DNA of 64,000 nucleotides from Leuctra nigra (Eukaryota; Arthropoda; Insecta; Plecoptera; Leuctridae), in NCBI GenBank assembly GCA_934045905.1, contig OW203767.1, positions 12,093,073-12,157,072 on the forward strand, read 5' to 3'. Below, one piece after another: positions 1-64,000 of this stretch. The first letter of the stretch is position 1. Each line of letters opens with the position of its first letter. The notes below the pieces were generated by a model. It was given only the letters and a program-made list of their open reading frames with translations, was not told the origin of the DNA and ran no database searches. A program made the translations under genes and the position numbers.

Positions 1-373
1 TTGAACATTGTGTTGACATGGGGATTCCCTTGTTGCCATGGCAATATAGCAAACTGTGATGTCATTGCCAATTTTCCTGTTTTTAAATGAGAGGAGATCT
101 ATCAAATTTTGTAAATTAATTACATGAGAACTATTCGTCCAACAACAAAAATAATACCACATCTGTGATCAGCAACATCTCAACTTTCATAAAATAAATA
201 TTATTCTGAATTCTAATCTTCACGAGACTTCCCTATTGTTTGTATTGCAAGCAAAGATAAAGATAAATTGAGTTGAATTGAAGTCTTTTTAGTCTATGTC
301 ATTTGTCAAATGAATTGTTGCTGAATTGTCTTTTTGTTGTCATTATTGTCAAAGTCTTGAAGTCGCTGTGCTT
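1..373. other. 3' flank of the first Osiris gene
   Basis: AT-rich sequence downstream of the minus-strand Osiris stop codon. No coding signal is seen. A palindrome GTTGCCATGGCAAT at 32-45 matches the core found in MITE copies at 12.6, 21.5 and 24.4 kb, so the window may open inside a decayed copy of that family. Confidence 0.4.
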
Positions 374-3300
374 CTAAGATGTCTGCGACGCATGCGCTGC
401 GAACGCCATCTGGTGAGCGTCGTCGGTACTGCGTCCGACGCCGCTGGCTCCGCCGCTCGTGTAGTAATCATTGTAACCGACATATTGTTTCTCTGGTCTG
501 TATTTTAAGTCTGTCAGAGAATTATCAATCCTTTTCCCGAAGAATGCCTCGCCAAGTCGCACAATCTTTCTGAATGGTTTAAGTTTGTCTTGTAGCAACG
601 ACCATTTGGCAAGAGCTAGAGCTTTTGCTGCCATCGGTAACACTATGATAGTCAAGAATATGACGCCGATTTTAGCGGTGATCGCGAAAAAGCCGATGAA
701 GAGTAAATAGGGCACTAGTTTCTTGAATACTGCTGCTGTGAGTAACTTGAATGCTTGTAACTTTGTTCCTGTTACTGGATCAATCTTGCTCTCAATCTTT
801 CGTCCGACTTCATCTAAAATCAAACAGAAATAACCAAATATAAATTTACGATATTTTCATACATATCACTTTTGTATGTTAGTTTCAGTTTCAGTTTGAA
901 TATTCTTTATTAATCACAAAATAAAAATACAATTTTCTACAAACTAAGCCCCTTAGTCAGAACGGCTAATCTGGGGCCACATTTTAACATAAAACATAAT
1001 TTTTCTTATGTTATACAAACATACAAATTAAGTCACTGAAAAAAATGATCGTTCTTTGCAATTGAAATACCTAACACATTGAAATTCAATATTTAAAAAA
1101 CACATGTAGGGAATTAATTTTGAAAAATATCTGTTGGTTTCACCATGTCTACTAATTGCATACACTCGAGAAGTGAGTAATGAACGCTATTTCCGCTATA
1201 GAGTTCATGACATGTACGTAAACATGTGGCGAACATTTTCAAGTACATGCACTTGAAATATACAGGAAAATCAGGACACACATTCCAGAATCATAATATC
1301 ATCGGCGACTGCTTTTGCAAACCAACATTGTACACATTGAAACATTCCTTCATGCATTTACTTCAATAATTTTCTTGACCATTGAAAAACATAATAAAAA
1401 TCATGTCCACTTCGGTCTGCAAATGGTTTTATATGTAACACTTGTATGATTTTTAACATAAAAACTGGATGTGTTACATTTGCCATTGCCAAGGTTGATG
1501 CTGTAACGATCTGAACTGCATGAATGGACATTGTATAATAACTACATTCTCCATCATCAAGTCATTCTTGTAACATCGCAGACAGAGTCCATCTTGACCG
1601 AACAAACGCGTTAGAAGAAGAGAAAGTACGCCGGTCTCAATGAAAGTAATTGCAGCCAGTTTCAATGAGGAAAATACTTCGATGGAGTTATCAATGAATG
1701 AAATGAAACTGAGATTATGATGATGTGGAGGAGGTTGTAAAAGAAAGTTCGAAGACTGAATTACAAAGATCAATGATCTGAATTGAGATCCAAGTTCAAG
1801 GGACACATTTTAACAAATTATAACACGTAACTAGGTAAGTGAAAACAATAATTGAAGTTCATTTTGAGAAACATCTAAATGTATTAGTTAAAAGTTGGAT
1901 ATTATGATCACAAGTATTTATTGTTTGTATGCTTTTCGATCGGAAGTGCGTGTATTTTGTTTTTTGCCTCTCCATGCTTTGATACAGGTCGCTTCGCATC
2001 TCCGAGCATGCTGAATATTGCACATATTATGTAAATATCATTTAGGTGGTGTGCATAATGAAATTTGAGCAGAATCATTTGATTGGTTGAAAACTGAAGT
2101 TTGATCAGTTTGACTGAACAACTATAAATTTTGCATGGTCATTTGGACCAACATTTAAGAAGATTTTGACAATTTTCAGATAAATCTGCAAGAACTTGAA
2201 GTGTTATTGACATTTTACTGACTTTTCATGTTTGAAATCTTTGTCGAATTCATTTAAAGAAATTTCAAAGAAATGATCACTGCTCATTCGACGTATTTGA
2301 TTATTGTCTTTCTAGCTATTTCCAGGGTCAATTATAGAGCAGCAACTTTCACACGAATATTAAGAGGGCTGAGTAGTGAGCGTGGCCTTGAAGAGTTTTT
2401 CAATCGATTTTTATCAATATCGCTTACCAATGTAATTGTTAACAAAATATGGCTTTGTACGAGTATTCAGAACAATTCAATGAAAATAATTTCATAGTTT
2501 GGAATAAGTTATTAGTTTTATTTTGTCCAACAGATGTTTAGTGCCATAATTTTACTAATTTTCGGGCACTACACGTCTGTAGGACAAAGAAAATCTAATA
2601 AACCATTACAAACTATGAAATTATTTTCATTGCATTGTTCTAATGACTCGTACAAAGCCTTAATTTGTTAACAATTACATTGGTAAAATATATTGATAAA
2701 AATCGATTAAAAAACTCTACAAGGTCAAACTCACTACCCAGCCGTCTTAATTCGCATGCAATACGAGGGTTCGCTTATCAACGTGTTACACAAAGCGTTT
2801 GCATAGTCGAACTTTATAACGTATTCGATATAAAGCGCTTGTAAGTTTTGACTCCAGGTGAAATTTGCAATAAAACCTCACATGAGTTTAATATTAGCAT
2901 ACCTTTTGTACCTACATGTCGCTAAATAGTTGTTTAACATTTCTGATTTCTTTGTTAGTTTTTGTAGACGTTTTAAGTTAAATAGGAAGATAATTTATAG
3001 TATAGTTTTGTTGGCCCTCAAAGGTTCGATCCAAATTTTTAGGAATCATTGTTATAATACCGTATAGTTGATAGTTATAGTATTTTTCAATTATGGTAAT
3101 TTTAATTTTTCTGTATAACCTTTTCAATTTAATTTTAAACAACTTCATAATTAATTTCATGTATTTTATATTGATAGTTATTCTGTGTTTGTACAACCTT
3201 TGTTAATAAGGCAGACTTTATTCTCTGAATAAAGATATATATATAACAAGGTTATGAGGAAATGTCTTAAACATAATAATGTATAGATAAATCAGACAAA

Positions 3301-4725
3301 AAATATCGCAAAAATACGAGGCACATCATAACAAACGTGATCATTATAATTAATTAACATGCGCGTTATAAGAGTTTTGAAAGATTCAGGATTAGAATAA
3401 TTAAAATCATCTTGATTTTAATTTTAACATATGTATTTTTCGATAATTATTCCATATTACGATTAATTTGTATCTTGGGTATACATCTTTATGTATATTT
3501 CTATTGAAATCTAATTTTTTGAAATTTAAATTTTTATTGTAAAAGAGCATTGACCAATTATGTAGTTAACTGGATAATGGTGAGATGGGTATCATTTTGG
3601 CTAAGGATTAACAGATTATTATTTTTAATGAAGATATAAAATTATTTTGAGAATATACCTGGGCACTTTATTGGTACATGATAATAGCTGCATGTCCAGT
3701 TTATTATGTTGATTAACTTAACTGCAACTTTTAAGGCTAATTTTTCGTGCACGAAATTTGAAGTTGAGATCGTTGAAAACCTCAGCAATTATTTTCCTTA
3801 GTGAACTGTTAGTACTACAGATTTCACAACACATTATTATCATTGTAGAGTTCCTGATTAATATAAAGATGAATATTGAGTTTATTTGATGCATTTCAAA
3901 CTCGAATCAATACTGATGTTTGATTCAATGGTGAAAATTATCAAATGTCGGGCATTGAACTCACCATAAAAGGTGAAAGAAAATGAGATACCTTGCATAG
4001 ACCAGTCTTCATTTTTATTTCTATTTGAAAAATTTGAACACTCTCGAGCGCTTTTGCTCATTTGCGTTATATTGAAATATCAGGACCAAGAGTGGTAAAA
4101 AACGTCAGTTTTAAAGCGTTTAGTAGTCCCCCATGTTACTAACATAAATTTTGTAGAAGTAGGATTGACAAAACATAATGCAATAGAATAGAGAGAAAAA
4201 TTCCTGGACAACTGAATTTGAACAATCAATATATACAAATGCAAACATTTTGTGTATTTCTTTATATATTAAAATATAAATTTATTTCAACATTGACTCA
4301 CCATCGTCATCCATTCTTCCAAATCCTTGTTGCACAATCATCGGCATGTCAAAGGTAACCGCATGAGCCTTCAAAAACAACTCCGCCGACTCAACAATCA
4401 TCTCCACGATCTTATTCCGACGTCCTGCCGACGCCGTCACAACCTCCTCCCTGATCTCCTCCTCGGTGCGCGTCGGCGGCGTCGGCGTCACATTGGCGAC
4501 GACAGTGACGCCGTCGACGAGGACGACGTCCTGCGACGCCCGTGCGACGCGCTCGACGACGCCGACGACCTTGATCCCCAGGCAGGTGATGACGTCGCCG
4601 TCATGGCAGGTCTTCAACGTCTTCAACAAGGAGCTGATGCTGAAGTCGTCGAGGGGTTCTTGATTTCCGAATGTTGACAGCACACCACAACACAGAACAA
4701 GAAACCACACTGAAAACTGCCACAT
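374..4725 (-). CDS. Osiris family protein (DUF1676), two exons
   Basis: Two minus-strand exons, 4725-4302 and 813-374, join to a 287-residue protein. Exon 1 starts at the ATG of MWQFSVWFLVLCC, a signal peptide; a longer in-frame reading upstream begins only with TTG. It then shows the Osiris N-terminal pattern: a predicted helix, two cysteines (TCHDGDVITCL), a valine-rich stretch VVLVDGVTVV and a pre-TM segment ending GFGRMDDD. Its end GACGATG|GTGAGT is phase 1. Exon 2 follows TTTTAG and supplies the two bases completing an Asp codon, then DEVGRKIE, a ~45-residue hydrophobic region (LVPYLLFIGFF onward) and the tail AHQMAFAAHA, which resembles the YAAHA-type end of Osiris proteins. The family is insect-specific; members act in the secretory/endosomal membrane system and in cuticle and tracheal formation in Drosophila. 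I cannot assign an Osiris number. The join is inferred from phase and motif fit over a 3.5-kb intron. Confidence 0.85.
880..1060 (-). mobile_element. 3' tail of a non-LTR retrotransposon (probable)
   Basis: Read on the minus strand this ends with GATTAATAAAGAATATTC followed by reiterated CTGAAA units. An AATAAA signal plus a short tandem tail is typical of some LINE 3' ends. No reverse-transcriptase residues are visible, so it is a short 5'-truncated copy inside the intron of the first Osiris gene. Confidence 0.45.
1061..2039. other. Intronic stretch, first Osiris gene
   Basis: AT-rich intron sequence. A 110-codon minus-strand frame at 1474-1806 lacks recognisable motifs or a convincing start context, and I do not call it a gene. 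Nothing else is seen. Confidence 0.4.
2040..2806 (+). repeat. Degenerate copy of dispersed GAGCGAGC/ACGCGTT element
   Basis: 2040-2240 carries the internal signature shared with copies at 15.9, 44.0, 50.8 and 60.6 kb: a 'TTGATTGGTTGAAAA' segment, 'GCATGGTCATTTGGACCAAC', and 'TTTTCAG.TAAATC'. The 3' signature, TTCGCTTATCAACGTGTTAC followed by ACAAAGCG, lies at 2770-2805. A 400-bp inverted repeat is nested between the two parts. The left boundary is not clear. Confidence 0.5.
2354..2754. repeat. Long imperfect inverted repeat (fold-back, MITE-like)
   Basis: Two arms of about 195 bp pair around a spacer at roughly 2552-2568. The outer left arm includes GGGCTGAGTAGTGAG and the outer right arm includes CTCACTACCCAGCC. 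Near the centre, GTCCAACAGATGTTTAGTGC pairs with GGCACTACACGTCTG. Pairing is interrupted by scattered mismatches. No transposase and no clear target-site duplication are visible. Transcripts of the host intron could fold into a long hairpin. Confidence 0.75.
2807..4301. other. Intronic stretch, first Osiris gene
   Basis: AT-rich sequence with a short (TA)n run near 3230-3245 that follows an AATAAAG signal, possibly another decayed LINE tail. No exon-like segment is seen. Confidence 0.4.
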
Positions 4726-4763
4726 TTTCAGGACGAAACGTTGCGAAACACTTTGCAAAGACT

Positions 4764-4800
4764 TCTGAGATGCGACTGCAAGTTCACTTGGTATTTATTA
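4764..4800 (-). promoter_or_regulatory. Candidate core promoter of first Osiris gene
   Basis: On the minus strand TAATAAATAC (4800-4791) lies about 28 bp upstream of TCAGA (4768-4764), an insect initiator-like motif. The predicted ATG follows at 4725. The TATA match is imperfect, so this is tentative. Confidence 0.35.
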
Positions 4801-7800
4801 TTTTGAAAAAGGACCCAATTTTGTATTCTGCACCTCCTCTTTGGATTGACAAAGAACCAATGAGTACGATCATTGTTAACATTGTGATGTGATAATTATT
4901 ATTTCAACTGTGGATTATTTGTTTTCCTGTGACAAATAAATGTCGCGAAGGCACACGAGCTGGTTCTGTCACCTCGTTGTATTGTTTAATTACAAGTTTG
5001 GTTTGTAAACATCACTTCGACAATGTCAAACTTGTTTAGGCTACTTTGCTACTGTATGTAATATGGGCTACCAATTGGCTATTTCCCCACACATTTTCAG
5101 TAGACATAATTATTCCAAACAAAAATTTGTTGAGCCAGTTTTGAATTCATAAACCACAATACAAAACGAATTGTTATGACTAAATATCAAAAGATTATTT
5201 TCGGTTATACCAACTCTCATTAGTGGTATTTTATTGGTTGTTGTCTTTTCAATAAATATTATTTTTGTTGATCAATAGTTCATACTTTTTTAATCAAAGA
5301 TTGGAGAACCCGGACCAGTATTCATGTACTTCTCTGAAAAACAACACTGTTCTGAATCTGGACTCAATCTGGACTCACAAGTCTTCGTGACTTATTGGGG
5401 TATATCAAACAAATATGTGAACACTGTGTGAACACACTCTTCACTCTCTGTACCATTTTGAAAAATAAAAATAAATCAAATCAAATCAGAAAAGTAAAGA
5501 TAACCGTTTTATCTAGGAAGGTTTTATGCTGTCCATATATTTTCAAATACTGCGATTTAGTAACACATTTTCATATTGCAGTGCAGTATTATAATGAATA
5601 TTTGAAATAACAACTAATATTTTGTGCTTTTGTCGTCCTTAAATTTGTAGTGACCCAAAAATTAAAATTTCTGTACCTACCAGAATCTAATTCTTAACAT
5701 AGAAGAAAATGATCTGATAAATCAACTCAATTTCATTCATCAATACAATTAATCATCGTCCTAAACATTATTCAAATTGAACCAAACACTTTTCGCCATG
5801 TAAGTCTAACAAAAAAAATAATAAATGAATCACATCATTCCAATCTCAAGATGAAATCAATCTGACCCACTTTCAATTGTCACTTCGCTCCTGGACACTT
5901 CCTAGGCCTCAAACCTCATACATTGTCATCCATTTTCAGACAATCCACATGCACATTCTTTAAGCTCTCAATGCGAATACCCTTTATCTAGATACAATAG
6001 TTACGGTATATTATCTATCTCTTGATTATCATGCACATTGAGACACACCCAGTACTGATATGTGTTTGTCTTGTGACGACGAAAGATATCTATGTCATGC
6101 ATGAATTGTCGTCTAAAAGGATTGTTTAAGCAAATCACTTGGCTCGGTATTCGAAATGACCAAGTTTTGTGTCAATGGGTTTGACGTGTTTACTAGAGTA
6201 ATTAGTGAATTGTGTTTAATGTTTCTTCTCTTTTTTTCTGTGTATGTAACCTGGATACTAATGCGATTGGTACAGTAGGTGAGGTATTGGATGTATTCAA
6301 GAAGCTACTTACAGAGATGATGCTTTTACAACTTCGCACGAGCTCTTAACTTGAAATAGTCAATGATTTGCACTATTTATTTTCAAAGGTAGCTAATAGG
6401 TATACCTAATGTTTATTTGGACCTAGTATTTAAAAAATACCTATGTATTATACATGTGTGATACTGAACTATACATTTATTTCGAACCTTGTTAAAAGAA
6501 TTAGCACCTCATATCATGGGTAAGTGCCCTTTTCACACCAATCATTGGTAATAACGTACAAAACATTTTTATTGTCACTGGTTTATGTTTATTTAACAGT
6601 TGAGTCATAAATTTTGATTCATTACACACTATCTTTACTTTTCATAATTCCACAAAAAATACCACATTCCAAAATAATCTAGATAGAAACAAAAACTTGT
6701 AAAACAAGTAGTATCTCCATAACCTATACCGTTAAACGTAATAAAATTCCAATAAAAACTAAAATTACACCCTTCATTCGAAAAAAGAATGAACACTCAC
6801 AATTTAACTGAAACAAGCAGCAGCATGGATTAATAATTATAGCTTATTCTCATGTAAAATCTTTCGTGGACCTAGGATGCTGTCTTATTTCGGGTCAACA
6901 GAGGTCAAAGTCGGCAGGTGCCTCTAGGTCGTACCAGGGGAGGGAACAATAGTTTGATGTGTGCCCTACATCAAGCCCAGGGTGTTACCGTACCATCGGC
7001 AATGTTAGGCTAGGCTGGGTTTACCTCAGTACAGTTCATGTTAGGATTAGAACAAGGAATGTATTTTGCCCAAAGGGGATATTAGTAGAAGATGCTACAC
7101 ATTAGAAGTATATTTTTATATTGGAATTTTATTCTTGTTTCTTTAGAATTTTAGATAAAAAATGATCTATATAAAGTGAGATTATAATTCGGCTTTTAAT
7201 CATGGTTTGAGTGTTTGAAAGAGATGTTAGTGATCCGGTCAGGATACCTCGAAGATTACTACCGAGAATTATATGACGAAAAATGGATATTAAAAAATGG
7301 TTTGCTATTTTAATTAGTGTAGCACATAGCTGAAACATATTTTTTGGGTATTGCGTACCAAAAAATACAGAAATAATTAGTCTATTATTAGTAAAGATAG
7401 TAATTTGCCTAAAATCAACCCGTGACAGTGTTCTTTCGTTGTGGCGCCACAGCGGTTAGAACACTTCAAAACATCTTAAGTTGTACTGCGAGGTAAATTT
7501 GGGAGATGATTTCGCAAATCATCATAACTTTATTGAAATATCCAAATTAATTACAATGTGAAAAATATTTTATGTATATTTCTTGAATCAATCTAAGAAA
7601 TAATTGCACCAACCTGTTAATAAAAATTTTATTGTCAAACTTGACACAAAGATAAAATATAAAGACAAGTTTGAATTCCAATTTTAAGCGTCGAGATATG
7701 CGCACACATTTTATATTTAAAAGTTGTTGTTAAAAGGTTCGGACCAAGGAACTATTTTAAAACTAAATATCTAATATAACTATAGGTATTTTTTAACTGG

Positions 7801-10800
7801 AAACTTTTACAACTTTAGAGTAACTTATTTTTCGTGTTGTAAATAACTTAGATGGCGCAAAAAGTTATGACTAATTTACACAACAATATCTCCCGAGTTT
7901 CCCTAGAGGTGTAGCCAACTATTTGCCGGATGGGTAATAAATGACAACAGGAAGGCTGACATTTCATTCAATATTGTGTCTCCTTGTCATTCTTATTTCA
8001 AATTCAAAAGAGAAATTAAGCTCATCTTTCATTCTCATTTCTTTTTTTTACGACCTTAACTTCCTTTCTGTAACTAAATAAACAACATAAATTTCATTGA
8101 TCTACGCCGGGAGAAGATTATAACGTTACTGAAGTATTTCTTGGTTCGGGTCATTAAATTTCTCTGTTAGATTATGAATCCAATTGCGTGTCCCTTATGC
8201 CCCATAATTACCCCAAAACTATCCCGAGTTGTTCATTCAATGTACCCAACTTCAAGATCTTGTCCCTCGCAGCCGGACAAAATGTACCCAATTTACACGG
8301 TATTTGATGGATGAGAATCAAAAGCAATTACACGTTTAGAGATCAAAGTTCATGCATGAGAAATAAACATGTGTGTTGTGTTGAAGGGAATCGCAGTGCA
8401 AAGTTCTGCTTTTACGATCTTCAAGGTGTGTAAGAAAATATTATGCGTTGATAATAGATAAATGGCTTAATCAAAAGGTGTATTGGATGCGAAATATTAA
8501 GGACGATAAACTTGAACCAAAATATCTATGATATAAGAAGCCAAAGGTCGCAGCCCACAATATTGAGATAGCACTCTTTTATTTCTGGGTTATTAAGTAC
8601 ACATGGTAACAGGTTATTATTTTCATTATATTACCTTTTAAATATATATTTAAATCCATTTTTGAAACGTGTTTTAAAATATATATTTTAAATTAATTTG
8701 AAGATGAAACTTCTCTGGACATAACATCTTAAATTATACGCATTGAAAGACCTGATAAGTAAGAAGAAATCTTCTCTGTAAATAATGCAAAACCTTCCAA
8801 TTTAAAAAAATAAAATACCAATAATTTAGTGTTAAGAACCCAGACGGAACAAACCTAGTTTCTCGACATTCTTCGTGTTGACTTTGATTTTTGAGCGCAT
8901 TTGGTAAATATTTCTATTGAAACATCAAATGCCAACGGTGAGAAGAAATAGTTCATACACATTTTAAAATTGATTCCCAAGATTAATATTTTTAAGTTAA
9001 GAAAATCAAGATTGTATCAGCCATCTTAAAAAAAATATAAAAATAATTATGACACTGTTTCCTTGCGGTATCCAGGACACCACAAGATATTGGTCACCCC
9101 TCTGAGTAAGAGTATGATTAGACATGAAAGATAACATCTTTGAAACACTGGTGTCTTTTCTACATAACGGTACAGCATCATATGACGACTAGCTCTTAGA
9201 ATGTGGAGATGAAACATCTTGAAGCATCCTCCACCAACGCTGTTTGCACTCAACTAAAATGGCACATTTTACATGTAACCCAAACATAAAGTGAGATGAA
9301 CCATCGTTTACCTTATGGATCGGGTCACATTTTATGTGCCTTGTTTCCTTTTATGTGTCGGAGTTGGGGTCGACTGACCCTCGTTTCAAATTGTCTAGGC
9401 CTCTGAACTTTAGGTTACCTTTAAACAAGTTATGTTAATAAATTTGTCTGTTGGATAGTCAATTGTTTCTCACTATGTTACAAATGAGGCTCTTTAGGAA
9501 GCGGCATCACCAAAACTAATGGTTACCTATTTACTATCAATAATTATTTTATTTTTAATCGCTGAGATATACCGTTACACGAAAGCTTTGTTTGCATAAG
9601 TATGTTTGTAGGTAACAATAGGGATTTTTTTAAGGATAATACTGAACAGTTTTATGGAGTTTTTGGAAAGGCATTTTATCTTTTTGCACTAACCTCATAG
9701 ATGGAAACATAAAGCCTGAATTGAATTACAACGATATTTTATTTAATGAAACAAAAAATTCGAACCAAAAAACGTCCTCAACGTGGTTTTCATTTAGTTG
9801 TCCTGTGAGGTGATTTAATTTCTTCAATTATTGTTTGATACTAAATATTGATTAAAAACAATAAACCGTGTAATGTATTCTTTAGGCTGCAAAATTATTT
9901 GGTACAATTAGCAGATTTTCGTAAAATATGTATCATTTCGTCAATGATAGCAAAGGCTTAAAAGATTTATTATACATATATATTTTTGTAGTTGTAGACA
10001 TGCTTGTCGGTATCTTGTAAGGCAAATAAAAACGTACCCAAAATAATTAAAATAATTGTATAAAGTAAAATGTATTATCGTCAATATTTTGTGAAGTAGT
10101 TTTATTCAAACAACAACATCAATCAATATGTAAATTTAAAAAATGAGTGATTTTATCTGATTTCGCTATCGGCCATATTCTCGAAAACTATGACTTGTAT
10201 TAGATTTCTTTGCCCCTCATATTTGTGTCCTCACACATGAAAATAACAGAAACTGGCGAATTAATTCGACGTTCACGAGGCAGCAATTATCACTCCAAAC
10301 AAACCCAACGAAAGTTGACCGTGTTGCATGAACTTGTGTGCACAACGCGTTAATTTATTGATCCTTGTTGACGCGAAGATTCTGTCAACATCGCGCTCCC
10401 AGTGCTAGAGGGACACAAGTGGTCTCTGAATGGTTCAAAATGGAAAAAGTTTCTCAAGTAAAAAAAAAATCAATACTTTTTGTAACCAAAAAATATGCTC
10501 CTACATAATAAAATATTCAGAAATAGAATTAAGTCGCTATCTTTACTGCCCAATAACATTGAACATAAAATCTTATCTTGCATATCATCTGGTACGCAGT
10601 ATGAGTTCTCTTTCAAAAAACGTGTTTTGTATATATAGCTGTAAATTTGATTATATTTTAATTGGATACCTTTGAACAAATATATTTAATACAATGATCT
10701 TAATATTATTCTAGATTATATCAGTGCACAGTTTGATAATAGTTGGAACAATTTAAATTCTATAACGCGGTACTAATTATTTCTGTAAGACAGTGATCTC

Positions 10801-10966
10801 GGGTTTTCATTACAAACATGTTCTGATCTAAAATGTCTTGATACTCTACATTTTAAAATTAAATGTTTTCAGAAACAATATTTCAAACTATATTAACTAA
10901 AGTTCATTTAATATCAATTATCAAAACAGCTATGTTGACAGCCGAATCTTTAAAATGTATTCGTCA
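4801..10966. other. Intergenic region without recognisable genes
   Basis: About 6 kb of AT-rich sequence. Open frames are short and show no motifs. A possible LINE tail (AAATAAAAATAAATCAAATC) lies near 5464-5485. No tRNA or other RNA gene is recognised. Confidence 0.4.
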
Positions 10967-10973
10967 CTCAAGT

Positions 10974-11598
10974 CACCGCGTAGAGAACAGCTATCTTCAC
11001 ACTATTAAGCTTACGGTGTGAACACTTCAATGATCTACCATTGGCTCCCGTGAATACGGACTACGGGTGGAATACGCAGAAAAAAATGCTATAAAATCGA
11101 CCCTTGGTCAGTCTGCACCCTAGCCGATCGCAGCGCTAAGTTCGCTGGTGGCGATCCCGGAACTAATCTAGGCAATCATTTTATTTCTTGAGTGATAGTC
11201 AATGGCGCGAGCTGTCAAATGCCATCTTTTAGGTTATTTGCTGTTTGGTGAATAATAAGTAAGTGAAAATGCTTGTATTACATGTTAATTATTACAATCA
11301 ATAAACTAAACACATTTTTACACTGATATCAACCCTTTTAATTTCATCTGATCGTTATCCAAGTTGTTTAAGTTCTAATTTATACATTTGATTTTGAATT
11401 AACCCGCTAAAATTCAGATTAGTTCGATTTTCTAACACCAACCATGGTGCTTAGAGAGCGCTGCGAACGGCTGGTAGCCGCAGCCAATCCACTCTATAGA
11501 CCTGGCCATATTTAGCATTGGTGCCTGTTTCACGTCTCAAGCCCATCTGATCTCACCTTAAATTTAATAGTGTGAAGATAGATGTTCTCTACGCGGTG
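10974..11598. mobile_element. Non-autonomous TIR element with 7-bp target duplication
   Basis: The ends are inverted repeats: CACCGCGTAGAGAAC at the left and GTTCTCTACGCGGTG at the right, continuing inward with mismatches through 'CTATCTTCACACTATTAA' (about 38 bp). The direct repeat CTCAAGT flanks both sides (10967-10973 and 11599-11605). The 625-bp interior has no transposase frame. The DNA-transposon superfamily is not assigned. Confidence 0.8.
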
Positions 11599-11605
11599 CT
11601 CAAGT

Positions 11606-12506
11606 ATCAAATAAAATTTAGACTATCCTAAAATTGATTATTTCCAATCATGTTCAAGTTTGAACCAGTATCCGGCTGATGAGAAAAAGAAATCAGGTTC
11701 AATGCGTAGTCTTTGTTCTTCTGACGTCAAATCACATATTATTCGACTTGCACCAGGATGTCTATTGGATAGAGAGAGTCGGGACATTGAGAGTGGCAGC
11801 ACTGCAGCTGAATTACCTTGACCCAATGATGACAGCCGTGAAGACGTATAGTTCGATGACCACTCGCCCAGTACCTGTGTGATGCACTTTCGCTTCACAA
11901 TCACACTTGAGGTTCATTATTACATGTTAGTGAAGGTGAAGCCATAAGCCTGTTTAAGTTGGTCTAAAATCTCCAATTATTTAAAAAAATACTTATTACC
12001 TATAATAGGAATTAGTTTTTGTTTCGTACTGATTTATTTTTAATTATTTTTAAGTTCATCTTTTGTTAATAAATAAATATGTATATTTTGACATTAATGC
12101 GTATTAAATAATCAATTATTTGTTAACTCAAATAGATTCTGAAAATAAAAACTATATGCCTTTAAGAATTCTCTATAAGTTCTATTGAATAAATAAATGT
12201 GCCAGCATTCATACGGAAATTATTATTTAATAAATAAGTCTAATAATTGCTTACTCAAAATGAGATTCAAAACAGTAAAAATTGAAAGATAACCTAGGAA
12301 AAGACAAATGATTTTAAAAAATCAAGAAGTTGATCCTGGTTTGTTCATTTTCTTCATTATCATATAACATATTTTGCTGTTCATTTCACGATTAATAATA
12401 AATGTTAATTTTTATCAGGCAGCAAGAACACCAAGGGCACCAAGGGATTTACCATGTCCTGTTAAATCATTTGTTAAGTCTAACAGTTACGCAATATTAG
12501 TATTAC
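11606..12506. other. Intergenic AT-rich stretch
   Basis: Contains an 88-codon minus frame (11638-11904) with no motif support. Nothing else is seen. Confidence 0.4.
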
Positions 12507-12708
12507 TTAGGGCCAGTCTTTATATACTCTGATAACTTTTAAACGGTTGATTAGGACTGTATTGTCATGGAAACAACCAATGACATTTCTAGAATGACTG
12601 TGTTAAGTTAATTACTTGTTTTATCAAACAAGCCATTTGTAGTTGCCATGGCAATAAAGTCCTAATCAACTGTTTTCATTTAACAGAGCATTGAAAAACC
12701 AATCCTAA
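12507..12708. mobile_element. MITE with GGGCCAGT-type termini and X-box-like palindrome
   Basis: The left end TTAGGGCCAGTCTTTATA and inner 'CTCTGATAACTTTTAAAC' pair with the right end (TTTAACAGAGCATTG, then ACCAATCCTAA). Both arms contain a version of GATTAGGACTnTATTG. GTTGCCATGGCAAT lies at 12642-12655. GGGCCAGT starts and TTA/TAA ends recall PIF/Harbinger MITEs. Related fragments lie at 21256-21545 and 24335-24480. Confidence 0.65.
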
Positions 12709-13589
12709 ATTATCGTGGACATTATCAAAGAAGCCAATGGAAATGACAAAGTAGATGTCACAACAGGTTACAAAAGCCCCTCGGATCTCTGCTGCAAGTA
12801 AATGCGTGGAGACTTGAATGCGCGGAGAGGCGATGAACATTGGGTGTGTTGCACTGGTATCTACAAGATCTGGAGCTCGCACTAAATAGCAGCGAAACAT
12901 GTGTACATTCTTACACATCCCAGGAAGGCGATACACATTTTGTAACATCACCATCAACCATGTAATCTTCACTAGTTATATGACTTATGGAGGACCGCGA
13001 CAAAAAATAATGCCTCCAGTAAAAAATGCTATGTTTTTTTCTTCGGCCATTGCGCGGCTAACATTTCTTTCCTTCGATCCTTTCCACTTCCTAGAAGCGT
13101 TTAATAATTGTATTTTGATTGTGCTAGCGCCATTGGGCATCGAATCAGTTAGTGTGACCTTCGATGTCCTTGACCCTTTTAGGGTCATTTTATATTATTT
13201 TTTTAAACAAATCGTGTTCGATCCTGACAAGCCGTTAGATCTTTCTTAATTAATGGTAGTATCAATTTCAATTCTAATTTATTGGCATGGAAAATAAAAT
13301 AAATTGATTCTTCAAATACGTTTATTTTTAATCGTAGAACATCAATTCGATAGCGAATTAACAATTAATGTATAAAATTCTTGCTCTAGGCCAAATAATA
13401 CTTCTTGTTCTTCTGGTCCTCTTGCGAATGACATGACAAAGAAATGTTGAGAAGAAAGGTCAGAGTTTTTTTTTGTTAAAATTCGATCGGTATAATTTGG
13501 CACTTTCACGACACCTTGGAAAATAGGAAAATAATTGATATTTTAACATTTATACATTATTTCACAAGTAAATAAATTAAAAATGTATA

Positions 13590-13640
<51 letters not shown>

Positions 13641-14102
13641 ATATTAGGTAACTTTAAATTTATACCTATTACTTATTAGGTACATGGCTTTTCAATATCC
13701 TCCCCTTCCAAGTTTCTAACCTAAATAATTTTATGCAATGAGAATAAAGAACTGTTAAAAGAGACCTGCGTACCTCCCAATCAAGCATTTGCCTAATTAA
13801 AACATAATGACGGTGTAAAGGTAAAATATTCCAAAGGCGGTCCCTTTCAATACTTAGGAATGATAGTGCATCAAGACTTCAATACCGTATTGTAACGCTG
13901 ACAAAGAGAATTCTTAACCAAGGAACCACTTCACCTATTTGGGTCCATGGGAATGAGACGTCAAACCCGTACACTGCCTATTAAAATCAATCAATCAAAG
14001 TAACCAAGCGGAAGAGTGTGAGGATGTGTGTGTCTCGGGTTAATGAGCAGCCAGAGGCGCCGGCGTCTAAATGACGGCGACGAGGAGGCGTGAGATCAGA
14101 CA
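12709..14102. other. Intergenic stretch with short unsupported frames
   Basis: Overlapping open frames on both strands between 12676 and 13249 show no recognisable domain. A tetranucleotide repeat follows at 13.6 kb. Nothing else is seen up to the GC-rich 3' region of the next gene. Confidence 0.35.
13588..13643. repeat. (AAAT)n microsatellite
   Basis: About 13 uninterrupted AAAT/ATAA units, visible directly. Confidence 0.95.
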
Positions 14103-14415
14103 TCACAACAGGCGTCGACGTGGACATCCGTGACGTCGGCGATGTGGTTCAAGATGAACCACTTTGTGGTCGTCGAGAGTGACTCTTGCTTGAGGCGATG
14201 TGTCGGTGAGAGAGGGTGGATCGGACATCGTCGAAGAGTAGAGGGTAGAGAGTACAACCATGACGTCGTTGATGTGGAGGCGCGAAGAGTAGCGTGCGGT
14301 CGACTTCTTGATGGCGACGACCCGAAGGCGGAGAATGTGCAGAATGAGGAAGCCGTTCAGGCGACACCCGTGGCGCTGTCTTGTAGCTGGTCGACATGGT
14401 GACGGAGGAGGTCGT
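14103..14415 (-). other. GC-rich open frame just past the Osiris-like stop
   Basis: Reading minus, a frame open from 14444 to 14103 overlaps the end of the Osiris-like gene by 29 nt in another frame. It has codon-like GC third positions (runs such as GTCGCCATCAAGAAGTCGAC). The surrounding non-coding DNA is AT-rich, so this composition fits exon sequence. A single-base shift near 14420 would extend the gene to about the usual Osiris length. It may equally be a GC-rich 3' UTR like that of the Osiris gene at 48 kb. Confidence 0.35.
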
Positions 14416-16789
14416 CTAATCGCTATCGCTGGAGGCTCCAGCACGGAGGCCCATGGCTGCGGCGAAGAGGGCGAAGAAGAAGCCCGCCATCCCCGTGGAG
14501 CCGACGATGAGGAGCAGGCCGGCGATCAGGACGGGGATCAACGTGAAGAACTTGAGCTTGTAGGCGATGAGGAGCGTCGCCATGTGCTTGAAGATGAACT
14601 CCGTCGCCGTCCGCAAGACGCCTGACTTCCGGCGGCGTCCTGAAGAAGGGCGAGCTATAACATTTATCATTCTTGATATTATATTCGTGCTAGAATATCT
14701 TTCAACATCAACGTAGCCTCTCCAGTGAATGCAATTTGATAAATGATTTAAGAATATCATATCCTGTGAAAGTATTTAAGTCTTCACTATGACAAGATTC
14801 TAATTTCAGAAGTTCAGGGGTGGAAACTCGTAATATTGAGTGGTCTTTTCGGGGTGAAATATTACTTTAAATGTGGAGGGGTGGAGATAAATGATAATGT
14901 ATTTTTAAGAATATGATAATGATAGTCTTTATATCATAAAATACAATGAGTGGAAATCTAAATTGTATAAAAATAAATGAAATACTTTGCAGTATGTGGC
15001 CAGATGATTGAAAAACTTTGCTAAGTATTGTCTATAGTAAAGGGTCAGCAGAGCAAAGTCGTAAATTAAAAATTGAAATAGGTACTATACAAACAGATGC
15101 ATATCAACATTAGAAGAGAAGTGTTAAAACGATGTACCATAGAAGATTAAGAGATTTGATGATATTAAATCATGTGCGGGTCGCGTAAATGCGTCTTATT
15201 GAGTATGATTTGAATGACTTCTTGTTGGTTCACGAGGTGTGAGATAAAATCTGATGTGCGGTCGCAAAGTACATTGATTGAGCAATCATCATTTCATTGC
15301 GGTCGATTGATTGCGTATGTAGTGTGCAAATTGCACTGCAATCAAGTGGTTGAGAGTGCAGTTTCAGACCAGTGCATTAGAAAACAAACATGTGTTGGAA
15401 GTCAATCTTTCGATAAAGAGATGCAATTGAAATCTGTGTTAGACATGCTTTGAAAGAAAAATTCAATTACTCTTTTTAATGCTTTCAAATGTGTGATATT
15501 CTAAATCAACTATAGAATGAGAACTGTCAAACGTTGATTCCAAACTTAAACGTTTTGGATTCCCATTTACAACAAAAAAGAATTAGCGTAAAAATGATTG
15601 ATATTCCAAAAATAGATCCTAAATAATGTATGACTAACAAAAATACAAGAAAATTTGAATTTGACCAAACTGTATAAATCGATTGAGATTCGATGCTCAC
15701 ATTTTGTAATATTTTCTCATCCGTATTTAAATCAATTTATCCACACACATCAGGCTGTATGAGTGATTTATTGAGACATGACACAGACATTATATCTACC
15801 GTTTTGATTAATTGGCATTGCTGTCTTAATTGAATTTCCCGTCAAACGGTTTTGGGAACGAAATGTTTTACTACGGTACTCTTACGGCACTTTCTCTGTC
15901 TGTTTTTCTATTCTGTGTGTTGCTTGCACTGCCCACACACCAATCGATCTGAAATTGTGCACACATACTAATTCCATGCCAGCGGACTATAGTATAGTTT
16001 TGTTTTAGCAAACCCTCTGATTGGTTGAAAAGTGAATGAATATGAACTATTTGTCCTATCACGTTTAAAGTTTGCATGGTGGGACCTACACTTTGTCAAC
16101 TTTTACGCATTTTTAGCAAAATCGGCAAAAAGATTCAAGAGTTTAAAAAGGAAACTTGACAAATATTTAAAACTAAGCTAGGCATTTTTAACTTAAAAAT
16201 ACCTAGCTTAGTTTTAAATATTTGTAAAGTTTCCTTTCATTGGGAAAGCATACATCGCACCTTGATCACATAAAAATCAGTAGAGTTATCTTTATAGCTA
16301 TCTCCAATGTTTACAGATCAGCAACTTGCACACAAAATTTTAATTTGCATTTAATAAAAATACTCTCTTATATAAACTCGTTACACATATCGTTTTTCAA
16401 AACTAAAATATTAGTTGAAAAAAAACATTTGAAATGAGAATGTTATTTTATGACAAGATCTTACCACTATTATCATACCACGCTGCTTCCTGATGGTGGT
16501 ATGGCTCGTGAAACTCCTCCGGTTCCTCCTGTACGTGATAGACCGCTTTCTTCGTTCCCGCGTAATATTTGTCCTCATCTTCATCCTCATTGAGAGGGAT
16601 GTAGCCCCCTTTCCTCCAGTCATCATTGTCGAAGTAATGCAACCCCCGATCACTTTCAGACTTCTCAGCATCCACTTCCCTACCCTCTTCAGGCTCCTCG
16701 GTCGTTCCAAATGAAATCAGTTCACACTGAACACGAATCACCACTAAAAGCAATAATAAATTTACAAATAAATAAACTTGAAGCCCCAT
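14416..16789 (-). CDS. Osiris-like secreted acidic protein, two exons
   Basis: Exons 16789-16465 and 14654-14416 on the minus strand give 187 residues. Exon 1 begins MGLQVYLFVNLLLLLVVI, a signal peptide, followed by about 85 strongly acidic residues (EEPEEGREVD, NEDEDEDKYY, EEPEEFHEPYHH). The two-cysteine pattern of canonical Osiris N-termini is missing. The exon ends AATAGTG|GTAAGAT in phase 1. Exon 2 follows TTATAG and completes an Ala codon, then RPSSGRRRKSG and a hydrophobic domain (FFTLIPVLIAGLLLIVG, then FFFALFAAAMGLRAG). Intron position and phase match the three clear Osiris genes in this window, and the hydrophobic domain has the Osiris look, so I call it Osiris-like, not a sure DUF1676 member. 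It stops at ASSDSD, short of the usual tail; the GC-rich frame beyond suggests a frameshift or sequencing error. The exon pairing is inferred. Confidence 0.65.
14655..15879. other. Intronic stretch of Osiris-like gene
   Basis: AT-rich. A 79-codon plus-strand frame at 15214-15453 has no motif support. Nothing else is seen. Confidence 0.4.
15880..16240 (+). repeat. Copy of dispersed GAGCGAGC/ACGCGTT element (internal part)
   Basis: Contains CAATCGATCTGAAATTGTGC, 'CTGATTGGTTGAAAAGTGAA' and 'GTTTGCATGGTGGGACC', in the same order as copies at 44.0, 50.8 and 60.6 kb. Clear termini are not seen. It lies in an intron and ends in a near-perfect palindrome. Confidence 0.5.
16148..16236. repeat. Near-perfect 89-bp palindrome
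   Basis: Arms 16148-16191 and 16193-16236 (44 bp each) are inverted copies with two mismatches and a one-base centre. The left arm begins AAGGAAACTTGACAAATATT and the right arm ends AAATATTTGTAAAGTTTCCTT when read on. It is the strongest hairpin in the window. Confidence 0.9.
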
Positions 16790-16954
16790 GACGATAATTG
16801 TAATAGTTATAAATAAATATTTTATTTTTTAATAACAAATATTATTATAATTTTATGCAAGTCACTGTTATTAAACTATAATGCAATAAATCACTGAACT
16901 CTCGAAATGTTTTATAAATTGCCAATAGCTACTGTCGATGTGTTCTTGATGGCG

Positions 16955-16990
16955 TCTGATTGAAAACTGACGAGAGTACTTTTCATATAA
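16955..16990 (-). promoter_or_regulatory. Candidate core promoter of Osiris-like gene
   Basis: On the minus strand TTATATGAAAA (about 16990-16980) lies about 31 bp upstream of TCAGA (16959-16955). The 5' UTR to the ATG at 16789 would be about 168 nt. Confidence 0.3.
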
Positions 16991-19900
16991 ACAGTAAACC
17001 TCAATGTTTTAAAGCCATTTAATAAATGTTTTTGTAATTTTTTATAATCGAGAAATCAAAAATGTAATCTTTGTGGTTGAACTATTCTCGAATGAATTGT
17101 TACGGTTGTTAATCCGAGTCCACAGCCTCCTGAAAAGATTCGTGTAATAAAGCGGTTGTCACGGAACGTTTCATTTTCGAATAATAGTTGCCAACTTGAT
17201 TAAATTTCCGGAGGTTTAAGAATCTCAGGTACAAGCATTTTCACTAACTTTCGTGGTAAAGGTACTGGTTAGTTTTCGAAAAACGAAAATGAAATCAAAA
17301 TGAAGTCAAATGAATTTGACTCAGTCCCCGAAAATAATTTTGCATGAAAAAATACAGAGTTGACAAAATTCTGTTTGTGTACAAATGTCATAAAATACAA
17401 TAAGATACTGGGTTTTATGGTAAACTTTCAGTGGACTGACTGATATTTTTCTCATCTAATCACTTCATTTTAAACAATTGGGAATATATAGATGTATAAA
17501 AATGCATGTTTTTTTCTTTTGGAAAAACTGAACTCAGAATTATATTTTTACCACATTTTGAAAATGGATTTTTTAGCTACGAATGCAATGATATTCTGAG
17601 TCTATTTTCTGGGTATCTATAAGGATCTTAACAGTAGAATTAATCGAAATTTCAGACTGTTACAATAATGATAAGTAATCATGGCTGCATGAACAGAAGC
17701 ATTATTTTAATTACCAATTAACCAAACTTCCAATTAACGAAAGTTACAGAGATGCGAGGGCTAAGTATTGGAAAATGTTTTGTAATAATATGCAATTAAA
17801 AGGGCTTTTCGTTACAGTTGAACCTTATATTTTTAATTAAAAAAGCTATTTTTTTGCTTTAACAAATTTGTTGAGTCGGCGATGCAAAATCCGCTAGATT
17901 TCCCGTGGCCATTGACTCAGTTTATGATATGTGATGAAACAAAATGTTATCAACAGGAAGCATTGTTCACAACATGCTAACATTATTACCTATGATTTTA
18001 TATAACGTTAGAATTATGATTTTATTGGATACTGCAAAATGTACAAGCTGATCATTTTATAGCTTATGTTAAACTTATTGTTTTAACAGATTAAGTAATT
18101 AATTTGAATGAATTACACGCTATCACACTGGTTCTCAACTGATAGAGGATTCCTCCTTATGGGGGGAAGGGGGAAGTTTAGGATTTTAGGGGGGAATTGA
18201 TGTAGTAAAAAAAAATACAAAACAGATTTTACAATTTGTCATTTATATCAAACAGACGAAAATGATTGTCCAAATTGTATACCTAAATGGTCCAAATGTA
18301 CTCTTGAATTTAAACATTTTCATATGCGTAAGTATGAGCTCCAGAACCCAAATGGTTTCGTGCCCAAACGTGTTTTTTCCATGAATACAAAATCAAACTC
18401 AGATCATCAGATTTTTATTATCAGATAAAGAGCAAATCAAATAATTTCTGAGATAAAACTGTAGTGTTCTTAATATTACAGGTGGTACCTATTATTTGGA
18501 ATGCACTTTTATTAGACTATTCGGTAAGGAGAATTATATTCTGAACATCAGTGAGTAGAGGGGGGATGGAGTAAAAGGGTTGAGAAGGTTAAAAGGTGAA
18601 ATATCCATACGCTATCAAATCCACTCAATTTATAATTATAATATAGCTATCGTTCTTATTTTTTGTTACATCTTTCATATTTTCAAAATAAAATAACATA
18701 TTAGTAACTATCTTGACCAAAACCGAGTGCTACAGTTAGAGTTAACATGTTGAGATCACTTGGGAGTTCGTCTATAGATTAATTCAGATATTATCTGATT
18801 TGTTCATTAAGAACGGATCTGATCGATCGAGTTTTTCGACAAGTTACTATGTTATCCAGTAGGTATCAATCATTGTAACACCGATAAGTACTTAGATACT
18901 CAATCAAACTGCAAGGGATTACTGTTTTCAAACCTCAAAAACCTATAAAATTAATTAGGATTATTTATATGAGGTACATGGCCGGAAATCCATTTAAATT
19001 TTTTCTTGTGGTGAGGTAAAAACCAGTAATTCTGCGTTCATCCAATCATATTTGTAATGGTGACAGCAGTAATTTTGAAAGAGAATTACTTCAATATAAA
19101 TGTATTTGTTGACATAATTCAAAATGGCAACTGATAGAGTTCGATTACATCACTCCAAAAGATGCAACGCAAAATCGAGAAATGGACTTCAGGCCTTCTA
19201 CCCCTGAGGAACAGATTTATAATTTTACTTATCCATCACAGAATATAAAAATTGAATTGATTTGAAGTTTATTATACTTAATGGCGTAGAAATGAAAAAT
19301 ATGTACTTTTTTGGATTTCACAGAATTTCCGTGATGTGATCTGTGAAAAGGGACCTGTGAGTGAAGGATAGTGATTTCCAGCTTTTTAGTTTTTTGGAAA
19401 GAGGAAAAAATTAGGAATCAATCATAAAAAAAATTTATTAAATTCTGATAATAAATAAGAAAGTTATTTTTAAATTTTATTATTCGAAAACTTACAAAGC
19501 AGGAAAAATGAGTTTAAAATAAAGCAACAGGCTTTTACATTTTTTTTAAAGATTTTTTTTGTATTTGTATTCACAGAGATTGAAGAAAACACCCCTACAA
19601 TCTGCCACCACTTATGGCAGATAAAGCCATAATCCGAAAACCGATAAAATAGCAACTTTAACACACCATTGCATTTTGCAGCAAACTAACTCTGTCATCC
19701 ACAGGTCCCTTTCACAGATCACATCGCATAGGTAAATAATTATTTTTACTACCTCAGTACCTAATGTAATTTTATACATTAGAATTAATATTATCATACA
19801 TTCTTACATGAAGCAGAATTTTATAGTAGATGGGCTATGATGATTCAAATGGTTGAAATCCTCTAAATCTAACACCGAATAATAGTCGGTGTCCGTGTCT

Positions 19901-20171
19901 TGATGTTTGATCACCACATTAAATCTATCAAGTAAGTAGTAAAATACATGAATCGGAAATAATTTGAATGAATAATTTGACTCTGTGTTGCTAGCACGTC
20001 GCGCATTCTACCGGCAATATCTGGGACTCGAACAAGACGTCGTTATGACAACATATGACGTCACATTCATAATTCATATCTCGCGAGTAGTTCCGAGAGT
20101 TGACGGTAGGATCGCATGAAGCAGTCGAGCACGACGCTTTGTCTCCGTCGTACAAACAGTATTCGCATAGT
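16991..20171. other. Intergenic region
   Basis: AT-rich, with only short open frames. No repeat of known type is recognised, apart from a G-rich stretch near 18160-18195. Confidence 0.4.
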
Positions 20172-20620
20172 TAATCCAACGCTCTGTGTAACGCGTTGAT
20201 AAGCGAGCCTTCGGACTGCATGCGAATTGATTGTGTGTGAAATTGTCGGCTCTACAGACCTTGGAACCCATTTGAAGATAAATAATGAAAGTCAAAGGAG
20301 CAGAGATAAAATATCGGAAATTCCTTGATAAATTTGATAAATATTTCAAAACAAAAGCAAAATGTCCAAAATTTTACAGACAGCCTTAAAATGTTGGTCC
20401 CTATGAACATGCAAAATTTTAAGTTGATCGGTCAAACATTTAAATTTTTTAATTTTTCACAAATCACAGGATCTTGATGAAAAGCTGTTAAGACTACAGC
20501 TCATGACATTAGTGGGTGTGCAAAGTTTTAGGTCGATTGGTAAAACGGTTTGACATGGGCAGTGCAAGCATTGAACACAAAAAAATACACTGAGTTACGT
20601 TGAATTAGAGGTGTGTTCTA
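20172..20620 (-). repeat. Inverted copy of dispersed GAGCGAGC/ACGCGTT element
   Basis: On the minus strand the 3' signature reads CTCGCTTATCAACGCGTTAC then ACAGAGCG (about 20210-20180). The internal parts are also present in reverse (GGTCGATTGGTAAAACGG, 'GTTGGTCCCTATGAACATGC'). The left end is not sharply defined. Confidence 0.6.
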
Positions 20621-21255
20621 AGTTTTGTGTAAAGCTCAACTTAAAGTCGAGTATTTTTAGTAGTATTTCTTACCAGAATCGGCGAATACAAAGACAAACA
20701 TGGCACCTCTAAGTTTGTTTTGTCCACGAGATGTCAAATTGTAAAAATATCTTGTCACGTCTAATAACCAACTGAAATTTTTGGAAATGTGCTGTTGTTT
20801 CTCGATTTTATTACCAAGACCGTTATTTTATCGGTACATTTAATCCGAGTAATTATTCCAATCTCTACAGTTAATTTAAGGAATTCATTGCTTGGCTAAG
20901 CAGTGCATTAGAAGCATGAAGCAGATGCGAATTTTCCCGAAATCCACGAAATCTTTCGTTCAAGCTTATAATAATCTTCTTGACCACTTCCTCTTATTAA
21001 ACTTCACGCTACACATCTCTCCAAGCCTTTAGCTGATGATTTGAGCCCCGCGGGAGAAATACGAGTAACTCAACTAATACATGGCACGCTGTTTGGGGAT
21101 TATGAATTCCTCACTGCTGTTTTGTTTGTTTGTACATCAGAAGGAGTTATAATACCAACCCTTTCGTCACTTCTCACTAAATTCAATAGATTTAAGGTCT
21201 TCCGCTATGTACTAGAATTCTGAGACTAATAAATATGTTTATTTATAATAATAAA
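20621..21255. other. Intergenic stretch
   Basis: No feature recognised. A 60-codon plus-strand frame at 21041-21223 has no support. Confidence 0.35.
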
Positions 21256-21545
21256 AGAGTCCGTTTTTCAATGCTCTGTCAGAACAAGAAGTTAAGTTTA
21301 AACAGTAATTTAAAAAGGAAAAAAGGAAATTAAAAAGAAAATTATGTGTATTATAATTTGTGAACTCTTAATACAATGTTAATTTGTAAATCTGTAATTA
21401 AAAGGGAATACAATGAATTGGAAATTGAATTGAATTGAATTAAATTAATTAAAGGAATGTCAATAGTTGTTGCCATGACAATACAGTCATAATCAACCGT
21501 TTTAAAGTTAGCAGAGTATTGAAAAAATGACCCTAAGGGCCAGTT
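21256..21545. mobile_element. Degenerate MITE related to the 12.5-kb copy
   Basis: The left part GTCCGTTTTTCAATGCTCTG pairs with the right part GCAGAGTATTGAAAAAATGA. GTTGCCATGACAAT lies at 21469-21482 and 'AGTCATAATCAACCG' follows as in the other copies. A (GAATT)n-like tail near 21415-21445 may be a separate retroelement end. Confidence 0.5.
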
Positions 21546-21574
21546 TTCCCCCTGACTGAAAGTTTCGTGGTGTC

Positions 21575-21745
21575 CCTCTAGAGAGCCAAATGCTGTGTAG
21601 GTTTCCTACTAATAAGCAACAACTAATCCACTAATCCCACTAATCCAACCTTAATCATCACATCCTCTTGTCATCATCTTAATCATTCATCTGTCGCCAT
21701 TAGCCTAGTCGCAAAACATTGTGACGTAAAAAACAAATAAAACAA
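21575..21745 (+). mobile_element. SINE-like repeat, 3' portion
   Basis: Shares 'CGCCATTAGCCTAGTCGCA' and the preceding TCATC-rich segment with copies at 26.2, 38.0 and, more weakly, 40.4 and 52.2 kb. It ends in A-rich AAACAAATAAAACAAAAC. The tRNA-like head is not seen here. Confidence 0.55.
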
Positions 21746-23446
21746 AACAAAACTAAAAATTATAAGAGCGTCCATTATCTGAGCTCAGTAAATATACTCG
21801 ATCATGTCCTGTTACAAAACATGTCATCCTGATGGCTTTAGTTCGAGCCCCGATCGCGGTCACCCGGCGTGCAATATGATGTAGAATCACGGTCTATTGG
21901 CTTGGTTCACATCGAGCAGATATTGTAAGTGTCTCGCAACAGATGGTGGATCAGGAAGCTGGATGTACCATTGTGACACGGCAGATGGATGAGCAGTGGA
22001 CGGACACTAATACTTGCGAATTTATGTCTCGGTTTTGTTCAACTTGATGGTTTTACATGACGCAGGATGTGACTCAAAGGATGGGAATGATTCGAGGAAC
22101 ATTTGCAGTGGATGATTTTGGACGTGACATTTCTTAAATAAAAAAATGTGATGCCAAATCTTTAAAAAATGATAATGTTTGAGTTTTTATTTGTCAGAGA
22201 TAAATAAGTATTTAGAAACAAGAAGTGAAATAAATAATGTTTTGAATAACTTATTCCGAATATTCTGATTTCCTGGCCTCCTATTTTGTAAGGTATATTA
22301 ATTTCAGCTGGTTTAATTATAAATTACATTCTTAGAGTGGGAATGTATTTTATTTGAATTTATTGAAGAATCATAATTTGTCAGTATTTTTATTTATTAT
22401 TTGGATATGCCGTTGAATATTCGTGTGAATTGGTAAGGCAAAGTGTAATGATTACGAACATAAAATTCAGAAACAAGTTTTATTAAAAATTTACAAAAGA
22501 TAAGTGAACAATTGTCAGAAAATAGAGTGTAGTTGTGCAATTGTGCAAAGTTAAGTTTTATTGTGTGCAGGTCAGTCAATTAGAAAAGTGCAAGGAATTG
22601 TATAGAACTATTTATAAGTATAAATGCATTCACAGCATTGAGAAGCAGATTGAGGACAAATATAACGACAAGCAAGCGTAGATCTGAGTAATGTACACGC
22701 AAAGTCATGGCAAAGAGAAGAGGTTAAAGTAATATACAACAAGAAGTAAAATAAATCAGAATAAAACAGATGTAACTGTGAAGGTGATGTAAATCAATCA
22801 GGTTTTACATTCGGAAGACAACTTAAATGTGTCATTGGTGCAAAGATGTGCAAATTGTGCAAAGATTTTTCAGTACAAACGTGCATTGCAGATGTGCGTT
22901 TTAATGTATAAAATAATATGTTTTAATTGGCAATTTCAATTAAAAAAATGTTATTTTAATTACTATTATTTTGTGTCTGAAATAAATTAACTAAATTACT
23001 GGATGGAGGCATCACAGCCGAGTGTTAATTGTATAAATAAATATAAATAACTAACTGATACATAATTATACATAAATGTAATAAATATATAAATAGCGTC
23101 GCCTGTAGATCAATGTTTATATGAACTTGATAAATATAATGAGTTTATTCTAAAATTCTCTATTTAAAGTTTGGTATTTGTGCTTGATGCCTGTATTCAA
23201 ACTAAGCAAACCTAAATACTGTTTAATGGTTAAACTACCAGTTTCTAAACCAAAAATGACGATCAAAAATATTTTATATCAACTGAAATTATGAGTCATA
23301 ACTGTTTTTAAAGTCATATTGTTGATTCCTAAATCATAAATATTTTGAAAACTTTTTGTTATATTCGAAACTGTTTACTTTGGCCCTGAGCTTTTGTATG
23401 AGTAATTCTGGAGGGTGTCGTCTTCTACAGAAGTCGCTCGCGCTGT
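21746..23446. other. Intergenic stretch, 3' flank of third Osiris gene
   Basis: AT-rich. A TTTATT at about 23143 could be the minus-strand AATAAA signal of the Osiris gene ending at 23447. GTTCGAGCCCC near 21840 resembles a tRNA T-arm, but I could not find a matching acceptor or D-arm. Confidence 0.35.
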
Positions 23447-26400
23447 CTACTGTTTGGCGTGAGCGCTGTACGCCATATTGTGAGCCGTGTCCATCGCCCT
23501 CCTGTCCCATCCGTGATCGTGGTGCTCATGCTCGACGTGGTGGTGGTCGTGCTTGGAGGCGAGGATCTTCTTGAGGGCGATGATCAGCGCCAGGGTGAGG
23601 GCGATCTTGCTGATGATCAGAGCCTTGCCGGCGAGCAGGAAGAGCTTGCCGATGGCCAGGGGGACGAGGGCGGCCATCTTCATTGCCATGCCCATCATCA
23701 TCATGCCCATCATGCCCTTGTTCTTCTTGCCACGACCTGAACAGAAACATAATCATGGAATTAGAGTCTTTGACAAGTTTGAAAACGATAGGTAGCTCAG
23801 AGTATTTTTACGATTACCCTATAACAAGGACGTATCCAGGATTAAATTTCGGGGAGGGGGGGGGGGGGCGCGGACGTTACTAATATTTTGAATAATTACA
23901 GTGTAATACAAGAGGTTCGGGGTCGCAGATCCCGAGAAAATTTTGGATCAAGGTCATTCATTTAGGTGCAATTTTGAATCGCAGTGAATAGCTATTTTGG
24001 GAAATTATAAATTTTAACTCAATTTTAACCATTTTGGAACGTTTTTGACATGATCTGTCTATATTCATAAGTGTTTTTTTTCACATATTATTTTAAATGT
24101 GCTTATTTTCTTAGATGAAAACCTGATTTCGGGGGGGAGGGGGGGGGGGGGGAGGGGGGCATGACCCCCTCGGCGATGCCATGGCCCTATAATGTCCTTA
24201 AAATCAGCCTAATTATACAACTATTACTGTTTTAATAAAGTTATAACAAGATTTTTCCATGAAAACTAAAGTTATCTAATATATAATTGAGATATAAATA
24301 ATCTACACTCTAAGGAACACATTTGAATTTATTATGGGCCGGTTTTTCCTGTTAAATCAGTTCCTAAGTTAACAGTTACTTTGTGGTCTTTCTAGTTATG
24401 ACATTGGTTGTTGCCATGGCAACGTGTAGTCCTAATCAATGTTTATTTCTATGGACTTTAAAAGATTATTCCGTGAAAAGGTATAGGTATGAATTTATGA
24501 TAACAAAATGAAGACATAAACACTTATCTACGCCATAAGAAACACATTTAAATAATAAAGATTAATTTGATTTAATGAAAAATATATTATCCTACGTGTT
24601 GAAAACCAAAATATACAGTTTTGTTAATTGAGGTGTAATAAAAATGTAAATTCGATTTTAGCATGGTTTTTTGAAAGTGACGCCCAAATTAATCATCACA
24701 ATTTTAATGCTTTGAACTCCAGGAATACCTAATTGTTTGAAATTGATTATTAAGATTAGATAGAACGCTACTTCCTTATGGGCAATTATAGAGGACAATG
24801 ATCTCAAAATGTTGATGAATAATTGATAACGTTGCAGATCTTTTACATGGTTTTATATTGTTTTATGGGATGCATGGTGCATTGAACAATTCAAATAATT
24901 TCGAAGAATTTTAAAATAAATTCCTTTTAGAGACTTTGTTGCTGTGAAGAACTAAACAAAATACTAAGACTACATGTCAGGATTTAATAGGCCAGAATGC
25001 ATTAGCTTACTTCCAAGTTTTGTCCTTCTAATGGCCGATCATTGTTCTCTGAAAACCAGTTTACAGAAGAAGATACTTCTTCATCATAATAAAACCAACA
25101 CAATTCAAGGAAGTGGTAATGTTCAATTCCACTACTATTATTACGTATGAGACCTTTTGATACTTTAATTGCACTCAATAATGGCTAAACAATCGCTTCA
25201 TAGATGCATTTTCTAGTCTAATGAAGTTGCATTCGTGTAGTCTAGTAAATGTGTGACATGGGAATGTAATTGTTGATAGGATTTTGATAACGGTAATAAG
25301 TCTTAAGAGCTGATCCATGGGAATGTATCCACCCACAAACGGTTTTTACTAAATGCTAATTGAGTAGCAGGCATTGATATATCGTTTAATAGGATATAAT
25401 TATATATGGGAATATTAGTATGCAAATTATAGAGTATTTAAATTTTCAAATATTTTGTTGAGGATGATATCTGTATCGGTGATGGCATTTATAAATGATA
25501 TGCAACAAGACAATTAATTTGATCATGAAACGCAGCTTGATTTTGATAATTACATTAAAAAATCTGTTTTTGTTACACTCCCGGATTCATTTAGACCCAA
25601 CGAAATTACATTAATTATTACATCTAAAATACTCTGGTGTAAGTAGCATACAAAATGTGCTATTCGATTAAATTAAGATCTTATTTCATCAACTAAACTG
25701 TCCATTGTCCAGTTTTTATTAGCACATATCACTTTGGCTGTCAATCATGTAGTTTATTATGCGATGTGATGAGATTGTAGAGGTCTACTTATCGAGTTGA
25801 AAAGATATAATTTAAACGTAATCACCGGATAATACTAGAGAGAGAGAACCGTGAGAAATGTTGCGAGCTACTGGCATATGAGGCATCTTGAGTGGGATTC
25901 ATTCACCTACACACATGAATAGCCGTCCGTTACGAATTACATCTTATAACATAACTATTACTTAATTAATCGGGTATATAAACAATGTTATTATATTGGA
26001 AATTTGTACAAGTTGGCTTAAAATGTCCTGGGGCCCTATTCTAGAACTTTAAAATTCCAAATTATGATGGAATTCAATTTCATGCAATGTTAATCCCTAT
26101 GGCTGTGACCGGATTCCATCAGAATGGAATTGGGAAAACGTTCTAGAATAGGCCTCCAGGACTGGGTCCCTGGGTTCGAATCCCGTGGCCGTCATTCCTG
26201 GTTGATTGTCGTGGTTCGAGAATAAATGCTGAGAAGGTTACCTACTAACCGACCACGACTGCCTCTTTCCCACCGGCCACATCCTGTCCTATTCTTCAGC
26301 TTCATCATTTCGCAATCATCTTAATGATAAATCTTGCCATTAGCCTAGTTGCAGAAAGGGCAATGTTCATCACCATTATAATAGACAAATGTAATAATGA

Positions 26401-27139
26401 ACCTCATTGCACGATTCATATATATTTTAGAAATGTACTATAATTAATAATATTTTTTTCTCAACATTTTAATTTGGTTAATTCTTGAGATGCAACCACA
26501 TCAACATTCCACATCTTGGCAAAAGTCCCTAAATTTAAAAAGATACATTTCTCAAGGGTGTACATCAAGAAAACGTGATTTGTGCCAAATAACAATCTGT
26601 CACAATCATCGAAATAGTTTAGATCATCAAACTATTTGAGTCATTTAGATTTTTTTGTCTTATGCTATTGGAACTTAGATGAGTTAATTTTCACTGTTCC
26701 TACCTTCTCCAATGCTCCTCTCCAGATCCTCCCCCGTGAACGACGGGAAGTTCAACTGCACTTTCCTGGAGCTGAAGAACTTGGCAACACGATCCATCAA
26801 CAAGCTATCCAGCTGTCCTTCCCTCTCCTCTCCCTTCGGCAGCGTCGCCTCGATCTCGCCCTCCGACATCGCGCGTCCCGACGCCGCCGCCGGACTCCTC
26901 ACCAGCGTCACCGACTCCATCACGGGGATCTCCGGCGCCCGCGACGCCCGGTCGAAGAACGTGATCGCCCTCATCTTAAGACACGACGATAATCCAGAGT
27001 CTTTCTTCGCGCAGTCGTCGTACAGACGCAAGAACACCTTGAGGCCCGAGCCGAGAGCGTCGTCGCTGTTCACATTGACGCGGACGTCTTGCGCCGAGAT
27101 GACGCCGACGACGGCACACAACAATACGTAACGAAACAT
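23447..27139 (-). CDS. Osiris family protein (DUF1676), two exons
   Basis: Exons 27139-26704 and 23736-23447 on the minus strand encode 241 residues. Exon 1: signal peptide MFRYVLLCAVVGVISA, a helix LKVFLRLYDDC, the second cysteine in SSCLKMRAITFFDRA (the Osiris C...CLK.kal..lDra pattern), ESVTLVRS and a segment ending LERSIGEG at GGAGAAG|GTAGGA, phase 1. Exon 2 follows TTTCTGTTCAG: GRGKKNKG, a Met-rich run MMGMMMMGMAMKM, a hydrophobic domain (LVPLAIGKLFLLAGKALIIS), a His-rich tail (KHDHHHVEHEHHDHG) and the end AHNMAYSAHAKQ. This is a canonical Osiris layout. Family members are membrane-associated secretory/endosomal proteins of cuticle-forming cells in Drosophila. The exons are strikingly GC-rich against AT-rich flanks. 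A TATA/initiator pair lies upstream. Osiris number not assigned. Confidence 0.93.
23825..24184. mobile_element. hAT-like MITE with 8-bp target duplication and poly-G tracts
   Basis: The perfect 8-bp direct repeat CCCTATAA flanks the element (23817-23824 and 24185-24192). The left end is CAAGGACGTATCCAGG; the right end, inverted, reads CCATGGCATCGCCGAGG. Both are decayed relatives of the CAGGGGCGGATCCAGG-type hAT terminus. G-runs lie just inside each end (23851-23868 and 24131-24159). No transposase. It sits in the intron of the third Osiris gene. Confidence 0.8.
24335..24480 (+). mobile_element. MITE fragment with perfect X-box palindrome
   Basis: Begins GGGCCGGTTTTTCCTGTTAA and contains GTTGCCATGGCAAC at 24410-24423, then 'TAGTCCTAATCAATG', matching the 12.5-kb copy. 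The right terminus is not clear. Confidence 0.55.
24481..26024. other. Intronic stretch of third Osiris gene
   Basis: AT-rich intron sequence; no exon-like or repeat feature recognised. Confidence 0.4.
26025..26162. mobile_element. Small MITE (~138 bp) with TTCTAGAA termini
   Basis: The left end GTCCTGGGGCCCTATTCTAG and the right end, inverted, GTCCTGGAGGCCTATTCTAG pair over about 23 bp with few mismatches and continue towards AATTCC on both sides. No target duplication is certain. It abuts the SINE-like repeat to its right. Confidence 0.7.
26163..26395 (+). mobile_element. SINE-like repeat with tRNA B-box
   Basis: GGTTCGAATCC at 26173-26183 matches the RNA polymerase III B box. The body then carries 'GAGAAGGTTACCTACTAAC', a CCTCTTTCCCACCGGCCA block, a TCATC-rich stretch and 'GCCATTAGCCTAGTTGCAG'. 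Parts recur at 21.6, 37.9, 40.4 and 52.2 kb, which supports a dispersed tRNA-derived SINE family. The A box is not visible. Confidence 0.65.
26396..26703. other. Intronic stretch next to the 5' splice site of third Osiris gene
   Basis: AT-rich, with no feature recognised apart from the donor GTAGGA at 26703-26698 on the minus strand. Confidence 0.4.
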
Positions 27140-27171
27140 TGCGACAATGACACACTGATGTGCGAAATAGA

Positions 27172-27209
27172 GACTGATCCTTACTAGTTCATGGTCATCT
27201 GTTTTTATA
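27172..27209 (-). promoter_or_regulatory. TATA box and initiator of third Osiris gene
   Basis: On the minus strand TATAAAAA (27209-27202) lies about 34 bp upstream of the A in ATCAGTC (27178-27172), an excellent arthropod initiator. The predicted ATG follows 36 nt later at 27139. No other ATG lies between. Confidence 0.65.
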
Positions 27210-28170
27210 GTAACCTATGCGAAAAGGCAACTAAGAGGAGTGACCATAAGAAATCTTTACCCCCACCGCGCAGCTACGCTGCGGTACATCTTTAATTCAA
27301 GATAGATGGCCTTATTTCATACTCGTGTGACCCTATATGCTCTGTCTCTCTCGGCGATCTTAACCTTTCATTTTGACCTCTCCTCATTTTCTAAAAGGAT
27401 CTTCCTCCAATGATGAGCGAATATCAACATTAGTTTTGATTCTGCCGCATAATTATACAGCGTTGGCGTTAAATGAACTGATTAACCAAAGTGGTGGGCG
27501 GAATTTCTTGACCATTTATGGTAAGTTTTTATAACATCAAAAGGAATGTGAACAAATTTCATAATTACTTTTGTAATTAATCATCATGATGTCAAAGAAT
27601 CATATAGCATATGATTATTCTGTTAAAATTCAATGGGTTGAAACGGTTCGTGAGTTTCGGGCGAATGCGTGATACAGTAGCAAATAGCTCATTGTCTATT
27701 ACGTGCCTTGATAATAATTCCGTACAAATCATTCAATCTCACGATTTTCACCAAATATCCCGTACTAAAATGCATAGAGACACTTTGTTAGCGGTAGGAT
27801 TTATCGGCTGAATCCATGGCAACGCCAATGAAACGCAGCCATCTAGACCGCTCAAGTCCACTTTAGGCTAAAGTGAACTTTATCTAGTGGAGCGGTCGCT
27901 CCACACAGCCAAGTCGTACCGTACACTCACAGTCACTCTACATATACCGTAAATGCCTATATAAACTGAGGAGCAGACCAACTACTTTTACTGTAAGCAA
28001 CAACATAGCATTTTCAGCCTACTGGATCTCAACTATGAAAAATCTCTCATTGTTGTGAAATGTCTTAATTTTGAGCTATGGCCCACCTGACAACATATAC
28101 ATCACGCGACAACAACCAGTAATGCCGTTTACGACCTAGAGGGCAGTGAAAATCGTGAAATTACACCGCT
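27210..28170. other. Intergenic stretch upstream of third Osiris gene
   Basis: No gene recognised. A short inverted repeat around 27845-27900 (CCACTTTAGGCTAAAGTG, then CTAGTGGAGCGGTC pairing with GACCGCTCAAG) may be a small MITE. Confidence 0.35.
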
Positions 28171-28219
28171 TTCTTCTTCTTCTTCTTCTTCTTCTTCTTC
28201 TTCTTCTTCTTCTTCTTCA
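28171..28219. repeat. (TTC)n microsatellite
   Basis: About 16 uninterrupted TTC units next to the start of the tandem array. Confidence 0.95.
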
Positions 28220-28239
28220 GATGATATCAGAAAAGGTCG

Positions 28240-29960
28240 CTGTCACCGCCACAGCCTAAACGGCTGAACCGATCAACCTGAAATTTTTACCACATATGCA
28301 CTTTTGGCGTCTGATGATACCTTGCCTCTTGTGATTTTTTGTGCCGCCATTTTTAAACCGGAAGTGACGTCATATATGAAAAACGGCTGGACCGATTAGA
28401 ACGAAATTAGCGCCATTCGATTTAGATGGTCATCTATATGAAGTATGTTACTTAAAAATATAATTTTCTTATATTCTAAACCGGAAGTGACGTCATAAAT
28501 TTGCAATATTTAGCTTATTTCATCAAATTATACTTTAAATACACATATAATTATCTTACATTGTAACATAGACAATACAATTTATAAATTCAAGGTTGCA
28601 GTGTTCTCGACCGCCATTTCTGAAACCGGAAGTGACGTCATATATCTAAAACGCCTGTACCGATTGCAACTGAACTAGCTCCTGCGTATTCATTCTACTA
28701 TTTATTTGAAAAATCAATTGGGAAAAATGAATAAACAAATTAACGGTACCGGAAATGGCGGCAGGAACCACTAAATGAAACCGGAAGTGACGTCATATAT
28801 TACAAACGGCATGACCGATTTTACGGAAATATAGGGATTATGAATTCAGATGGTCGTTCGTGAAGTATCAACTAGATAAAACTAGATTGTATTCTTATTA
28901 CCTATACCGGAAATGACGTCATAAATATGATGATTGATGAATTACGTCATAAATATGTTAAATGACATTAAATTCACCACTTTATACTTTTAAATAGATA
29001 TTAGTAAACGTACATTGTGAATAATTATAAATTCAAGGTTGCAGTGTTCTCGGCCGCCATTTTTAAAACCGGAAGTGACGTCATGTATCAAAAACGGCTG
29101 TACTGATTGCAACCAAATTTGGGAAATGTGTAGGTCTAATAATTATGAATTAAAGACGACATTATTTTCGGCCGCCATTGTTAAAACCGGAAGCGACGTC
29201 ATATATCGAAAACGGCTGTACCGATTGGAACTAAATTGTGTAAATATGTAGGACATAAGAATATTGATTATGAATTTAAGACGACATTATTTTCGGCCGC
29301 CATTGTTAAAACCGGAAGTGACGTCATATATCGAAAACGGATGAACCAATTGCAACCAAATTTTAGAAATGTGTAGGACTAATAATTATGAATTAAAGAC
29401 GACATTATTTTCGGCCGCCATTGTTAAAACCGGAAGTGACGTCATTTATCGAAAACGTCTGTACCGATTGCAACCAAATTATGCAATTATGTAGGACTTA
29501 TTATCATGAATTCAAGACGACATTATTTTCCACCGCCATTTCAAAACCGGAAGTGACGTCATATATAGAAAACGGCTGTACCAATTGCAACCAAATTTTG
29601 GAAATGTGTAGGACTAATAATTATGAATTAAAGACGACATTATTTTCGGCCGCTATTGTTAAAACATGAATTAACGTCATATATCGAAAACGGCTGTACC
29701 GATTGCAACCAAATTTTGGAAATATGTAGGACTAATAATTATGAATTCAAGAAGACATTATTTTCGGCCGCCATTTCAAAACCGGAAGTGACGTTATATA
29801 TCGAAAACGGCTAAACCGATTGTTATCAATTTATGTAATTTTGTAGGACTTCTAATTATGATTTCAAGAAGACATTATTTTCGGCCCCTATTTCAAAACC
29901 GGAAGTGACGTCAAATATCGAAAACGGCTGGACCGATTGTAACGAAACCTAAGCTATTTT
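28240..29960 (+). repeat. Tandem array with ETS-CRE composite core (about 13 units)
   Basis: Units settle into a 117-118-bp period after about 29.3 kb and are more irregular (110-155 bp) before. The core ACCGGAAGTGACGTCA is perfect nine times: CCGG at 28358, 28481, 28626, 28781, 29069, 29312, 29430, 29547 and 29899. It is degenerate near 28917, 29187, 29664 and 29782. Each later unit also has 'CGGCCGCCATTGTTAAAA' before the core and 'AACGGCTGTACCGATTGCAA' after it. The opening part (GAACCGATCAACCTGAAAT) resembles the dispersed element of 50.8 and 60.6 kb. The period is not always a multiple of three, so this is not a protein repeat. Confidence 0.9.
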
Positions 29961-30105
29961 TTTTGGATAATCATTTTAATCTTTTACCAAACGCAACTTT
30001 TCTTAGTACCTATCCAAATCGGTTGAGGCGTATTTTTTTAAAGAAATTAGTCCTTGCTCGGACATGTGCTACAAGCTGTATGAATAAACTAACAAAAGAA
30101 GTGAT

Positions 30106-31196
30106 ATCCCAGAAAAAAACACTCCGTGTAAAAACGGCAGCCAAGTCTCTTTACTTCAAAAAAATTCAACACTGAAAAGGAGTGATATCAAAAAAGGAGC
30201 CAAGTCAATGACATTTCCAAATATTTAATCGTATTTTTGAAATAAAAGAATAAACACCGAGAAATACTTTACAAAAGGACTTGGCGCATCGTTTTTTTAA
30301 AGACATTTTTCTATTCATAAGCATATGCCATTTATAAACAACCGTCATTAAGAATTTTTAGAATAATAGGGAAACATCTTTCAATTACTTATTACACATA
30401 CCTACTGTAAAATATTTTCTATTTGAATATATACGCGATGAAACTGTTGCCTATGTTTTCTATAAATACACAATAGTTATCTTCGTAATATTGTTTCGTG
30501 GCAACATATTAATTAGGTAAGTCTAATGCGTTAATCCTTCTCATCATGAAATAAATTTCTACTGCATTTTATAGCAATACATTTCACAAAGTACACAGTG
30601 AAGTCACATTGTATTTCTATTAAAAAAAATAACTTTATACACTTGACACTTCAAAAATATATAATAGTGTTCCATAGATAGTAAGTAATTATTTGACAAC
30701 GTTTCATGATTTCCTTCAGTCAAGATCAAATTATGAAAAGATTCCCTTCTAATATCACCATATTAACAGTAGGTACTGCAAGAATATGTATGAGCCCACT
30801 TCCAATTGTTATTTAATTCTTCCATCCTTATATTACTTATCTATTACAGCATGAAATCTTTCTTCTATCGCCATTGACAAAACTATAAAATAGCCATTAT
30901 TAAAAGTAGCTTGATTAATAGATTCTGGCTCTAATAGAAAGAGGAAAATGTACCTACCTATTTGTAAATTTCTTTCTACTTTTAGGATAGAATGATGTCT
31001 TTAAAAAAACGATGCGCCAAGTCCTTTTGTAAAGTATTTCTCGGTGTTTATTCTTTTATTTCAAAAATACGATTAAATATTTGGAAATGTCATTGACTTG
31101 GCTCCTTTTTTGATATCACTCCTTTTCAGTGTTGAATTTTTTTGAAGTAAAGAGACTTGGCTGCCGTTTTTACACGGAGTGTTTTTTTTCTGGGAT
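30106..31196. mobile_element. 1.1-kb element with ~200-bp terminal inverted repeats
   Basis: Left arm 30106-30306 and right arm 30995-31196 are almost perfect inverted copies. The outer end is ATCCCAGAAAAAAACACTCC; inner parts include GGAGCCAAGTCAATGACATT and GGACTTGGCGCATCG. Within each arm the motif GCCAAGTC occurs more than once. The ~690-bp interior has no transposase frame. No target duplication is evident. Confidence 0.85.
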
Positions 31197-32039
31197 CTTA
31201 CTTATCGGGACATGGTGCAACCAGTGCAACCGGGCCTTAATGAAAGAGAATTTTGATCTGACCACAGAACGACCTAGATTTTTAATTTTAGCACTTGTGT
31301 AGAGTATTTTGTGTACCTAGTCTGTTATACATATCTTGGTAATTTACTGTCGTCTTTGTAATTGAACTCATGGCACAATTTTGTGCACAAAAGACATACT
31401 TCTCATGGCATTTTGTACCCGAGTGCTGAAACTTGGTTAAAATTTAGGTTTGACAAGTTTAAACTACAAAATGTACAACATAAACATGACAGTTGTTTTA
31501 ACAAGTAAACAATAAACCGAGTTGTTTTTAGTTTTTACCCACAATTAAGCATATTTCCATGTTTTGCTGAATGCATAGCGGACTTGTAAGTGATTTGTTG
31601 AGCATCCAAGTTCAGCCGTGTGAAATAAGAATAAAAGTATATTGTTGATTAACACCCTAGAGATTCAGTAATTAATACTTTCAAAGGTCAGCTTGGAGTG
31701 ATATGTTATTCCGCATTCTAGACCAACTCCTTCAGCTATAATTATACACAAAATGAAAATGATAAATGCTCCAATTGACATCTACGTTTATTTGTAAACA
31801 ACACTTTTTATTCGTAACAAAAATTAAAATGTAAAATTTTAACCTATTTTTTCAGTAATTTTACAATGTTTTTACTTTTTTATTTGTGTGTTCAATTTTT
31901 TTTATCCGTCACATAAATTAAAAATGGTTTAAATCTCCATTCATTATAATTTAACCTAAACCTATTGAAAGCAGTAAGTCTAATATTTTAAATACATCTT
32001 ATTATAATTTTAAAATCATACAAAAATATTCGAAATAAA
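31197..32039. other. Intergenic stretch
   Basis: AT-rich; nothing recognised. Confidence 0.35.
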
Positions 32040-32370
32040 ATTCAACCCCTCTGATTTTTCAAACAAAACCCCGACAGTGGATTACAGTTCACTGAGCACA
32101 TAATTTTGGTTGCTATTACATTTGTTTTTAAACTGGAGATGTGAATTTTCCATGCATATCACCACACAATGCAACCAAATCAGAGTAGCATATAATTCAA
32201 TCAAATACTAATGCTTTTTGTATTGAAATTCAACCCCATGACTTTTAAAAAAGTGCCGACAGTGGGTTACAATTCACTGAACACAATTTGATTGAGTTAT
32301 TACAGCAATTCGGATGCATTTTGTGGTGACATGCATGGCAAATTCACACCTGCAATTTGATTAAACGAAT
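32040..32370. repeat. Nested direct and inverted repeats
   Basis: Two direct copies of an ATTCAACCCC...CCGACAGTGG.TTACA.TTCACTGA segment start near 32040 and 32228. Between and after them, 'GTGAATTTTCCATGCATATC' near 32143 pairs inverted with 'GACATGCATGGCAAATTCAC' near 32327. Element type unknown. Confidence 0.6.
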
Positions 32371-34870
32371 CTACCTGACTTGTGGCCACAATCATTCAAC
32401 TCTGTCGCAATATTGTTCGCAATATAAATGTCGAAATCAAAAAGGAAGGAGAAGAAGTTCACCAAACAAGTTCTCGTTCACGCGAAAATTGCGCAAATTA
32501 ATATATCTGATTATTAGCATCTGATTTTATGGCTTTGAAATAGTTTCACGTAAGTTTCTTTCTGAGGAATAGAATTCGAACGAATTTGACCTCCTAGCCG
32601 AATGGCTTGTTTCTCTTAACATCACAGCGCATCGTGGATTAAAACATATGCAATTATCAGTTCTCTTACAAGCTCAGTAATCAACTAATTGTTAACTTCG
32701 ATTAATTATATATGTCTGGATTGAATGTCAAATTAGGTTGTACTTTATTTAAGTACCATCGGAGGAAGGTTTCGAGGAAATGCATGAACTTTTTAAGACG
32801 CATATAAGTATCACCTATTTTTGGAGGGCAATTGATTTTATAATCTGCGAGTATTTCATTAATAAAACGCATCATTGACTTTTCATGGAATTTTTTGTAC
32901 CATAATTTTCCCCTGCTACTTAAATTTTTTAATTTTATTTCAAGGATGCAAAATCATATTTATACATATGTATATGTATATGTATATGTATCGTTATGTA
33001 ACGATTTATGAATTTGAACAAAACTTCTGTAAACGCTCTTTGGGTTTTAAAAATTGTATATAAATTTTGTATCACTCAAATTTTATTTATCACACAATAC
33101 TTTACATGACTTTAACACATATACTACTTCAGACTGAATTTGACTCGAAACAGATATGAGTTCAGAAGTTGAAGGATATCGCCCGCTTTTCTCATTCAAT
33201 TAACACGACATCCATAACAAAGAAATTATGTACCTATTCCTAAAACATGTAAACAACTCTTTAAAAGACACAAGATTTCAAGTTTCCTTTTTGGCACTTA
33301 GCAACGGAATGTTTACCTCTTCTTATTGCCATGTATTTGTTAAGTAGGCTCAGGTCGTAAAAAGGATAGTCAATTTTTCATACATCAGGAAAATTAAGTA
33401 TTTCCTTCAGTCATGTTTTAATAAAGATTCATGTGAGGTGATGAGGACAAGCTAGCAAGATCGTGGATTTGCAAGATGGCAGATACGTCGGTCAGGCGAT
33501 TTACTGGCGAATTGAACATCTTGACAAACTGGATTTTAATGTAAACAGGATTTTTAATTAAAGAAGTACAGGTTTAATGGCACAGGTCCTCGTTGGGTGA
33601 AAACAATCCAAGCTTTGGAATTCCACATGCATTTTTAATTTTGCAAAAGATTATTATTTAGGAAAACGAAATTGACGAAATTCAAGCTTGCACGAACTCA
33701 TTTGTTTTAAATCAGCAATGCTAAAAATTGAAGTTTTCTAAGGACGGACATTATGTTGGCACGTTGATAAGGTAAATCGATATATTTATGTAATGTGAGT
33801 GATTTCTTTTCGAATTAATGATTTCCCTTTAGTCTACAACTGCCCAGGTAGGTAACTATTAAAAGTATGAAATAATTCCCAAAAAGCAAAGCATCACTGC
33901 TATTCTGAATCGTGCCATCAAGATGTCGCCAACAATGAGATGATGTCACGTGCAAGCTTGAGGGAAACCCTGATCATTTGTCTAATAAGATATGTAATCA
34001 AATATGTATCTCTCATTGTAGGCAATTTCAATTATTACTATATTTTTATTAGTTCACAGTGAAAAAACCAAGCATAATTTTTTTCTCCAAATTCATCAAT
34101 CAATGTATTAATCCAAGGATTACAGTTATAACATCGACACCAAAACAGTTGGAACGAAAAACATGCACGAATAAATCACTGCAGTTTGTAAGCAATTATC
34201 ATCGAACGCTGCTTGAATGTTGATGCATGTTAACGGGTGTACTTGCAGAGCGTAGGCGGTGTATTTATTTGCTCAAGTCATCTGGTCGTGAGAGATTCGG
34301 CTTAGAATTTACATCGCCATCAGCTCAAACACTTGTTACAAGTGCACCAACATCTCCGGGCGAGTTCTCATGATACTTAGCACACACCTCGGGTAATTCG
34401 CTGGAACCAAACATGGAATAGCGTGTTGACGTATAGATGTTAGATGTTCACACATTTAATTGTCATTTGATTTATAAAACATTATTTGGGCACGCACAAA
34501 CACTATTACTAAATGCTATTACTGAATATTAAATTATTAAGTTTCATATTAAACATTCTCTACTCAATGTAACTCCTAGACACCAAGAAGGGCATTCTGC
34601 CCTAAACCTTGGTGTCCCTGGATTGTATTTGTATGTACAATATCATTTTTGTTCCCACCCTCAAATTAATATTATGATTTGCAGCTCATCCCAATAAAAG
34701 TTTTGTTATAAAAAAAATCTATTCAGCATTGAAGTTTTCTATTGTGTCCCACTGGCAAATATCTGGTGGCACACACGATCTAACAAAGACATTCGAAAGA
34801 CAGTAAAGAACATGTTTCTCAAGGATCACCTCCTTCAATTTTCATAAATGAATCTCTGAATGTTTACAGA
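32371..34870. other. Intergenic region
   Basis: AT-rich. A (TATATG)n-like run lies near 32968-32990 and a 36-bp hairpin (ACACCAAG...CTTGGTGT) near 34580-34616. No genes recognised. Confidence 0.35.
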
Positions 34871-35167
34871 AGCCATCTGAATATACTTTAGATACTAGAT
34901 CCCATTTTTCTTCAACACAAACACAATTTAGAATTACTGAATTGGCACAGAACTGAGTACTACTCCTCTATATACGATTTTTAAATCATCGCTGAAAGAA
35001 TTATTCATTAAGAATTGTTTTTATTCAATTGACGAGTTTCTTAACGCAAAATGTATGTAGTTATTATGTATTATTGTTTTAATTGTTATGTAATTGACTG
35101 ACGTATCCAATATCATTTTGTAATGATCAAATAGGGATGAATAAAACTTGAAACTTGAAACTTGAAT
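34871..35167 (+). mobile_element. 3' end of a non-LTR retrotransposon
   Basis: A plus-strand frame at 34971-35060 ends FKSSLKELFIKNCFYSIDEF-LN, closely resembling the C-terminus of LINE reverse-transcriptase proteins (FK..LK..L....FYS..EFL). It is followed by a ~80-nt 3' UTR, AATAAA at 35140-35145 and a reiterated ACTTGAA tail. Upstream frames are broken, so this is a 5'-truncated, decayed copy. Confidence 0.65.
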
Positions 35168-37920
35168 TTGAAATATGTTAACAATAAATCCACCCATTGT
35201 ATGTCACGACTTATTAATTGGAATAAATGTTTAATATTTATATCACGGTGTGAAGACATTATGCAACTTTTCTCAACCACTACATGAGTCTTTCATGCAC
35301 TCCTCAAGCCACAATAATATCTTGCATTCCCATGAACTGATGTACCACAAAGTGACCACCAAGACATCTATGATCTAATACAAGAACGGTCTCCAACTAA
35401 AGAATCTAGTGTGACCTAAAGACGCTAGAGGTCACTATGCTTTGACCTATGACTAGATTACCTCTCAGCCTATACTAGGATGTGTGATGTAAAACCGGAT
35501 CATAAACAGCCGAAACCGAATGCTAAGTCGCGCCGTGTGCCTTCCTCATTCCAGGTGTAGGGGCGTGCCTCAAGAATGTGGACTCTTGGATAATCTGTTA
35601 TTCGCGAGAAGAGAATCGCGATTGTGAGTGGGAGATTACTGATTTGTTTGCTTTATGGATTGTTTTATGAAGAAAGTTAGCTCAGTTTTGTGAAGAAAGA
35701 TCCGTCTTGACTGAGGTAGTTCCATTTCTTCCCAGAATGCTTCCTGTCGTTTCACCAAATTTTTCTTAGGTTCGATTTAGTATAATTTCTAGATGTTTAC
35801 GTTATTCTTTACAGGTTTGTATTGGACTGCTTCTACAAGCAGGTATTCTAAAAACGCTACTAACATAATAGATATCAATAGAGCTCAGCTCAGAGTGTGA
35901 CTTGAATGTTCATTTTAACGTGATTGTTGTTTGTTACAACAATAATGGAATAATGAGGATTTCATACAATAAAACTGTTCCAATATTGTAAACGCACATA
36001 ACCTTTTGCCTATAAATGAACTAAAACTCAGCTCTTCCACCTAACTCTAGCCTAGCCCTAGCCTCCCCAAACAGAAATGAAAAGAAATAAAACATTGAAA
36101 GTTGTTAAATTATTTTAATTCTCGTTCTTATATAATTACTTTTCCAAACAATATTATGTGTTTCATGTGAAAGGCTCTAGACATAATACAACTCATGTTA
36201 TTCATTTTCATTTCGTCTATCACAATTAAAGAGGCCTCAACAATGGCATCAACATTGAACTTGAGCAAAATGACACTGTGTAACCACCGAGTACGAGTGA
36301 AAGTGCTGCTATACCTACCTTCACCGGCCCAATATATTTATTTATCAATATAATTATTTTTTTACCAAGTCAATTTGGACGACTAAGTAAGTATTTTACT
36401 AATGTGCATAGTTCCTTAAAATGTTTAGAATTCTCAACAATTATATTATTTACTTTGTTTGTTTCCTCATTCAAGATCTAAGAAATGTCCATCTTCTTGT
36501 AATTTGCAGTATTAAACAACGTTAGAGAAAGCAGTCTTTGACATAATTTACGTTCTAAATAGTAACATCTCCATGTTGCGACGTTCCATTCATTGAGGAC
36601 TCCCATAATCTCTTGATATACTTTATAAGTAGTAATGGTGACAAAGCAGATGGGCTTATATAAAACATATAACGAGTCAAATGGCTGGTATTTTTCATAT
36701 CCGGCAAACTACTTTGTGGTAAAAGTTATTATGTATTACTTTTCTTACAATGATGGTAGAGAAGAATGAGAATGATAGTAATCAAGAGAAATGAGCGAAC
36801 TCTGGAAAAGATCATGTGAATAACTTGCATTAGTTTGCATTGCTATGTAATTTGATGAATCTGTGCCGTGATAAAAATGGAGATGTGATATGTTATTATT
36901 GTATTGTTCAGGTGTGACCATAATCAGTCATTCAATCGATCAAAACTGCAATAATTTATGTAATTGATATTGAGTTATCTGCTGTGATCTTAACGGTATA
37001 GAAAACCAATGTTTTGTAACAATTGTTACATTCTAATTAAATTAAATGGTTTCATATGATAATGCATTAATTCATTCACCTCGTATTAAAAATTTAAATT
37101 ATGCTTTCAGAAATATCTTTTTAATATCTATATATTTTCTAAATTCAGCAATTCGAATGGTTAATATTTTTATAATTATTTAGCTATTATTAACAATATC
37201 TTCCAAAAACCAAATTGAGCATTTTTCCCCCTAAACTTTTTGCATACGCATATAGTTTTTTATTCAACAAATAATGCTAAAAATGCTACATGTCACATTC
37301 ATAATGACAGTATTGCTGCATTTATGGAGGTAACGTGACTTGTGTCATTTCAAGACATAAAACTGAGATAACGATACTTTGTATTCAACGTGTGTGTGAC
37401 GTTTTAGCAGCTCTTAACCCCGTCTTCACATCTCAATGTGTAAGATGAATTGCTATTCACAAGTTCAAAACACCACAGCCATGAAAACGAACCTCAAACG
37501 ACGAACATATTCTTTCCCACTGAAATAATTCGGAAGCGCCAGGGTCATACAGGAAGATTGTCCTCATTTTTTATTGAACTAAATTTGTTTTAAAATATTT
37601 TATATTGTGAAAGTATTTTCATGTTTATTTACGCACAGGAAAAATAACTTGTCTCTATTTGGACACTCCATCAGTGACGATGCTTTAGAAGTGTGTAATC
37701 TTCTTCACAAGTTCAATATTGTTTTGTCACGTGTCTTGTCAGGTATGTTACATTAGTTCTGACTTCTGATAGAGACTTGCAGTGAGTCATCTTCCTAGCA
37801 TTTACTTTCGTTACACGATTGTAATTATTAATTAGCAACTTAGTGCATCTACTCTGATCAATCAACTAGCGTAAAAAGTTTTTTTTCTAACCAATAAACT
37901 AATTTCAATCTCTTTATTTA
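35168..37920. other. Intergenic region
   Basis: AT-rich; no supported genes or recognised repeats. Confidence 0.35.
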
Positions 37921-38143
37921 TTCCCGCGGCCGTTCTTGACTGAGTTTTTTTAGTGGTCTCCCTCAGTCAGAGGCAAATGATGCGAAGGTTCCCTACTGAG
38001 GACACGACAGCCTCCTTCCCACAGACCATCTTGACCCATTCTTCATCATCCTCTTCCAATCATCATCATAATCTGAAAGTATACGGCAGCATTAGCCTAG
38101 TTGCAGGACAGTGTGACGTTAATCACTACTTCTCGACTTGATG
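37921..38143 (+). mobile_element. SINE-like repeat copy
   Basis: Contains 'GAAGGTTCCCTACTGAGGAC', 'GACAGCCTCCTTCCCACAG', a TCATC-rich stretch and 'GCATTAGCCTAGTTGCAGGA', colinear with the 26.2-kb copy. The tRNA-like head is reduced to CCGCGGCCGT. Confidence 0.6.
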
Positions 38144-38349
38144 AATGTTGTATAGTCTAAACTCTAAAGTCTAATCATAACTGTCGGCTCCACCGTGTTA
38201 GTTACTGCTGTGTCAATTTCATAGGCGTTGTTCAACTAAATCGCATCATCGCAAGAGAAAAGATGTCAAGTATGTACATTCAAGTTCTTCGGTAGGAGTA
38301 GAAAATAAATTAATATTTTATTAGGCTGGCACGATCCATAATTCATATG

Positions 38350-38381
38350 TTTGCTTGTATCATGAATATGATACAAGCAAA
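38350..38381. repeat. Perfect 14-bp stem hairpin
   Basis: TTTGCTTGTATCAT and ATGATACAAGCAAA are separated by GAAT. No poly-U tract or other context suggests a function. Confidence 0.85.
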
Positions 38382-40137
38382 TAAAATAAAATAAGTTTCG
38401 TATATCATTGCCCGATTTTAAATTCGGGGCTCAGTTCAGGATTTTGGTCGTGTGCATGTATCGCATACAGTGAACAATTCTCTCCATTTCAGTAAACTTT
38501 TTTTATTTTTCAAATTGTTCTTTTGGTTTTTAAGTAATATTTTATGTGTTTTTCTATATTATTTCACTATTTGAACATTTAGAATTGTATTTGTAATTTT
38601 GTTGTTTTGCAGTTTTGCAGTTGCAGTGTTTTGCAGTTGAGTTTTTTAACCTTATTTTTTCTTGATTTACTTAATTTTTACGGTATTGACTATTGTATCG
38701 ATTTTTCTAACTTTTCCTTTCTGTGTGCTAAAGTGTACTCATACTTTTTTTTAGTATTCATCCCTTATTGTATCGTGTGGTGAGCAGTAATGCAGTCCGA
38801 CATCTTTACCACACACTCAAAAAACATTTTATTATTTTCTTTCAACAGCCTCGTGTCAAGTGTCAGACACTATGCATCTTCCTCAATAATTATCTTACAA
38901 CTGACCTTTCAAGGAACTGTCAATATCACAACAATGGTTCACCTCCCCACAGGTTCACAGCATCTCCCATCTGTGATCTGCACTTGATCCTCCATCGCGT
39001 CACGAAACTGCACGACAAAATGGCGGCACTATTCGGGTCATCCGTGACATTTCTGACCCGATTCCAAGTTCACAACATCTCAGGTGCAGATTGCAAAGAT
39101 CACGTGTGATAAGGATTTACGTGATCGGTTTGACTACTTGTGATAATAACTTAGGGGCGTGTGATCGATCATTGTGATTTACGCGAGCGAGTGTTACGTG
39201 AAAGCATCTCGCAGTTCTTGGAAATGATTTGGTATTCAAGTTCAAGTGGTAAAGGTCACACGTAATTCCATTCAATACATTGCATTGCAAAGTTCTGAAA
39301 AATATGAAAAATAATATACGACCATTATGTAAAATCTTGATAAATTTATTTTTCTTTTATCTTCCCACTTTTCATTTTACCTCACTGTGGACAGTCGTGA
39401 CACATTTGAATCTTATCTAACAGCCTATGTTGCTTTGAACTGCCAGTATCCTCTTACTTTTCACATCGTCTTCCGAAGCTTTTTGTTTTCAATGAAGTTG
39501 ATTTCTGTCAAATTATTCAATTAAATTTGCCTAATTATGAATATTTTAATGAAATATTAATGTAATTAATGATAATTTTATACATTTTTAGATTAATAAC
39601 TCAGTGAGTGTGAATTGTTTCGAAAGATGCACGTGGACTAAAATTTCCATAAGATGCCCTGGAATTGAATTCCAAGAACTTCAAAATCATCAAGACAATC
39701 ATCGAAGCGTTTCATGAAGTTATTATTTATGTATTAAACGTATTTAAATATCCATTGTATAAGATAAACGTTTTAAGAAATGGACCACAATAAGTCTACC
39801 AAAATTAACAATAGAAAAATACGCTCATTTCAATGCTCATCTGCCATCTCCAACTAAATGTAGAAAACGAAAAATTAACAGTTACACAAAATGTGAAAAT
39901 AATAGTAAAGTACTACTCCATATTATCAAATAAGTAGGACAGTAACACCAAGGTTACAACCGCTACAAGTGGAGGTGCCGGAATCTGAGACTACTACCTC
40001 AATATCAACCTCGTCATCATAATTAATTTGACCCATTGATTTCGGAATCTTTTGTTATCACACCTCGCCTTATGTCGGCTGATGTGTGGAATGACGGACG
40101 AGATGTAACGGGACTTGTTGAATGGAACAAGACTGCG
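38382..40137. other. Intergenic region
   Basis: A 113-codon plus frame at 38768-39109 has no recognised motif. Nothing else is seen. Confidence 0.35.
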
Positions 40138-40184
40138 TGAGCGAGCGAGCGAGTGAGTGAGTGAGTGAGTGAGTGAGTGAGTGA
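40138..40184. repeat. (GAGC)n/(GAGT)n microsatellite
   Basis: Three GAGC units run into about nine GAGT units. Confidence 0.9.
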
Positions 40185-40429
40185 TAGGCACGATCTGTCT
40201 CGTGAGAAAGTGCTCGGCAACACTGCCACTGAAGAGCCATGTCTTTTGTTACTGGAGTGATATGTATCTTTTGTCACGAGAGGTGACACAACAAATGAAT
40301 TGATATGGTTTTAAATGGTTTCATGTGACGGTTTTAGTCACGATTTGATTGCATTTTTTGAGTTTTAATGGCACACTGTTCTTTAACTAGCTCTTGACTT
40401 GAGATTCTTCATGTGATTTTTATGGTTCC

Positions 40430-40590
40430 TCATTGAGTTTACCGCAGTCGATCAGGCTAATGCTGGGAAGGTATCTTACTAATATGCTACAACCGCCTCC
40501 TTTCCACCGTCCATCCTTACCTCCATTTCCAACATCATGTCGCTATCAATATCATATATTTCATCCGTCGCCATTATCATAATCTTTAAA
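40430..40590 (+). mobile_element. SINE-like repeat copy, degenerate
   Basis: Carries 'ATGCTGGGAAGGTATCTTAC', 'CCGCCTCCTTTCCACCGTCC' and 'CATCCGTCGCCATTATC', colinear with the 26.2- and 38.0-kb copies. Confidence 0.5.
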
Positions 40591-42184
40591 AGTAAACATG
40601 AAATTAAATAATGGCGTGTATAAAGTATTATGAAAGTAAGTGGGCAATAATAATAATAGTTTTATTTCCATAGCATTCGTAGTAAACATAGACTTTTAAA
40701 AAAAAAAAAGTGTCTGGAAAAATTATACTTACAATATAAAATAAACTAAAGTATAGACAATATAATGCAATATAATAGTCACAAAATAAAGTCTTGAAAT
40801 CACGGAGAACCACAAGCATGATGGTCACTGTGCAAGCTCGATCCGGGGACCTTGGGACAGTTTACCTACACTCTAACGGCAGAAGATTGGAAGCTGGAAG
40901 TTCCGCGACTTGCCAACAGGTGGCTCTCATCTACAATCACTCCAATCTACAATCCATACACGATGTATGCACTTAATCTATCACAATCATTGAGTATGAC
41001 AGCGACTGCATTTTTTGTCAAATTAAAATTATTTTCAGTAAAAATTTTATCTTGAAGACTGATTAATCTCCAACATACTGCTTTTGAGATAAATCTAATA
41101 TTATAATTAATATGGTGCATCAGGTCTTATCTTGGCGTGTTATTACATCAAGACAGAAAATAGTTGCTTTTTTAAGCAAAAAAAAACAATTTCTGCTAAT
41201 ATATAAATAAAATTATAATTCAAAATGTCCCGGTATATGGAACTGGAAATAATGTCCCGTGCATACTTTTGTCTCGGTACTATCTTCATGCAATAAGTAA
41301 CGGCACATAGGTCGTAACGCAGGCACATATGCACATAGGTCATTTTGCACTGTATCATAGAATATTTTAATCGCAGATAATGGATGGAATACAGCCCGAA
41401 TTCATGGAGGGATTTTTCATAAAAGTAGCAACGTTTATAAACAACGCTTTTGCCAAAGGTTTAATACACATGTGTTTTATAATTGAATCACATATTCAAG
41501 GAAATATTGACTAATTTTTTAAATCGTCTCTTAGCATAGATACACATTTTATTTAGCAAGATAGGGCGTCAGTCGCAGTACTCCAAATGGCTAAAATCCG
41601 CTCTTAATTTACGAACTTGTGCAGGGAATGGCATCAGTCCAGGAGAGTTTTTCATTGTTTCCTCTGAATCATAACAAATGGACTGTCGTCTTTCTTGAAT
41701 AAGTGATTCAATTCAATAAGTTTCTAGGTTTTCACAAACTTTTTACTTTTTTTCCCCACTAGGTTTTCATTAAGTTTCCTTAATCAACAAAAAGTACCTC
41801 TCAGAAAAACATTTAAAAACTATTAATTAAATTATATTACTCAAATCGAAACTAATGAACTGAGAATGTTACACTTGAGGTGTTACGCCCAAAAAATTAT
41901 AAAGATCCGTTGATCCGTTGAACTATAATCTCTCTTAGACATCAGATTTAAGTATATTATTTCATATTTTGAGAAATTTGTGCATTCACAGAGAATTGAA
42001 TCCATGCCCTTAGCGACTTGTTTGTCGATTTAGGAGTTTATTTGCAAAATATCAGTCGATATTAATCTATGAAAATGTAAATGCATCGCACCTTGATCAC
42101 TTGCAAATGATTAAGGTTTGTTTCCACCCTGGATGGTATAGATTGATGTTGTCTAGGTAAGTTGCAAAATCAGTTCAAATGTAA
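40591..42184. other. Intergenic region
   Basis: An inverted AATAAAACTATTATTATTATTG-like tail near 40645-40670 may be a minus-strand LINE end. No genes recognised. Confidence 0.35.
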
Positions 42185-42304
42185 CTGATTTGAGTGAAAC
42201 GTGATCGAGGGATTGAGTGCTTTGCGCCAGGGATTTCTGTTCGAGTCGTTCTGTTCGAGGTGCTCTCTTATAATCTCTCGTTACACAGAGAGTTTTCCTA
42301 TAAA
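42185..42304 (+). repeat. 3' end of a dispersed-element relative
   Basis: 'CTCTCGTTACACAGAGAGTTTTCCTA' pattern: CGTTACACAGAGAG then TTTTCCTA closely matches the 3' terminus of the 60.6-kb element. Upstream similarity is weak. Confidence 0.4.
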
Positions 42305-44014
42305 ATCATGTGATCCTATTTTATCTAGAACTATAACACCATAATCAAACTATTATAATGTTGTACGCCAGCCAGCTTTCATTTGGCTTTCCCGCCCTTC
42401 TTTCCTTTAACCTTGTGTCATATTTGCAGGTAAATATCTTCTTCCCTTAATTTCTTTGTTTAGTTTATTTTGCATTTGTCATTGCAATTTCGAAATTGCA
42501 AATATTTCTCATTCATTTCAAATATCAGTTCATTCAAATAAGTGGGGAAACATTTTCCATATCATTTCCTTTTCTTACTCGAGTAGCAAAGTCATAACCC
42601 CACTGCTCTCTAACTCAGCGACAGCGACGTCGAACAGGACAACTCCTGACGACGTCGACCAGGACGACGCCTGCCGACGCCTGACGACGCCGACCAGGGT
42701 AAGCCCCAAAATACTCTACAGTCCCCTCTTAAAATATCAAATCATAGCCCCCATCGCGCCAGGAGTAGCGCTAACAATGTCATACACTTGACTTTGTCTT
42801 GGTGAATACATTGCAGTGAATTGAACAGCGTCTTCCAAACGCCTCGAATGGAATGAAGCTCTGTTGAATCCCCATCTCTTTTATACCTTGGACAAGACAA
42901 CCAAAGCGTAACGATGTACAGTTACCATCCTGACATTTGCATTGGAATGATTCCGGGAGATATGTTCAGCTCAAGGTGTGTAGAATTATATTATGCGCAG
43001 CGCTCTAACCACTAGTGGGAATAAACAGAACTATGCTGGGGAGCTCGATCATAGTTTATTACCACAATAATGATATAAAATAGGCGATAAATTGAAGATA
43101 AAATAATAACACTTTCAATTATACAGCCGTGTGCACATAGTTCGTTCCAATTTCTAGTGGCTATTATTCACCAAACAATGAATCGCAATTATGTACTCTT
43201 CAGTTATCAGTAATAAAAAGTGCTAATTAGCTTTCATTATCGTAAACTTAAAGTTGAATCTGATACTGTGTAACCTGCAAATGAGGATGAAAGGTATCTA
43301 TTATACGCGGATAGGATAATAAATCTTATCTTATAACTTATTATATTACCGCACTCAACACTCATTCCCGAGCTTTGATCAATTTCTTTCCAGCATCCAC
43401 CTACCTATAGATTGAGAAAAGAAAATATGCCGTTTTGAATCTCCAAAATTAACCGATTAGAAAATCGCTTGAAACAACACTTTGAAAAGTTAACCTTTTT
43501 TGAATGAAAAATAATAATAAGTATAATAGCAACCCTCTGTAGACATTGGAAACTATAAGTGCGTATGTAATGCTATTTAGCATCTGTTTTAATTTCATTA
43601 GGTAACTCTTAAGTTCACAAGTTTAAATATCAATGTCTTTGCAAAATTTTACCATCATCAAATGAATGAAAAAATGAAATGAAATGAATTTTACTTTTAA
43701 ATAAATCAGGGAATCAGGTAAAAAGTCATCCATTCGATTTTCACTATACCAAATCAGTATGCCACAATTTCAGCCACAATGCCTGGTTTTCAACCAGGGC
43801 ATAAAAAATGAAAGGCAAGTGATGAGAGTCAAAAGTTTAATGACAATCTTCATTTGAAATTGACAAGTTATATGGCGTCGAAAATGCCTTAATTTGTTCA
43901 CACAGCTACAACCTATTATTACATAAAAGGCTCCATAACTTATAGGAATGTCCATTGAACCCGAATGGTTGAGCTTTCTTGCTCCTAAATGGACTTGACA
44001 ATAATCTTTTACAA
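42305..44014. other. Intergenic stretch with small GC-rich GACGACG cluster
   Basis: 42615-42700 is a locally GC-rich run of GACGTCGA / GACGACGCC units in AT-rich DNA. The enclosing 111-codon frame (42456-42791) has no recognised domain. Similar CGTC-rich sequence lies in the 3' flank of the Osiris gene at 48 kb. Confidence 0.4.
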
Positions 44015-45165
44015 CCGCCAAGAATCACCGTTCAACCAAGCGATCTGAAATTTTGCACACACACTAATGACATGAGCGATCACATGCATAAGTACATATG
44101 AATGATATCATGTGATTTAATAGTTGAAAATTAAAATGGAATCGTTTGACAGCTCAAACAAAATTTTGGATGACCATTGGCAAGAAGTGTTCCTGTCTTG
44201 ACAATTTACAGATAAATCCATGTTATGATTATTTTGAAGTGTTTTAGGGAGCTTGATGCAAAACAAGCGTTTGAAAACAAGTTGTTAAAACCGATCTTGC
44301 ACTTGTCAAATAACTATTAAAAAATGTACACTCGGCCAAACAAAAATTGAACGTTGACCAAATTTGAATGACTGCTGGTCATGTCCCATAACCAATCAAA
44401 GCTTGTTATTATCATTGAAATGTGAGGTCACCTATACTAGAGTGAGACAATGAGATCGCTTAGACTGACTTCTGATGGTGCGATCTTACATTTATCAGCC
44501 TATCAGATTTATTGAACGTTCAATTTTTGTTTGGCCAAGTGTACCTATAGTTGACGAAATTAAAAGTGGATACGCTCGTGGAGACAGTAAGTTAGATATC
44601 ACGCTTTTCTCTTGACACTTAATTCAAACACACCATGACATGATACAATAATGACATCATTACTAATTCCTTTCTTTGACACCAGAAAGTATAATTATGA
44701 TTAACTATTAAAGTAAATAATAGAGCTAGGAAATTGGGTTTATGACGTTCTTTGAGAGTGCATACTCACTTTTTCAGACTTGCCTAGATAATTTCCACGT
44801 TTCTACAATTGAATGTCGCATGGTTTGCACCCTCAAGAGCGTTTGATAATGTTTATGGTATGGATTGGAAGGGTAAATTTATTTGACGTTTTACTCGGAA
44901 TTAGGATTAAAAAGAGACAGAGGTCGTAATTTGAAAAAGATGCATATGATTTTGCAAGAAAAAAAATTACACATATTCGACAGAAAACTCAAATGCATAC
45001 CTTTTGATGATTTTTTACAAGAATTGTGAAACAAGTTCTTATATTTTCTAAATGTTGGAGAATATTATTCTTAAGAAAGATATAATTTATATAGTTTCAT
45101 GAAATATAACGCTCGATAAGAAAGTGCATGCTTATCAACGCGTTAACCTATTAATCCTGAAGATG
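44015..45165 (+). repeat. Degenerate copy of dispersed GAGCGAGC/ACGCGTT element
   Basis: The internal block at 44035-44240 (CAAGCGATCTGAAATTTTGC, 'GTTTGACAGCTCAAAC', 'TTTACAGATAAATCC') and an end-like block at 45120-45150 (TGCTTATCAACGCGTTAACC) are both present. Intervening sequence is unlike other copies. Confidence 0.4.
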
Positions 45166-45942
45166 TCTTGTACATCGCATGCACATTAATCTCTGAAACA
45201 CATGTTATTTGTTTGTGTAATTCATATGATTGAGAACGTGAAGCATTATAAAATCAGTTCGAAATTATAACATGCTCGCATCATTTTGACCCATATCATT
45301 TTTACCAAAATTACGGTTAATTCCATGCTTTTAGAATTCAATTTTAATTAATTAAAATAAATATTGTGTTTTGTTACATTTTTCTCAAATTCTCAAATTG
45401 AATATACTATCTAAGTTTCGTTTATACCACACTTAAAAATAATAAAAAAATATTTTATGTAATAAACCATATCTTTACAACCAATCATTAGGATGAAAAA
45501 CGTTTGCAACTTTCGATTTTCATGAGTTTTGAAGAATTCCAATCGCCGTTGCATTAAATGATTCCACCAATGAAAGTACCTACATTCAATGAATGCAAAA
45601 TCACTGCCATTTCAACAATGCGATCGTCAAAACAAGTTCCAAAGACAAATTAGTTTAATATAAAGTCATGAATAACCATCAGACGCGACTTTGTCCTAGT
45701 TATTATCCTAGCCTAAATATTATCTTATACAGAAATTAGGACCACATCTTGTAATTACAGTCATGGTTGACGTCGTATATTATACAACATCGGGAAACTG
45801 GTGCGTGACAAAAGATGCCAAGCGTTCCAAGTACCACATTTTTGGATGTACAAATATGATTTTATCACATATCAACAAATATTCTAATGCTGCATAAGCT
45901 ACGCTCCAAAAAGCCATAACTCCTACTTGTAACTTAGATCCA
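45166..45942. other. Intergenic 5' flank of fourth Osiris gene
   Basis: AT-rich; nothing recognised before the core promoter. Confidence 0.35.
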
Positions 45943-45977
45943 ATAAAAACTTGGAGCACGATCGTATCAGCATCAGT
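45943..45977 (+). promoter_or_regulatory. Candidate TATA box and initiator of fourth Osiris gene
   Basis: ATAAAAAC at 45943-45950 lies 32 bp before the A of TCAGT (45973-45977). The ATG follows 49 nt later at 46024 with a good context (CGAAAAATGG). Confidence 0.45.
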
Positions 45978-46023
45978 CTTAGTTTGGCATTGTCCAAGAA
46001 GTACCAAAACAGTTTTCCGAAAA

Positions 46024-48018
46024 ATGGCGATGGGACGTATGGTTTTCGTAGCTCTGTGCATAGCAGCTGCATACGGACAAGAGGCTGTCAGTGAGAAAGA
46101 ATCTGGTGCTTCTTCCGGACTGAAGATGATCATGAAAGTGATCGACCAGTGTGAAACTACTCCAGACGCGTTCAAGTGTATCAAGGGTAAAGCGTTGAGG
46201 GTTGTCGATCGGGCTCTGCATCTGGATGTGATTCCGTTGATGGACGGCGTCACGTTGACGAAGACTCCGGGCAATGATCGACGAGAACACGCCAGGGCGT
46301 TGAAGGACGAAGAAGTTGAGGATGTGAACAAAGTTGATGGGTTGTTGTTTGATCGTGTGATGAGGTTGATCGATACACATGCGATCAAGATTGATATGCC
46401 CAAGATGGCCGATGTCAAGGGATTCAACATTGAGAGGATCTTCGGTGAAGGTAAGATTTTTTTTAAGCTTAATAAACGTCAATTGTATGATTGAGAGAGT
46501 ATCTTATTTTTGTTTGTGTGTGGTCTGGCGAGAGGTCATCATTCTCCGATCGAACTGAAATATTGTTCAGAATTTCAATTTAAAGGAAGATAAATTTTAA
46601 AATTTAAATAAGCGATAAGCGTTGATAAGCCAGCATGTGGGTAAAATGTCGTACATCTAGAGACTCTGGTGGCATTGATCGAAAAACTTTACTAATGGCA
46701 TTCGTCGTTCTGTGTCTCTTTGTAATAATAAAACAAATATTGAATTCATTAAATATTTTTAATTGTATAACTATTCGAGAAAATAAGGAACACGACTGAC
46801 CTCTGGTGACTTCTTTGATACTAGAGATAGGGGCGATCAGGGAGGATATCAGGGGCACATTTATATTAATAAATTATATTAAATTTGCCTTAGTTAATTG
46901 TTATGGCTGAAAAAGTAAACTTGTAACTAAATTTGTAACTAAATTTTCCTTTTCCACTGCCCTATGGAAACACGAACTTAAAAATAAAAAAGTGCATCTA
47001 AAGAGTGGCTCCATCACTTATCGCTTATTTGCGCGAATTTCTTTATTTTATCCTTATTTAAAACTATTTCTCTCAACTTACGTCTGTGTTTTTTGTCTAG
47101 CCCGCGGGACCAAGCACTTCCTGAAGAAGATGATGGGCCCGATCATAATGGGCCTGATGATGAAGGGAGGCCTCTTCGTCCTGGCCTACAAGGCCGTCGC
47201 CCTCCTCGCCGGCAAGGCCCTGATGGTCGCCAACGTCGCCCTCGTGCTCGCCGCCGTCATCGGCCTCAAGAAGCTGTTCACGCCCGCCGAGAAGGTAGAG
47301 TTGTCGTCGAGGTTAGACGAGATAGTGAGGGCGATCAAGTTTCTTGCTGAAGATAGATTTTGATGGTAGGAATTGACAAAGTTTCAATTCTGACTCTCGT
47401 TTTCTACTTATGTGAAGAAAGAATAAGGAATACAAATTAGGTATTCGTTTACAAACTGATCAAGGGATTCAAACATACTTTTGAAACTTCGTACGAACCA
47501 ACAGTATACAAGTATATAAAATAATCTCTAGAGACATACCATTTTTATCATCTGTTAATGATTGTATTGATGTTAATTTTTACAACAATTTGTATTTTAA
47601 TAATAGAAGGATTCGGTAATTTTAACCTTTGAGAATACTTGTGGCAGAGCCCAGAAATAATTGGGAGCTGTACCAAAGAAAATTATAGTTGCTTTTTTGT
47701 AGTTTTTTCTAAGTGTTTGACTTGACGCAGGTAACCTACGAGATCGTGAAAACCCCGCAGATCTCCCACGGCTACTCACACACCAGCAGCATCTCCGCGT
47801 TGCCTAGCAACGTGTGGGAGAGCAGCGCGACCTACGACCAGGGCGCTCAACAAGGCGGTGGCAGCGGTGGACACTACCGCAGTCTCGAGGCGGCCGCAGA
47901 GGAGCGCTCTTCGTATGCCGCTCAAGCGCTCGCCTACGCCGCTCACATCCCCCAGCACGTCCAGCACGTCGTGGTGCCCCGTCCGTCGGGGACCACACAC
48001 GTCCTCGTCGGCGCTTAG
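46024..48018 (+). CDS. Osiris family protein (DUF1676), three exons
   Basis: Exons 46024-46450, 47101-47294 and 47731-48018 give 302 residues. Exon 1: signal peptide MAMGRMVFVALCIAAAYG, a helix LKMIMKVIDQC, the second cysteine in DAFKCIKGKALRVVDRAL, DGVTLTKTPG, and an end NIERIFGEG at GGTGAAG|GTAAGA, phase 1. Exon 2 follows TTTTTTGTCTAG and completes an Ala codon: RGTKHFLKKMMG, then hydrophobic IIMGLMMKGGLFVLAYKAVA and LVLAAVIGLKKLF, ending PAEK at AAG|GTAGAG, phase 0. Exon 3 follows TTGACGCAG: VTYEIVKTPQISHGYSHTSS, a Gly/Ser-rich part, SSYAAQALAYAAHIP and the end THVLVGA. The first intron has the same position and phase as in the other Osiris-type genes here. Exons 2-3 are GC-rich. The last coding segment recurs three times in the 3' flank. 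It is the only Osiris gene here on the plus strand. Osiris number not assigned. Confidence 0.92.
46451..47100. other. Intron 1 of fourth Osiris gene
   Basis: GTAAGA...TTTTGTCTAG intron, AT-rich; nothing else seen. Confidence 0.8.
47295..47730. other. Intron 2 of fourth Osiris gene
   Basis: GTAGAG...TTGACGCAG intron, AT-rich. If it were retained, the frame would read on for 23 codons to a stop at 47361-47363 and lose the tail. Confidence 0.75.
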
Positions 48019-48290
48019 GCGTCCCGGCGTAGCACCAGGACGTCGTGGTGCCGCGTCCATCGGGGACCACACACGTCCTTGTAGGCGCTTAGGGCGTCCC
48101 GGCGTCTCACCACGGCGTCGCTCAACTCACTACCTCCAGGACGTCGTGGTGCTCCGTCCATCGGGGACCACACACGTCCTCGTCGGCGCTTAGGGCGTCC
48201 CGGCGTCACACCATGGCGTCGCACACCTCACTACCTCCAGGACGTCGTCAAACACAACTCACGTCCTCGTCGGCATTTCACGGCGTCGGC
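47967..48290 (+). repeat. Tandem repeat of the Osiris 3' coding end, including the stop
   Basis: CGTCGTGGTG starts at 47967, 48041 and 48142, with a truncated CGTCGTCA at 48243. Each full unit continues through GGGGACCACACACGTCCT to GGCGCTTAGG; the last two intervals are 101 bp and the first is 74 bp. Only the first unit is inside the coding sequence, encoding HVVVPRPSGTTHVLVGA-stop. The others lie after the stop codon. Confidence 0.85.
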
Positions 48291-50043
48291 TTCTACAACG
48301 TCGTCACCTTACGCACGACGTCGGCGTCGGGCGTCTCACCACGAGATCGGCGACTTTGCGTCGACGAGGCGTAATTTGACGTCGTCGACGCCTAGATCGT
48401 CGTGACGATTTAGTTTGACGTCAGAGGGTCTGATACGTCGCTGCATCGATCCGTCATCCCCTTGCACTTAACATTAACCCCAAAGAGTAGTTATTCCCTC
48501 ATTACAATGCTTTGTCGAAGGCATAACTTAAAAATCGTTTTTATTTAAAACACTCGAAAGAGTCTTTAAATTTTTAGCAGGTCACGACATATTTTTTTTA
48601 AATTTAATAACTCAATTACAATTTTTTATCTCTAAATAAATGCAATGAATGCTCTTAGGAAAACGACGCCAGCACGAAGTTGACGCCTCAAGCTTTCCGA
48701 CGCCCATGCACGACGCTAGCGTCATTAATGATAGATTTATTTATTTTGGATAAAACTGCCACTTGACTTTACAACGAAGACGACTGACTCAACACGAGAC
48801 TTAATTTAGCCAAACAACTTTAAATCTTGACTTTGATAGACTTAAACTAGAATCGAACCAAAGACAACGTACCAAAGACGACGATGCTTACTGCTTTACT
48901 GTACATATTTGAAATACTCGTTACCTACATGTTAGTCATTCATTTATAGAAGATATTAACACTCTTCCAGAACTTTCATAGTGTAGCGCCCCCTCCTTCT
49001 TTATCAACAAAATCTGATATTTTCTCTGTAAGAAATGTCTTCTTTTTAATAACAATTTTCATTTTCATAACTAACAACTATCTCGATAAGAACTAATTAT
49101 TTAATGCTCATCTTTGACATGACTACAAAATCTCGATTGAGATCTCTTTTGTAAATAATGTTTTTCGGTGTTTTTTAAAAACCTTCTACTTCATATTCTG
49201 CGCCTAAAATTATTTGAAAATAGTCCTAAATGGACAAAACTTAAATTTTGAAAGCCTGGGATGGCTTAATTTTTATTTATTTATTCTGAATAAAAGCTAC
49301 TTAAAAAAATATATATTCTTGGTAATATTGAATAATTTTCATTTTAAACTTCATATATTAGAAAGCTTTATTTTTTTGATGTTTCGATTAGGATTCAATT
49401 TTGATTGTATTACAAATGATAGATAATGATTACTGTTATGTTTAGGCCAATTTAGTAATTGATGTCATGTCAGAATTAATAATACTTATGTTTTTAAGAC
49501 TAGGATTATTTCTAGAGTTGCCTTCTAGTCTCCGGCTAGTTGAGTCCGATTCTTAGTAATGATTCATTTCTGAATGTACAGATATGTTTAAGATTGCAGT
49601 TTATATACTAACAAGTGCACCAATGACAAGTTAAACAGCATCTCAGCACTGTGGTCCACTTTTGCACGCCACTTCTTGACCAATCACAACACAGCAATCG
49701 CTTCCTTGTTCAGTCACACTAGTTAGGTATTTATATCGTTGCATATAGCTATATTTATTACTTATTAAATTATTTTAATTTATTGTGAATTATTACAGGG
49801 CATTATTATATTGTAATTTTGAAACTAATTACTTTTATTTAATAAAAATATGGACTTTAAGGAGTTGTTGCATAATCTTCCCCAATGTCCTTATAATTAA
49901 GCGAATGAGAGAGAAAACTTTTATTAATTATAATAAAACACTGTCATTATAAAATGATTGCCACTTGGACACAGTATAGCAATAATATCAAATAAGAATA
50001 ACCATTTAAAATTATGAACATGAAGTGAAAATAACATGAAACA
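48291..50043. other. 3' flank of fourth Osiris gene and intergenic DNA
   Basis: 48291-48430 is rich in CGTCG/GACGTC words. A candidate poly(A) signal AATAAA lies at 48635-48640. The rest is AT-rich with no supported gene. Confidence 0.4.
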
Positions 50044-50073
50044 ACCCTATACCCTATACCCTATAACCCTATA
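50044..50073. repeat. Short CCCTATA tandem repeat
   Basis: Four CCCTATA-type units. It is not the insect TTAGG telomere repeat. It ends 16 bp before the small minus-strand frame. Confidence 0.8.
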
Positions 50074-50089
50074 GATTGTGTGGCCTCAT

Positions 50090-50401
50090 CTAAATTAACT
50101 TCGCCAAGTCATCAATGCATGGCTGGTAGATGTTCTTCTTCTCGGCATCTACAGTCGTAGCTTGGTCTGAGTTCTGCTCAAACCTGATTGTCGGATCCAG
50201 GATTACGTAGAACTTGTTTCCGATCCCGACGAAAGGATAGGGATACAACATCCCTGCAGATTGATGGGAAGTTATTGGTCTTCTCATCGGGGCTCGAGCT
50301 GCTGTTCCCAAGTTCTTCACTGCATTTTTGAAGCGTTTTTCTATTTCATTAAGTATTTTAGACATCATTGTTCCCATTATTTTGAAAGCATCAATTGCCA
50401 T
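50090..50401 (-). CDS. Small protein of unknown function, or isolated exon
   Basis: An ATG-to-stop frame of 103 codons. I do not recognise the protein. It has an N-terminal amphipathic helix (KIMGTMMSKILNEIEKRF), a basic patch APMRRP, then an ordered-looking middle (MLYPYPFVGIGNKFYVILD). Local GC content is higher than in the flanks, which favours real coding sequence. Just upstream another frame opens with MNIKNWFGFKNDYEGW and overlaps the start, so a one-base shift could give a longer protein. No promoter, splice site or partner exon is assigned. It could be a processed pseudogene or an exon of an unseen gene. Confidence 0.35.
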   Translation of the reverse strand: MAIDAFKIMGTMMSKILNEIEKRFKNAVKNLGTAARAPMRRPITSHQSAGMLYPYPFVGIGNKFYVILDPTIRFEQNSDQATTVDAEKKNIYQPCIDDLAKLI

Positions 50402-50763
50402 CCTTCATAATCATTTTTAAAGCCAAACCAATTTTTAATATTCATTGTTCCTATTTTAGCTTATAATAGATTTGTAATTAATAGTTTAACGTTAATAATT
50501 TTGATTGTATAGTACGCTGGATCCAAGTGGTCAACCATTTTTAAAAAAGGACAGCCGTCAATAAAGTGATTTTCTCTTCAACAAATCAATTCTATCAGAT
50601 TTATATTAATTAAACTGATAATGTATTTACTTTGAAAAACTTTGCTTTAGGCAAAGACTATAATAATACTACTAAACATTCATTTTTTAATGAAGTCCTG
50701 TTGCGAAATAAACGAACATAATCGAACAATCACATTTCAATTAGGTGAACATATTAATCCTAA

Positions 50764-51199
50764 TTGAGCGAGCAAAGCGAGTGACTCCTTTCGACTGTTT
50801 TGGCACAGACCTCTGTTTTCTTCCATTTTTCATATTGTTTCACACCTTTTCTCCAACCAAGCTGAAATTTTGCATATGTGTACCAATTCTCATGTGTTTG
50901 AAGACTAAAATTATCCTCTCATTGGCTCAAAATGAAATCGATTGTTTGACACTTCAGAATGGTCGGATGAAGTTGATAGTTTGCAAGGTCATTAAGACTA
51001 TGCCATCATGTATTCAAAATTTTCATTAAAATCCTATTATTGGTTATAATTAAAAAAAAAAAAATTGTTCCAGTCACATTGAAAATTTGTATGGCCATAA
51101 AGGTCAACATTGTAACACAGATTTTCAGCCAAATCGGCCAATAACTTATTGACTTCCGTGCTCGCTCATCAACGCGTTTTACACTGAGCGTTTTCCTAA
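50764..51199 (+). repeat. Compact complete copy of dispersed GAGCGAGC/ACGCGTT element
   Basis: Starts TTGAGCGAGCAAAGCGAGTG and ends CTCGCTCATCAACGCG, ACTGAGCGTTTTCCTAA. GAGCGAGC near the start and GCTCGCTC near the end are inverted copies. The interior has 'AGCTGAAATTTTGCATATGT' and 'GGTCAACATTGTAACAC'. A CTAA end after a small hairpin is compatible with a Helitron/Helentron-like 3' terminus, but no 5' TC is evident. Confidence 0.75.
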
Positions 51200-51891
51200 T
51201 TTAATTACATAATCAATTACGCTAACAAATAATGAATATATTGATCATAGACTAAATACATTGGCATCGTATAATCAATATTAAAAACTTAACAAACAAT
51301 ACATTATGTTATACTCATAATACTCAAATGTGCACATTACAAGTTCAGCGACCTATTACACGACGGTCACTCTTGTTCTCTCAGCAATATAATGCATAAG
51401 TAATTGCTGTTGGACAATCACTAAACAGTAAATAGTTTTTTTTATTTATATTAATTTTCAGTTAACCAATAATTTCCCAATAGATACTGGTGCTGATTAC
51501 TCACGACCATGGTGGTATTATTTTATATAACACCATGCTCACGATACGTCATTTAATTTTTTTAATAACGCGTTTACCATAGATTCGCTTTTACTGAAAA
51601 CTATCTCAAATGACTTTTCACGATCTGGGTTTTCGACAATTTTGACATTATCCTTATATCATTGCATATTATTACTAATTTTATTTTATTGCATTGTATG
51701 AGTCAGTTCATCAGTAGTTTTTATGAGTAATCACTCAATGAGTAATTAGACGAGATTAGAAGAGTAATCACTCAGCTATCGAGATAACACTCCTGACTAG
51801 CATCTGCTGTTCTAATCCTTCGCTCTTAGTGCGATTGTGCCGATTATTGATGTACATTCAACTAGAGATGGACTCTTGATTTTGACTCAAC
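51200..51891. other. 5' flank of the NACHT gene
   Basis: No TATA box is recognised. GAGTAATCACTCA occurs twice between 51724 and 51775. A short upstream frame starts at the ATG at 51868 and stops after three codons. Confidence 0.4.
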
Positions 51892-51898
51892 ATGGAGG
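51892..51898 (+). other. Inferred first coding exon of the NACHT gene (ATGGAGG)
   Basis: ATGGAGG is followed by a perfect donor GTAAGT. The 7-nt coding part leaves one base that joins GA of the next exon to form Gly. It is chosen because it gives an ATG start and keeps frame into the large exon. Confidence 0.5.
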
Positions 51899-54800
51899 GT
51901 AAGTGTTTACATCACAACTAAAATATACGCATTTATATCATAATTTCCAAGCACAATTTTACAAAACATCGTACATTTAGGATTTTTTCATGTTCATTTC
52001 ATTATGCTACGGCATATGAACCAAATAAATTTCCACAAAGTTATGTTTGTTATATTATTTTCTTATACTAAATTCAGTGCTGTCTGTAAAATCTAGCTAG
52101 ATGTTGACTTCTAAAAGGAGTTGGGTTAATTTGTTTATAAACATATTGCAATAACTTCGCTTTTGGAGAGAGGTCCCCCCGCTGTTCTTTGATTACTGAT
52201 GAATGTCCCTCAGTTGAAAGGTAAATGTTGGGACGGTTCCTACTATAGGCCTTCGCCTCCTTCCTAACGTACATTTTATAACAATTCTTGTGCATTATCT
52301 CCCTACCATAGGTACTCATAATAATTTATCCGCCACCATTCGCCTATAGGTACAGAACAGTGCGACATTAAACATAATTATAAATAACACAGGATGTTTC
52401 CCTACAGCGAAAATTTTACTTTGTGTATAATTGTTGCATTAATATTCTTCTTTGAATGAAAATCGAACGATAAAGTATCATAATTTCATCATATGTTAGT
52501 AGACACTTTATTAGCAAGGATTATCAGATATTATCAGCTCATTCTTTATATTATTGATGTCCAAGATACGGCGAGAATGTAAGTTCAATTATGACAATTT
52601 CCAGGAATAGAAGATTTAAGCGGTCATGATGCAGATACGATCGAAGAACAAGTCGAGCGGTACGTACTTGAGTGTGTAAGTGAATGTAGGCGTCAAGTCA
52701 TCAATCTCCATACATAATAGGTTATGATTGTCGAAATCATCTAATACTTTAAGTTCCCAATTGGATATTTTGGCAACACAACAATGTAAAAATTAAATTT
52801 ACTTCCTTAAGTTATAGAGTTGTCATATTTGAGTAGGGGATGTATATAGGGGTTGGTTTTCTAAGAGCGAATATGTCTACATTTAGCTACCATATCAATC
52901 TTCTGTCAATATGTGCTGTTGTACTGTATACTCTGCAAATTTCATGCAAGATTTTTTGTTTACGTTGACAGAAATTTCAAATTCAATTTCTCTACTTGTA
53001 ACTTTTTACGAACTAACGCTTATTTTCCCAGGTATCTTTATGTATTGAGTAGGACCCCATATAATTATAATTGACTCGAATTACATTTTGAATCAATTTT
53101 AAACGTTCGTTTATTTTTTATTTGCATTATTGAAGTGTGTACCTGACCGCAAATATTTAATATAATTATTATATCCTAATTGTTTTTATTAAAAGAGAAA
53201 AAAAACATAAAAAAATGCTTTAAAAAAAGCATTTAAAGCATCTTTGCCATTATTTTAAAATGATAAATAGTAGGTAGCATTAATGCTTTCATAAACATTG
53301 AATCATGCGTAATTTCAATACATTTAGAATATAAGGGAAACATTTATTCCCAGAAAGCACATTCTTAAACAATACGTTAAAGACATTGCCATAATAAAAT
53401 ACATTTCCTACAAAACTGCCAAAGGAAAAATTTGAAGTATCACATTTTACACTATTTTACATTCTTTTGTGTGTACTAACACTTAATCTAATCATTAATT
53501 GTAAAATGCAATATGATAATTTATTGCGAGTTTCTACCACAGTGTTATACTGGTCTACCAATATGTAAAGTCGTAAAGTCAAATTCAATTCAGCTTGTAT
53601 ATAGGTATATTATGACAGAATCAAACAAATTCAAGTCGATAATAATTGAAGGGGCCAGTGCAAAACCAGTCAAGTCACTAAATTCCGTTTTTTTCCCTGC
53701 TATATTATGTTGGTAAATCTGTGTGCTATACGTGCAAGAATAATTACGTCAACAAATTATCACTTATGTTATGAGGCTTTAAAGTATATTCAAGAGCAGA
53801 AAGCAGTTGAGTCTTACTTGTTAGTCTCACACTTAAATTTTTTCTAATCCGAGAGGCCGTCAAAACAAAAAGCAAGATGGCGTCCTAGTTCTATTAATAA
53901 TATTTATAATTAAAATAATAGTTTGGAAGCAGTAGAGATTTATTTAAACACCCATTACCCACCCATCATTTGCTCCGATTATTTATAATTTTGATTAAAT
54001 TCAAATGCTGGTATCCATCGTAACTAAAAAAAATCACGGATATCTGATTGGTCATTACATCCCGCGGTCAGAATAATGACGGTAAAATGGTTGGAGCTCG
54101 GATTACCGTCAATATTTGTTGAATAAAGAATTAATTTTTATTTATGGTGTGGATGGTTGGTTCTTATAATCAAACCCTACAACCCCATATGTTCGAAATA
54201 TGCGTTTACCTATTTGTTTTTTCGTCGGGAATATCAAGTATAAAAAATTTAGAATTTTGCAAGCAGTTTATGTGACCCGTGGGTGTACGTTATTTACGTC
54301 TCACAACACGAGCGAGGACGATCTTTTCATTCTTATTGTTAATGTTTGAAGGAACCAGCCAGCAGGATTGAAATACCAGACGATTGATGGCGGCGTCGAC
54401 TTGTGTGGGCCGAAGTACGAATTCAAGATGGCTTCTCTGTTGCTTCTACGTGGCGTCAATCACACGGATGGATTCTTCTTGGGGGCCAACGTAGCCGGCG
54501 CAGGCGCGTTTGACGACATTGTCTTCAAATACAAACCTAGTGGTGAGCAAGAGTACAGAACTTGCTTTATACAGTGTAAACATAAGCAAAATAGTAGCAA
54601 AATGATATCACTCAAATATCTTGCCGATGTAAAAGGGAAATTTAGTGTTTATAAATATTTCAAATCTTCACTTAAGGTGGAAAGTAATGTAAGAGTTCCA
54701 AATGATCAGAAAAGTGTCTTGTTTCATAACAGTTTTGACAAGTGTGATCTTGTTATCTACACGAACGCCATCTTCGACAGTAAATTCCCGGCCGATAACC

Positions 54801-57800
54801 CAGAAATCAGTTCATCAGGTCTGGAGAGATCGAAGATATTAGCTACAGGAAAAAACAACGAGACACAACCGGCGATGATGAAGGAGTATACATTGAATGA
54901 AATGAAGGAGGAAGTGAAAAAACATATGAAAAAGGGAAATAATTGCAAAGAGTTGAAAGAGTTTTATGACGCAATCGAAAGTGATCATAAGTTAAAGGAT
55001 TTCTTCATGGGACTGCAATGGTTCACTCAGCAAGCGAAGCAGGACGAACTGGATGCTCTGATTCAAGATGAAATCAAGATAGCCTTGGAATCAAATGAGG
55101 ACGAGACTTCGAAGATTTTTAACATCTTCATGAAGGAGATTGAGATTTGGTGGGAGAGGAGAGGAGAATCAGAAGTGTTGACTGAGACTGCGCAGTTGTG
55201 GAGAAACGTCATTGTCTCGCGTCTTGACTTGATGAATGATTCAAAGATGAAGGAGATGGAAGCGTTGAACATCAGTTTCACTGACCAAGAGATCGATTCC
55301 TTCAACCAATCTCTCTCCACCAGTCTTGTGATTAATGTGACGTCAACAAATGTCAAGTTGACCAACCTGAAAATAAGACAGGTGTTAGAGAAACATCACT
55401 CGAAGCGATTCATATTCATGGACCAAGAATCTCTGTTGAAATGGCAACCCGAGGTCCTGCGCGCGTGGCAGAGTGTGTGGTGTGACGTGCTGGTGATAGA
55501 ATGCAGCACTGATGCCATGTCACTTGCTGATGAGCTGAGCAAAGCCTCGCCAGGCAAGAAGCTGATCCTCATCTCAAAGTCTGCATTGCCAGGTGACCGG
55601 CAACTCCAGGACATCTTCACCTGGAGTCAGCTGGAGGTGAAGTCACAGCAGAGCCTCATGGAGAAGAAAGTGGATTTCCAGGGGTATGATGTAAGCTTCG
55701 GGTCGGTGGTGGGTGAACAATGCTCGAATGCGCTGACTGGAGATGATGTGTTTAGATTACTTTCTCCCGACACCAAGCTTACATTGGGAAAGAAGATCCC
55801 TGAAAATATCTCGTATTACATCCCTCGTAGCTTAGAGAGAATATCTTACGTCTCAAAAGAAATCTTCAGTCATACCAAAGGTAAGGAAGATTATTTTATA
55901 ATCAGTAACGTTGAAGAGCAGGACGTCACTAGCGTGGAAGATTCGTACAGTATACGGCTGAAGAAGTGGGTTGAAAACCAAGACGAAGTTCTGCATCACA
56001 TCTACCGGACTGACGGCTCGTTCACTGCAGATAAGTTTTCAAGATTCTGTAATAAGATTCCCAGTAAGAATGTGCATTGGCTGTCAATGGACCAGGATAA
56101 TGATGTGCATTGGGAGCAATCATTCAACAACATAGATATCATCAAAAAGATAGTTGACTGTAGTAAGAAGAGAATAATCGAAGCTGAAGACCTGAAAGAT
56201 TTGACAGAGCGAGTTGTTCTCTTAATTGCTGAACCTGGGATGGGTAAAACAACATACCTCAATAACGTGGCCCAGGCAGCTAAGATAGAGAACAATTCAC
56301 TGTGGGCCGTGAGAGTGGATTTAAATGACATTACAAAACATCTGGAAGAGCACACTGAACTGTATTTTACGAACCATGAAAATGTCGCAGATTTCTTAAG
56401 AGACGTTGTGGGAAGCTGTGAGCTTGATAAAGAAATTCTCCGATCAAGATTGACTCGAACTGGAAACGTAAATATATATTTAGACGGATGTGATGAGATT
56501 AGTCCATATTACAATGATAAAGTCACCAATATGATCAAGAGCATAAAGGAACTGAAAGTGGGACAGATTTGGCTGACCTCTAGAAATGTTATGCGACATC
56601 ACTTGGAAAGCGAGCTTGCTACAATGTGTTACTCCATGAAGCCATTTACTGACGAAGATCAAATCAGCTTTCTTGTCAAGTTGTGGAACGCGAAATATTC
56701 AATACAGATCGACGATGCATCAAGAACATTTTCTCAGAAACTTCTGAATAAAGTTTCCGAATCGTTCAGTGACAGAGACAGAGATTTCACGGGAATTCCC
56801 CTGCAGTGCATGATGCTGGGTGAGGTGTTTGCTGAAGATGTCAAAACAGGGGATCTTAATCTTCCAAACAGGCTGGATTTACTGCTGTTGTTTGAAAAAT
56901 TCATATCTGAGAAAATTAACATTCTACATTCAGACAAAGATCAAAAAGATGCCTCAAATCCAAGAGAAATTGCTAAAAGAAAAAAAGATCAAAAAATAAT
57001 TATGGAGAATCACTCCGATGCAGCAATATTATTGCTTCTTTCAGACGAAGAAATAGAGTTGTTAAAAGAAAACAAAAGCAAACTATCATCCAAATTTGAG
57101 GAGAGTTTTTCAGAAGGCGAGCAAGCATGGACTGGATTGGTTGATGGAATGACAGACGGCAAACCAAGTTTCATCCATCGATGTTTCGCTGAGTACTTCC
57201 TGGCTTGGTGGCTGTCGAAGAACATATCGTCAAGCACTGATTTCATCGCACAGAACCTGTTTGAACCTCGCTTTGTAATCGTCCGCCAGTTCTTCGACCG
57301 ACTGCTTGCGAGAGATTGCCCGTTGCACAACGCAGTGTTGAGCGCTGACAGAGAAGGAGTTAAAGCTCTGCTGACATCTGGCGCTGACGTGAACCAGCTT
57401 GACACGGGCGGCAGATCAGCGCTTCATATGGCTGCATCATACCCCGATAATGACCCTCAAATTGACTTCAATCCTGACGATGATCAATACATCGACGATT
57501 ACCCTGAAGATGAACAATACGATCAATACCCTGACGACGACCGTTACGATGACAATCCTGACGATGACCGTTACGATGACAGTCCTGACGACGACCGTTT
57601 CGATGACTGTTACGACCAATACCCTGACGACGACCGCTACGATGACAGTCCTGACGACGACCGTTACGATGACTGTTACGACCAATACCCTGACGACGAC
57701 CGCTACGATGACAGTCCTAACGACGACCGTTACGATGACTGTTACGACCAATACCCTGACGACGACCGCTACGATGACAGTCCTGACGATGACCGTTACG

Positions 57801-59929
57801 ATGACAGTCCTGACGACGACCGTTACGATGACTGTTCCGATCAATACCCTGACGACGACCGCTACGATGACAGTCTTGACGACGACCGTTACGACCAATA
57901 CCCTGACGACGACCGCTACGATGACAGTCCTGACGACGACCGTTACGATGACTGTTACGACCAATACCCTGACGACGACCGCTACGATGACAGTCTTGAC
58001 GACGACCGTTACGATGACTGTTACGACCAATACCCTGACGACGACCGCTACGATGACAGTCCTGACGACGACCGTTACGATGACTGTTACGACCAATACC
58101 CTGACGACGACCGTTACGATGACTGTTACGATCAATACCCTGACGACGACCGTAACGACCAATACTCTGACGACGACCATTACGAAGACCATAACGACGA
58201 CCGTAACGACCAATACCCTGACGACGACGATTACGACGACCATTACGACGACCGTAACGACCAATACCCTGACGATGACGATTACGACGACCATTACGAC
58301 GACCGTAACGACCAATACCCTGACGACGACGATTACGACGACCATTACGACGACCGTAACGACCAATACCCTGACGACGACGATTACGACGACCATTACG
58401 ACTACCGTAACGACCAATACCCTGACGACGACGATTACGACGACCATTACGACGACCATCATGACGACCGTAACGACCAATACCCTGACAACGACGATTA
58501 CCTCGACCATTACGACGACCGTAACGACCAATACCCTGATGACGACGCTTACGACGACCATTACGACGACCATTACGACGACCATTACGACGACCGTAAC
58601 GACCAATACCCTGACGACGACGATTACGACGACCGTTACGATGACTGTAACGACCAATACTCTGACGACGACCATTACGACGACCGTAACGACCAATACC
58701 CTGACGACAACCATAACAATTCTCATGGTTTTGCCGGCATCATGCAATTGCTTCTAAACCATGGCGCTGACAAGAGCTTGACAGATAGTATACTGCAGGG
58801 AACTCCTCTAAGATATGCAGACAAGACTCGGTCGTGGACAAATGTGGAACATCTACTGAAGAAAGGAGCAAACACAGATGGTTTAGTGGAGATTAGGGAA
58901 ATTATAAACGATGTGAATGAAATAAATTCTTGCAGTGAGGATGATTATTACACTGAGGAGGATTCTGAAACGGATGAAGATTCTGAAACTGTGGAAGATT
59001 GTAACACTAATCCTAGAATACGTAGAGCTCATAAAAGTTTTTACTTAATTGTGAAAAATGGATGCTTTCATATACTGAAGTTTGCTGTGGATAAATGTAG
59101 ATTAGAAGTAAGCACAGACCTGATAACATGCACCAAGTATGGCATTGTGAAACGCAGTGTTCTTTATGCCGCTGCTGAGAGTGGTAGTGAGGAATCTGTG
59201 AAGTTCTTGCTAGCAAGAGGTGCCAACATCATGCAACACGACGAGTTCAAGCGTCTGCCTATACATGCGGCAGCTAGAGCAGGTCATCGCAACATAATCC
59301 CACTTCTGAGCACGGGCTGTTCCTCTTTGTCCTTTACTCCCATGCATTATGCGGCCATGGAAGTTCATCTCGGAGTCGGCACTGTTGAGTACTTGGTAGA
59401 AACAGGGGCGGATATCAACGCTAAGACAAAATACGATGAGACGCCTTTGATATTTGCCGTGAGACACAAACATTTTGAAGTTGCCAAGTGTCTAATAGAG
59501 GCTGGAGCTGATGTTAATGCAAATGACTGTCAGAACTTCTCTCCCCTTCATTATGCAGCTAGATCAGGGCAACTCGAAACTGTTATGTGTTTGATCGAGG
59601 CAGGAGCTGAAATCGAAGCTAAGACGAAGTACGATGAGACGTCTTTGCTTCTTGCTGTGAAGGACAAAAATGCAGAAGTCGCAAAGTGTCTGATTGATGC
59701 TGGATCTGATGTAAATGTCAAGGGCCGGGCGAATTATACTCCCCTGCATTATGCTGCCATGAGAGGGCGACACGACACTGCCATGTGGTTGGTACAGGCA
59801 GGGGCTGAACTTAACTCTCAGGCAGACAGAGAAGGCGTGACGGCTTTGCTTCTTGCTGTGAAGTACAAACATGGAGATGTTGCCAAATTGTTGATCGAGG
59901 CCGGAGCTTACGAACACTGCGCCGAGTGA
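51892..59929 (+). CDS. Nuclease-like / NACHT NTPase / ankyrin-repeat protein
   Basis: One large exon (54359-59929) plus two inferred small 5' exons (51892-51898, 52605-52675) give 1,882 residues; numbering follows this model. Residues ~36-130 resemble a PD-(D/E)xK nuclease: Glu47, GAFDDIVF (Asp78, Asp79) and FIQCKHK (Gln98, Lys100). A helical linker follows. NACHT: Walker A EPGMGKTT (651-658), Walker B YLDGCDE (733-739), sensor LTSR (765-768). FIHRCFAEYF (964-973) is the usual post-NACHT motif. Ankyrin repeats start near 1013 (ADREGVKALLTSGADVN) and resume from ~1481 to the end (about eight recognisable repeats). In between, 1055-1480 is an Asp/Tyr/Arg low-complexity block encoded by a minisatellite. 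STAND proteins of this plan oligomerise on ligand sensing; the nuclease-NACHT-sensor order parallels bacterial Avs proteins with Cap4 nuclease domains. An immune role here is inference. The frame is intact, so the gene looks functional. Without the small exons the first ATG is 54428. Confidence 0.85.
52160..52375 (+). mobile_element. SINE-like repeat copy in NACHT-gene intron 1
   Basis: Carries 'CCTCAGTTGAAAGGTAAATG', 'GCCTTCGCCTCCTTCCTAAC' and 'GCCACCATTCGCCTATAGGT', colinear with other family members, followed by 'CAGTGCGACATTAAAC'. Confidence 0.5.
52605..52675 (+). other. Inferred second coding exon of the NACHT gene
   Basis: 71 nt after AATTTCCAG and before a perfect GTAAGT donor at 52676. 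In the phase set by exon 1 it reads GIEDLSGHDADTIEEQVERY then VLEC, with no stop, and ends in phase 0. That fits the large exon beginning CCA after AACCAG at 54358. Earlier donors at 52660 and 52664 are also frame-compatible with nearby acceptors. Confidence 0.5.
52676..54358. other. Intron 2 of the NACHT gene (inferred)
   Basis: AT-rich 1.7-kb stretch. A short palindromic run (AAAAAATGCTTTAAAAAAAGCATTTAAAGC) lies near 53209-53239. No further exon is recognised. The polypyrimidine run TTTTCATTCTTATTG lies just before the acceptor. Confidence 0.45.
57443..58720 (+). repeat. Coding minisatellite, Asp-rich, inside an ankyrin repeat
   Basis: Two sub-arrays. The 5' part (to about 58150) is built on a 66-bp/22-residue unit of the form YDQYPDDDRYDDSPDDDRYD. 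The 3' part (about 58190-58700) uses a 51-bp/17-residue unit of the form NDQYPDDDDYDDHYDDR. All length changes are multiples of three. It separates ALHMAASY (first helix of an ankyrin repeat) from GFAGIMQLLLNHGAD (second helix and turn). The two other long open frames here (Thr-rich plus, Val-rich minus) are by-products. Confidence 0.95.
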
Positions 59930-60037
59930 TTGTCAAGGAAATGATCAAGCACATCAAGCCAAAGATTTAGGTTCTAAGTTCAACAAGACGATGTATTTTA
60001 CTAACAAACAATTTAAAATGATTCTTGATAATCTTCC

Positions 60038-60043
60038 AATAAA
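60038..60043 (+). terminator. Candidate poly(A) signal of the NACHT gene
   Basis: AATAAA 109 nt after the stop codon, the first such signal downstream. Confidence 0.55.
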
Positions 60044-60550
60044 AAATGCATAGTCGTGATAAAGTCGATAATAGATATGTGATGGTAATATACATGCCAT
60101 ATTTTGTAGGATTGACATTTATATTCTAAAGTTTATTTTAAATGTTGGCATTAAGTTTCATTATAAGCTTCTTGTTCGCACTTTAAGTTGTAAACGATTT
60201 TTTATTTCTAGCTTTAAAAGGTTCAATTATAATTTTTATGTACACCCAACAAATCATGAAACGATATTTCAAGAAAACGGATTGGCTGGTGGTCAGGTTC
60301 TTGGACAAATAATCCTTGTCACTATCATTCAATGAAATCAGAGCTACCTACGTATACTAGAGTTAGATGATGAGTTAGCATAGACTTCATAGGATGATTG
60401 ATGCCTTCACGTTTTTTCCAGCCAATCCATTTCTATCAAATACCGTGTTATCATTTTGTTGAGTGTCCTACCACTTATATCTTAAATAGCTATGTTTGTT
60501 TACAATTTAACATAATGTAGTATAATTATTCATTTCAATAGTATTGTTGA
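60044..60550. other. Intergenic stretch
   Basis: AT-rich; part of it (60240-60350, 'GATTGGCTGGTGGTC') is weakly like the dispersed element. No gene. Confidence 0.35.
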
Positions 60551-61696
60551 TTGAGCGAGCGAAGCGAGCGACTCCATTTGGCTCTTTTAGCACGGACCTC
60601 TGTTTTTTTTTTTGTTTTTTTTTTTGTTTTTGTTTTTGTATGCTAAAGGAAGCAATAGAAGTCGCACCGTTTCACCGATCGACCTGAAATTTTGCACACA
60701 TGTAAAGACAACCTTCTCTGTTTGCAGACCCAATTTTTTTTTGAAATCCATCCATTGGTTCATTGTTAAAATAAGTATCTCCTGATAGCCTAAAAAATGA
60801 AAATGGTCTTCGAGAAATGTGATCAAACTCATATTTAGCATGGTCAGTAAGACCAACAATGTCACTTATTTTACCAATTTTCAGCCGAATCTGTCAAGAA
60901 AGTATGCACTTATTGACATTTTTAATAGCTGTCAGAAATGAAACATTGAAAATTAATGTCTTTCCAATGCAACTGAATCTGATTTGCTTTAGGTACAAGA
61001 GTGTTTTGATGGTATGTACACTTTTTTAGTGAAAAGCAGATATTTTTATGTGTATTGAGTTGATCAAATTTGAATAATTCAATTTGGATCATAGTTTCCA
61101 ACAAATCATTTCGAGTTTTTAAGGACCTTGATTGTCTTTTCGTCAATTCGTAGTTCTGATGGCCGTGCCTCCCGTGTTTCTACTTGGCTGATTTTGCATC
61201 CAGGAGGGATTAGAAACATAAGCTCAAATTTCAATAATATCATTGAGTGGCGTTTGTTCTCTTCTAGCGTTCACACGTCATTCCAAATCTCTCCTGCATT
61301 GTGCTTCTTTTCGTTGATAATTTTGGCAATTTGGTGTACTTTGTGAAGGTATTAGTAAAATTGAATCGCTTTTAAAGCATAGATATTAGGTATCTACAGT
61401 TTTTGTCCAGGGGATTGATTATTTCAAATTATTTTCTTCTTGGAAACGTTGGATTTATTCCGTTTCTGAGCTTCTGTCTAGCCTGACATTTCCTTGAAGG
61501 TTAGGTATATCTCGGATTACACATTAATGGTGGTCATACAATGACACATTGTTTTATATTGATTCAGTGGATCGTAGTTTGCTTTCAGTTTGACTTAAAA
61601 TAATGTTTTCTGTGTGTTAACGAACGCATATTCGGTTAATGTTTGCGCACGTGTCGTGCTCGCTCATTCAACGCGTTACACAGAGCGTTTTCCTAG
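60551..61696 (+). repeat. Full-length copy of dispersed GAGCGAGC/ACGCGTT element
   Basis: Begins TTGAGCGAGCGAAGCGAGCG and ends CAACGCGTTACACAGAGCG then TTTTCCTAG. GAGCGAGC and GCTCGCTC form subterminal inverted repeats. A T-rich run lies at about 60603-60640, then CACCGATCGACCTGAAATTT. At 1.15 kb it is longer than the 436-bp copy at 50.8 kb. No transposase or Rep/helicase frame; the 92-codon minus frame at 60587-60865 shows no domain. Its first ~530 bp are repeated at 63470. Confidence 0.8.
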
Positions 61697-62579
61697 TTAA
61701 AAACAATATACTAGCATTACCTGACTATAATAATTCTTCTCCAATAAATGAGTATCTTATTTTGGACAACCTCTAGATATTACATTCACTTGAGACCAAG
61801 TGAATTTATTTGTACCTATATATTTGATGATAAAAGTAGGTGAAAAATGTTAATGCATTAGAGACGTTTAGGATCTTGGTTGAGAAGATTTCTTTCTTCT
61901 TGGGTAGAGCTCTGGGTGAAAGATGTAGACCCTGAAAAGGTCGATCGACTAATAAATTAATATAATTGTGTTCTTTCAATTACAAATTATGTATGCCTTA
62001 GAAAATAAGTATACGTTTTTAATGTGCTAAATTTATACACAACTTCATACAAAAAAAAATATATTGTATAATTTTTACGTAATTGAGCGCACCAAGAGAA
62101 ATGCAGCCACACTTGAGACGTGAGCTTTTCGCAAGTTTCATGGACGTCATGTATAAGCCTTGCCTGCTTCCACGTGACACCCAGCACCTCATCCAACTTA
62201 TGCATCCAATCGCTTTCCGAAAGAAATCTTAGTTTGATCGCCGACGTTATCTCACGAATGAAGCGGAAGCGCCGAATTACTAACCGGATATGACATCATC
62301 AATCAAGGCAGTGCAATTTTCCGGGGTTCTGGAGACAGCCATTTTCAATGTAGGTTTGTGGAATCTTGATTGCTGTGCTTCGTGACTTCTGCCAAGCAAC
62401 TCGGTTCGTATTGTGAAAAGTATATCTGAAATCGGAACAACTGAACAAAGATGAGCTCAAGAATCTGCAGTTTGTTCGTTGATGTGGAATAAACATTATT
62501 ACCGCTGATTCACGTTGTTTATTTCTGTTTCGGTGAATGCTGGAATTGCAGTGTCTGATTTGATATGTGGTCCACAATC
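61697..62579. other. Intergenic stretch
   Basis: No genes or repeats recognised. Confidence 0.35.
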
Positions 62580-63276
62580 GGTTCTAGGGTATTTTACCGA
62601 CGGACAGTTTACCGACGGACACATTACCGAAAAACAGGGGGGGACACTTTACCGACGGACAGATTACCGAAATCTACCCGGACACTTTACCGATTTTTTT
62701 TTTTACATTTTCCACAAATATTTTTTCCAAAATCAAGACAGAATTTTATAAAATTTTCACAAATATTTTTTCAAAATTTTTGACAAAATTTTATAAAATT
62801 TCTACAAATATTTTTTCCAAAATGTTGAAAAAATTTTATAAAATTACCACAAATATTTTTCCAAAGTTTTGACAAAATTTACACAATTTTTTTCTTCGAA
62901 ATATTGTCAAAGTTTTATACAATTTTAACATTTTTTTTAAGATTTAAAAAAAAACTAAAAGAAAGCTAAACACGAAACACGAAATTTTCGTAACACCATA
63001 AAACGCGAAATTTCATTATCTTATGATGATAAATTTTGGAAAAAATATTTGAAAGTTTGAAAAAAATATTCGTAGAAATTTTATAAAATTATATAAAATT
63101 TTGTAAAAATTTTGAAAAAACTATTTGTGGAAAATGTAAAAAAAAAATCGGTAAAGTGTCTGGGTAAATTTCGGTAATCTGTCCGTCGGTAAAGTGTCCC
63201 CCCCTGTTTTTCGGTAATGTGTCCGTCGGTAAACTGTCCGTCGGTAAAGTGTCCGTCGGTAAACTGTCCGATTACC
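62580..63276. mobile_element. Fold-back transposon with TTACCGACGGACA subrepeats
   Basis: Both ends carry several copies of a TTTACCGACGGACA-type 14-mer in opposite orientation, plus matching 'CATTACCGAAAAACAGGGGG' and its inverse. Further in, AT-rich arms (ACATTTTCCACAAATATTTT and its inverse) continue the pairing. CCACAATC at 62572-62579 and 63277-63284 is a candidate 8-bp target duplication. No transposase frame. Confidence 0.8.
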
Positions 63277-63469
63277 CCACAATCTATTCCCCTGTGAAAT
63301 GATGTTAAGATGTATTTTAATACGTATCTTGCTGTGGACAAGTCATTGATAACAAAAAGGTTGGAATCGTCCGCAGAATTTCGGATTGATTCTGTTTTAA
63401 TTTTTCTGAATACCTATGCAATTGGAAAAATAATACGGAAATACATTGTATTCAAATGAACACAATTTA

Positions 63470-64000
63470 TTGAGCGAGCGAAGCGAGCGACTCCATTTGG
63501 CTCTTTTAGCACGGACCTCTGTTTTTTTTTTTTTTTTTTTTTTTGTTTTTGTTTTTGTATGCTAAAGGAAGCAATAGAAGTCGCACCGTTTCACCGATCG
63601 ACCTGAAATTTTGCACACATGTAAAGACAACCTTCTCTGTTTGCAGACCCAATTTTTTTTTGAAATCCATCCATTGGTTCATTGTTAAAATAAGTATCTC
63701 CTGATAGCCTAAAAAATGAAAATGGTCTTCGAGAAATGTGATCAAACTCATATTTAGCATGGTCAGTAAGACCAACAATGTCACTTATTTTACCAATTTT
63801 CAGCCGAATCTGTCAAGAAAGTATGCACTTATTGACATTTTTAATAGCTGTCAGAAATGAAACATTGAAAATTAATGTCTTTCCAATGCAACTGAATCTG
63901 ATTTGCTTTAGGTACAAGAGTGTTTTGATGGTATGTACACTTTTTTAGTGAAAAGCAGATATTTTTATGTGTATTGAGTTGATCAAATTTGAATAATTCA
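63470..64000 (+). repeat. Second copy of the 60.6-kb element, cut by the window end
   Basis: Identical to 60551-61080 as far as I can read, apart from the length and interruptions of the poly-T run. It continues past the window. Near-identity suggests a recent insertion, a segmental duplication or an assembly duplication. Confidence 0.85.

Follow-up and report, generated by a model that had tools for sequence, protein, structure and literature searches.

An insect gene family that joins a predicted Cap4-like nuclease domain to NACHT and ankyrin repeats looks like an uncharacterised immune receptor

An earlier note on the DNA analysed here (the window, 64,000 nucleotides) had described a STAND protein with a nuclease-like N-terminus, a NACHT core and an ankyrin sensor, and had proposed that it may act in insect innate immunity by analogy with the Avs proteins of bacteria. 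We asked whether the gene and its relatives are consistent with such an Avs-like sensor-effector. Translation showed one stop-free frame on the forward strand, from 54350 to the stop codon at 59927-59929, with 1859 codons open. Given the base composition, a frame this long would stay open by chance with a probability of about 8e-49, or 3e-38 if the repeat tract is left out, so that a chance origin was ruled out. The motifs FDDIVF, FIQCKHK, EPGMGKTT, YLDGCDE, TSR and FIHRCFAEYF and the ankyrin repeats, all listed previously, were found in the translation of this single intact frame. The features of the gene are as follows, with residue 1 at position 54350.

54350..54351, + strand: probable 3' splice site AG (pyrimidine-rich tract and AG at the same point in paralogues)
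54352..59929, + strand: large coding exon, about 1859 codons plus stop (translation, paralogue comparison)
54392..54784, + strand: PD-(D/E)xK nuclease-like core, residues 15-145 (model secondary structure, structure matches, conservation)
54419-54421, 54512-54517, 54572-54574 and 54578-54580, + strand: putative catalytic residues E24, D55-D56, Q75 and K77
54785..55249, + strand: helical extension of the nuclease domain, residues 146-300 (structure alignments)
55250..56149, + strand: middle alpha/beta domain, residues 301-600 (strands and helices alternate in the model)
56150..57304, + strand: NACHT NTPase with helical and winged-helix-like parts, residues 601-985
56231..56254, + strand: Walker A, EPGMGKTT, residues 628-635
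56477..56497, + strand: Walker B, YLDGCDE, residues 710-716
57170..57199, + strand: FIHRCFAEYF motif, residues 941-950
57305..57487, + strand: first ankyrin part (Pfam ankyrin match in the piece 56000-57574)
57493..58717, + strand: Asp-rich in-frame minisatellite inside the ankyrin region (tandem repeats)
58715..59926, + strand: C-terminal ankyrin repeats, putative sensor (Pfam Ank families)

The frame and its end stand as first described, but the start given at 54359 does not: comparison with paralogues places the exon start most likely at 54352. A pyrimidine-rich tract and an AG also precede the large exon in the paralogues, for example in L014 (TTTGTTTGCAG), L018 (CTATTCAG) and L025 (TTTGTTTGCAG). 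DNA likeness to the 2 kb upstream of the window copy was present in three of 18 paralogues, beginning only at the exon edge. Judged from these sequences, the large exon very probably starts at 54352, behind an acceptor AG common in position to the paralogues. Since no start codon precedes the conserved helix in this exon, the coding sequence is expected to begin in an exon further upstream. The 2 kb before 18 paralogues revealed no conserved coding exon; a segment at 52605-52659, read by eye, has AG before it, GTACGT after it and a phase that fits the start at 54352, and is a possible small upstream exon. The residues proposed earlier as catalytic (Glu47, Asp78/79, Gln98 and Lys100) are present as E24, D55/D56, Q75 and K77, but their numbers were 23 too high if residue 1 is at 54350, which would imply upstream coding sequence.

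Five of the seven open reading frames tested from the rest of the window matched Pfam DUF1676, four above the cut-off and the one at 14419-14775 below it:

4285-4794, - strand: DUF1676 exon (Pfam)
14419-14775, - strand: DUF1676 exon (Pfam)
26687-27214, - strand: DUF1676 exon (Pfam)
45898-46491, + strand: DUF1676 exon (Pfam)
46911-47360, + strand: DUF1676 exon (Pfam)

DUF1676 is the Osiris family of insects, and the window seems to cover part of an insect Osiris cluster. These neighbours support an insect chromosome rather than a symbiont as the source of the gene. Scans of the window gave no Rfam match at the gathering threshold and no tRNA.

In the structure model, the core of the N-terminal domain consists of a helix (19-38), three strands (39-47, 56-63 and 70-77), a second helix (100-114) and a last strand (132-138), the alpha-beta-beta-beta-alpha-beta arrangement of Cap4, to which structure matches also pointed. 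D55 and D56 start strand 56-63, and Q75 and K77 end strand 70-77, where the acidic and (D/E/Q)xK residues are expected; this placement is by strand position in the model rather than by residue-by-residue superposition. The structure alignments cover model residues 16-288 for Cap4, 16-292 for HerA-DUF4297 and 13-293 for LmuA, and residues 146-180 are mostly of low confidence. Three results count against an Avs-like reading: the structure models were of moderate confidence (mean pLDDT 61.9 and 76.0), Foldseek with the short model gave no match at E <= 0.001, and the first 250 residues of the window copy did not match Pfam PF14130 (Cap4_nuclease) at E <= 10. PF14130 gave 0 matches at E <= 10 against the whole genome and likewise 0 in 14 control genomes, which makes that search uninformative. 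Pfam Mrr_cat, a restriction endonuclease family, was matched weakly (18.0 to 20.4 bits; cut-off 21), the PADLOC Cap4 profile matched the window copy at E 0.0021, and the SAVED_PDDEXK profile matched two of 29 members (best 1.3e-4). The PDB searched with a single sequence returned ankyrin designs only, and profile searches recovered neither Cap4 nor an NLR with a useful E-value (NLRC4 was the best NLR row, at E 0.17), so that the structural link to Cap4 has no backing from PDB sequence searches. Taken with the kept catalytic residues, the Cap4-like core of the model and the structure matches bear out the earlier suggestion of a nuclease-like N-terminus, which is predicted to have the Cap4-type PD-(D/E)xK fold.

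Pfam NACHT matched residues 621-778 (E 4.4e-6; 27.1 bits, cut-off 26.7), and the motifs were conserved: G632 and K633 of Walker A in 19/19 aligned copies, D712 and D715 of Walker B in 19/19 and E716 in 18/19, and H943 and E948 of the FIHRCFAEYF motif in 19/19. The NACHT core is thus confirmed, and by the Pfam match and both Walker motifs the protein is a STAND NTPase of the NACHT clade. In one homologue (P0099) a nuclease of this type is fused to NB-ARC (E 4.9e-9), which takes the position of NACHT. Foldseek alignments to tandem AAA+ proteins, some of them spanning 640-690 columns at an rmsd of 19-29 A, hinted at a degenerate second NTPase in residues 301-600; a profile comparison of this region with the NACHT of the family showed no likeness (hhalign probability 2.3% and 0.7%), so that a second NTPase is at most a tentative reading.

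Pfam also confirmed the ankyrin repeats, with E-values down to 5e-54, and their role as a sensor is putative. The minisatellite of about 400 codons, absent from the earlier description, divides the ankyrin region, and its reported periods are all multiples of 3. In the 19-member alignment this segment has 411 residues in the window copy alone, against 0-16 in the 18 paralogues. The DNA at 57493-58717 is also open in another forward frame and in two reverse frames.

We next compared the gene with known systems. It has the order of effector, STAND and repeat sensor found in Avs, but whereas Avs genes are prokaryotic it lies in a 536 Mb genome, with a splice site and DUF1676 neighbours. Compared with Avs3 (a bacterial antiphage STAND with a Cap4-type nuclease; PDB 8dgc), it is an insect nuclear gene with ankyrin repeats, very many copies and an additional middle domain (about 300 residues), and no overall sequence similarity was shown. 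The repeats of Avs3 are TPR-like. Cap4, the CBASS effector nuclease (PDB 7yib, 6vm6), carries a SAVED sensor of cyclic nucleotides whereas the window gene carries NACHT and ankyrin, and the sequence similarity is weak. The nucleases of DUF4297-HerA, LmuA (Lamassu) and HamA (Hachiman) share the fold predicted here, but they are separate subunits under a partner ATPase or helicase, in contrast to the single STAND polypeptide of the insect. Animal NLRs (NLRP3, NOD2 and NLRC4) have LRRs and an N-terminal CARD, PYD or death domain, whereas the Pfam matches of the window gene included no LRR family and no such N-terminal domain. By these criteria the gene belongs to neither Avs nor NLR proteins, and it would work like them by analogy.

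We consider it probable that the gene encodes a cytosolic STAND receptor, an Avs-like sensor-effector with a Cap4-like nuclease. The C-terminal ankyrin repeats would keep the NACHT switch closed until ligand binding opens it, leading to ATP-driven oligomerisation. The oligomer would gather the N-terminal Cap4-like domains, which would cut nucleic acid, probably double-stranded DNA; the invader's nucleic acid would be destroyed or the infected cell would die, as in bacterial Avs, CBASS-Cap4 and DUF4297-HerA. The nuclease activity and phage defence of DUF4297 need its PD-(D/E)xK residues (PMC11291478), and the defence given by DUF4297 and HamA nucleases, which degrade the DNA of both phage and host, needs residues of this type (PMC11291478, PMC12278908). 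DNA destruction is therefore the likeliest output. Predicted or computed properties are the order of the domains, the fold of the nuclease, the retention of its catalytic residues, the integrity of the NTPase motifs, the selection pattern and the very high copy number; catalytic activity, substrate, ligand, oligomerisation and an immune role are what we infer for this protein.

We examined the putative active site in the protein of the window and 104 homologues of it. D55, D56 and Q75 were present in 105/105 and K77 in 100/105, so that the acidic and QxK residues are kept across homologues, not lost. The replacement of K77 in P0047, P0074, P0075, P0091 and P0101 counts against an Avs-like reading, as does glycine at the helix Glu position, where the 64 proteins with a letter have E in 55, G in 8 and Q in 1. 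Within the genome, E24, D55, D56 and K77 were found in 19/19 near copies and Q75 in 18/19 (the 20 near copies fetched were the top-ranking search matches, a non-random sample), and all five residues in 8/8 divergent copies. The core has 29 D/E/K positions, of which six did not vary in the 19 copies, the four putative catalytic ones among them; K79 varied (7 K, 11 N, 1 Y). In L047 (539-937) QxK is changed to QLI, and this copy, having lost the lysine, is probably without catalysis as judged from its sequence. L045 has a second, degenerate nuclease-like copy after the first in the same frame (HMM match at residues 211-269, E 9e-8). Some family members may be regulatory.

Selection was estimated by the Nei-Gojobori method for pairs with dS < 1.5, from 171 pairs in total. 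The median dN/dS was 0.29 for the nuclease core (106/171 pairs), 0.42 for the extension, 0.40 for the middle domain, 0.31 for NACHT and 0.52 for the ankyrin C-terminus (95/171 pairs usable, five above 1); the last value comes from alignments across unequal repeat numbers, which counts against an Avs-like reading. In three close pairs, dN/dS was 0.13, 0.32 and 0.34 for the nuclease and 0.37, 0.69 and 0.71 for the C-terminus. The nuclease and NACHT are under purifying selection, strongest in the nuclease core, and the ankyrin part changes faster. The pair L020/L021 has near-identical cores (dS 0.08-0.19) and very different C-termini (dS 0.66 with 341 gap columns), a pattern that suggests an exchange of the sensor and that misalignment of different ankyrin repeats could also produce. 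Synonymous divergence was uneven along the gene (pS 0.61-0.66 at residues 61-240 and 0.29-0.52 elsewhere), which is compatible with gene conversion.

These data bear on the possibility that the nuclease fold binds nucleic acid without cutting it, so that the protein would be a nucleic-acid-gated NACHT scaffold signalling through partners. The five proteins and L047 that lack K77, the degenerate second copy in L045 and the Gln, not Glu or Asp, at position 75 would fit such a scaffold. However, D55 and D56 do not vary, 100/105 proteins retain K77 while K79, two residues on, varies among the copies of the own genome, and the nuclease core is under the strongest purifying selection; we consider a non-cutting scaffold rather unlikely.

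The family is large. A search of the own genome (536,196,549 bases) with residues 1-497 gave 109 matches, merged to 84 places; a second, divergent query gave 129 matches, and both together gave at least 125 places. These places hold the nuclease and/or middle region, and some are partial or carry stops (C6:25580356 has 11), so that not all are intact genes. Pfam NACHT marked 102 places, all above the cut-off, and for 90 of them a nuclease/middle place lay no more than 4 kb upstream on that strand. L044, L045 and L047, fetched from the other 12, all had the nuclease domain, which brings the total to 93/102, all of the 93 places examined for it; L042, in which a frame of 610 residues was read, is one of the other nine. 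The six NACHT places fetched in one set had the nuclease domain in 6/6. In 18/20 near copies the frame stays open through nuclease and NACHT; of the other two, L022 is truncated by the end of its contig and L028 contains a stop. The copies are spread over many contigs.

Expansion with purifying selection fits non-immune families too, which counts against an Avs-like reading, and the family might regulate symbionts, development or cell death rather than pathogen defence. STAND proteins have roles in apoptosis and in other kinds of regulation as well, and our analysis identified no ligand. But lineage-specific expansion, faster-changing repeats and a nuclease-like N-terminus together are, we infer, the usual pattern of an immune repertoire, and a role outside defence seems improbable. 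Selfish spread by transposition rather than selection for host function, to which the high copy number, the many contigs and the repeats near the window copy (60547-61081 and 63466-64000) might point, is very improbable, because upstream flanks shared with the window copy occur in few paralogues and only at the exon edge, near copies are mostly open, dN/dS is well below 1 and the splice acceptor is in place. The earlier interpretation, an Avs-like sensor-effector that may work in insect immunity, is supported, and its role in immunity is the conjectural part.

Named homologues occur in Periplaneta americana, Blattella germanica, Culex quinquefasciatus, Culex pipiens and the firefly Abscondita terminalis. 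The NACHT-ankyrin proteins of Periplaneta americana, Blattella germanica and Culex have the same architecture and catalytic residues as the window gene and carry only the names 'uncharacterized', 'hypothetical' or 'NACHT domain-containing' in their sources. A tree of 52 rows, made by a quick method and with some long branches, divided the 27 copies from the own genome into two sets (8 and 19), each with full support, apart from Periplaneta, Blattella and metagenome sets. Pattern scans of genome contigs (299 matches) and viral contigs (149), which are word-based and would miss distant relatives, gave 0 confirmed prokaryotic or viral relatives, and tblastn of plasmids with a 132-residue nuclease piece gave one match, at E 2. 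The nuclease domain may thus stem either from ancient vertical inheritance or from a bacterial transfer. A second scan of genome contigs gave at least five bacterial loci, aligned only within query residues 645-845 of the NACHT part; the reading frames of three of them, L001-L003, have N-termini of another kind. L003 (733-9131) encodes a bacterial NACHT protein with a reverse transcriptase frame nearby, and we take its C-terminus to be like formylglycine-generating enzyme, which with a reverse transcriptase would be as in diversity-generating retroelements. In titles and abstracts, with subscription journals little covered, we found no description of a Cap4-type nuclease fused to NACHT in insects or other animals.

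With 102 NACHT places, of which most are linked to a nuclease-like domain, an insect genome would hold a receptor repertoire with a built-in effector. We tentatively propose that some insects may have an intracellular receptor repertoire of NLR size (more than 100 genes per genome) with its own DNA-destroying effector, an animal counterpart of Avs whose sensors diversify by repeat turnover and exchange between paralogues, giving cell-autonomous defence to a lineage group thought to be without bona fide NLRs. If this is true, cell-autonomous insect immunity becomes directly testable, and the Cap4/Avs logic reaches from bacteria to animals.

The window also contains several repeats. A direct repeat (60547-61081 and 63466-64000, 99.6% over 535 bases), which begins near a gcgagcgaagcgagcg run, is probably a recent mobile element. 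The segments 62593-63248 (76%) and 2359-2751 (84%) match their own reverse complements, like foldback elements, and 29020-29947 is a tandem array of units of about 120 bases that are 85% alike.
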